A stretch of 40,412 bases of DNA from Clostridia bacterium (GTDB taxonomy: Bacteria > Bacillota > Clostridia > Lachnospirales > Lachnospiraceae). Both the position numbers and the translations under genes were made by a program. The notes under the pieces are model-generated. The model was not told where the DNA came from, did not search any database, and saw only the letters and a list, made by a program, of their open reading frames with translations. This document shows positions 1 to 40,412 of the stretch, in pieces. How positions within the stretch are numbered: position 1 is the stretch's first letter; the number at the start of each line of letters is the position of its first letter. The stretch lies in contig JAQXQS010000131.1 of NCBI GenBank assembly GCA_029101305.1, positions 1-40,412 on the forward strand. The letters are read 5' to 3'.

Positions 1-471
1 ATGGCATCATAACACTGTTGCTGATGTAATCCATAATGTCAAGTAACTGACCTGTGGAACCGTTAGGCAACTTCACTTCTACATAGAAAATACTGTAACC
101 AAGCGCAATGATTGCGGAGGCTGCAAGGTAGATCACGGATAGGTGATCCATCCACCGATCACTGCGTAATAGGTCATGATGAGAACCGGTACTAGGAAAG
201 TAAGGATTCCAAGAAACTTCCACTTCGGATGCATCTGGGTGTAAGCGTCGCTAGCACTTTTCTGGGTGCGGCGGCCGATGGCAATATCAGAAGTAAGAAG
301 AGTAAAGCCGAAGGTCAGTACCAGGATTAGGTAAATGATCAGAAAGAGGCCGCCCCCATCTTTGGCTGCAAGATAGGGAAATCTCCATAAGTTTCCCACT
401 CCCACAGCACTGCCGGCTGCGGCAAGGACAAAACCAAGCTGTCCTGAAAAATGATTTGATTTCTTTTCCAT
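1..471 (-). pseudogene. Sodium:neurotransmitter symporter (NSS/SNF family), internally deleted and cut by the window edge
   Basis: The minus-strand reading frame from 471 to 133 gives an NSS N-terminus. It has the glycine-rich first helix (GSAVGVGNLWRFPY, about residues 20-33), two more membrane segments and the usual TYYAVIGGW motif. It then hits a stop at 133-135. In another minus-strand frame, from about 134 to the window edge, the sequence resumes with a membrane segment and the motif DIMDYISNSVMMP, which belongs near the C-terminus of NSS proteins. About 200-250 central residues are therefore missing and the two pieces are out of frame. The family imports amino acids or related solutes with Na+. 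The start is ATG at 469-471, with a weak AAGGGG about 13 nt upstream. A sequencing artefact is unlikely, because a large central block is gone. Confidence 0.8.
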
Positions 472-530
472 TGTAAATAGTTCCCCTTAAAAAAATGTGA
501 ACGGGCTAGAGCGTGCAGATTGCAGGAATG

Positions 531-550
531 ATTTTTCAAACAGGCTCTAA
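531..550 (-). repeat. Dispersed repeat, TTAGAGCNTGTTTGAAAAA family
   Basis: On the minus strand this reads TTAGAGCCTGTTTGAAAAAT. Near-identical copies lie at 2279, 12005, 28917 and 37512. The motif precedes the symporter remnant by about 60 nt in the same orientation. The similarity to the copy at 12005 continues a further 8 nt (CATTCCTG). Confidence 0.7.
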
Positions 551-911
551 GCCGTATATGTAAATATTGTAAGAGAATGGCTCTCTCTTGTCAACAATAC
601 CAGCCTGGTTATTCAGTATCGAAAAGGTTACTCTTTGATGCTGGACACAAGGTGGTAGTAGAAGATTCCACTTGACGTCGGCAAGTGGATTTGTTAAAAT
701 ATCGTCTCGGAATATGACATTAAAATTATTTTTTACAACGGCTTGCTCCGTTACATTTTCAGATATAATTGAATATGATAGGGCGCTGATTACTTCAGTG
801 CTACGGTCGGACATCCATAATCCATTTTGCAATTGGGGTATGGATGTTTTTTTAATGAGCGGAAATTATAAAAATATGGCAAGTCATGTTTAGAAATGAA
901 AGGAGTAAGAC
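551..911. other. Intergenic region before the MATE gene
   Basis: I see no convincing gene in these 361 nt. The short open frames have no ribosome binding site and no family resemblance. The region holds a good sigma-A promoter at 672-700 and a second possible -10 (TATAAT at 764-769). It ends with the AAAGGAG ribosome binding site of the MATE gene at about 899-905. Confidence 0.6.
672..700 (+). promoter_or_regulatory. Sigma-A promoter, probably for the MATE gene
   Basis: TTGACG at 672-677 and TAAAAT at 695-700 are separated by 17 bp. This predicts an untranslated leader of about 200 nt before the ATG at 912, long enough for post-initiation control, although no known riboswitch was recognised. 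Confidence 0.6.
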
Positions 912-2237
912 ATGGAAAACGAATTATTTGAAAAAACTTCTGTGCCGAAAGCGTACATGAAACTGGCGCTGCCGGTTGTGCTCAGCATGATGGTTTCCCT
1001 GGTCTACAATATGGTGGACACGTATTTTATCGCATTGACAGGAGTGCAGGAGCTGGTGGCAGGAGTGTCCCTTGTGGTTCCGATATTTACAATGATGATT
1101 GCTTTTGGGGATATTTTCGGACTTGGAGGAAGTTCGGTTATTTCACGGCTTTTTGGAGAAAAAAGAGAGGCTGATGCAAAGCGGGCCAGTGCTTTTTGTG
1201 TCTGGGCGTCTGTGCTTTTTGGCGTTTTCGTAACAGTGATACTTCTTCTGTTCCGCAGCCAGATTCTTGGCATATTGGGAGCAGATGAGACTACATGGCA
1301 GTATGCAGGTGATTATTACACCTGGATCGTACTTGGTGCAGTATTTATTATTTTTGGCCTTGTGCCTAGCAATATTCTTCGTACAGAGGGGCTGGCAACA
1401 CAGGCAATGACGGGCTCGATTCTGGGCTCTATTGTGAATATTATTCTCGATCCGGTATTTATTTTCGGACTGAAACAGGGAGCAGCCGGAGCTGCAATCG
1501 CAACAGTACTGGGAAATGTGATTGCTGATATTTATTATGTTTATGCGATCCGAAAGAAGGCAAAACGTCTGTCCGTGGCACTTACCGATGTGAAAATCCC
1601 TGGTGTTATGATCCGGGATATTTTTACTATCGGAATTCCGGCATCGATCACCAATTTAATGCAGAGCTTCATGGTGATGATGACCAATCATTTTCTGCTC
1701 AGTTATGGAACTGACAAAATCGCTGCTATGGGAATTGCCCTGAAAGCGAATATGATCACAACACTGATCCTGGTTGGATTTGCCTTTGGAGGACAGCCTT
1801 TGATTGGTTATAATTATGGTTCTGGAAATCAGAAAAGACTGAAAGAAATTTTGAAGTTTTCTTATCTTTTTGAAATGGGACTTGGACTTGTTTTTACAGT
1901 GATTATGAGTGCGTTTGCGCCGATGATCATAAGCATATTTATGAATGATCCGGAGATTGTAAACAATGGGGCAATGATGCTGAGATTTCAGCAGCTGGGT
2001 ATGACGTTCATGGCGGTTACCCTTGTATCTACCTGTGTGTGTCAGTCTGTGGGAAATGCGCTGGGAGCTTTCACATTATCGCTCAGCAGACAAGGTGTGC
2101 TGTATGTGATCGCGCTACTGATTCTTTCCAGGATCTTTGGATATACAGGTGTGCTGGTTTCACAGGCTTGTGCAGATGTGGTGACGGCTGTGATAGCGGT
2201 GGGTATTGTGCGGAAGATTCTGAAAGTGAGAAGATAG
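912..2237 (+). CDS. MATE family efflux transporter
   Basis: This encodes a 441-residue integral membrane protein of about 12 helices, the normal MATE length. These proteins export cationic drugs and other toxic compounds in exchange for Na+ or H+. Family marks are the N-terminal 'LPVVLSMMVSLVYNMVDTYF' block, the loop GLGGSSVISRLFGE and, at the start of the second half, GIPASITNLMQS. The internal two-fold repeat of the family is visible. The start is ATG at 912 with AAAGGAG 7 nt upstream. It appears to be transcribed alone from the promoter at 672-700. The substrate cannot be told from sequence. A second MATE protein at 12106-13479 is only a distant paralogue. Confidence 0.93.
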   Translation: MENELFEKTSVPKAYMKLALPVVLSMMVSLVYNMVDTYFIALTGVQELVAGVSLVVPIFTMMIAFGDIFGLGGSSVISRLFGEKREADAKRASAFCVWASVLFGVFVTVILLLFRSQILGILGADETTWQYAGDYYTWIVLGAVFIIFGLVPSNILRTEGLATQAMTGSILGSIVNIILDPVFIFGLKQGAAGAAIATVLGNVIADIYYVYAIRKKAKRLSVALTDVKIPGVMIRDIFTIGIPASITNLMQSFMVMMTNHFLLSYGTDKIAAMGIALKANMITTLILVGFAFGGQPLIGYNYGSGNQKRLKEILKFSYLFEMGLGLVFTVIMSAFAPMIISIFMNDPEIVNNGAMMLRFQQLGMTFMAVTLVSTCVCQSVGNALGAFTLSLSRQGVLYVIALLILSRIFGYTGVLVSQACADVVTAVIAVGIVRKILKVRR

Positions 2238-2278
2238 TGTTGCCGTTACCTTAGTTTTAGTGGTATTCTAAGAGCATA

Positions 2279-2298
2279 TTAGAGCGTGTTTACAAAAA
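2279..2298 (+). repeat. Dispersed repeat, TTAGAGCNTGTTTGAAAAA family
   Basis: Reads TTAGAGCGTGTTTACAAAAA, one of five related copies in the window. It lies about 30 nt before the start of the TauE/SafE gene, in the same orientation as that gene. Confidence 0.65.
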
Positions 2299-2329
2299 TT
2301 TAACATCAAAAAATTGAGGGGCAGTTTGG

Positions 2330-3046
2330 ATGTATTTATGGGTTATTGCGGTAGTGGCAGCTTATTTTATCAAGGGCCTGTGTGGCTTTGCCAATACATT
2401 GATATTTACAACTATATTGAGTTTTGGTACGGCGAATGCAGATATTTCGCCAATTGATCTGCTGGTGGGGTACCCGTCTAATCTGATTCTTACATGGAAA
2501 AACAGGAAAAGACTAGATCCGAAAATATATCTCCCCCTTATAGGATTGGTCCTGTTGGGGAGTATTCCTGGCTCTTTTTTGCTGAAAAATGTAGATGCAG
2601 GTGCGATTAAGCTGTTATTTGGTGTAGTGGTGATCGTTCTGGGTGCAGAAATGGTATTACGGGAGTATAGTCACAAAAAGGGAAAATCCTCCAGAATCCT
2701 GTTGGCGGTTATTGGAATCCTGTCAGGAGTGCTTTGCGGTTTATTTGGCATTGGTGCTTTGCTGGCGGCCTATGTCAGCAGGGTAACAGAAGACACGGAC
2801 TCCTTTAAGGCTAATATTAGTGTGGTTTTTATAGCAGATAATACGGTGCGCATAATCCTTTACAGCGTTCTGGGCCTGTTGAATCTGAAAACGGTACAAA
2901 TGAGTCTGTTGCTTTTTCCATTTGCTTTACTGGGATTGCTGGCAGGTATAAAATGCAGCAATATTGCAGATGAAAAATGGATCCGCAGGATTACAGCGGG
3001 GTTGCTGATGCTTTCGGGAATTTCTCTTATTTTGAAAAACCTGTAG
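2330..3046 (+). CDS. TauE/SafE (TSUP) family sulfite/organic anion permease
   Basis: A 238-residue, eight-helix membrane protein with the two-fold repeat of the TSUP family. The first repeat opens with 'IKGLCGFANTLIFTTILSF' (about residues 14-32) and the second with GILSGVLCGLFGIGALLAAY (about residues 129-148). The family moves sulfite, sulfoacetate, taurine-derived or other small anions across the membrane; the substrate here is unknown. The start is ATG at 2330 with GAGGGG 8 nt upstream. The gene stands alone between a MATE gene and a decayed nuclease gene, so context does not help assign a substrate. Confidence 0.88.
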   Translation: MYLWVIAVVAAYFIKGLCGFANTLIFTTILSFGTANADISPIDLLVGYPSNLILTWKNRKRLDPKIYLPLIGLVLLGSIPGSFLLKNVDAGAIKLLFGVVVIVLGAEMVLREYSHKKGKSSRILLAVIGILSGVLCGLFGIGALLAAYVSRVTEDTDSFKANISVVFIADNTVRIILYSVLGLLNLKTVQMSLLLFPFALLGLLAGIKCSNIADEKWIRRITAGLLMLSGISLILKNL

Positions 3047-3052
3047 ATGTAA

Positions 3053-3750
3053 AAAACGTAGGTTAAAAAATGTTTTCCTTTGTCAGCAATATCAGCATAT
3101 GCTAAAGCGAATATGCAGATATCTTTTGAACTGCGGTGTAGAATATGAGGCAGATACTATTAAGAAGGTATATCTTCGCAGTAAAGATGGCACAATAAAC
3201 CAAGAGGTTTATGTAATCCCATTAATTACTTTCGTTATCCTCTGATCATTCCGATTGTTTATTATGAGGGTGCTGGAAACTGGACGGCTGGGTTGCATTT
3301 CCGGGACCGGATTGAATTTGCTGAAGAAATGAAAGAATATATACCAGATTTTAAATATCATGTAGTCAGTGTACATAAATATACAGATGAGGAACTCTTC
3401 CGCCAGAATAATGAGATGGCGCTTGTCATGCGTATTAACAAATTGCAGAATGTGAGAAATTTGGAGGATTTTTCGAAAGAATCTGATGAGTTTCTGCGCC
3501 GTATCTATGGAAATGCATCGGAAGAGATAAAGAACATACTGAAAAATATCATTTGGGCCTTGCTGAAAAATATGAATGTTCCGAACAGAACAGCAGAGGA
3601 ATTCATGGACAGTATAGAAGGAGGGTGTGGAATGGGTGAGTTGTTTGCGAATGCAAAGCTAAATATCTATGAAGGCTTAGAAGAGCTGAGAAGGGAGAAA
3701 GAAGAAGCTGAGAAACAGGTAGCAGATGCGAGAATAGCGTGCTATGTTAC
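3053..3750 (+). pseudogene. Rpn/PD-(D/E)XK nuclease family putative transposase, degenerate
   Basis: Two fragments of one protein are present in different frames. The first (about 3053-3228) contains YLRSKDGTINQEVYVIPLI, a motif that in this family leads into the nuclease core. The second (about 3230-3750) starts with FRYPLIIPIVYYEG and HFRDRIEFAEEMKEYIPDF and ends in a charged coiled-coil-like tail. The roughly 40-50 residues that normally join them are missing, as is the true N-terminus, so the gene is dead. Rpn-type proteins are recombination-promoting nucleases often found in many copies in Lachnospiraceae. The 5' fragment reads openly back into the end of the TauE gene, showing where the original start was lost. 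Confidence 0.72.
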
Positions 3751-3790
3751 GGATACAAATTTCGAACATAGTACGCTATTTTGTCTTTGG
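3733..3790 (+). terminator. 16-bp inverted repeat followed by a T-rich stretch
   Basis: AATAGCGTGCTATGTT (3733-3748) pairs with AACATAGTACGCTATT (3765-3780) with one G-T pair and a 16-nt loop. TTTTGTCTTT follows. It may terminate plus-strand transcription, or it may be the end of a small inserted element, since it interrupts the tail of the decayed nuclease gene. Confidence 0.5.
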
Positions 3791-3798
3791 CAGAATAC

Positions 3799-3824
3799 AA
3801 AAAAAGCACCTCTTCCGAGGTGCT
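3799..3824 (-). terminator. Intrinsic terminator of tRNA-Gln
   Basis: On the minus strand, AGCACCTC and GAGGTGCT form an 8-bp stem with a 4-nt loop, followed by a run of T residues. It begins 8 nt after the tRNA 3' end. Confidence 0.88.
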
Positions 3825-3832
3825 CCATTTAG

Positions 3833-3904
3833 CAGGGCTACAAGGATTCGAACCTTGAAATGACGGAGTCAGAGTCCGTTGCCTTACCATTTGGCTATAG
3901 CCCT
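3833..3904 (-). tRNA. tRNA-Gln (anticodon CTG)
   Basis: The minus strand folds as a standard 72-nt tRNA. The acceptor stem AGGGCTA/TAGCCCT has seven perfect pairs. The D-arm is GCC/GGC, and the anticodon stem ACGGA/TCCGT encloses the loop CTCTGAC (anticodon CTG, reading CAG). The T-arm CAAGG/CCTTG has the loop TTCGAAT. The discriminator base is G and CCA is not encoded. It is a single tRNA transcribed from its own promoter (3946-3975) and ended by the terminator at 3799-3824. Confidence 0.96.
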
Positions 3905-3945
3905 ATTCGCTTTAGCAAGTTGTTTTCTCGATTGCGACAGGTTGT

Positions 3946-3975
3946 ATTATATATCAATATCCATATAAAAGTCAA
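3946..3975 (-). promoter_or_regulatory. Promoter of tRNA-Gln
   Basis: On the minus strand, TTGACT (3975-3970) and a perfect TATAAT (3951-3946) are separated by 18 bp. They lie about 42 nt upstream of the mature tRNA 5' end. Confidence 0.82.
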
Positions 3976-4067
3976 CCCCTTTTTTCAAATTTTTTTAAAA
4001 AATTTATTCAATTCCTGCAAAGCCTTGATTTTACTGGAAAAAAATAGGATTCCTACTCGCTTTTCCC

Positions 4068-4096
4068 TGTGCATTATGGATGAAATATGTTATAAT
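4068..4096 (+). promoter_or_regulatory. Extended -10 promoter for pncB
   Basis: TATAAT at 4091-4096 is preceded by TG at the extended -10 position. The -35 (TGTGCA, 4068-4073) is poor, with a 17-bp spacer. This leaves a leader of about 150 nt that contains the inverted repeats at 4102-4167. Confidence 0.6.
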
Positions 4097-4101
4097 CAAG
4101 C

Positions 4102-4167
4102 AAAATATATGGGCGTAGCACATATATTTTGCGCTACGCGAACGGAGCGCAAGCGAACATATATTTT
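4102..4167 (+). promoter_or_regulatory. Triple 10-nt repeat in the pncB leader, candidate operator or RNA fold
   Basis: AAAATATATG (4102-4111) and CATATATTTT (4121-4130) are a perfect inverted repeat with a 9-nt loop. A further CATATATTTT lies at 4158-4167. Between them, GCGTAGC (4113-4119) and GCTACGC (4133-4139) are also complementary. The leader could therefore switch between alternative hairpins or bind a niacin-responsive repressor. I did not recognise a known riboswitch. Confidence 0.45.
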
Positions 4168-4251
4168 ACAATTAAACTGCCTGCCTGAGAGATTACTTTG
4201 ATAATGAAAAAATAGTAATTCAGCCAGGTCTTATTAATAAGGAGAAGAAAC

Positions 4252-5727
4252 ATGAGAGCAAATAACCTGACTCTGCTCACGGATCTTTATGAGCTTACCA
4301 TGATGCAGGGGTATTTCAAGAACCCAACTGACCAGACTGTCGTTTTCGACATGTTTTACCGCGATAACCCATGCGGAGGTGGGTTCGCCATCTGTGCCGG
4401 ACTGGAGCAGGTCATTGAATATATTGAGAATCTGAGATTTACAGATGAAGACATTGAGTATCTTCGTGGTCTTTCCATGTTTGAAGAGGATTTCCTGGAG
4501 TATCTTCGTTCCTTCCGCTTCACGGGTGACATTTATGCGATTCCGGAGGGAACCGTTATTTTCCCAAGAGAACCTATGGTGAAGGTTGTAGCCCCAATCA
4601 TGGAGGCTCAGCTTGTGGAGACTGCAATCCTGAACATTATGAATCATCAGAGCCTGATCGCTACCAAGGCTGCCCGTGTGTGCTACGCGGCAAAGGGCGA
4701 CGGAATTATGGAATTTGGTCTTCGTCGTGCCCAGGGACCGGACGCTGGTATTTTTGGTGCCCGTGCAGCTGTGATCGGTGGATGTATTGGAACCTCCTGT
4801 GTGCTGACCGGTCAGATGTTTAACGTGCCGGTACTTGGAACCCATGCCCATTCCTGGATCATGAGTTTCTCGGATGAGTACACCGCATTTAAGACTTATG
4901 CAAGAATGTATCCAGATGCCTGTATCCTTCTGGTAGACACCTATGACGTGCTGAAATCTGGTGTTCCAAATGCGATCCGTGTATTTGAAGAGATGCGCGA
5001 GGAAGGTATCGAGCTGAAAAAATATGGAATCCGTATCGACAGTGGTGACCTTGCTTATCTTTCCAAAGAGGCCTACAAGATGTTATCAGCAGCCGGATTT
5101 GATGATGCAACCATTTCAGCTTCCAGTGATCTTGATGAGTACCTGATCGAGAGCCTGAAAGCACAGGATGCCAAGATTAACTCCTGGGGCGTTGGAACAC
5201 GCCTTATCACATCCAACGATAACCCTGCATTTGGTGGCGTATACAAGCTGGCAGCAGTGAAAAATCCTGAGACTGGCGAATTTATCCCAAAAATCAAATT
5301 ATCCGAGAATACAGCCAAGGTAACCAATCCTGGAAATAAAACTGTATATCGTATTTACAGCAAATCTACCGGCAAGATCAAAGCTGATCTGATCTGCCTT
5401 GCAGATGAGAGACTGAATCCGGACGAGACTATGGTAGTATTTGACCCGGTTGACACCTGGAAGAAGACCAAGATTCTTGGCGGTACCTATGAGGTTCGTG
5501 AACTTCTGGTTCCAGTGATCAAAGAAGGAGAACGTGTCTATACTTCTCCATCTGTAATGGAGCTTCGTGCAATCTGCCAGAAAGAGCAGAGTACGCTCTG
5601 GGACGAGTCCAGACGATTCTCCAATCCACAGAAGGTTTATGTGGATCTTTCTCCGAAGCTTTATGAGGTAAAGAGAGAACTGATCGAGGAGATGAGCCGC
5701 AAGGATCTGGAATTTGAGGAAGAATAA
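4252..5727 (+). CDS. pncB: Nicotinate phosphoribosyltransferase
   Basis: This enzyme makes nicotinate mononucleotide from nicotinate and PRPP with ATP hydrolysis, the entry step of the Preiss-Handler NAD salvage pathway in the cytoplasm. The 491-residue length fits the long form found in Firmicutes. Diagnostic stretches are TDLYELTMMQGYF near the N-terminus, the GTHAHSWIMSF loop, IRIDSGDLAYLS with the phosphate-binding DSGD at residues 263-266, and VGTRLITSNDNPAFGGVYKL. The start is ATG at 4252 after AAGGAGAAG. The gene is monocistronic between its own promoter and the terminator at 5779-5828. The leader repeats suggest regulation by niacin or NAD status, which is inference. Confidence 0.96.
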   Translation: MRANNLTLLTDLYELTMMQGYFKNPTDQTVVFDMFYRDNPCGGGFAICAGLEQVIEYIENLRFTDEDIEYLRGLSMFEEDFLEYLRSFRFTGDIYAIPEGTVIFPREPMVKVVAPIMEAQLVETAILNIMNHQSLIATKAARVCYAAKGDGIMEFGLRRAQGPDAGIFGARAAVIGGCIGTSCVLTGQMFNVPVLGTHAHSWIMSFSDEYTAFKTYARMYPDACILLVDTYDVLKSGVPNAIRVFEEMREEGIELKKYGIRIDSGDLAYLSKEAYKMLSAAGFDDATISASSDLDEYLIESLKAQDAKINSWGVGTRLITSNDNPAFGGVYKLAAVKNPETGEFIPKIKLSENTAKVTNPGNKTVYRIYSKSTGKIKADLICLADERLNPDETMVVFDPVDTWKKTKILGGTYEVRELLVPVIKEGERVYTSPSVMELRAICQKEQSTLWDESRRFSNPQKVYVDLSPKLYEVKRELIEEMSRKDLEFEEE

Positions 5728-5778
5728 CGTTGTGAGTTGATCGTAACAGTTTGTATGACCGAAGTGAAAGAATACATG

Positions 5779-5828
5779 GCTGTCGCATCAAAGGTTAAGC
5801 AGACCTTAGATGCGGCAGCATTTCTTTG
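5779..5828 (+). terminator. Terminator of pncB
   Basis: GCTGTCGCATC (5779-5789) pairs with GATGCGGCAGC (5809-5819), with inner pairing AAGGT/ACCTT. TTTCTTT follows. Confidence 0.8.
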
Positions 5829-5942
5829 CGCAATTTTGTTGAAATTAGTCCTAAAAATGGAGAAAAAAACATAGTGTGTCCCTTATAAAAACGTTAAACT
5901 GTAAGAAAGAAAAAGTTACGGATTTTTTTACAGGAGGGACAT

Positions 5943-8900
5943 ATGAAAAAGAAGAGAGCCTTTGGTTTTTCAGCAGGAATCTGTCTTCTGCTTCTGGGAC
6001 TGATGGGCAGTACGAATGTATTTGCGGCAGTGACAGAGGGAAAAGCAGGGCAGACACTTACCGGAGAATATGCAGTTATTGTAAATACGGATTCAGAAGC
6101 TGCACATAATACCGGAACGCTGGTGTTTGATGATGGGGCTGGCGGAGTTTCGCCCTATGCGATGGAGCGCGGAACGAGTGCAGACATGGGCGTTAGTTCA
6201 GGTACTTTAAGTGTGAAAACGTATGGAAGTGTTGATGCTGGAGGTGCGATGCAATCTGCGGATTCAGGAAGTGCCGTGTCTGTGCTGTCTGGCAATTCCA
6301 GTGCCGTAGCGGTATCACAGAGTCTGACTGCCTATACCATTGGCCAGGAGAAATACATGGGTCCGACCTATTCCCAGAAGACCTATGTATGCATCGGTGT
6401 GGGTCAGCATTGTTATATCTGGATGGAAAAGAATATGAAAACTTCCTATGACAATGCAGGCAAAACAGCCATGATCGCAGCGGATATGGCAGGTGTTTAT
6501 GATGGACAGCCTTACCGTATTCTGAATCAGCTGGCTGGAGGAACGATTCCTTGTCTGGATGGTTCCGGCAAGCTTTCCATTCTGTTAGAAAGCCTGAGCA
6601 GTGCCAGTGGAATGTACATGTACGAGACGGATATTACTGCGATTCATATTAATATTCCGGCAGCAGCTTCTTATGTGACAGGGGAAATGTCCAGAAGAAA
6701 TGGGCTTCTGGTACATGAAGGACAGCATGCAGTGCTGGCGCTGAAGACTAATTTTTCCAATTCCGGAAAATACATGTGGCTGAATGAAGGACTTGCAGTT
6801 ACGGTGATGGATTATCTCTGGGGTGGGATAGACAGCAGTGGCTGGTTAAGTGGAATTGCAGGAAGCACAGCAATCCGTGGCGGCTCATCCTTAATTTATC
6901 AGACATACAGGGATGACACTGCCCGGGATTATGGTCTGCCTTATCTGTTTGTGAGATATGTGATCGACCGGATGGCAGGTGGTTATGATCCGATGTCTGT
7001 ACTGCCGGAGTTTTACCAGATAGATGCTTCTGGATTAAACAGTCAGCAATATCTGGAAAAAGTGACTGGTGTACCGTTTAAGACTCTTCTTACAGATTTT
7101 TATACTGTAGTAGCATCTGGTGAGTCATCTGGAGTTTATAGTTTCTATGGGGATCGTGTGGCTGCGCAGAAAGCAGCGACTTACCCTGTTTTTGCAGGGG
7201 ATAGCGGAGAAAAGTATTCCCTGGCGTCTACTGCGGCGATTATTGTAAAACTGAAGGATGGTAAATTCACAGTTCCTTCAGATGGGGATTCTAATATTGT
7301 TTATCGTGTGATCGGCAGCAGGAATCCATCGGTCTCTCCTGCCGGGGGGAATGGAACAGCCCAGAATCCTTATGAGATTGATTCACTGGAAGATCTGAAC
7401 ATGATTTCAGATCATGCAGGGGCATACTACCGCGTGACCCGGGATATTCAGACAAATGGAAAAATAAACCTTTCTGTAAGTTATTTTGGTGGCGTTCTGG
7501 ATGGAAACGGGCATACCATTAGCGGGCTGAAAAAGCCACTTATGGTGCAGAATGCAGGAACGGTAAAGAATCTGCGTGTTGTGGCTGATTTTGATGATGA
7601 CAGTCAGAATGCCCAGGGTGTATTTGCCCAGTATAATATTGGAAAAATTCAGGACTGTACCGTTTCCGGAACGGTGACAGGTCACATGGGAGGCCAGGGA
7701 GTGCAGGAATTCCCGAAATTTGGAGGTATTGCAGGAGAGAATTCCGGTACAGTCAGCAGTTGTACGTCGAAATTGAATATAAATCTGGTCATGCCTGCAA
7801 TGAAAAGCTGGGTAGGCGGCATTGTGGGATTAAATAAAGGAACGGTTGAAAAATGTATCAGCAATGGGAAAATTGTGGTTACCCAGGCAGATGGTTCCCA
7901 ACAGCCGGTATATGCAGGTGGCATTGCAGGAGGAACGGAAAGGACAACTCTTGGTAACAGCAGCATAAAGACCTGTGTACATACTGGAATTTTACAGGTA
8001 ACCGGTGGAAATAAAGTGACCGGACAGATCTGCGGGCAGATGACGTCTGCGACAATTACGGACTGCTATGGAAAAGATTCCCAGGGAGAATTAATTGGCT
8101 CTGCAAAGGCCACAGAAACCAATGGAAAGCTTCTGACCGAGACACAGCTGAAGGATTCGTCTTCCTATACGAATTGGAACTTTGGCAGTGAATGGAAAAT
8201 TTCGGATGAGGGAATTCCGGCAAGTATGGAAGCTTCTGATATTACCTCTATTTCTGCTTCTTTATATAAGACATCTTATTGTAAAGGTGAGCGGCCATAT
8301 AGCTGGGGCAGCCTGTATATCAATGGCTGGTCCAACCGGGTTGAGATCACAGATGACATGATCAGTGGTTTTGACAGCAATACCTTAGGAACAAAGACAT
8401 TGACGATCACTTATAAGGGGAAAACTACCAGCTGCTCTATAGATATTACAGAGGTGGATACATCAAAAATAACAAAAGTGCAGGTTTCCCAGCGCCCTAA
8501 GCTGACATATGTAGAAGGGGAGACATTTGATCCGTCTAATATGAGCTTGTATGTTTCTTATTCTGCTTATAGCGGAATGTGGGTTTACAGTGATTTTACC
8601 TATGATAAGACAGAACCTTTGACAGTAAATGATAATGCAGTAACCATAGATTATCATGGAGTCAAGACGGAATTAGCAATTACAGTTACGGCAAAGGTAC
8701 CAACCAAATTAACTGTTTTCACAACACCATCCAAAACGGAATATAGTGTTGGGGATAAGCTGGATCTGTCCGGGCTAAAATTCCGGCTGACATACAGCAA
8801 TGGGAAGCAGTCACCGGTATTTACAGCAGATCAGCTGGATGACTATGGAGTAAAAATTGCTCTTGGAAGCAACGGAAAGGGAACGCAGATTGCAGCAGGA

Positions 8901-11138
8901 AAGGTGCTTACAGCGGAGGATAATGGAAAAACACTGCTGTTTTATGCAACAGATATCTTGCCTGGAGCTTATGGGGCCGTCACAGCTGTTTCGGAAACTC
9001 TGACTGTGTCAGCACCACTGACGATTTCCGGTTTGGATCTGTACCTGACTGCTGGAAAAACAGAAATGCAGTATATTGACTCCGGCGTGGTTACCGGTGG
9101 AAGTGGACAGTATACGACTACCGTGATCAGTGAGGATTTACCGACTGGATTGGAACGCACCCATTTGCCTGGACTGTCATATACATTTTCTTATAGTGGA
9201 GTGGTTACAGCAGCTACCGGAATTTATGTATGCCAATATCAAGTGCATGATGTGCAGACAAAGGCTATTTTGCCGGTAACAATTACTATTCATGTGCAGG
9301 GATCAGATGAAGCTTCCTTTGCAAGCTTTAATCTTTATAAGCTGCAGAACGCTGTTCTGGAAAAAGATGTAATTGGTGAAATTGACAACCAGGCAGGAAC
9401 GATTACGCTTCGCATTCCTAAAGGAACGGATGTAAGCAATCTTACACCAAATATTGATTATGGAGCTGGTTCCGGAACTACGCTGGACTGGAGTTTTGCA
9501 AATGGAACATCCCATAATTTCACCAATCCGGTACAGTATGTTTTGACGGCGCCGGATGGTGTGACGAAAAAAACATATACAGTTACTGTTGTATTTTATG
9601 ATGACAGTCAGGGTGGTTCTGGGGAAACTCCGCATATTCATACATGGGATGCGGGAAAAGTCACAACTGCACCTACCTGTACAGAAGACGGGGTGAAAAC
9701 TTATACCTGCACAGGCTGTGGAGAGACAAGACTGGAAAGTATTGATAAAACAGGACATACTACAGTGATTGATCCGGCTGTAGCAGTCACCTGTGAGAAG
9801 GATGGAAAGACGGAAGGCAGTCATTGTAGTGTTTGTGGAGTGGTTCTGCAGAAGCAGGAGACTGTAGCGGCAACCGGGCACAAATGGGATAGTGGGAAGG
9901 TGACGTTGGAGCCGACGACTGTGGCTGCCGGGGTTCGGACGTTTACCTGTACGGTGTGTGATGCGACGAAGACGGAGAGTATTCCGATGCTGATACCGAC
10001 GAATACGCCGGTGCCGACGAATACGCCAGTACCGACGGCGACGCCAATACCGACGAGTACGCCAGTGCCGACCGCAACGCCGACGCCAACAAGTACACCA
10101 GTGCCGACGGCAACACCAACGCCGACGAGCACGCCAGTGCCGACCGCAACGCCGACGCCAACAAGTACACCAGTGCCGACGGCGACACCAACGCCGACGA
10201 GCACGCCAGTGCCGACCGCAACGCCAACGCCGACGAGCACACCAGTGCCGACCGCGACGCCAACGCCAACAAGTACACCAGTGCCGACCGCGACACCAAC
10301 GCCGAAGCCAACAAGCACGCCAGTGCCGACCGCGACGCCAACACCGAAGCCGACGAACACACCAGTACCGACTGCGACACCAACACCGAAGCCGACGAGC
10401 ACACCGGTACCAACGAGTACACCAGTACCGACCGAGACACCGACGCCAACAAGTACACCAGTGCCGACTGCGACGCCGACGCCAACGAGCACGCCAGCAC
10501 CAACTGCGACACCAACGCCGACGCCAACGAGCACGCCAGTACCAACTGCGACACCAACGCCGACGAGCACGCCAGTGCCGACTGCGACGCCGAAACCAAA
10601 ACCAACGAATACACCAGCTCCGTCAGGCTATCCGGTTGGCGCAACTGTAAAATACACGGCGGCAAACGGCTATTATAAGATTACCGGTACCAACACAACG
10701 GAGTATATAAAACCGGTAAACAAAAAGGCTGGTACTATCGTAATTCCAGACAGTGTGAATTTAAACGGCGTGAACTACAAAGTAACATCCATTGCTTCGA
10801 AAGCATTTAAGAGCAATAAATACTTGAAGAAGCTTACCATTGGAAACAATGTAATTCAGATCAAGAGCTACGCGTTCTATAAGTGTACGAAACTTAACAC
10901 TATAAAAATAGGTGGCTCCGTCAAGTATATTGGTAAGCAGAGCTTTTATAGCTGCAAAAAATTAAGTAATATGCGTTTTTATACTTCAAGATTAAAACAG
11001 AAGTATATAGGTTCCAATGCATTTAAGGGAACACCGTCCCAAATGAAAGTTTATGTACCAAGAAAATTTGCGAAGAGTTACAAATCAATCTTTGTAAAAA
11101 GAGGCATGAGTAAGAAAATTGTAATAAAGAAGATGTAA
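5943..11138 (+). CDS. Secreted multidomain gluzincin metallopeptidase/adhesin-like protein
   Basis: This encodes a 1731-residue exported protein. A signal peptide (1-29, ending VFAA) is followed by a peptidase region with the zinc motif HEGQH (258-262) and a third ligand glutamate in WLNEGLA (E282), as in M30-type gluzincins. After it come GLUG-like repeats ([22 protein letters not shown]; about 590-700) and bacterial Ig-like modules (about 770-1180). Three related Cys-containing modules then follow (first [19 protein letters not shown]). Next comes a threonine-proline linker of about 200 residues (about 1350-1560) and finally a BspA-like leucine-rich LRR_5 region ending in a basic tail. There is no sortase motif, so the cell-wall link, if any, would be through the terminal modules. 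The start is ATG at 5943 after AGGAGGGA. Its likely role is cleaving or binding host or mucosal protein. The substrate is unknown. Confidence 0.85.
9992..10621 (+). repeat. Threonine-proline tandem repeat inside the secreted protein
   Basis: Repeats of about 36 nt encode the 12-residue unit [12 protein letters not shown], with variants TPKP, SETP and PAPT. This forms an extended, probably glycosylated stalk. GCN-rich repetition makes the tract prone to length change. The long open frames on the opposite strand (repeating [10 protein letters not shown]) are by-products of it. Confidence 0.92.
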
Positions 11139-11181
11139 GATTTATCAATCATAAAATCCTAGAAACGGTGAGGTAACGTAT

Positions 11182-11220
11182 AGGGCGGCATGCAGGTTAA
11201 AAATGTATGCTGCCCTTTCT
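11182..11220 (+). terminator. Terminator after the secreted protein gene
   Basis: AGGGCGGCATGCA (11182-11194) pairs with TGTATGCTGCCCT (11204-11216), followed by TTCTTG. The stem is strong and the T-run modest. Confidence 0.75.
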
Positions 11221-11341
11221 TGTGGTTTAAACGGAAAAGTACATGGGAAGATTCTATAAAAATGTTTCGAAATGGTGTACAGAATAAAAATAGCGGTTCT
11301 TAAAACGGATAAATTCCGGGTAATAATTTTCGGCTATATAA

Positions 11342-11370
11342 TTGACTAGTCAAAGTACGTGTTTTATACT
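11342..11370 (+). promoter_or_regulatory. Sigma-A promoter of the pilin-like gene
   Basis: TTGACT (11342-11347) and TATACT (11365-11370) with an exact 17-bp spacer, 37 nt before the start codon. Confidence 0.8.
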
Positions 11371-11406
11371 GAAAACAGATTTATCGAGATGTTATGAGGA
11401 ATTCCA

Positions 11407-11895
11407 ATGAGAAAATGTAAAAACAAAAAAGGCTTTACCCTGGCAGAACTACTGATCGTGGTTGCCATAATCGCAGTACTGGTTGCCATTGCAATCGCAG
11501 TTTTTTCCGGACAGATGGAGAAGGCACGCCGTGCAGTCGATATGCAGAATGCGCGGGCCATACAGTCAGCACTGACCAATGCTTATAGTACAGGAGAAAT
11601 CAGCATAACAGGCAGAAGCGATGCTGGTGTAGGTGTCTGGGTATTATTATGCCGTGATAATAATTCTAAACCAGGTGGATACGGTTCCTATATTTTAAGA
11701 AATGGTACTGTATTTTGCGGCGCGGACAATGGAGTCAGCATAAAAGGTGAAACTGGCACGACGGAATCAAGCTATAAGGACAACGTGGAAAAAATACTAG
11801 AGGAGTCTGGAATTAATGTAGACTCTTTGAAAATAAGAAGCAACACGGATCCTGAAAAAATACTGGCTGGGACTGGATCGTTGTACAGCTGGTAA
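11407..11895 (+). CDS. Type IV prepilin-like protein, C-terminus changed by a frameshift
   Basis: The 162-residue product has a class III (prepilin) leader: a short basic N-terminus, then KKG|FTLAELLIVVAIIAVLVA. The cleavage site follows the glycine, glutamate is at +5, and a hydrophobic helix follows, as in type IV pilins, pseudopilins and competence pilins. The start is ATG at 11407 with TGAGGA 6 nt upstream. After E150 the frame is shifted within a six-A tract (11855-11860). With seven A residues it would continue as KNTGWDWIVV and read on to 12008, giving about 200 residues. No pilus assembly ATPase, platform protein or prepilin peptidase lies nearby, so it must rely on machinery encoded elsewhere or be a remnant. 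Confidence 0.82.
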   Translation: MRKCKNKKGFTLAELLIVVAIIAVLVAIAIAVFSGQMEKARRAVDMQNARAIQSALTNAYSTGEISITGRSDAGVGVWVLLCRDNNSKPGGYGSYILRNGTVFCGADNGVSIKGETGTTESSYKDNVEKILEESGINVDSLKIRSNTDPEKILAGTGSLYSW

Positions 11896-12008
11896 TGTAT
11901 GGAAATGGTGAGGTAAAATCTTATATGTACAGTGGATTTGCAGGAGAGTCATCAAGTGTCAACTGGTATAACCGCAACCATGATAATCTGGGAAAGCAGA
12001 TATATTAG
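11861..12008 (+). other. Out-of-frame C-terminal extension of the pilin-like gene
   Basis: The frame one base back from the pilin gene stays open to TAG at 12006-12008. It encodes NTGWDWIVVQLVMYGNGEVK and a further glycine- and serine-rich stretch. The aromatic DWIVVYGNG-like texture looks like a real pilin C-terminal strand, so it probably belongs to the same gene before mutation, or in a slipped reading. Confidence 0.6.
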
Positions 12009-12024
12009 AGCTTGTTTGAAAAAT
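12005..12024 (+). repeat. Dispersed repeat, TTAGAGCNTGTTTGAAAAA family
   Basis: Reads TTAGAGCTTGTTTGAAAAAT. It supplies the stop codon of the pilin extension and precedes the second MATE gene by about 80 nt. It shares the downstream CATTCCTG with the minus-strand copy near 530. Confidence 0.65.
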
Positions 12025-12105
12025 CATTCCTGTGATCGGATAAAATTTCCGTCTTGAAGGTGAAAAATAGAACAGTAAATTAAAACGAAAGCAGTGAAAC
12101 CTGAA

Positions 12106-13479
12106 ATGAAACGAATCGACTTTGAAAATGGAACCGTAACAAGAAATATTTTCAGTGCGGCGATTCCTATGCTGGTGGCGCAGATATTGAGTCTTCTGTA
12201 CAACATTGTAGACCGCATTTACATTGCCAGAATCCCGGAAGTAGGAACTACAGCACTTGGGGCAGTAGGCTTATGCTTTCCGCTGATCGTGATCATAACG
12301 GCATTTGCAAACCTGTTTGGAAGCGGCGGTGCCCCTCTTTTTTCCATTAACCGAGGAATGAAAGAGAATGGAAAGGCGCAGACGGTAATGAACACTTCTT
12401 TTACCATGGTGTGTGCAAGCGGCACTATCCTGATGCTGCTTGGTCTTCTGTTTGCAAGACCTTTGCTGGTATTGTTTGGAGCGTCTGAGGACGCACTGAT
12501 TTACGCGTATCCGTACATGATGATCTATCTGATCGGAACGGTACCGTCTATGATCGCGACTGGAATGAATCCCTTTATCAATGCGCAGGGATATGCGACC
12601 ACGGGAATGCTGTCAGTAGCTATCGGAGCAGTTGCAAACCTGATCCTGGATCCATTATTTATTTTTGTGTTGGGATTTGGAATCAAGGGAGCAGCCATTG
12701 CAACGGTGATTTCCCAATTTTTATCAGCGGCATATGTGCTTCTTTTCCTGGAAAAAAAGGCAGAGATGAAAGCTCGTTTATTGCGGAAAAAAGAACTGAA
12801 AACATGTGGTGAATATGCGAAAAATATTGTCAGCCTTGGCACTGCAGGATTTATTATGCAGCTGACAAACAGTCTGGTAACGATCTGTTGTAACAACGTT
12901 CTGGGTGTTACAGGAGGAGACGTTTACATATCGGTAATGACCATTGTATCCAGTGTTCGCCAGATGGTAGAGACACCGATTTATGCCATCAATGAAGGTA
13001 CTTCCCCGATTCTCAGCTACAATTATGGAGCCAGAAGACCGAAGCTGGTGCGCAAGGCGATGGTGACTTTGGCAGTGATGATCCTGGTTTATACAGCTGT
13101 TATGTGGAGTGTGATCATCTTTGTTCCGGACTATCTGATCGCTGTTTTCAGCTCAGATAAGCTTCTGATAAAGGATGCAGTTCCGGCACTGAAAACCTAT
13201 TTTGCAGCATTTATTTTCATGGATCTGCAGTACATTGGGCAGACAGTTTTTAAGTCTCTGAACAAGAAAAAACAGGCGATTTTCTTCTCGCTTTTGCGGA
13301 AGGTTTTTATTGTAGTGCCACTGACTTATCTGCTTCCATATGGATTAAAAATGGGAACCCACGGGGTGTTTCTGGCAGAGCCGGTATCAAATGTGATCGG
13401 TGGAAGCCTGTGCTTTATTACTATGCTGCTGATCGTACTTCCAGAGTTAAAGCGTATGGAGAGTAATTGTATACATTAA
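12106..13479 (+). CDS. MATE family efflux transporter (second)
   Basis: A 457-residue, 12-helix transporter of the multidrug and toxic compound extrusion family, which exports solutes by Na+ or H+ antiport. The N-terminal block FSAAIPMLVAQILSLLYNIV, the motif GFGIKGAAIATVISQF and the mid-protein YNYGARRPKLVRKA mark the family. Start choice is uncertain: ATG at 12106 gives the usual MKRIDFENG opening, while GTG at 12094 would add four residues, and neither has a clear ribosome binding site. The stop overlaps the end of the convergent AraC gene by 4 nt. The substrate is unknown. Confidence 0.9.
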   Translation: MKRIDFENGTVTRNIFSAAIPMLVAQILSLLYNIVDRIYIARIPEVGTTALGAVGLCFPLIVIITAFANLFGSGGAPLFSINRGMKENGKAQTVMNTSFTMVCASGTILMLLGLLFARPLLVLFGASEDALIYAYPYMMIYLIGTVPSMIATGMNPFINAQGYATTGMLSVAIGAVANLILDPLFIFVLGFGIKGAAIATVISQFLSAAYVLLFLEKKAEMKARLLRKKELKTCGEYAKNIVSLGTAGFIMQLTNSLVTICCNNVLGVTGGDVYISVMTIVSSVRQMVETPIYAINEGTSPILSYNYGARRPKLVRKAMVTLAVMILVYTAVMWSVIIFVPDYLIAVFSSDKLLIKDAVPALKTYFAAFIFMDLQYIGQTVFKSLNKKKQAIFFSLLRKVFIVVPLTYLLPYGLKMGTHGVFLAEPVSNVIGGSLCFITMLLIVLPELKRMESNCIH

Positions 13480-14504
13480 TTGGTTTCCTCGCGTATTTGG
13501 CTTGGTGTTTTCCCAAAATAATTTTCAAATAAATGATAAAAATGACTGATGTTTTCGTACCCTGCCTGGTTGGCAATTTGCTTAACCGGCAGGGTAGTTT
13601 GTTCTAATAACTGCTGTGCATACTTCATCCGAATGTCCGTTACATATTGCTGGAAAGTTTTGCCTCTGTATTTTTTCAGCAGGAGGTGATAATAATTCCG
13701 GTGGTAATGAAATTCTTCCTCAAGCTTGGTAGTGGTGACAGTGGCATAATGTTTCTGGATATAACGTTCCAGTTCGAATAAAAATGCTTTTTCCCGGCTC
13801 TCTTTGCTGTCTGTGTGAAGCTGAATGGTATAATCCTCACACAAATGGTGGAGAAGGCGGATCATCAATCCTCGTTTTACCTGTTCATGTCCCACTTCCC
13901 TTGTCAGATCTTCGTCCAGGATCTGTTCCAGCAGGGCGTCTGCATTAAATTTCTGTGTCTGTTTCAATTCCAGGAAGTTCTGTTCTTTCTGCTGGCTCCA
14001 GAGCGCATGAAAAAGGAATTGCTTATGATCATCTATACCATCATAGCTTCGAAGGAGTTTTTCCAGATAATCGGCCTGGATCTGAAGAAAAAGGACAGCT
14101 GCATCCTTGGCTTCAATATAATCTGCATGCTCACAATTACGGTCTGTAATTACGAATTCACCTTGCTCAAAGCGTATTTTTTCCCCGAATAAAACCTGTG
14201 TAAAGCTTCCCTCAATCACATAAAATATTTCCACATAGTCATGCTTGTGAAACCAGCTGAGGCGGGGAAAATCGCGATGAACCAGTCTGCGTCCTGTGGG
14301 GCTGATGCTCCATTCTGTCCCGTCGGATCTATATACCACAAGGAGACTGGACAGATTGTCTGTGACTCTCCGGCAGCTGGCAGATGATAGTGCCCCCTTT
14401 GTTTCGTATAAGGGCAAATCGTCGTAGTCATACTGCTGTGGTATGTTTATGTAATGCTTCCGGATATAAACGGTCCGCTCAGATAAATCGTTAAATTGTC
14501 CCAT
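13476..14504 (-). CDS. AraC family transcriptional regulator with N-terminal cupin
   Basis: The 342-residue regulator has a cupin ligand domain in its first part (the FHKHDYVEIFYVIEGSFTQV stretch with metal- or sugar-binding histidine texture). It ends in the double helix-turn-helix of AraC proteins (LPVKQIANQAGYENISHFYH and FENYFGKTPSQIRE). The start is ATG at 14502-14504, chosen because AAGGAG lies 7 nt upstream; a longer open frame back to 14582 lacks such a site. It is divergent from the GH2 gene at 14782, so it most likely activates that gene in response to a sugar. An inverted repeat TTACAG-N13-CTGTAA lies between them. Confidence 0.92.
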   Translation of the reverse strand: MGQFNDLSERTVYIRKHYINIPQQYDYDDLPLYETKGALSSASCRRVTDNLSSLLVVYRSDGTEWSISPTGRRLVHRDFPRLSWFHKHDYVEIFYVIEGSFTQVLFGEKIRFEQGEFVITDRNCEHADYIEAKDAAVLFLQIQADYLEKLLRSYDGIDDHKQFLFHALWSQQKEQNFLELKQTQKFNADALLEQILDEDLTREVGHEQVKRGLMIRLLHHLCEDYTIQLHTDSKESREKAFLFELERYIQKHYATVTTTKLEEEFHYHRNYYHLLLKKYRGKTFQQYVTDIRMKYAQQLLEQTTLPVKQIANQAGYENISHFYHLFENYFGKTPSQIREETN

Positions 14505-14620
14505 ATTTAGCTCCTTTGCTTCATCAGAATAATATTCCGAAAATAAAAAATGTTGGAAAAAGGATGGTGAATATTCGTGCATTTCGTCCTTAACTGCAAG
14601 TATATCATGCTATTTGGTTC

Positions 14621-14691
14621 TTGTCTTGGCGGAAACTGTATTTTATGATAAAAAAGAAGTACAGGGTTACAGGTCACGTAGTAAACTGTAA
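14621..14691 (+). promoter_or_regulatory. Candidate promoter and operator of the GH2 gene
   Basis: TTGTCT (14621-14626) and TATGAT (14644-14649) have a 17-bp spacer. Just downstream, TTACAG (14667-14672) and CTGTAA (14686-14691) form an inverted repeat separated by 13 bp. This is a plausible regulator site near the transcription start. The wider divergent region holds no gene. Confidence 0.45.
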
Positions 14692-14781
14692 TGCTACATG
14701 AAGCAAAAGGCAAAAACAAAACAGATTGTGAAATAAAAAATATTGGAATTAAAACAGATTACAGAAAAGGAGAACCAGATT

Positions 14782-17535
14782 ATGCGAAACCAGAATATTG
14801 ACCAGGGATGGCAGTTTAATCATGGCACATACGAGGGGCTTTACAGTGCGCCAAAGGAAAAAGAAAACCGTATAGTGAATCTTCCCCATGATTATATGAT
14901 CGAAAGTGATCCCACTGAAAGCGCAGCGGCAGGTCCGGCCAGCGGTTATTATACTGCGGGTGTGGCGTGCTATACGAAATATATTATGATTCCAGAAGAA
15001 TGGGAAAATGAAGAAATATATCTGCATTTTGACGGTGTAATGCTGAATGCGACGGTAGATATCAATGGCGGAAAAGCGGCGCTCCAGCACAATGGATATA
15101 TCCCGTTTTCTGTAAACATTACGCCCTATATTTACTTTGGAAAAAAGAACCGCGTTACGGTCACCGTGAATCCCAGTATGCAGCCAAACTCCCGCTGGTA
15201 TTCCGGCGCTGGAATCTTCAGGAGCGTGGAATTATGCCATTTTCCCAAGGTTCATATTGCCAATGACGGGATTTTCGGTTACACAAAAAGCGTTGATTAT
15301 GATAAGCAGGGAAATCCGGAATATGCCTATCTGGAGACCGCTGTGGAAGTGCAAAATGAGACACTGGAAAACAAAATTGCAGTGGTGGAGGTTTTCCTTA
15401 CCAAAGATGGCAGAGATGAGGTCCTGATTACCCGAAAACAGAAAATACAGATCAATCCCAATACCACAGAAACAGCACATCTGAAGCTTACTGTAGAGAA
15501 TCCGCGTTTATGGGATATTGATACTCCGGAGCTTTACAAGCTGCATGCAAGGGTTACGGATGTGGGGATTTTTAAGACTCATTTTGTACCAGCAGATCAT
15601 GAGACTTCCGATGAAACTTCCGTATTATTTGGTATTAAAACCGTAACCGCAGATGTAAATCATGGACTGCGCATTAACGGAAAAACAGTGAAATTAAAAG
15701 GTGGCTGCATTCACCACGATAATGGAATGCTTGGCGCGGTTTCCCTTTATGATTCCGAGTACCGCAAGCTGTCCGTTCTGAAATCTATTGGCTTTAATGC
15801 CATCCGGACCACTCACAATCCGCCGTCTTCTGCGCTGATGGAAGCCTGTGACCGTATCGGAATGTATGTGTTTGACGAAGCCTTTGACGCGTGGGGAATC
15901 ATGAAACAGCCTGGAGATTATAACCTGTTTTTTGACACAGACTGGGAAAAAGACCTGACTGCATTTATCAAAAGAGACCGTAATCATCCCTCTGTTATTA
16001 TCTGGTCAACTGGAAATGAAATTACCGAGCGTGGCGGGTTGAATAACGGATATACCGTAGCAACAAGACTGGCCGAAACAGTTAAAGGGCTGGATCCGAG
16101 CCGCCCGGTATCTAACGGAATCTGCTCTTTCTGGTGCGGTCTGGATGATGAACTGACAGAAGAAAATATGAAGAAAATCATGGGGGAAGCTGCAGATGAA
16201 AACGGTTCCTTACAGAATGAGGATGGAAATGCTTCTGCGCAAAATGCGGGGGAAAATGGCTCTGTGCAGAATGTAAATGAAAGTAGTTCCCTGCAGAATG
16301 CCGACGGTGGAAAAGATGACACCAGTTGGGAGGAATATTCTGAGGCATTTACCAACGGTCTCGACATTGTAGGCTACAACTACATGGAAGATAAATATCC
16401 TCTGGATCACGAAATGTTCCCGGAACGAGTAATTTTAGGCTCAGAAAACTATCCAAATGAGATAGGAATCCGCTGGCCAATGGTAGAAAGCACCCCATAT
16501 GTGATCGGAGATTTCACCTGGACCGCATACGATTATATCGGGGAGGCGGGTATTGGAAAATCTGTGTTCCTTGATGCAGATGATCCCCTTCTGAAAGAAG
16601 GTCCATATGCATTAATGTCTCATACTTCTTCTTATCCGTGGCGCCTTGCCAATGATGCGGATGTGGATATTAACGGAAGAATCCTTCCGCAGGGAGCTTA
16701 CAGAAGCGTGGTCTGGGGAAGTAAAGAGACTTATCTTTATTCCTACGATCCGGCTGTTTTTGGAAAAACAGAGCTGATCAGCCGCTGGGGATTTACGGAT
16801 GTGCAGAAAAACTGGAACTGGAAAACCGTCGAAAATTCACCAGTACAGGTGGCAGTTTTTTCCAATGGAGATACTGTGGAAATCCTGCAAAACGGTGCTT
16901 CTGTGGCAACCTGTAAAGCTGGTGAAAGACTGGCTGCCGGATTACCGAAATCCTTCCTTTTTGATGTGAAATACGTTCCTGGAAAATTGGAAGCAGTAAG
17001 CTACAAGGACGGCGAAATCCTTTCCAGAGACACGTTGGAAACCACTGGAAAGGCGAAGAAAATCCAGCTTCATCCGGAGAAAACCACACTGACAGCGGAT
17101 GGACACAGTGCAGTTTATGTGGGCATTGAACTGGTGGATGAGGAAGGAAGACATGTGCCGGATGAGGATGTAAGGATAACCGGAAGTATTGAGGTAGCAG
17201 ATGGTAATGAGATTACCGAAAGCGGCAAGCTGGCTGGAAGCAGTAAGCAGATCAGAAATGTTGTAACGACTGCAAATTGTGAGAAATCTGTAAGTGATGA
17301 GCTGGCGAAAAACGTGGAGACATCTGCCGGATTTGCGGCATATCTGGCAGCATTTGGTTCCGCAAATCCAGTTACGGCGGAGAATTATACCAAGGGAACA
17401 TTTACCACTTATAAGGGTTATGCAATGGCGATTATCCGTGGCGGTTATGCAGCAGGAAGCTGTACACTAAAGGTAAGTGCAGAGGGACTTGAGGACGCGG
17501 CAGTAACATTAAATATAACAGAAATGACAAAATAA
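14782..17535 (+). CDS. Glycoside hydrolase family 2 (beta-galactosidase-like)
   Basis: The 917-residue cytoplasmic enzyme has no signal peptide. The N-terminal sugar-binding jelly-roll (FNHGTYEGLYSAPKE, then LPHDYMIESD) and the immunoglobulin-like domain precede a TIM barrel with RTTHNPPS. The acid/base is E413 in WSTGNE and the probable nucleophile is E555 in ILGSENY. GH2 members hydrolyse beta-galactosides, beta-glucuronides or beta-mannosides; exact specificity is not readable here. The start is ATG at 14782 after AAAAGGAGAA; an upstream TTG in the same frame has no such site. A hydrophilic insertion of four nine-residue repeats lies at 472-507 between the two catalytic residues. A C-terminal Ig-like domain contains another lysine/glutamate-rich stretch. 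The gene is divergent from an AraC regulator and ends at a terminator. Confidence 0.92.
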   Translation: MRNQNIDQGWQFNHGTYEGLYSAPKEKENRIVNLPHDYMIESDPTESAAAGPASGYYTAGVACYTKYIMIPEEWENEEIYLHFDGVMLNATVDINGGKAALQHNGYIPFSVNITPYIYFGKKNRVTVTVNPSMQPNSRWYSGAGIFRSVELCHFPKVHIANDGIFGYTKSVDYDKQGNPEYAYLETAVEVQNETLENKIAVVEVFLTKDGRDEVLITRKQKIQINPNTTETAHLKLTVENPRLWDIDTPELYKLHARVTDVGIFKTHFVPADHETSDETSVLFGIKTVTADVNHGLRINGKTVKLKGGCIHHDNGMLGAVSLYDSEYRKLSVLKSIGFNAIRTTHNPPSSALMEACDRIGMYVFDEAFDAWGIMKQPGDYNLFFDTDWEKDLTAFIKRDRNHPSVIIWSTGNEITERGGLNNGYTVATRLAETVKGLDPSRPVSNGICSFWCGLDDELTEENMKKIMGEAADENGSLQNEDGNASAQNAGENGSVQNVNESSSLQNADGGKDDTSWEEYSEAFTNGLDIVGYNYMEDKYPLDHEMFPERVILGSENYPNEIGIRWPMVESTPYVIGDFTWTAYDYIGEAGIGKSVFLDADDPLLKEGPYALMSHTSSYPWRLANDADVDINGRILPQGAYRSVVWGSKETYLYSYDPAVFGKTELISRWGFTDVQKNWNWKTVENSPVQVAVFSNGDTVEILQNGASVATCKAGERLAAGLPKSFLFDVKYVPGKLEAVSYKDGEILSRDTLETTGKAKKIQLHPEKTTLTADGHSAVYVGIELVDEEGRHVPDEDVRITGSIEVADGNEITESGKLAGSSKQIRNVVTTANCEKSVSDELAKNVETSAGFAAYLAAFGSANPVTAENYTKGTFTTYKGYAMAIIRGGYAAGSCTLKVSAEGLEDAAVTLNITEMTK
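16195..16302 (+). repeat. Four 27-nt coding repeats within the GH2 gene
   Basis: The units encode DENGSLQNE, DGNASAQNA, GENGSVQNV and NESSSLQNA, a degenerate nine-residue repeat in a loop of the catalytic barrel. Divergence between units shows the array is not newly made. Confidence 0.85.
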
Positions 17536-17538
17536 GAT

Positions 17539-17580
17539 GATGCCAGGGACGATAGAATTATTGTTCCTGGCATCTTTTCT
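17539..17580 (+). terminator. Terminator of the GH2 gene
   Basis: GATGCCAGG (17539-17547) pairs with CCTGGCATC (17566-17574), with further inner pairs, followed by TTTTCT. Confidence 0.88.
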
Positions 17581-17601
17581 AGAAGAAGGCAAAAGGGCTT
17601 T

Positions 17602-17733
17602 AAAATGTACAATTTTTTGTGTGAAAAATTGCAAAAGAAAGATTCGCATAATCCAAAATATTTTTTTATGAAAATTTGTACAAGGGAATCAGAAAAAGTG
17701 ACATTGATGATGTTGGCTATAAAAATGTACAAT
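17602..17733 (+). promoter_or_regulatory. Regulated promoter module of the first GH43 gene
   Basis: Three TGTACA cores lie at 17606, 17677 and 17726, spaced 71 and 49 bp. A box TTTATGAAAATTTGTAC starts at 17665. The -35 TTGATG (17704-17709) and -10 TACAAT (17728-17733) are 18 bp apart. The region before the ABC operon (22063-22196) has the same parts at identical spacing, so both are probably bound by one regulator, most simply the AraC-GH39 fusion. Confidence 0.7.
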
Positions 17734-17777
17734 AATAATAGGTTTCCAATAATATATTAGAAAGGCAGATTATAGAA

Positions 17778-19223
17778 ATGAAGCAGATATACAATCCTTA
17801 TTTACCACTAGACGAATACGTACCAGACGGTGAACCTCATTTATTTGACGGACGGGTTTACATTTATGGTTCCCATGATCTGGCTGGGGGAGAGGCCTAT
17901 TGTCAGGGTGATTATGTGACCTGGTCAGCACCGGAGGATGACCTGACAGACTGGAGATACGAAGGCGTGATCTACAGAAAGGATCAGGATCCTTCAAATA
18001 AAGAAATGCACAGGGAAATCTGGGCACCAGATGTGGCGAAAGGTACAGACGGAAGATATTATCTGTTTTACTGCCTGGCCTTTTATCCTGAAATCGGTGT
18101 GGCAGTCAGCGATTCTCCTGCCGGTCCCTTTGAATTTTATGGACATATTCATTATCCGGAAAGTATAAAAAACGGAAAGACACTTTCGGAACATTTACCG
18201 TTTGATCCTGCAGTACTTGTAGATGACGACGGAAAGGTATTTCTTTATTATGGCTTCAGCCCGGCTGTTCCGCTGAAAAAAGAGGGGGATGATGGCGATA
18301 TTGAAGGTGCCGAAAAGCTGGAATTCAGTGAAGGAGCTATGGTAGCAGAACTGGAAAGTGACATGCTGACACTGAAAGAAGAGCCTCACATGATGATTCC
18401 AGGAGGACTGAAGGAAGGCGGAACCAGCTTCGAAGGTCATGGCTTTTTTGAGGCTTCTTCCATGAGAAAAGTAGGTGAAAAATACTATTTTGTATATTCC
18501 AGTAAATTAAGCCATGAACTGTGTTATGCGGTCAGCGACTATCCAGACAGAGAATTTACTTTCGGAGGCACTTTGGTTTCTAACGGGGATATCGGATATG
18601 AAGGAAACCAGGAACCACATAATATGATGGGAAATAATCATGGCGGAATGGTGAACGCAAATGGTCAGTGGTACATTTTTTATCATAGACAGACTCACGG
18701 AACAGAGAGTTCCAGACAGGGCTGTGCCGAAAAAATAACCATCCAGGAAGATGGCAGCATTAAGCAGGTTGAAATGACCAGCTGCGGACTGAACAAGGGA
18801 TGGCTGTCTGATGAAGGCACTTATCCGGCAGCAATCGCATGTAATCTTATGGGCAAAGATTCCATTGGAAAAATCACTTATGGAGCATCTTTGAGAGACA
18901 CGCAGCCATATATTTTTGAAGAGAATACCGCTCTTCATTATATTGCCAATATTGGTGACGGAGTGGTTGTAGGCTATAAATATTTTGCTGTTGAAAGCCT
19001 GTCGAAGGTGGTTCTGTACTTAAGAGGTGATGCAGAAGGTGAGGTTAAAGTAAGTGCAGACCTGGCAGGGGAGAGTGAACTTGGCAGCAGCAGATTTAAA
19101 CTGCAAGGTAAGGAATGGAATACTGTGGAAATTCCGGTAAAAGCAGAAGCTGGAAAAACAGGATTATTCTTTAGATTTGCTATAGCTGGAACTGTGGAAT
19201 TTAAGGAATTCACATTGAGTTAA
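17778..19223 (+). CDS. Glycoside hydrolase family 43
   Basis: A 481-residue cytoplasmic enzyme with an N-terminal five-bladed beta-propeller and a C-terminal beta-sandwich (about residues 330-481). The three GH43 acidic residues are visible: a base aspartate in VPDGEPH (D17), the pKa-modulating aspartate in FDPAVLVDDDG (D143) and the acid glutamate in HGFFEASSM (E225). Members release alpha-L-arabinose or beta-D-xylose by inversion; which one is not decided by sequence. The start is ATG at 17778 after GAAAGGCAG. It has its own regulated promoter (17602-17733) and terminator (19241-19315). A close paralogue of the same length lies at 29065-30510. Confidence 0.9.
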   Translation: MKQIYNPYLPLDEYVPDGEPHLFDGRVYIYGSHDLAGGEAYCQGDYVTWSAPEDDLTDWRYEGVIYRKDQDPSNKEMHREIWAPDVAKGTDGRYYLFYCLAFYPEIGVAVSDSPAGPFEFYGHIHYPESIKNGKTLSEHLPFDPAVLVDDDGKVFLYYGFSPAVPLKKEGDDGDIEGAEKLEFSEGAMVAELESDMLTLKEEPHMMIPGGLKEGGTSFEGHGFFEASSMRKVGEKYYFVYSSKLSHELCYAVSDYPDREFTFGGTLVSNGDIGYEGNQEPHNMMGNNHGGMVNANGQWYIFYHRQTHGTESSRQGCAEKITIQEDGSIKQVEMTSCGLNKGWLSDEGTYPAAIACNLMGKDSIGKITYGASLRDTQPYIFEENTALHYIANIGDGVVVGYKYFAVESLSKVVLYLRGDAEGEVKVSADLAGESELGSSRFKLQGKEWNTVEIPVKAEAGKTGLFFRFAIAGTVEFKEFTLS

Positions 19224-19240
19224 GACTGTAAAGAGAGTTA

Positions 19241-19315
19241 AGGCTGTAAACCGGTGTAAGTCTTTGGCTTCATAATGAATAAAAGATTTGCGCTGTCCGG
19301 TTTACAGCCTTTTTG
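19241..19315 (+). terminator. Terminator of the first GH43 gene
   Basis: AGGCTGTAAACCGG (19241-19254) pairs with CCGGTTTACAGCCT (19297-19310), followed by TTTTGCG. The loop is about 42 nt. Confidence 0.8.
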
Positions 19316-19408
19316 CGTTATATTGAAAAAAGTTTTCCCATGTTATTGTTCATTGGCAACGTTCCGGGAGGTGTTTTTGTGACAAAAGGTCATAGAAACG
19401 CCGAATCA

Positions 19409-21907
19409 TCACACCGGCCTCAACTCCGCAAACCGGATCTCAAACGGTTCCAGCTGTGCTGTATAAGTAAGTGTATGCTTCTCCGTAAAAAGCCGGCTCT
19501 GGTGAAATCCCGGAACACACAGTCCACGCAGCAGATCCGTATCTTGAGGGGAAAGGGGAATGGCGCCCATTTCCAGCCAGATATCATAAGCATTTCCATG
19601 ATGTCTGTTTACAAAATATTCTTTCACATTGTAATTGCCATTAGCAATGTCGGTCAATTGCAGGGAAACATCCAGGTCCTTGGTAGTATCAAAGGCAGTA
19701 TAGCGGTTTGTCTCTGTAATATCAAAAAGTTCTCCAGAAGCGAAAAGATCGCCATAATGAATATAATGATAAGTGATGATCTGGTAACAGACCCCTTTTC
19801 TGGTGATAAAATAGCCGTCTCCTGCGGCAATCAATTCATCCCCCAGCATATTGGCAAAATAAAATACATAGAATACACCCTTGCGCAGACCGCAGCTGGT
19901 ATAAAGACCAAGCCCTCCATGGAACTGATTGGGTGGAAGAGGATTTTCCCGGATCAGGTCAGTAAGGCTCCAATAGCAGAAGGAATCCAGCCTGTCATAA
20001 TTTTTCAGCAGATTTTTCATAATGTAACAGGTCTTGAAGCTGGTATCACTGATCAGATTACGGTGTGACATGGTGAAATTCCATTCAGTCATATAAACTG
20101 GTTTATCCTGGACTCCCAGTGTTTTAAAAATCTTTTTGATTCCTCCGATGAAAAGGCTGAAGTCATCAGTAGCTTTCGGGAAACAGGAGGTTGTAGCCTT
20201 GGTAAGGAAAAAATCATCACTGGAGGTTGGAAGGATGATATCCGCATAATAATGAATATTCATAAAGTCCGGCATACAGCTTTGTTCCCTGCACCAGCCT
20301 ATAAAGCGGTAGATCCAGTCTGCGTTTCCAAGGTTTTCAATGTACAACATGGAAGGACTGCCGAACTGGATTTCCGGGCAGATGCTTTTCACGGTGTCAT
20401 AGGTGTGCTTATAAAATCGGAAAAATAAAGCATCATCTCCAAATCCAAACATCTTCTTAGAGGTAACCGGCTCATTCCACACGGTAAAAGGCCATTGCTT
20501 CACTTCCTCCAGCGTGTAACGGTTGATAAGGTGCCGGGTAAAATCGTCGATTAAAGAATCCCATTCTTTCATATCAGCTGGCGGACTGGTGATAAAAGGA
20601 CAGTAACAAATGGTTTTGTCAGGATCGGCGGCAAGTTCCTTTGGCATGAAGGAAAGCTGGATCAAGGGTTTCAGTCCGATGGAAAGCAGGAAATCCAGAA
20701 CCTGGTCAACCAGAGTATAGGTAAAACGGAGCTCCTGCCCTACACGGCTGACTACCATCATGTCATCGGAAAGAATCCCGTGAAATTTCACATACTTAAA
20801 ACCAACGTTCTTTTGCAGATCTATGAGCATTTCCTGGATATTCCGGTCCAGCAGTTCCGCTGCACGTCCCACACTGGTAAAGGTTTTGAAGGTATGACGA
20901 AGGTGTGAGATAGATTCTGTAACCCGGATATCTGAGACAGAAATTTCTTTATGTACAGCAGAAGGCATAGAGTGGGCAGAAAGATCGTTGGTTGACAGAT
21001 ATTTGGTAAGCTTCTGCAGGTAGTTGCTTGGCTCAAGAAGCAGATAATTGATATCGCTGCCCGCAGTTTTTGCTGTCGGATTCTGAGCCTGCTGTTTCCG
21101 GAAAGCACTTGGCAGCATCTGGTATTGTTTCTTAAAGGTGCGGATAAAGGCGTGGGATTCCGTAAATCCATTTCGCATGGCTATGGTTTCTATGGAATCC
21201 TTTGTTGAGATCAGATCACTTACAGCGTGTTCCAGCTTTATGCTGTTGTAATACTGGGTAAACTTGACACCCATATATTTGTCGAAGAACTGGGAAAGGT
21301 AAGGCACAGAAAGGTTCTCCATGGCTGCCAGGTCACTGAGGGAAAAGTTTTCCGCATAATGCTCATTAATATAATTGATGATACGGGTAAGACGCTCCAT
21401 GTATTTCTGCTGCTTCTGCAAGGTTTCAGAGGCATTGGACTTAAAGTTCTCCAGAAGCTGGGAAACCAGATAGTAGCTGAGTGAATAATTCAGGTAGTCG
21501 GTTCCGTCAGAGTGATAGGAGTTTGCCTGGATCAGGGAAGCTATGGCGAAGCGGATATTGGCATATCGCTTGAAATCAGGGGTGGTGGCGCTGTTGCAGT
21601 CAAAAATAATAGAGGTCAGGTCTGACTGAAACTGGTTGAACAGGGAGAGCTTGATCTGAACTGCGATCATGACGGCCCCTGTTTCAGAATATATTTCATG
21701 AATGCTGTTAGAGTTAATGAGGATCACGTCCTCATCCTTCAGTTTCCAGGTATTTCCGTCTACGGTGATAATGATGTTTCCCTCCAGCACCATCAGCAGT
21801 TCCAGACTGGAGTGCCAGTGTTTGGTAACGGAGCCAAGCTTGTGGATAAATATTTTCAGAGGGATATGTGAACCGAATTCTATGATTTCGTGACGCTCGT
21901 CTAACAT
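19409..21907 (-). CDS. AraC-type regulator fused to a GH39 (beta-xylosidase-like) domain
   Basis: The 832-residue protein joins an N-terminal cupin (about 1-110), an AraC double helix-turn-helix (about 185-285; DLAAMENLSVPYLSQFFDKY and GFTESHAFIRTFKKQY) and a complete GH39 barrel (about 310-832). The GH39 acid/base glutamate is present in VWNEPV (E479) and the nucleophile in MTEWNF (E608), so the barrel may still bind or cut a beta-xyloside or similar sugar. The fusion architecture is known in Firmicutes, but whether the barrel is a sensor or an enzyme is open. The start is ATG at 21905-21907 with AAGGAG 7 nt upstream. It sits between two promoters with the same TGTACA layout and is divergent from the ABC operon, which it likely controls. 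Confidence 0.92.
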   Translation of the reverse strand: MLDERHEIIEFGSHIPLKIFIHKLGSVTKHWHSSLELLMVLEGNIIITVDGNTWKLKDEDVILINSNSIHEIYSETGAVMIAVQIKLSLFNQFQSDLTSIIFDCNSATTPDFKRYANIRFAIASLIQANSYHSDGTDYLNYSLSYYLVSQLLENFKSNASETLQKQQKYMERLTRIINYINEHYAENFSLSDLAAMENLSVPYLSQFFDKYMGVKFTQYYNSIKLEHAVSDLISTKDSIETIAMRNGFTESHAFIRTFKKQYQMLPSAFRKQQAQNPTAKTAGSDINYLLLEPSNYLQKLTKYLSTNDLSAHSMPSAVHKEISVSDIRVTESISHLRHTFKTFTSVGRAAELLDRNIQEMLIDLQKNVGFKYVKFHGILSDDMMVVSRVGQELRFTYTLVDQVLDFLLSIGLKPLIQLSFMPKELAADPDKTICYCPFITSPPADMKEWDSLIDDFTRHLINRYTLEEVKQWPFTVWNEPVTSKKMFGFGDDALFFRFYKHTYDTVKSICPEIQFGSPSMLYIENLGNADWIYRFIGWCREQSCMPDFMNIHYYADIILPTSSDDFFLTKATTSCFPKATDDFSLFIGGIKKIFKTLGVQDKPVYMTEWNFTMSHRNLISDTSFKTCYIMKNLLKNYDRLDSFCYWSLTDLIRENPLPPNQFHGGLGLYTSCGLRKGVFYVFYFANMLGDELIAAGDGYFITRKGVCYQIITYHYIHYGDLFASGELFDITETNRYTAFDTTKDLDVSLQLTDIANGNYNVKEYFVNRHHGNAYDIWLEMGAIPLSPQDTDLLRGLCVPGFHQSRLFTEKHTLTYTAQLEPFEIRFAELRPV

Positions 21908-21958
21908 GGGAATCTCCTTTTTTATTTATTGATGCCACGGATTGTTTTGCAGCTATGC

Positions 21959-22018
21959 GGGTTCCAAGTTCAAAAGCTTTATCGTGCAAGCACGAACAGC
22001 TTTTTGACCTTTGGACCC
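21959..22018. repeat. Long hairpin repeat, copy 1
   Basis: A 60-nt near-palindrome runs from GGGTTCC to GGACCC with the centre ATCGTGCAAGCACGA. A second copy lies at 34497-34556. Here the outer stem is intact. It lies in the 5' region of the AraC-GH39 gene. Confidence 0.75.
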
Positions 22019-22062
22019 TGGCATTATAATTATTATGATATACGTAATTTGAAATGTAAATA

Positions 22063-22196
22063 AAAAAATGTACATTTTTTAACCTAAAAAAATTAAAACC
22101 ACAGGATTATTGAAGAAAATTTATGATTTTATGAAAAATTGTACTATCCAATGAGAAAAAGTAGCCTTGAAGCAGTCTCTTTCAAAAAGGTACAAT
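22063..22196 (+). promoter_or_regulatory. Regulated promoter module of the sugar ABC operon
   Basis: A perfect 18-bp palindrome (AAAAAATGTACATTTTTT, 22063-22080) is the first TGTACA core. TGTACT (22140) and GGTACA (22189) follow at 71 and 49 bp. TTTATGAAAAATTGTAC starts at 22128. The -35 TTGAAG (22167-22172) and -10 TACAAT (22191-22196) have an 18-bp spacer. The box-to--35 distance (39 bp) equals that in the GH43 module. Half-site-like ATGAAAAATTGTAC and ATGAGAAAAAGTAG are 20 bp apart, as AraC-type dimers prefer. Confidence 0.72.
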
Positions 22197-22244
22197 ATAA
22201 CCATGAAAGGAACAGACCAAGGAGTGGAATTTTCGGAGGAAACT

Positions 22245-23750
22245 ATGGAAAAAGAATTACTGATTGAAGTAAAAAATATGACCAAGTTTTTCGGACCGAC
22301 CCAGGCTCTGAAAGGAGTAGACCTGAAGTTCTACCGCGGAGAGATCCGTGGACTGATCGGGGAGAACGGAAGCGGAAAGTCTACAGTTACTTCAATTATT
22401 GCAGGAATGCAGGCTGCCAGCGGCGGTGAAATGCTTTACAAGGGCCAGAGCTGGAAACCTGGAAATATGGTGGAAGCCCAGAAGGCCGGAATCAGTATGG
22501 TACTTCAGGAAGCAAACACCATACCGGATTGTACAGTGGCAGAGAACCTTCTGGCAGGACGGTTTGATGAATTTTCGAAATTTGGATTTGTGAGCATGAA
22601 AAAAGCAAATGAAGAGGCAGAGAGAATGCTTCAGAAATTTGGAATCAAAAATATTCATGCGAAGGACAGCATTAACAAGCTTACATTCGAGGACAGAAAG
22701 CTGATCGAAATTGTCCGCTGCGTATCCGATGAAACAGAGGTTTTCGTGGTGGATGAGACAACAACAGCACTTTCCCTGGAGGGACGCCAGATTTTGTATA
22801 AGCTGATTCATGAGATGAAAGACAGAGGAAAATCTGTAATCTTCATTTCCCATGATATGGATGAAATCCTGGAGCAATGTACAGACCTGACTGTTTTACG
22901 AGATGGAAACATCATCGGTCATCTGAACCGGGAAGAAATGGACGCACCGAATGCGGTACAGAGAATCCGTTACATGATGGTTGGAAGGGAAATCGGAGAG
23001 GCCTATTACCGTGAAGATTATGATACCAGCCACAGCGATGAGGTTGCGTTGGAATTGAAGAATATTTCTTTTGGTCCAATTAAGAATTTTTCCCTTACCT
23101 TACATAAAGGCGAGATCATCGGTTTCGGAGGATTATCCGGATGCGGAATGCATGAGGTTGGCCGGGCGGCTTTCGGACTTGAGAAACTGGAATCCGGAAG
23201 TGTGGTGCGAAATGGAAAAGAGATTAAGACCTGTTTGCAGGCAATCGAATCCGGAATCGGTTATATTTCCAAAAACCGTGATAAAGAGGCTCTGATCCTG
23301 GAGGGCTCCATTCAGGAAAACATTGTACTTCCGCTGCTTCCGTCTCTGGAGCATGGAACCTTCGTCAATCCGGCGGCTGAAAAGAACAGTGCAGATAAAG
23401 AAATCGATTCCTTCCGGATCAAGTGCAACAGTGGAAAGCAGTGGGTCAGCACCCTGAGTGGTGGAAATAAGCAGAAGGTTTCTTTTGCCAAGTGGACAGC
23501 AAGAGGTTCCGAGGTACTGATCATGGATTGTCCCACCCGAGGGGTTGATATTGGTGTCAAACAATCCATGTATGCGCTGATCGCGAAAATGAAAAAAGAA
23601 GGAAAAGCAATCATTCTGATCAGCGAAGAGATGGCAGAGCTGATCGGTATGGCTGATAAGATCATTATCATGAAAGATTTCGTAAAAACTGGCGAAGTAA
23701 TGCGTTCTCCTGAACTGAAGGAGACAGACATTATCGAGTATGTAATATAA
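22245..23750 (+). CDS. Sugar ABC transporter ATP-binding protein (CUT2/RbsA-like)
   Basis: A 501-residue protein with two fused nucleotide-binding domains, typical of ribose/xylose/galactose-type importers. Domain 1 has Walker A GENGSGKST (39-47) and Walker B VFVVDETTTAL, but a weak signature (LTFEDRKLIEI). Domain 2 has the degenerate Walker A usual for the family (GLSGCGMHE) and a good LSGGNKQKV signature. Its Walker B reads MDCPTRGVD, with cysteine (C429) where the catalytic glutamate normally stands. The start is ATG at 22245 after GGAGGAAA; ATG at 22203 is in frame but has a weaker site. It is first in the operon and its stop is 13 nt before the first permease. Confidence 0.94.
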   Translation: MEKELLIEVKNMTKFFGPTQALKGVDLKFYRGEIRGLIGENGSGKSTVTSIIAGMQAASGGEMLYKGQSWKPGNMVEAQKAGISMVLQEANTIPDCTVAENLLAGRFDEFSKFGFVSMKKANEEAERMLQKFGIKNIHAKDSINKLTFEDRKLIEIVRCVSDETEVFVVDETTTALSLEGRQILYKLIHEMKDRGKSVIFISHDMDEILEQCTDLTVLRDGNIIGHLNREEMDAPNAVQRIRYMMVGREIGEAYYREDYDTSHSDEVALELKNISFGPIKNFSLTLHKGEIIGFGGLSGCGMHEVGRAAFGLEKLESGSVVRNGKEIKTCLQAIESGIGYISKNRDKEALILEGSIQENIVLPLLPSLEHGTFVNPAAEKNSADKEIDSFRIKCNSGKQWVSTLSGGNKQKVSFAKWTARGSEVLIMDCPTRGVDIGVKQSMYALIAKMKKEGKAIILISEEMAELIGMADKIIIMKDFVKTGEVMRSPELKETDIIEYVI

Positions 23751-23763
23751 GGAGGCAAAAGAA

Positions 23764-24744
23764 GTGGGAAAAGATAAAAGTAAAACAGCCTCCTGGCTGA
23801 AAACACATATTTATGATGTTGCTGCTTACGCAGGACTTGCGATTACCGTAATTCTCTTTCTGATCTTCAGTGGAGATAAGCTGATGTATAATGTGACGAC
23901 TGTGTTACAGACAGTTGCCCCGTATGCGATCATTTCCCTGGGTGCGGTATTTGTTTATTCTATGGGATTTATGGATGTCAGTGTAGGACAGCAGGTTGGT
24001 GTATATGCCATTTTGTACATACTGATTTCCAACAAATTGGGTGGAACTACAAAAGGAGTAGTCGTTGCATTTATAGTAGTCCTTGCAATTGCTCTTGCGT
24101 GCGGTGCATTTAACGGTGCCGTTGCAGTATGGCTGGGACTTCCCTCTATCGTAACTTCCCTGTTCCTGATGTTCTTTTTCACCGGGGCACAGCTGCTTCT
24201 GATGGAAGGAACAGGAAATACCAGTATTTCCATCCAGGCGAAGATTAAGCCTATGGACAGGAACGAGTACACGATCATGCTGATCATAGCAATTGTGGTG
24301 GTAGCACTTCTGGTTGGTTATTTCTTCAAATATACAAAATTTGGAAAATATACCAAAGCAATCGGTGCGAACGAGGTGGTAGCAGAGCAGTCTGGTGTAA
24401 ATACCACGAAGTGGAAAGTATTTGCCTACATGGCGTTTGGAGCTACTGTTGCAATTGGCTCCTTCATTATGCTGACCCGTACCGGCAGCGCAGGAAAAGG
24501 AACTGGAACCGGCTTTGCAATGGACGTTATGATCTGTCTGATCCTTGGTGGAATGCCTCTTTCAGGAGGAATGAAATCCAAAGTCAGCAGTGCACTGATC
24601 GGAACTTTTACTTATGTACTTCTCAGTAACGACCTTACCACCATGGGAGTTGACCTGAACATGATCAATTTCCTGAAGGCAGTTATTTTTATCATTATTG
24701 TTATGATTACATGCCGGAAACGGGATGGAGTGCTTCCAAGATGA
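23764..24744 (+). CDS. Sugar ABC transporter permease (CUT2/RbsC-like), first of two
   Basis: A 326-residue membrane protein with about 9-10 helices of the BPD_transp_2 family. Typical stretches are SLGAVFVYSMGFMDVSVGQQ (the family's usual VLLTGGIDLSVG position), the conserved loop GANEVVAEQSGVNTTKWK and LILGGMPLSGG. It would form a heterodimer with the permease at 26105-27094. The start is GTG at 23764 with AAGGAGG upstream. It is followed by a hairpin repeat (24776-24802) before the binding-protein gene. Confidence 0.93.
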   Translation: MGKDKSKTASWLKTHIYDVAAYAGLAITVILFLIFSGDKLMYNVTTVLQTVAPYAIISLGAVFVYSMGFMDVSVGQQVGVYAILYILISNKLGGTTKGVVVAFIVVLAIALACGAFNGAVAVWLGLPSIVTSLFLMFFFTGAQLLLMEGTGNTSISIQAKIKPMDRNEYTIMLIIAIVVVALLVGYFFKYTKFGKYTKAIGANEVVAEQSGVNTTKWKVFAYMAFGATVAIGSFIMLTRTGSAGKGTGTGFAMDVMICLILGGMPLSGGMKSKVSSALIGTFTYVLLSNDLTTMGVDLNMINFLKAVIFIIIVMITCRKRDGVLPR

Positions 24745-24775
24745 TGTTATTTCGTTGCTGTTTACTGGTAGTCGT

Positions 24776-24802
24776 GTTGCTGTGAACGGAGTGAACAGTA
24801 AC
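24776..24802. repeat. 27-nt hairpin repeat (GTTGCT...AGTAAC), copy A
   Basis: The palindrome begins GTTGCTGTGAAC and ends GTGAACAGTAAC. Copies of exactly the same length lie at 30558-30584 and 37194-37220. Here it separates the permease and the binding-protein genes, where a stable hairpin could protect the downstream mRNA. Confidence 0.7.
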
Positions 24803-24909
24803 ATTATTTTCGAAAAATGTAGATGTTTCCGGAAAGAATATGAAAGAAGTAAGAAAATGTTAATTAAACAATTTCAAAATAAAAAACAATTTCAAGGAGG
24901 ATTTGTCAA

Positions 24910-26073
24910 ATGAAAACATCCAAAAAACTTATGGCACTTGCAGTAGCAGGAACTATGACCGCTTCTTCTCTTAGCATGGTATCTGTATCCGCAGAACCGA
25001 AGAAAGCCACAATTGGCGTATGCTTCTATCAGGATACAGGAAAAGCTGTAGATGCTACAAAGGCATTTCTGGAATCTCTGTCTGACACATTAAATGTAGA
25101 ATTTAAGTATGGTACTTTTACACAGACAGATGAAGCTGCAAACCTGACAAAAGTACAGGAGTTGATTGCTTCCGGTGTAGACGGAATCATCGGTACCATG
25201 GATCTTGGAACACCATCTATTCTTTCTGAGTGCGATGCGGCAGGAATTTATTATGGCGGTTATCTCTGCGACTTTGATACTTCTTATACTTCTGCATATG
25301 ACGATGTTTTTGGAAATCCAAACTTCGTTGGAACAGTAACAGATGGACATAATCCAGATGATGTCTGCATTGGAACCCAGTGCTTCGACAGCTTGATCGA
25401 GTATAATGAGAGAAATGCAGATAACCCGATCACCCATGTGTCACTGGCTATTTTCCCGGCATGGGCGTTCCCTGCACAGGCAATGGGTGCGGACCAGTTC
25501 ATTGCAGCTGTTGATGAATATAATAAGACAGCAGAGACTCCGATCACAGTAGATCCGCTTGATGAGGAAGTTGATGTACTGAACTTTGCTCCGCTTGACA
25601 GTACCTATTTCTCCAAACATCCTGATACACAGGCAATCATCAGCCTTGCTGCAGGAACTTCTTTCGTATATCCGACTATGGTTTCTGCTGGTGTAGATTC
25701 TGATATTAAGCTGTTTACAACCGGTTATGAAGGCGGCGAGGAAAACAACTTTGGTTCTGCAGGAAACCAGACCTATCAGCAGGTTGTAGTTACAGGAGCT
25801 GAGACAATTGTTTACCCACTTGTACTGATGTTAAACAAGATCAATGAGACTGAGTTTGCTGATATGCCGGAAAAAGCAGAGAGAATCAGCACAGAGCAGT
25901 ATATTGTAAACAGTGATGAGGATATGGAACTTTTTGTAAATTCTCTTTACACCACTGCTGATGTATCCGCTGCGGCATATACACCAGAGGATGTTCTGAA
26001 CATGACAGCATTTGGAAATCCGGATGCAACATATGCAGATCTTGTAAGTGCAGTACAGTGTCTGACCTACTAA
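24910..26073 (+). CDS. Sugar ABC transporter substrate-binding protein
   Basis: A 387-residue exported protein that would capture the glycoside for the CUT2 importer; the family fold is the two-lobed periplasmic binding protein. A signal peptide (about 1-28) ends in VSVSA|EPKK, a signal peptidase I site. There is no lipobox cysteine, which is odd for a Gram-positive binding protein. The mature start (KKATIGVCFYQDTGKAVDAT) and ASGVDGIIGTMDLGT fit the family. The start is ATG at 24910 after AAGGAGG. It lies third in the operon, flanked by the two permease genes. The ligand is not predictable from the sequence; the neighbourhood suggests a plant-type oligosaccharide or glycoside. Confidence 0.9.
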   Translation: MKTSKKLMALAVAGTMTASSLSMVSVSAEPKKATIGVCFYQDTGKAVDATKAFLESLSDTLNVEFKYGTFTQTDEAANLTKVQELIASGVDGIIGTMDLGTPSILSECDAAGIYYGGYLCDFDTSYTSAYDDVFGNPNFVGTVTDGHNPDDVCIGTQCFDSLIEYNERNADNPITHVSLAIFPAWAFPAQAMGADQFIAAVDEYNKTAETPITVDPLDEEVDVLNFAPLDSTYFSKHPDTQAIISLAAGTSFVYPTMVSAGVDSDIKLFTTGYEGGEENNFGSAGNQTYQQVVVTGAETIVYPLVLMLNKINETEFADMPEKAERISTEQYIVNSDEDMELFVNSLYTTADVSAAAYTPEDVLNMTAFGNPDATYADLVSAVQCLTY

Positions 26074-26104
26074 GACAAAGTTAAGCAAACGATTGGAGTA
26101 TGCT

Positions 26105-27094
26105 ATGAAAGCTGTAAAAAAAGTATTATTGTCACTGGTTTTACCAGTGCTGATGTTTGTGGTGATGCTTGTCATCACCATGAACAGCGATAAATGTATT
26201 GTAAACGGACGTAATATTTTCCTTGGAAAAGATCTGCTCAAGCAGGTTGTGATTAACAGTTGCATGACAGTTTGTGTGGCACTTGCAATCTGGCTTCAGC
26301 TGAAAAACGGACGCTTCGATTTCTCTGGCGGTGCTTCTATGGTTCTTGCAGCAATCGGCGCAGGGTATGTGGGACAGCATACCGGAAGCATGTGGGCTGC
26401 ATTTGCGACTGCAATCGCTCTTGGGGTGGTCCTTTCCATGGGAACTGCAATTGTCTATATTGTGGGAAGACTGCCGATCATTATCTGTACCATTGGAATG
26501 ACACTTTTATATGAGTCTCTGACATATCTGTTATTTGGAGGACAGGGAATCCGCGGATTTTATTCCACTCCTGCACTTTCCAAAATGGGACGTATGCCGC
26601 TGGTTCTTCTTCCGGCAGCGCTGGCAATGATACTTTTTGTAGTGTATACCTACTTTACAGCTTCCGGACGCAGGGGAAAGATTCTTGCAAACAATCAGAG
26701 TGCCGGTGTGAATATCGGAATCAATGAAAAGAAAAACGTATTTGTTTCCTATATTTTCTCCGGACTGATCATCGGACTTGCAGCAATCGTCTATATTTCA
26801 CAGAATGATGTCACACCACAATCCGGACTTGCAACTTCTTCCATTATGTTTTCCTATATCGTTCCGGTATTTATGGGAACCTTTATCGGACTGGCAAGCA
26901 ATGATGTGATCGGAATCGCAATCGCAGCAATTGGAATGGAAATCCTGAATTATGGTCTGAACTGTCTGAACCTGGGAGCAGGCGGATGGCAGCAGATCAT
27001 CATGGGAATCTTCGTACTGGGATTCTATACATTCTCTTCCCAGTCTGGAAGAATAGCAGCTTTCTTTGAAAAAAGAAAAGCAGTAAGAGCATAA
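26105..27094 (+). CDS. Sugar ABC transporter permease (CUT2/RbsC-like), second of two
   Basis: A 329-residue membrane protein of the same family as the first permease, with KNGRFDFSGGASMVLAAIGA at the usual DLSVG position and the conserved loop NNQSAGVNIGINEKK. The start is ATG at 26105, with GGAG 6 nt upstream; the longer frame starts at TTG 26093, which overlaps that site. It completes the transporter and is followed by the terminator at 27107-27169. Confidence 0.93.
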   Translation: MKAVKKVLLSLVLPVLMFVVMLVITMNSDKCIVNGRNIFLGKDLLKQVVINSCMTVCVALAIWLQLKNGRFDFSGGASMVLAAIGAGYVGQHTGSMWAAFATAIALGVVLSMGTAIVYIVGRLPIIICTIGMTLLYESLTYLLFGGQGIRGFYSTPALSKMGRMPLVLLPAALAMILFVVYTYFTASGRRGKILANNQSAGVNIGINEKKNVFVSYIFSGLIIGLAAIVYISQNDVTPQSGLATSSIMFSYIVPVFMGTFIGLASNDVIGIAIAAIGMEILNYGLNCLNLGAGGWQQIIMGIFVLGFYTFSSQSGRIAAFFEKRKAVRA

Positions 27095-27106
27095 AAAAGA
27101 AATAAG

Positions 27107-27169
27107 ATACTGTTGCAAATGGAGATGCGGACGGAATAAGCGAGCTTCTGTTTGCAGCAGTATTTTTTT
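27107..27169 (+). terminator. Terminator of the ABC operon
   Basis: ATACTGTTGCAAA (27107-27119) pairs with TTTGCAGCAGTAT (27151-27163), followed by TTTTTT. It may be partial, since GH3 starts only 21 nt later and no separate promoter is evident. Confidence 0.75.
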
Positions 27170-27189
27170 AGAAAAGGATGAAAATAATT

Positions 27190-28878
27190 ATGATCGATAT
27201 AAAGGCAGCACCATTTAACCTGGATGATGAAGGGGTGAAATGGGTAGAAGAGACAAAGAAAGCAATGACACTGGAGGAGAAGATCGGACAGCTGATGGTT
27301 CCTATCGGCTATTCTGCTGATCCTGGCTATCTGCAGCACGTAATGCTGGATCATCATATCGGCGGTATTTTGTACCGCTGTGGGGAAAGTGAAGAAATGC
27401 AGGCTTGTCACAGATGGCTTCAGGAGCACAGCAAAATCCCGCTTTTTATTGCTGCAAACCTGGAAGCTGGCGGTGACGGAATCGCTGTAGATGGAACCTC
27501 TTTTGGAAAACAGATGGAAGTGGCTGCGACTGGTGATCCTGAGCAGGCATACCGTCTTGGCAAGATTTCCTGCTCCGAAGGAAAAGCAGTAGGCTGTAAC
27601 TGGGCATTTGCCCCGGTAGTGGACATTGACAGAAACTGGAGAAACCCGATTACAAATGTGCGTACCTATGGAGCGGATCCGGAGTTTGTCCTGAAATGCG
27701 GTCTGGCATACAAACGTGGTGCGGATGAGGAAAACGTAGCAGTTTCCATCAAGCATTTCCCAGGAGATGGCTGTGATGAAGTAGACCAGCATATCCTCAC
27801 AAGTGTAAATAATCTTTCCTGCGAAGAGTGGGATGAAACATATGGAAAAATTTATAAAGGCCTGATTGATGACGGGGCTTTGACTGTTATGGTAGGACAT
27901 ATTGCCCAGCCTGCTTATCAGAAGCATTTTAACCCGGATTTCCCGGATAAACTGGTTCCGGCAACCTTAAGCCCGGAGCTGCTTCAGGGACTGCTTCGCG
28001 GTAAGCTTGGATTCAATGGACTTATCAGCACTGATTCTACCTGTATGCTTGGATTTACAGTTGGAATGAAGCGTGAGAAAGCTGTTCCGTATTCCATTGA
28101 AGCTGGCTGTGATATGTTCCTGTTTAATAAAGATCTTCATGAAGATTATATGTACATGCTGAATGGCTATAAGAACGGAATCCTTTCTGAGAAGAGACTG
28201 GATGAGGCAGTTACCAGGATCCTTGCAGCCAAGGCTGCAATCGGGCTGCATAAAAAAGCAAAAACAGAACTGGTTCCGGCAAAAGAAGATCTTTCTATCC
28301 TGAGAAATGATGTTTATGAAAGCTGGGCACATGAATGTGCAGATAAATCTGTCACACTGGTAAAGAATAACGAAAACGTTTTGCCAATCTCACCGGAAAA
28401 AACAAAGAGAATCCTGCTGGAGATCCTTGGTGACTATCCTTCCAGTGCAAGAGTTACAGAGCGTTGGAAAGCACTTCTGGAAAAAGAGGGATTTGAAGTT
28501 TCCATATATCAGAAAGAAGATTTCTCATCCGAACCTGATTTTTCCGTAGGAGGATTTCTGAAGAAATACGATCTGGTTCTTTATATAGGAAATATGGAGA
28601 ATGCTTCGAATCAGGTAACTAACCGTTATCAGTGGTACACCTTCTGGGGAAATGGAGATAACTGCCCATGGTTTACAGCAGAGGTTCCGGTTATTTATGT
28701 AAGTATGGGAAATCCATATTCTCTTATTGATGTACCGCAGATTCAGACATATATCAACTGCTATTCCAACAATGATTATGTCATTGATGCATGTGCGGAG
28801 AAATTAATGGGGCGGTCTGAATTTAAAGGAAAAAGCCCGGTGGATCCGTTCTGCGGCAAGGAATATCTAAGATATTAG
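27190..28878 (+). CDS. Glycoside hydrolase family 3, NagZ-like catalytic dyad
   Basis: A 562-residue cytoplasmic enzyme with the GH3 barrel: LEEKIGQLMVPIGY, IPLFIAANLEAGG and FAPVVDIDRNWRNP. The loop KHFPGDG (188-194) is followed by D199 and H201 (VDQH), the Asp-His acid/base pair of NagZ-type beta-N-acetylglucosaminidases. The nucleophile is D282 in STDST. The C-terminal GH3 domain is present only in short form (about 380-562). Asp-His GH3 enzymes can act as hydrolases or phosphorylases on beta-glucosides or beta-GlcNAc. The start is ATG at 27190; ATG 27178 is in frame but sits on the ribosome binding site AAAAGG. Confidence 0.88.
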   Translation: MIDIKAAPFNLDDEGVKWVEETKKAMTLEEKIGQLMVPIGYSADPGYLQHVMLDHHIGGILYRCGESEEMQACHRWLQEHSKIPLFIAANLEAGGDGIAVDGTSFGKQMEVAATGDPEQAYRLGKISCSEGKAVGCNWAFAPVVDIDRNWRNPITNVRTYGADPEFVLKCGLAYKRGADEENVAVSIKHFPGDGCDEVDQHILTSVNNLSCEEWDETYGKIYKGLIDDGALTVMVGHIAQPAYQKHFNPDFPDKLVPATLSPELLQGLLRGKLGFNGLISTDSTCMLGFTVGMKREKAVPYSIEAGCDMFLFNKDLHEDYMYMLNGYKNGILSEKRLDEAVTRILAAKAAIGLHKKAKTELVPAKEDLSILRNDVYESWAHECADKSVTLVKNNENVLPISPEKTKRILLEILGDYPSSARVTERWKALLEKEGFEVSIYQKEDFSSEPDFSVGGFLKKYDLVLYIGNMENASNQVTNRYQWYTFWGNGDNCPWFTAEVPVIYVSMGNPYSLIDVPQIQTYINCYSNNDYVIDACAEKLMGRSEFKGKSPVDPFCGKEYLRY

Positions 28879-28916
28879 GAGATGGAATATCAACGAAATA
28901 CAAAGTATTTAGAAAA

Positions 28917-28936
28917 TTCGAGCGTGTTTGAAAAAA
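28917..28936 (+). repeat. Dispersed repeat, TTAGAGCNTGTTTGAAAAA family
   Basis: Reads TTCGAGCGTGTTTGAAAAAA, about 130 nt before the second GH43 gene and in the same orientation. Confidence 0.6.
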
Positions 28937-29064
28937 CATTTTCGCAATTTGCATGCTTCACATGGTGATATATAGCAGAAGCTTTTTTAACGTGTTTTAG
29001 AGTGCATTTAAAGTGTTATGTGTCATTTATATCATGAATCAAGAGGAAAGGAAAATAGCAAATA

Positions 29065-30510
29065 ATGAAGAAACAGGCATATAACCCATATTTACCCCTT
29101 AATGAATATGTACCGGACGGGGAGCCCCATGTGTTTGGAAAACGGTTATACGTATATGGCTCCCACGATCTTGCAGGAGGAGAGAGGTATTGCATGCAGG
29201 ATTATGTAGTCTGGTCAGCGCCTGTTTCAGATCTGTCTGACTGGAAATATGAAGGCGTTTCCTACAGGAAAGACCAGGATCCGTCAAATCCTGGTGGCGA
29301 AAGGGCTCTTCAGGCACCAGATGTGGCAAAGGGCCCGGACGGGAGATATTATCTGTATTACTGTGTGACTTTTGTGCCGGAAATCGGAGTGGCAGTCAGT
29401 GATTCACCTGCCGGACCTTTTGAATTCTATGGACATATCCGTTATCCGGAAAGTATCAGAAATGGAAAAGAATTAAATGAATATCTCCCCTTTGACCCGG
29501 CGGTGCTGGTGGATGATGATGGAAAGGTATGGCTGTATTACGGCTTTTGCCCGGAAATTGATATGGAGAAACCAGATATGGGCGTGGAAGAAAAACAGGA
29601 AATGGGCATCAGCCCGGGAGCCATGGTAGCAGAATTGGAGCCGGATATGCTTACGTTGAAGGAAGAGCCGGTAATGATGGTTCCGGGGCAGAAGCTGGAG
29701 AAAGGCACAGAGTTCGAAGGACATGGATTCTTTGAGGCGTCTTCTATGAGAAAAGTGGGAGAGAAGTATTATTTTGTGTATTCCAGCCATTTAAGTCATG
29801 AATTGTGTTATGCAGTCAGTGACTATCCAAACAGGGATTTTTCTTATGGTGGAACGCTTATTTCAAATGGTGATATTGGATATCAGGGGAATGCAGTTCC
29901 CAGGAATATGATGGGCAATAATCATGGTGGAATGATTTGCGTAAATGGTCAGTGGTATATTTTTTACCATCGCCAGACACATGGAACTGAGTGTTCCAGA
30001 CAGGGGTGCGCTGAGAAAATCACCATTGGAGCAGATGGGAAAATCCAGCAGGTGGAGATGACAAGCTGTGGACTGAATGCTGGTGCACTTACAGGAAAAG
30101 GAAAATATCCGGCAGCTATTGCATGTAATCTTATCTGCCCTGGGAATGATGGAAAAATAAATTATGGTGAATGCAGGAGAGAGCGGTTCCCATATATTTT
30201 CCAGGATGGGGAGACACATTATATTGCAAATGTGCAGCAGGACGTGAAGGTTGGATATAAGTATTTTTCTTATGAGGAAGAACTTTCTTGTGTGAAGATG
30301 ATTGTAAGAGGAAGTGCCGAAGGAAAGATTCTTGCAGCTGCGGATGAAAGCGGAGAATTACTCAGAGGGGAAGCTGATATCCGGTTAGAGAATGAGATCC
30401 AGTGGCAGACTGTGACAATTCCGTTTAAGACTGGAAAAGCTGTGGAACCGCTGTATTTCATTTTTGAGATTTCCGGAACGCTGCAGTTTATGGAATTTGA
30501 GTTTATGTAA
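29065..30510 (+). CDS. Glycoside hydrolase family 43 (paralogue of 17778-19223)
   Basis: A 481-residue enzyme. Sequence identity with the first GH43 is high by eye (roughly two thirds or more) over the whole length. The acidic triad is D18 in VPDGEPH, D144 in FDPAVLVDDDG and E224 in HGFFEASSM. A variable loop after residue 155 (DMEKPDMGVEEKQEMG) differs from its paralogue. It is expected to remove arabinose or xylose from imported glycosides in the cytoplasm. The start is ATG at 29065 after GAGGAAAGG. The regulated TGTACA module of the first copy is absent here, so the two genes are likely under different control. It lies between GH3 and GH78. Confidence 0.9.
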   Translation: MKKQAYNPYLPLNEYVPDGEPHVFGKRLYVYGSHDLAGGERYCMQDYVVWSAPVSDLSDWKYEGVSYRKDQDPSNPGGERALQAPDVAKGPDGRYYLYYCVTFVPEIGVAVSDSPAGPFEFYGHIRYPESIRNGKELNEYLPFDPAVLVDDDGKVWLYYGFCPEIDMEKPDMGVEEKQEMGISPGAMVAELEPDMLTLKEEPVMMVPGQKLEKGTEFEGHGFFEASSMRKVGEKYYFVYSSHLSHELCYAVSDYPNRDFSYGGTLISNGDIGYQGNAVPRNMMGNNHGGMICVNGQWYIFYHRQTHGTECSRQGCAEKITIGADGKIQQVEMTSCGLNAGALTGKGKYPAAIACNLICPGNDGKINYGECRRERFPYIFQDGETHYIANVQQDVKVGYKYFSYEEELSCVKMIVRGSAEGKILAAADESGELLRGEADIRLENEIQWQTVTIPFKTGKAVEPLYFIFEISGTLQFMEFEFM

Positions 30511-30548
30511 TAAAAGAAGTCTGGAGAGTACGGAGAATTATTAGAAAG

Positions 30549-30593
30549 ACATACAGCGTTGCTAAGCACAAGGTGAATAGTAACGCTATATGT
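30549..30593. repeat. Hairpin repeat (GTTGCT...AGTAAC), copy B
   Basis: The 27-nt core (30558-30584) is extended by ACATACAGC/GCTATATGT. It lies between GH43 and GH78. There is no T-run, so it is not a normal terminator. Confidence 0.65.
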
Positions 30594-30641
30594 CAGATTT
30601 ATAGTACTGGAAGTATGAAACATATTAAGAGGAAATAGTAT

Positions 30642-33600
30642 ATGAGAATTGAGGACATAAAAATCAATGGCATCGAAAATCCGGTTGGTTTCGAACTGGA
30701 TCACTTGAAATTGTCCTGGAAGGTGCGGGAAAGCGTATCTAAAAGGGCGGAGAATGTTCTTATCGAGGTAAGTGATAAGGCGGATTTTTCCAAATGTATC
30801 TGGAAAAAACAGGGGGCTGATCTGGATTGTACAGGACAGGAAATCGCTGTCCGGGTAGAGCCATATACCCGTTATTACTGCCGTGTTACGGTGACAGGAG
30901 ATGCTGGTGATCTGGGATGTGGAACAGCTTTTTTCGAAAGGGGAAAAGGAAAAACTCCATGGGTTGGTAAATTTATTACCACTGCGGAAGATGATAAGTT
31001 CCATCCTGTTTTTGAGAAGAATTTTGAAGTAAAAGGTATGGCTGGCGTACAAGATGTAGTGACCCAAAACGGAATGCCTGAGAAAACTGTATCAGAAAAA
31101 GTTACAGCAGAGAAAGCAGTATCAGATAAAGCTACATCAGAAAACTGTGCATGTGATAATGGGACTACAAAAGTTGAAAAGAGCATTCTGAGAGCCAGAC
31201 TGTATGTAACCGGCTTAGGTGTATATGAAGCCTGTATCAATGGAAAAAAAGCCGGTGAAGATATCCTGGCTCCATTTTGCAATGATTACCGGGAAAAAAT
31301 CCAGTATCAGACCTACGATGTGACCGACCATCTGCTTGGTGGTCAGGAAAATCAGATTTCAATTTATTGTGGCAATGGGTGGTACAAAGGCAGACTTGGA
31401 TATGAAGGCGCATCCCAGTGCTATGGAACCAGATTTGCGGCTATTGCAGAGCTTCATATCTGGTATGAGGATGGCAGTGAGACTGTGGTTGCCACAGATG
31501 AGACCTGGACATACCGGGGCAGCGATATCGAAATGAGTGATCTCTATGATGGGGAAGTGTTGAACCGACAGCTGTGGAAGGAAAAAGAAAATACAGCGAA
31601 ACCAGTACAGCTCATCGAAAAAGACAAGGGAACCCTGATGGGGGAAATTACTCTTACTACGGCGCAGCTTACTGAGCGTTACAGTCTTCCGGTGAAGGTA
31701 AAAGAGACACTTACGGTACGGGAGATTATTCACACACCAGCCGGTGAGACTGTCCTGGATATGGGACAGAACATGGTTGGCTTCGTGGAATTTGATTCAG
31801 AACTTCCGGCTGGAACAAAAGTTACTCTGGATTTCGGGGAAGTGCTGCAGCAAGGCAATTTCTATAATGATAACTATAGAACGGCAAAGGCCAGATATGA
31901 GTATATTTCGGATGGCAGAAGGGAAAAGGTACGCCCGCATTTCACCTTCTTTGGCTTCCGCTATGTGCGTGTGACAGGATGGCCTGGGGAAGTAGATCCA
32001 TCTGTATTTCGCGGATGTGTGGTGTATTCCGATTTGGAAACAACCACATATTTTGACTCTTCTTCTGCACAGCTGAACCGCCTTGCAAAAAACTGTATGT
32101 GGGGACAAAAGTCCAATTTTCTGGACATGCCTACAGATTGCCCGCAGCGTGATGAAAGACTGGGCTGGACAGGAGATGCACAGGTATTTGCACCTACCGC
32201 CTGCTACAACATGGATACCAGGGCTTTTTACCGGAAGTTTTTAAAAGATCTGCATATCGAGCAGAGAAAACAGAACGGTGCGATTCCAAACTTCATTCCG
32301 AACCTGGGAGGTCTTCCTGGCGGGTCCAGTGTATGGGGTGATGCAGCAACTTTTATTCCGATGGTTCTGTATCATCATTACGGAGATAAAGATGAATTAA
32401 GACAGAATTATTCCATGATGAAAGAATGGGTAGACTGGATCATCCGGAGTGATGAACAAAATGGAAATCAGAATCTGTGGAATTTCGGATTCCATTTCGG
32501 AGACTGGCTTGCCCAGGATGGTATCTCACCACAGAGCATGAAGGGCGGCACAGATGATGCACTGGTAGCATCCCTGTACTATTTTGCTTCGACGGGAAAA
32601 GTGGCAGAAGGTGCAGAAATTCTGGGATACAAGCTGGAAGCAGAGTACTACCATGAGAAAGCTGAGAAAATTCGTGGCGCAATTCTGAATGAATTTTTTG
32701 CTGTAAATGGAAGACTGGCGATAGATACACAGACAGCCTATCTTATGTGCCTGAATTTTGGCGTATATCGTGATAAAAACAAGCTGATTTCCGGACTAAA
32801 AGAGAGATTAAGAAAAGATTGTTATAAAATCAAAGGAGGCTTCGTGGGAGCTACCATGCTTTGCCAGGTGCTTGCCCAGAATGGACTTGAAGATGTAGCA
32901 AGCTATATTTTGTTCCAGGAGGGCTTCCCTGGCTGGATGCATTGTGTAAATCTGGGAGCCACCACGATCTGGGAAAGATGGAATTCCATTCTGGATGATG
33001 GTACCATAAGCGGAACAGACATGAACTCCCTGAACCATTATTCCTATGGCTCTGTAATGGAGTATGTGTACCGTTATATGGCAGGAATCCAGGAAATGGA
33101 GCCAGGATTTAAAAAGGTGCGCTTCGCGCCTCAGCTGAATAATAAGCTTGGCTATGTCACATACAGCTATGATTCTGTAAGTGGAAAATATACTTCTGCA
33201 TGGAAAGTAAACGAAGACGGCACGGTGACAGTCCGGTTTGAAATTCCTTTTGGATGCAGCGCGGTGGCGGTGCTGCCAGATGTGGCGGAGATGAAATCGT
33301 ACGTGGAACTGAAGGGTGAAGAGGGAGAAAACGAAAGAAGCGGAACCGACGGAAAGGAAAACGGAAGTAAGGAAACGCCGCAGAATTTACAGGGTGAGAT
33401 CAAGCTTTCAGCAGGTATCTATGAATTCTGCTACCGAACAAACCGGGACTACAGAAAAGCGTACACCATGAATTCCCGTCTGGAAGAAATGCAGAATGAT
33501 CTCCGTGCAATGGAAATCCTGGCACGGAAAATGCCGCTTGCGGTGGACAAGATCAACAGTCAGGACCCAGAGAACCTGAACTTAAGTCTGAATGAATTAC

Positions 33601-33683
33601 AGTATATGTTTTTCCTGGGATTTAATCCGAAGATGGTACAAGGTGCGGCTGCGGAGCTTATGCAGCTGGATGTAATCAGATAA
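30642..33683 (+). CDS. Glycoside hydrolase family 78 alpha-L-rhamnosidase
   Basis: A 1013-residue cytoplasmic enzyme. It starts with the family's Fn3-like domain (KINGIENPVGFELDHLKLSW), then the carbohydrate-binding-like domain and the alpha/alpha barrel. The hallmark is MPTDCPQRDERLGWTGDAQ, with the acidic pair D504/E505. It releases L-rhamnose from rhamnogalacturonan or from plant glycosides such as rutinosides. Two low-complexity inserts are present: about residues 132-172 with two 10-residue repeats, and a Glu/Lys/Gly-rich stretch near residues 890-918. The C-terminus carries an extra helical tail of about 75 residues (SRLEEMQNDLRAMEILARKM). The start is ATG at 30642 after AAGAGGAAA. The phosphoglucomutase follows closely. 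Confidence 0.94.
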   Translation: MRIEDIKINGIENPVGFELDHLKLSWKVRESVSKRAENVLIEVSDKADFSKCIWKKQGADLDCTGQEIAVRVEPYTRYYCRVTVTGDAGDLGCGTAFFERGKGKTPWVGKFITTAEDDKFHPVFEKNFEVKGMAGVQDVVTQNGMPEKTVSEKVTAEKAVSDKATSENCACDNGTTKVEKSILRARLYVTGLGVYEACINGKKAGEDILAPFCNDYREKIQYQTYDVTDHLLGGQENQISIYCGNGWYKGRLGYEGASQCYGTRFAAIAELHIWYEDGSETVVATDETWTYRGSDIEMSDLYDGEVLNRQLWKEKENTAKPVQLIEKDKGTLMGEITLTTAQLTERYSLPVKVKETLTVREIIHTPAGETVLDMGQNMVGFVEFDSELPAGTKVTLDFGEVLQQGNFYNDNYRTAKARYEYISDGRREKVRPHFTFFGFRYVRVTGWPGEVDPSVFRGCVVYSDLETTTYFDSSSAQLNRLAKNCMWGQKSNFLDMPTDCPQRDERLGWTGDAQVFAPTACYNMDTRAFYRKFLKDLHIEQRKQNGAIPNFIPNLGGLPGGSSVWGDAATFIPMVLYHHYGDKDELRQNYSMMKEWVDWIIRSDEQNGNQNLWNFGFHFGDWLAQDGISPQSMKGGTDDALVASLYYFASTGKVAEGAEILGYKLEAEYYHEKAEKIRGAILNEFFAVNGRLAIDTQTAYLMCLNFGVYRDKNKLISGLKERLRKDCYKIKGGFVGATMLCQVLAQNGLEDVASYILFQEGFPGWMHCVNLGATTIWERWNSILDDGTISGTDMNSLNHYSYGSVMEYVYRYMAGIQEMEPGFKKVRFAPQLNNKLGYVTYSYDSVSGKYTSAWKVNEDGTVTVRFEIPFGCSAVAVLPDVAEMKSYVELKGEEGENERSGTDGKENGSKETPQNLQGEIKLSAGIYEFCYRTNRDYRKAYTMNSRLEEMQNDLRAMEILARKMPLAVDKINSQDPENLNLSLNELQYMFFLGFNPKMVQGAAAELMQLDVIR
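31080..31139 (+). repeat. Two 30-nt coding repeats within the GH78 gene
   Basis: The units encode EKTVSEKVTA and EKAVSDKATS, with a third partial unit following. They occupy residues 147-166, in a hydrophilic insert of the N-terminal half. Confidence 0.8.
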
Positions 33684-33731
33684 TATTGCATAGGCAATGT
33701 GATTAAGTTTGAGATAGATTGGAGAAAACAG

Positions 33732-34361
33732 ATGAAAGCATTTATTTTTGATTTAGATGGTGTTATTGTTTTTACAGATAAGTTTCATTATCAGGCGTGG
33801 AAAAAGATGGCAGATGAAATGGGAATCTATTTCGATGAAACCATTAATAACCGTCTTCGCGGTGTAAGCAGGGCAGAAAGCCTGGAAATCATTCTGGAAA
33901 GATACGAAGACCCGGCTCTTTCCCAGAAGAAAAAAGCAGAACTGATGGAAAGCAAAAATCATACATACAGGGAGCTTCTTGCATCTATGACACCGGCGGA
34001 TGTAGCGGATGAGGTAAGAGAAACTCTCGCTGAATTACATAAGAGAGGCTATAAGCTGGCACTTGGTTCTTCCAGTAAGAATGCGAAATTTATCTTGGAA
34101 AAGGTTGATCTGCTGGCTGCATTCGATGCAATTTCCGATGGTACAAATATCACGAAGTCCAAACCGGATCCGGAGGTATTTTTGAAAGCGGCAGAATTCC
34201 TGGGAGAGAAACCGGAGGACTGTTATGTGGTAGAAGATGCTTACGCTGGAATTGATGCTGCTAAGAATGCAGGGATGCAGGCTGTAGGAATTGGGGACGC
34301 TGCCGGATATGAGAAAGCAGATAAGAGGATTCAGAGTTTTAAGGAATTGCTGACAATGTAA
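33732..34361 (+). CDS. pgmB: Beta-phosphoglucomutase (HAD superfamily)
   Basis: A 209-residue HAD enzyme that converts beta-glucose-1-phosphate to glucose-6-phosphate. The nucleophile and acid/base aspartates are D7 and D9 in FIFDLDGVI. The cap segment FHYQAWKKMADEMGI and RGVSRAESLEIIL are characteristic of beta-PGM rather than of generic phosphatases. LGSSSKNA, SKPDPEVFL and VVEDAYAGIDAA complete the HAD motifs. The start is ATG at 33732 after TTGGAG; the longer frame from 33699 has no site. It follows GH78 by 48 nt and probably shares its transcript. No classical phosphorylase (GH65 or GH94) lies nearby to supply beta-glucose-1-phosphate. Confidence 0.92.
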   Translation: MKAFIFDLDGVIVFTDKFHYQAWKKMADEMGIYFDETINNRLRGVSRAESLEIILERYEDPALSQKKKAELMESKNHTYRELLASMTPADVADEVRETLAELHKRGYKLALGSSSKNAKFILEKVDLLAAFDAISDGTNITKSKPDPEVFLKAAEFLGEKPEDCYVVEDAYAGIDAAKNAGMQAVGIGDAAGYEKADKRIQSFKELLTM

Positions 34362-34396
34362 GGCGAAAACAGGAAAAAGTAATTATAATAATGAAA

Positions 34397-34466
34397 AGCA
34401 GTCGCTGTGATAGGGGCTCATGTCGGAGAAAATGACGGAAGCTATCATATAGGCGGCTGTTTTTCT
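34397..34466 (+). terminator. Terminator at the end of the carbohydrate operon
   Basis: CAGTCGCTGTGATAG pairs with CTATCATATAGGCGGCTG through a long interrupted stem, followed by TTTTTCT. Confidence 0.7.
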
Positions 34467-34496
34467 ACGTAAATCGCGACTTCCTCATGTTGGGCG

Positions 34497-34556
34497 TGAC
34501 CCAAGGTCAAAAGCTTTATCGTGCAAGCATGAACAGCTTTTTGATCTTTTGAACTT
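34497..34556. repeat. Long hairpin repeat, copy 2
   Basis: It shares the core AAAGCTTTATCGTGCAAGCA with copy 1 at 21959-22018. The outer arms are less well paired. It lies between the terminator and the GGDEF/EAL gene. The rest of 34362-34695 holds no gene. Confidence 0.75.
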
Positions 34557-34695
34557 CGCATCTTATAAATTAAGCTTTTCAAAACCAGAAAACAATAGTA
34601 AAATAAGCAGTATAGGAATGTGAGTAAGAAAGGGAATGTCTGGTTCTGGAGAATGTGTTGGGGGACGTGAAGAAGGCCGGACGGAGTGGAGAACA

Positions 34696-35973
34696 ATGAC
34701 GATAAAAGCGAAAATTATGGAAACGGATTCAGTGACAGGGGCATTGAACCGGACAGGATTTTTTCATAAGGTGCGAAAGATGCTGGAGAGCAACCCAGAG
34801 CAGGATTATGCTATAGCTTATTTTAATATCCAGAGATTTAAGACGGTAAATGACCTGTTTGGCTATGAGGCGGGGGATGCGCTCTTGAAGAAGGTCGCGG
34901 AGATTCTTGCGAACTGTTTTCTGAAACCACTGGCAGTGGGAAGGATGGAGGCAGACCGTTTTACCGTATTTACGAGAAAATGCGATATGGATCTGGAACG
35001 TCTGCCAGAGCTTTTACACAGAACGTATAACAAAGGGGAACTGAAGCTGGATTTATATGGCAAGTGCGGTATTTATTACATTCCGCGGCATTGCAGCTTA
35101 AGCGTATCGGACATGTGCGACAGGGCCAAGCTTGCCAAGTCCAGTATTACCAACCAGTTTGTCCAGCCGTACGCTGTTTTTAATGAGCAGATGCGGGAGG
35201 ATTACGAGCAGCGGAGTATTGCTCTTCTTCATCTGGACGATGCCATCCAGAATGGTGAGATCAAGGTTTTCTATCAGCCGATTTACGATGCCTGGACAGG
35301 GAAAGTGGTGCTGGCAGAGGCGCTGACCAGATGGTTCAGCTGTGAATTCGGCAATATTTCCCCGGCGAAATTTATCCCGATCCTGGAAGAGAGCGGTTAT
35401 ATTACCAAGCTGGATTCTTATGTTTACCAGAGCGTTTATGGATTCCTGGAAAAACGCCAGAGGGAAGGCAGGCGGAATGTGGATATCGGTGTGAACCTTT
35501 CCAGAATGGATCTGATGGACAAGCATATCATGGAGAAGATCCTGAATGATGTGCGTACATCAGAGCTGCCGAGGGGAAGCATCAGCTACGAGCTTACCGA
35601 GTCTGCTTATGCGGGAGTGTCTGAGGATGGGAACAGGTTCCTGGCTCAGATGCATGCTGCAGGAGCGAAGCTTTTGGTAGATGATTTCGGAAGCGGGGTG
35701 TCTTCTTTTAGCACCATTCGTGATTATGATTTTGACATTTTGAAGCTGGATATGGGATTTGTCCAGAAAATCGGACTGAACAGAAAAAATAACAATATTA
35801 TCATTTCTCTGATCGAGCTGGCTCACCGCCTGGACCTGAAAGTGATCGCAGAAGGTGTGGAGACGAAGGAGCAGGCGGACTTCCTGAAGAATTACGGCTG
35901 CGATTATTTCCAGGGATATTATTTTGCGAAGCCGATGCCACAGGAGGAGTTTGAGGCGTTATTGGATAAATAG
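34696..35973 (+). CDS. EAL-domain cyclic-di-GMP phosphodiesterase with degenerate GGDEF domain
   Basis: A 425-residue cytoplasmic protein with no membrane segment or sensory domain. The N-terminal GGDEF fold is recognisable (DSVTGALNRTGFFHKV, FNIQRFKTVNDLFGYEAGD), but the active loop reads MEADR (84-88) in place of GGDEF. It should therefore not make c-di-GMP. The EAL domain looks active: EAL at 208-210, VNLSRMDL, ELTESAY, LLVDDFGSG, LKLDMGFV and VIAEGVE. The role is likely c-di-GMP breakdown, possibly controlled by GTP binding to the dead GGDEF domain. The start is ATG at 34696 with GGAG upstream; an in-frame ATG at 34636 would add 20 residues of unlikely sequence. Confidence 0.9.
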   Translation: MTIKAKIMETDSVTGALNRTGFFHKVRKMLESNPEQDYAIAYFNIQRFKTVNDLFGYEAGDALLKKVAEILANCFLKPLAVGRMEADRFTVFTRKCDMDLERLPELLHRTYNKGELKLDLYGKCGIYYIPRHCSLSVSDMCDRAKLAKSSITNQFVQPYAVFNEQMREDYEQRSIALLHLDDAIQNGEIKVFYQPIYDAWTGKVVLAEALTRWFSCEFGNISPAKFIPILEESGYITKLDSYVYQSVYGFLEKRQREGRRNVDIGVNLSRMDLMDKHIMEKILNDVRTSELPRGSISYELTESAYAGVSEDGNRFLAQMHAAGAKLLVDDFGSGVSSFSTIRDYDFDILKLDMGFVQKIGLNRKNNNIIISLIELAHRLDLKVIAEGVETKEQADFLKNYGCDYFQGYYFAKPMPQEEFEALLDK

Positions 35974-36011
35974 GCGATAGAGCGAAAATGGATTGAACAG
36001 TTAAAAATAAC

Positions 36012-36053
36012 GGAGCAGGTATATCTTGAAAAAAGAGTACCTGCTCAGTTTTA
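36012..36053 (+). terminator. Terminator of the GGDEF/EAL gene
   Basis: GAGCAGGTA (from 36013) pairs with TACCTGCTC (ending 36046), followed by AGTTTTAAT. Confidence 0.8.
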
Positions 36054-36110
36054 ATCCTATTGTTATTAAAAATGTAAGAATAATTTTGAGAAAATAAGAG
36101 GTGATATACC

Positions 36111-37190
36111 GTGGTAAAGGTAGATTTAATTACAGGTTTCCTGGGTTCCGGGAAGACCACATTTATAAAAAAATATGCTTCCTGGCTGATGAGCCAGGGT
36201 TTAAATATCGGCATCCTGGAAAATGATTTTGGTGCAGTGAATGTGGATATGATGCTGCTTCATGATCTGGAGGGCGAGAACTGTGAGCTGGAGATGGTTT
36301 CCGGCGGCTGCGACAAGGATTGCCACAGGAGAAGGTTTAAGACTAAGCTGATCGCAATGGGAATGTGTGGATATGACAGGGTTCTCATTGAGCCGTCTGG
36401 GATTTTTGATGTAGATGAGTTTTTCGATGCACTGTATGAGGAGCCTTTGGATAAATGGTACCAGATCGGAAACGTGATCACCATTCTGGATGCCAGACTG
36501 GAAGAAAAGCTGCAGCCACAGGCAGAGTATCTGCTGGCTTCAGAGGCTGCGGATGCGGGATGCATTGTTCTCAGCAAAAGCCAGGAAGCGTCTGAGCAGG
36601 AAATCCAGGGGACTGTGGAGCATCTGAACCGGGCGCTGGAAGGTGTGAAATGCAAACGACGTTTTACAGAGAAGGAAATTCTGTGCAAAGACTGGGAGCA
36701 ATTTACGGATGAGGATTTCCAGCGGATTTTTGCCAGCGGTTATGTGATGGAGGATTTCGAAAAGCAGTGTTTTGACGAGAAGGAAGGCTTCCAGTCTTTG
36801 TATTTTATGGAACTGAAGATTTCTGGGGAGAAACTGGAAGCGGCGGCACGTAAGATATTGGAGGATCCCAGATGCGGAGATGTGTTCCGGATTAAGGGAT
36901 TCGTGAGGGAAAACAGGCAGATTCCCGCAAAAGAAGCGAATGGTGGCAGTGGCGATAAAGAGAATGCTAAGAGAGCAGATAATGGTCTGGCTGGGGCAGC
37001 AGATAGCGGTTCTGTGGGAGCTGCAGATAAAGGTTCTGCTGAGTTGTCGAATGAGACCAAGGGCTGGCTGGAACTAAATGCTACCCGTAAGGAATTTTCC
37101 CTGAAACCAATCGCTGCAGGACAGGAAGTGGTGATTGTGATCGGGGAGAATATGGAGGAAGAGCGGATACGGGAGTATCTGGGAGCGTAA
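36111..37190 (+). CDS. CobW/P47K family GTP-binding protein (G3E GTPase)
   Basis: A 359-residue metal-chaperone-type GTPase. Walker A is GFLGSGKTT (9-17), followed by NDFGAVNVD (switch region) and LIEPSGIFDVDEF. The metal-binding position, GGCxCC in most CobW/ZNG proteins, reads GGCDKDC (C67 and C71), so the cysteine spacing is changed. The C-terminal CobW_C domain is interrupted by an insert of three eight-residue repeats (289-312). The family delivers zinc, cobalt or iron to target enzymes at the cost of GTP; the metal here is unknown. The start is GTG at 36111 after GAGGTGAT. It stands alone. Confidence 0.88.
   Translation: MVKVDLITGFLGSGKTTFIKKYASWLMSQGLNIGILENDFGAVNVDMMLLHDLEGENCELEMVSGGCDKDCHRRRFKTKLIAMGMCGYDRVLIEPSGIFDVDEFFDALYEEPLDKWYQIGNVITILDARLEEKLQPQAEYLLASEAADAGCIVLSKSQEASEQEIQGTVEHLNRALEGVKCKRRFTEKEILCKDWEQFTDEDFQRIFASGYVMEDFEKQCFDEKEGFQSLYFMELKISGEKLEAAARKILEDPRCGDVFRIKGFVRENRQIPAKEANGGSGDKENAKRADNGLAGAADSGSVGAADKGSAELSNETKGWLELNATRKEFSLKPIAAGQEVVIVIGENMEEERIREYLGA
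36975..37046 (+). repeat. Three 24-nt coding repeats within the CobW-type gene
   Basis: The units encode ADNGLAGA, ADSGSVGA and ADKGSAEL. They lie in a hydrophilic insert before the C-terminal domain. Confidence 0.82.
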
Positions 37191-37193
37191 GTG

Positions 37194-37220
37194 GTTGCTG
37201 GTCACGGAGTGAACAGTAAC
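37194..37220. repeat. 27-nt hairpin repeat (GTTGCT...AGTAAC), copy C
   Basis: Begins GTTGCTGGTCAC and ends GTGAACAGTAAC, 3 nt after the CobW-type gene. The second half is identical to copy A at 24776. Confidence 0.7.
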
Positions 37221-37233
37221 CGTAATTGAAAAA

Positions 37234-37267
37234 GGGGAATTCCATTGCGGTGGGATTTCCTTTTTTG
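37234..37267 (+). terminator. Terminator of the CobW-type gene
   Basis: GGGAATTCCA pairs with TGGGATTTCC (two G-T pairs), followed by TTTTTTG. Confidence 0.7.
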
Positions 37268-37451
37268 TAAGCAAAAATTTCGCTGGGATTCTTGGTATAT
37301 AAAAAAGGTTTTGGTTTATTTCGTTGGTGAACTGTCGAAACATGTCGAACGATTTTTCTTGGAATGTGTTTGGTAGTATGTTATCCTAGACGTGTCTTAT
37401 AAGATTCGTACATTTAAATCGACTCAAAATGTTATAGTCCATCTTTTAGTA

Positions 37452-37491
37452 TATTGTTCTGATAGTTCCGAATCAGGAGCGAAAATATCCT
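37452..37491. repeat. 40-nt direct repeat, left copy
   Basis: About 32 of 40 positions match the copy at 39665-39704; both contain ATAGTTCC and ATCAGGA. On the minus strand the copies encode FAPDSELSEQ and ISVPDMELLE, which resemble the conserved segment of type I restriction specificity (HsdS) subunits. Confidence 0.6.
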
Positions 37492-37511
37492 TAAGTTTGT
37501 AAAGTTAAATA

Positions 37512-37531
37512 TTAGAGCCTGTTTGAAAAAA
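37512..37531 (+). repeat. Dispersed repeat, TTAGAGCNTGTTTGAAAAA family
   Basis: Reads TTAGAGCCTGTTTGAAAAAA; 19 of 20 bases match the minus-strand copy at 531-550. Confidence 0.65.
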
Positions 37532-37660
37532 CATAACTGTAAGTAGAATGTATTTTTATAAGGCATTCTATATACTTTTTATAAGCTGTATTTTTATAAC
37601 GCACTTTTGGTAAATGCTTTACAAACCAAACAAATACTATTACAATATTTATACAATAAA

Positions 37661-37710
37661 AGATATAAACACAAAAGACATAAACACAAAGGACATAAAT
37701 ACGAAAGATA
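37661..37710 (+). repeat. 15-nt tandem repeat
   Basis: Three units (AGATATAAACACAAA, AGACATAAACACAAA, GGACATAAATACGAA) and a partial fourth, about 110 nt before the AAA/nuclease start. Copy number could vary between strains. Confidence 0.8.
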
Positions 37711-37819
37711 GAAAAATAGGAAATAAATGGAACCTGATTTTGAATCAGGTCCTGAGCTTCGGGGGCATAAAGTATATGCTAATGGAATGTTTAAGTGAAG
37801 CAATACGAGGAGGAAAAGC

Positions 37820-39502
37820 ATGATAAATATTTCTATCGCAGTCGGTGTTTCGGATTTTGAAGTAATTCGGCAGAACAATTACTACTATATAGATAAAACA
37901 GGATTGATAAGTGAAATTTTAAAAACGGGAAGTGACGGTTTTACACTGATTACCAGACCAAGACGTTTTGGAAAAACCTTGGGAATGAATATGCTTGCCA
38001 GCTTTTTTGACATCCAGAAGGATAACAGAGAGTTATTTGAAGGCTTGGAAATTTCACGGAATTATTGGCTATGTGAGAAATGGATGAATAAGTGGCCGGT
38101 TGTTTTTGTCTCTTTTAAAAGTATTAGTGGTCTGGCATTTGACAGTGCTTATGAAATGTTTCAGCTTTTGATCGCCAGTACTTTTTCAGAACATGATTAT
38201 CTTTTGAAAAGCGAGAATATAACAACAGAAGAGAAAGAGAATATACGCCATTATATCCGAAAAGAGTCAACAAAAGTTGAAATGGAAAACAGCCTTTATT
38301 TTTTGATAAAAGTAATGGAGAAACATTATGGAAAAAAGGTAATTCTTTTAATTGATGAATATGATGTTCCACTTGCAAAAGCAAGTGCCAATGGATACTA
38401 TGACCAAATGCTTGAGTTTATGAAAGGTGTTATGCAGGCGCTGAAGGATAATAAATTTTTGCAGTTTGCGGTCGTTACAGGCTGTTTAAAGATTGCCAAA
38501 GAAAGTATTTTTACAGGAACGAACAATTTTGTTACAGATACGATTACAACCTCCAGATTTGATGAATATTTTGGGTTTACCCAGGAAGAGGTATGCCAGA
38601 TGCTGCAGGATGCGGGCGCAGAGAAATATGCAGGGAAAGTAAAAGATTGGTACGATGGATACCATTTTGGAAATTTTGACATTTACTGCCCTTGGGATGT
38701 ACTGAATTATCTTCACGATCTGGACTGGAATTCCAAGGCCAAACCCCAGAGCTATTGGAGAAATACCAGCGATAATGCGATCATTCGCTCTTTTATTGAC
38801 TATAAGGGAGAGAGCATAACGAAGAAACTGGAGATTTTACTGGCAGGAGGCTATATCACACTGCCGGTGGATGAAAGTGTTACATATGATTACCTGCACT
38901 CTTCTGAAAATAACCTATGGAGTATTCTTTACCTGACAGGATATCTGACGAAGGTAAGGGATGATAAATTAAAGAAAAAATTACCGGAGGGAATGTCAGC
39001 GTTGATGATTCCAAATGCAGAGATTCGTGACATTTTCAAATCAACGATAGCAAACTGGTTTGATGACAGTGCCATGGAATGGAATCGAAAGGCTTTGTTT
39101 GCAGCAGTATGGCAGGCTGATGAGGAGACATTGACTGAGGAAATAAATAAACTACTGCGAAAAACTATCAGTTATTATGATTATAAAGAAGATTTTTATC
39201 ATGCTTTTCTGGCAGGGATTTTTGCTGGTGCAGGATATTGTGTGGAATCAAACAGAGAGCATGGGGAGGGACGCAGTGATGTTGCAATTTTCGATTCGGT
39301 AAATGGACGGGCTGTAGTTCTTGAAGTGAAATATTCCGATAAAAGAGAAAACATGGTGTGCGACTGTGAACGTGCAATACGGCAGATCGATGAGCGGATG
39401 TATGCAAAAGAATATGAAGGAGAGTATGACCAGATTTTGTGTTATGGGATTGCGTTTTTTAAGAAGGGGTGTCTGGTGAAAAAGAAAAGAGAAACCATTT
39501 GA
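37820..39502 (+). CDS. AAA-ATPase-like / PD-(D/E)XK nuclease protein (DUF1703-type)
   Basis: A 560-residue protein. The N-terminal AAA-ATPase-like domain opens with VGVSDFEVIRQNNYYYIDKT and has the family P-loop TRPRRFGKTLGMNML (about 49-63) and Walker B LLIDEYDVPLAKA. The C-terminal PDDEXK_9 nuclease domain has D487 (GRSDVAIFD) and E502/K504 (VVLEVKY), so the catalytic set is complete. Such genes are numerous and strain-variable in Lachnospiraceae and Bacteroidetes, and are suspected to act in mobile-element biology or defence; the role is unproven. The start is ATG at 37820 after GAGGAGGAAA. Lower GC than the carbohydrate island and flanking direct repeats suggest acquisition. Confidence 0.9.
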   Translation: MINISIAVGVSDFEVIRQNNYYYIDKTGLISEILKTGSDGFTLITRPRRFGKTLGMNMLASFFDIQKDNRELFEGLEISRNYWLCEKWMNKWPVVFVSFKSISGLAFDSAYEMFQLLIASTFSEHDYLLKSENITTEEKENIRHYIRKESTKVEMENSLYFLIKVMEKHYGKKVILLIDEYDVPLAKASANGYYDQMLEFMKGVMQALKDNKFLQFAVVTGCLKIAKESIFTGTNNFVTDTITTSRFDEYFGFTQEEVCQMLQDAGAEKYAGKVKDWYDGYHFGNFDIYCPWDVLNYLHDLDWNSKAKPQSYWRNTSDNAIIRSFIDYKGESITKKLEILLAGGYITLPVDESVTYDYLHSSENNLWSILYLTGYLTKVRDDKLKKKLPEGMSALMIPNAEIRDIFKSTIANWFDDSAMEWNRKALFAAVWQADEETLTEEINKLLRKTISYYDYKEDFYHAFLAGIFAGAGYCVESNREHGEGRSDVAIFDSVNGRAVVLEVKYSDKRENMVCDCERAIRQIDERMYAKEYEGEYDQILCYGIAFFKKGCLVKKKRETI

Positions 39503-39664
39503 ATACTGGGACAGAACGGAGGTTTGTATATTGATAAATCAGCAACGATACGATTTGTAGTAAATAAAATAGTAAAAATAATTATAAATATGTCAAAATA
39601 AGGATATATACACATTCGCAATCTTGATAAGATAACCTCACAAATAATAAATTATCCTTAAATC

Positions 39665-39704
39665 TATTATTCTAATAGTTCCATATCAGGAACAGAAATA
39701 CCCT
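39665..39704. repeat. 40-nt direct repeat, right copy
   Basis: Partner of 37452-37491, in the same orientation. The two copies bracket the AAA/nuclease gene about 2.2 kb apart. Confidence 0.6.
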
Positions 39705-39756
39705 GTAAACTATATTGATAAAAATGTTTCTATTACAGAAGCGATAAATAGAAAGA

Positions 39757-39785
39757 TTGACACCATATGCGACACCACATATAAT
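39757..39785 (+). promoter_or_regulatory. Consensus sigma-A promoter of hicAB
   Basis: TTGACA (39757-39762) and TATAAT (39780-39785) match consensus perfectly with a 17-bp spacer. The predicted start of transcription, about 39792, falls inside the ribosome binding site AAGGAG (39788-39793) of hicA. Confidence 0.8.
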
Positions 39786-39801
39786 ATAAGGAGATATAAG
39801 A

Positions 39802-40101
39802 ATGTCAAAATGGGATAAACTGATAACACGTATATGCGATTTATCAAACGACCTTCGGTTTGATGAGCTGCGGAAGGTATTGGAAAGTTATGGATATGAA
39901 ATGAATTCACCGAGAAGTGGAAGCTGCCATTATACATTTAGGAAGGAGGAGTGTACGCCGATTACAATACCAAAACATGAACCGATTAAAAAAGTATATG
40001 TAGAAATGGTAAGGCAGATTGTAGAAAGCGAGGCGAAGAAAGATGAAGACGTTGAATGGTTATATGGAAATGGCCTATCGTATGGAAATTGTAGAAGATA
40101 A
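39802..40101 (+). CDS. hicA: HicA-type toxin (mRNA interferase)
   Basis: A 99-residue protein with the HicA double-stranded RNA-binding-like fold: FDELRKVLESYGYEM, then the catalytic histidine H43 in SGSCHYTF and TITIPKHEPIKK-like strand residues (ITIPKHEPIKKVYV). HicA cleaves mRNA when free of its partner. It is slightly longer than most members, with an extra N-terminal helix and a C-terminal tail produced by the overlap with hicB (59 nt). The start is ATG at 39802 with AAGGAG 8 nt upstream. Confidence 0.88.
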   Translation: MSKWDKLITRICDLSNDLRFDELRKVLESYGYEMNSPRSGSCHYTFRKEECTPITIPKHEPIKKVYVEMVRQIVESEAKKDEDVEWLYGNGLSYGNCRR

Positions 40102-40405
40102 GGATGAAGGTGGATTTGTGGTTTCTTATCCGGATTTACCAGGGTGCATTACATGTGGAGAGACAGTGGAGACTGCGGTGGAAAATGCGCTGGATGCGAA
40201 AAAAGCGTGGCTCGAAGCTGCATTGGAGGAGGGGATTGAGATTCATGAGCCGGACAGTCTTGAGGATTATTCGGGACAATTTAAATTGAGAATTCCACGA
40301 AGCCTGCACAGATCACTGGCGGAACATTCCAAGAGAGAAGGCATTAGTATGAATCAATATTGCGTATATCTTCTTTCCAGAAATGATGCTGTATTTTCGA
40401 AATAA
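40043..40405 (+). CDS. hicB: HicB-type antitoxin with ribbon-helix-helix domain
   Basis: A 120-residue protein. The N-terminal HicB fold reads EDKDEGGFVVSYPDLPGCIT, followed by GETVETAVENALDAKKAWL; the C-terminal part (KLRIPRSLHRSLAEHSKREG) is a ribbon-helix-helix DNA-binding domain. It would neutralise HicA and repress the operon promoter. The start is ATG at 40043, inside hicA, giving coupled translation; ATG at 40064 is an alternative. The gene ends 7 nt before the window edge. Confidence 0.9.
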   Translation: MKTLNGYMEMAYRMEIVEDKDEGGFVVSYPDLPGCITCGETVETAVENALDAKKAWLEAALEEGIEIHEPDSLEDYSGQFKLRIPRSLHRSLAEHSKREGISMNQYCVYLLSRNDAVFSK

Positions 40406-40412
40406 ATGTGAA

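Follow-up and report, generated by a model that had tools for sequence, protein, structure and literature searches.

Two matching promoter modules flanking an AraC-GH39 regulator gene are predicted to form its small local regulon

Gene organization of the locus

The window, by which we mean the whole 40,412-nucleotide stretch of DNA that was analyzed (contig JAQXQS010000131.1), has the gene order GH43a, a convergent AraC-GH39 regulator gene, a divergent ABC operon with GH3, and then GH43b, an alpha-L-rhamnosidase gene, and a HAD hydrolase gene (Table 1). We infer from gene order and spacing that the ABC genes and GH3 are co-transcribed. A preliminary description of this DNA had called the genes downstream of the two promoters discussed below unrelated; this holds for the first gene after each promoter but not for GH43a and GH43b, the latter further down on the ABC side, which are paralogues with 67% identity over 479 amino acids. 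A second AraC-type gene is present at 13476-14582, about 3 kb from GH43a and beside a GH2 gene.

The regulator matches the AraC/XylS family through its helix-turn-helix domain (HTH_18, 65.1 bits, cut-off 33.6; HTH_AraC, 42.7 bits, cut-off 26.6), and its ligand-binding domain is cupin-like (AraC_binding, 34.0 bits, cut-off 21.1; Cupin_2, 36.8 bits, cut-off 27.2). The C-terminal part is a clear GH39 family member (Glyco_hydro_39, 221.1 bits, cut-off 26), in which E479 (WNEP) and E608 (TEW) align with the beta-xylosidase motifs and are both kept; we take these to be the catalytic glutamates of GH39. The transporter has ABC_tran in two stretches, reflecting a duplicated ATPase, and BPD_transp_2 permeases (95.0 and 50.5 bits, cut-off 26.8), and is presumably a CUT2-like, monosaccharide-type system; the putative solute-binding protein scores 18.4 bits against Peripla_BP_4, under the cut-off of 35.1.

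Table 1. Genes and candidate regulatory elements in the window
Feature	Position	Strand	Remarks
Distal box, GH43a promoter	17602..17618	-	Inverted half-site CACAAAAAATTGTAC on - strand; offset from the proximal box equals that in the ABC promoter
Proximal half-site TTTTATGAAAATTTGTAC, GH43a promoter	17664..17681	+	
Probable second, weaker direct half-site TCAGAAAAAGTGACA, GH43a promoter	17689..17703	+	22 bp 3' of the first, abuts -35; 8/15 matches at offset 22
GH43a promoter	17704..17733	+	TTGATG, 18 bp, TACAAT
GH43a glycoside hydrolase gene	17778..19223	+	Pfam Glyco_hydro_43
AraC-GH39 regulator gene	19409..21907	-	N-terminal cupin/AraC_binding, HTH_18, C-terminal GH39 with E479 and E608 kept
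Putative regulator-gene promoter	22032..22060	-	TTTACA, 17 bp, CATAAT; consensus match only; 9 bp between its -35 and the distal GTAC
Distal box, divergent region	22065..22081	-	AAAATGTACATTTTTTA on +, inverted half-site GGTTAAAAAATGTAC on -; 12/15 on +, 11/15 on -
Proximal half-site TTTTATGAAAAATTGTAC, ABC promoter	22127..22144	+	
Probable second direct half-site, ABC promoter	22152..22166	+	22 bp 3' of the first, abuts -35; 9/15 at offset 22, 10/15 at offset 20
ABC promoter	22167..22196	+	TTGAAG, 18 bp, TACAAT
Sugar ABC transporter genes: ATPase, permease, putative solute-binding protein, permease	22245..27094	+	Domain matches, synteny
GH3 gene	27178..28878	+	3' of the ABC genes here and at many relative loci
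GH43b gene	29065..30510	+	Downstream of the ABC genes and GH3
Alpha-L-rhamnosidase (GH78 type) and HAD hydrolase genes	30642..34361	+	

Two promoters share boxes, spacing, and core elements

The promoters of GH43a and of the ABC operon carry GTAC at 17607, 17678, and 17727 and at 22070, 22141, and 22190, respectively. As the preliminary description had it, the distances are 71 and 49 bp in both, and these are the only two such triplets among the 130 GTACs on the + strand of the window; the 71-bp pair occurs only at these promoters, and the 49-bp pair once more, at 38650. Also as described earlier, the box TTTATGAAAAWTTGTAC starts 39 bp before a TTGANG hexamer in each promoter, and both have an 18-bp spacer and TACAAT as the -10 element. 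A second common block, AATSAGAAAAAGT, which was absent from the earlier list, lies between this box and the -35. Positions 17660-17735 and 22123-22198 are identical at 54 of 76 positions without gaps, the next best place in the window on either strand reaching 38/76, and aligning the two upstream regions locally yields a score of 55, where none of 300 shuffles exceeds 38. The likeness is concentrated in the boxes, with 15/17 identical positions in the distal and 17/18 in the proximal boxes, compared with 21/44 in the spacer.

The earlier claim of a three-site architecture is borne out in part. Two boxes are conserved, and a probable second half-site accompanies the proximal one, but the third TGTACA core (GGTACA in the ABC promoter) coincides with the -10 element (GTACAAT) and reads TATAAT in four relatives (G510, G581, L061, and L071; see below), and we rejected it as a regulator site. 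The tandem repeat formed by the two proximal half-sites is modest: across the six promoters compared, offset 22 gives 6 to 9 matches in 15 and is best or joint best of offsets 19 to 23 in five, the window's ABC promoter doing better at 20. The position of the second half-site block relative to the -35 is fixed in all six. The distal box is probably inverted, in that it matches its own proximal site better on the - strand in five of the six modules (10 to 11/15, versus 4 to 7/15 on +); a + strand reading is less likely, the window's ABC promoter being the one module where that strand has the higher count.

A putative promoter for the regulator gene lies on the - strand beyond the distal box of the divergent region, with its -35 8 to 10 bp past the box and its -10 at 31 to 32 bp in this genome, L061, L071, and G581, the -10 lying at 24 bp in G510; these promoters are consensus matches, and in L061 another pair scores equally (8/12). 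In the GH43a module, the promoter scan recovered no corresponding - strand promoter, the best pair (8/12) lying at other distances. That the distal box nonetheless persists at GH43a suggests either a role for it in the forward promoter as well or a recent copy.

Specificity of the elements in this and other genomes

The box alone is not specific. With up to three mismatches, the 15-bp box matches the window seven times against 4.3 expected, a number reached by 14 of 100 shuffles, and with up to two mismatches it matches the genome 44 times, against 32 for the reversed-pattern control. It is the combination and spacing of the elements that is significant. Within the 3.52-Mb assembly, which is 93.7% complete, exact copies of TATGAAAAWTTGTAC are confined to these two promoters, and the bipartite site that includes AATSAGAAAAAGT, with up to three mismatches, is found at two places in the genome and at none in 63 other genomes of the genus, just one of which encodes a homologue of the regulator at E≤1e-120, with 36% identity. 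In 397 genomes of the family, the full pattern occurs without mismatch at only three places, namely, both window promoters and the ABC promoter of G510; since G510 was already known when the pattern was drawn up, the count measures rarity elsewhere and not blind discovery. G078 has a further place, at one mismatch, that overlaps a long open reading frame; two hits to the reversed pattern occur in the same 397 genomes.

Scans of this genome revealed no further regulon members. In the window, no box match precedes GH43b. A box on contig C122, one mismatch away, overlaps the end of an open frame and was set aside. A looser pattern (proximal core, -35, and -10) gives one extra hit here (C163), two in G362, and one in G534, and inspection by eye of the 95 bases upstream of these showed no clear distal box.

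Conservation in relatives with similar regulators

The closest regulators are 61 to 62% identical in G581 and G510, 56 to 57% in G534 (L061) and G547 (L123), and 56% in G362 (L071); a scan of genome contigs for the regulator returned one relative. In all five the gene is divergent from an adjacent ABC operon, in G510 with the regulator split over two contigs and its start adjoining the operon. The ATPases are 69 to 78% identical to that of the window. Identity of the binding protein is 67% for L061 and L123 and only 27 to 29% for G510, G581, and L071, and the transported cargo may therefore differ among the relatives. In L061 and L123 the gene after the ABC genes is a GH43 gene, not GH3.

G510 and G581 reproduce the layout of distal box, 71 to 72 bp, proximal box, 22 bp, -35, 17 to 18 bp, and -10 exactly, and L061 and L071 have a degenerate version of it. 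Distal and proximal boxes are 71 bp apart in both window promoters, G510, and G581 and 72 bp apart in L061 and L071. In all six promoters a hexamer starting with TTG lies 26 bp past the proximal GTAC (ATTC at the equivalent position in L061, AACC in L071) and is followed 17 to 18 bp later by TACAAT or TATAAT. G510 and G581 thus retain the cores, whose loss in relatives that keep the genes was to count against the earlier proposal; G534/G547 and G362 retain them only in degenerate form and at 72 bp. Among the five ABC promoters, mean pairwise identity is 0.68 in the distal block (0.33 expected), 0.63 in the proximal block (0.37), and 0.54 in the second half-site (0.36), each reached by 0 of 500 shuffles; the L061 and L071 boxes were placed by best match, and the shuffle control ignores the choice of box in L061. 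The 44- to 45-bp spacer is at chance in the same five (0.29 versus 0.29 expected; 245/500 shuffles) and slightly above it when the GH43a promoter is added (0.33 versus 0.30; 20/500).

A matrix built from the two window modules and scanned with fixed geometry scores 25.5 at G510, against a shuffle maximum of 1.5, and the native gap ranks first of 121. Among 18 AraC-GH39/ABC intergenic regions, three beat all 100 shuffles (G510, L061, and its near copy L123); 14 loci with regulators of 26 to 43% identity have no convincing match, their scores being reached by 2 to 75 of 100 shuffles (best L074, 2/100). The L061 distal box that we use is the second-best match, at 13.5 bits, the best (15.6 bits) lying 52 bp further upstream, and the window's gap of 62 ranks 14th of 121 there, with gaps of 115 and 63 first and second. 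L071 is weak, with a fixed-geometry score reached by 8 of 100 shuffles and a local match to the proximal ABC box reached by 198 of 200. Its best distal and best proximal matches on the + strand, taken separately, lie 63 bp apart start to start, compared with 62 in the window. Local alignment of the window boxes to ten intergenic regions (G510 and G581 not among them) and three controls was marginal at most, with L061 best (3/200 shuffles). G581, which lies outside the 397-genome sample and was read after the pattern had been fixed, fits exactly.

At L112, where the gene order is the same, the two promoters have no module in common (73/300 shuffles). We found no match in four control regions, L114 and three beside LytTR genes (L095, L096, and L097), although at 100 bases L095 is too short for a meaningful scan and L096 has only 154 bases; beside the related ABC operon, L095, L096, and L097 have a LytTR/GHKL two-component pair as the neighboring regulator. 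The stretch ExH[AT]F[IV]RxFKK is common to the five regulators compared that share the layout and is missing from the seven others aligned; from the general fold of such domains, we take it to be helix 6, the putative recognition helix. Because it is present with regulators of 56 to 62% identity and absent from the 63 congeners, the module travels with this AraC-GH39 gene.

Predicted regulation and its alternatives

We propose that the AraC-GH39 protein uses the two regions on either side of its gene as operator-promoter modules and activates the ABC operon and GH43a. We regard this as quite probable, and put it no higher, since G510 was not recovered blind and the L061 box involved a choice. 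A regulator dimer would occupy a pair of direct half-sites ending at the -35, namely TATGAAAAWTTGTAC and, at an offset of 22 bp, a weaker block resembling SAGAAAAAGT, and would recruit RNA polymerase to a promoter whose -35 (TTGATG or TTGAAG) is poor. A sugar, bound by the cupin domain, the GH39 domain, or both, would then switch on the ABC operon and GH43a. The distal box would be the same half-site, probably inverted; in the divergent region, where it is 9 bp from the putative regulator -35, it probably serves autoregulation, perhaps via contact with the proximal site, and the GH43a promoter would be a second copy of the module without a recognizable divergent promoter. The spacing of 71 to 72 bp and the probable inversion are compatible with a hypothetical DNA loop. 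The small regulon suggested in the preliminary description is supported in that the layout is kept where close regulators (56 to 62% identical) are kept.

The same protein acting at the same sites could instead be mainly a repressor that loops the distal to the proximal box, with activation minor. The constancy of the distal-proximal spacing would fit this, as would retention of the distal box at GH43a, where the scan shows no divergent promoter; we nonetheless consider it unlikely, as the tandem sites stop at the -35 and leave the -10 uncovered and the -35 hexamers are poor, a layout taken to mark activators among AraC-family carbohydrate regulators in the excerpts of a Caldicellulosiruptor bescii study (PMC8579813). 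It is very unlikely that the modules are bound by another regulator, either the AraC-type protein encoded at 13476-14582 or a global one, with AraC-GH39 a bystander. The second AraC-family gene is indeed close to GH43a, but its divergent intergenic region (14583-14742) has no box match with up to three mismatches, and no homologue of it was reported in the 9- to 20-kb ABC-locus stretches of G510, G581, G534, G547, and G362, where AraC-GH39 is adjacent in five of five; a global regulator is ill suited to a bipartite site found at two places in the genome and in none of 63 congeners.

Promoter duplication bears both on the origin of the modules and on their present role. The second half-site differs between this genome and its relatives (6 to 11 of 22 positions identical), and the relatives' version, AGAAACCAGTGAACTTG, is matched exactly, in six genomes searched, by the ABC promoters of G510, G547, and G534 alone, with two hits elsewhere at two mismatches. 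The two window modules share one type (14/22; against the four relatives, GH43a has 9 to 11/22 and ABC 6 to 9/22), and their residual spacer identity of 21/44 exceeds the 14.6 expected and is reached by 120 of 5,000 dinucleotide shuffles. On these two grounds a copying event between the ABC operon and GH43a is likely, most plausibly one in this lineage that placed a duplicate of the ABC promoter before GH43a; parallel change together with the regulator would leave the same appearance. The same observations could be read as the remnant of a duplication with no present role at GH43a. This we think most improbable: the boxes are nearly identical while the spacer has diverged, and the same blocks are conserved in the relatives' ABC promoters. 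Neutral decay is disfavored because exactly the box blocks have been spared.

The GH39 domain as sensor or enzyme

Both catalytic glutamates are kept in all five distinct homologues at least 55% identical (including that of the window, and a G510 piece without the AraC part) and in only 16 of 40 aligned homologues with the AraC part, alignments below about 30% identity being unsure at these sites. Because so few keep both, the GH39 domain is probably a sensor in the family at large; in the window's regulator it is possibly still an enzyme. That it is both an active glycosidase and a sensor, so that the regulator cleaves its own activating glycoside, is conceivable if doubtful; if so, induction of the transporter and GH43a would limit itself as substrate runs out.

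Comparison with known systems

By comparison alone, a candidate operator and a two-promoter regulon can be assigned to an AraC protein fused with a glycosidase domain; in a search of titles and abstract openings, we found no operator described for AraC-GH39 or another AraC-glycoside hydrolase fusion. Knowledge of the operator would enable a reporter screen for the regulator's ligand, and hence for the glycan used by the ABC/GH3/GH43/rhamnosidase locus, and the locus offers a system for asking whether a glycosidase domain is sensor, enzyme, or both. The regulator aligns with AryK of Staphylococcus over residues 28-418 in its best stretch but is not AryK by the NCBIfam model NF047455 (187.3 bits, cut-off 850). 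Its C-terminal domain resembles the GH39 beta-xylosidases 1px8/1uhv and 2bs9 (E=7.6e-61 to 1px8), with the NEP and TE motifs aligned; unlike in those chains of about 500 amino acids, the match covers the GH39 part only (query 344-800).

The module is reminiscent of Escherichia coli AraC at araBAD, where direct half-sites end at the -35 and a further half-site serves looping and control of the divergent regulator promoter. The araBAD looping distance is about 210 bp, compared with 71 bp for the hypothetical loop here.

In an excerpt on MtlR, a Pseudomonas fluorescens regulator of AraC/XylS type, similar 15-bp blocks were footprinted on PmtlE at -72 to -58 and -50 to -36, 22 bp apart and upstream of the -35 (PMC4514859). 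If transcription is assumed to begin 7 bp past the -10, the window blocks fall at about -73 to -59 and -51 to -37; MtlR is, however, a mannitol regulator, and the excerpt makes no mention of a GH39 domain or of a distal box in inverted orientation at 71 bp (PMC4514859). The excerpts of the C. bescii study describe AraC-family carbohydrate regulators that are likewise local, with tandem repeats upstream of promoters, a position inferred there to mark activators, and ABC sugar transporters among their targets (PMC8579813). GH39 has 0 occurrences in that text, and the likeness is one of layout and not of compared motifs; one CUT2 example there, AxgR, is assigned to the AraC family in one passage and to the DeoR family in another (PMC8579813). 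Gram-positive polysaccharide utilization loci of Roseburia and Eubacterium rectale similarly unite glycoside hydrolases, an ABC transporter, and an AraC- or LytTR-type regulator, and are presented in the excerpt without operators or an AraC-GH39 fusion (PMC5320581). We regard the locus as a well-supported local regulon of a known type, with an enzyme-fused regulator.

Regulators of related ABC operons

In the relatives' loci L095, L096 and L097, where the ABC operons encode an ATPase 58 to 61% identical to that of the window's operon, the flanking regulatory genes are those for a LytTR response regulator and a GHKL kinase, not for AraC-GH39. The regulator of this type of transporter has been swapped in some lineages, with LytTR/GHKL in place of AraC-GH39. 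Locus L112 of genome G534 (L112:475-4697) has the window's gene order (GH43, convergent AraC-GH39, and divergent ABC genes), with a regulator 30% identical to the window's; we looked for a module common to its two promoters and found none.

Genomes G510 (L111:1009-1108) and G581 (L147) have a common stretch around TTGTATATATTTGTACAAAATAGTCAAATACAA, 3' of the ABC -10, which is absent from both window promoters and is possibly a leader structure.

The GH39 domain and other genes

Because both GH39 catalytic glutamates are retained in only 22 of 48 aligned homologues of the window regulator (19409-21907), and in 16 of the 40 with the AraC part, many AraC-GH39 proteins appear to be catalytically inactive, whereas the nearest relatives of the window protein, which retain both residues, do not.

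Among the ABC genes, 24910-26073 occupies the position of the solute-binding protein; its product scores 18.4 bits against Peripla_BP_4, under the cut-off of 35.1, and is perhaps a divergent binding protein. The predicted AAA-ATPase has a homologue (32%) that is also close to the regulator in L061, another G534 locus. The BspA-type protein is probably a large surface protein, and the second AraC-family gene and the GH2 gene form a separate local pair.

Locations of window genes and of related ABC operons
Feature	Location	Strand or arrangement
1731-aa protein with BspA-type leucine-rich repeats and Big_3 domains	window 5943-11138	
Second AraC-family gene	window 13476-14582	-
GH2 gene	window 14743-17535	divergent from AraC-family gene
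Predicted AAA-ATPase with PDDEXK_9 domain	window 37820-39502	
Related ABC operon, LytTR/GHKL flank	L095:3886-5939	
Related ABC operon, LytTR/GHKL flank	L096:9826-11957	
Related ABC operon, LytTR/GHKL flank	L097:11767-13823
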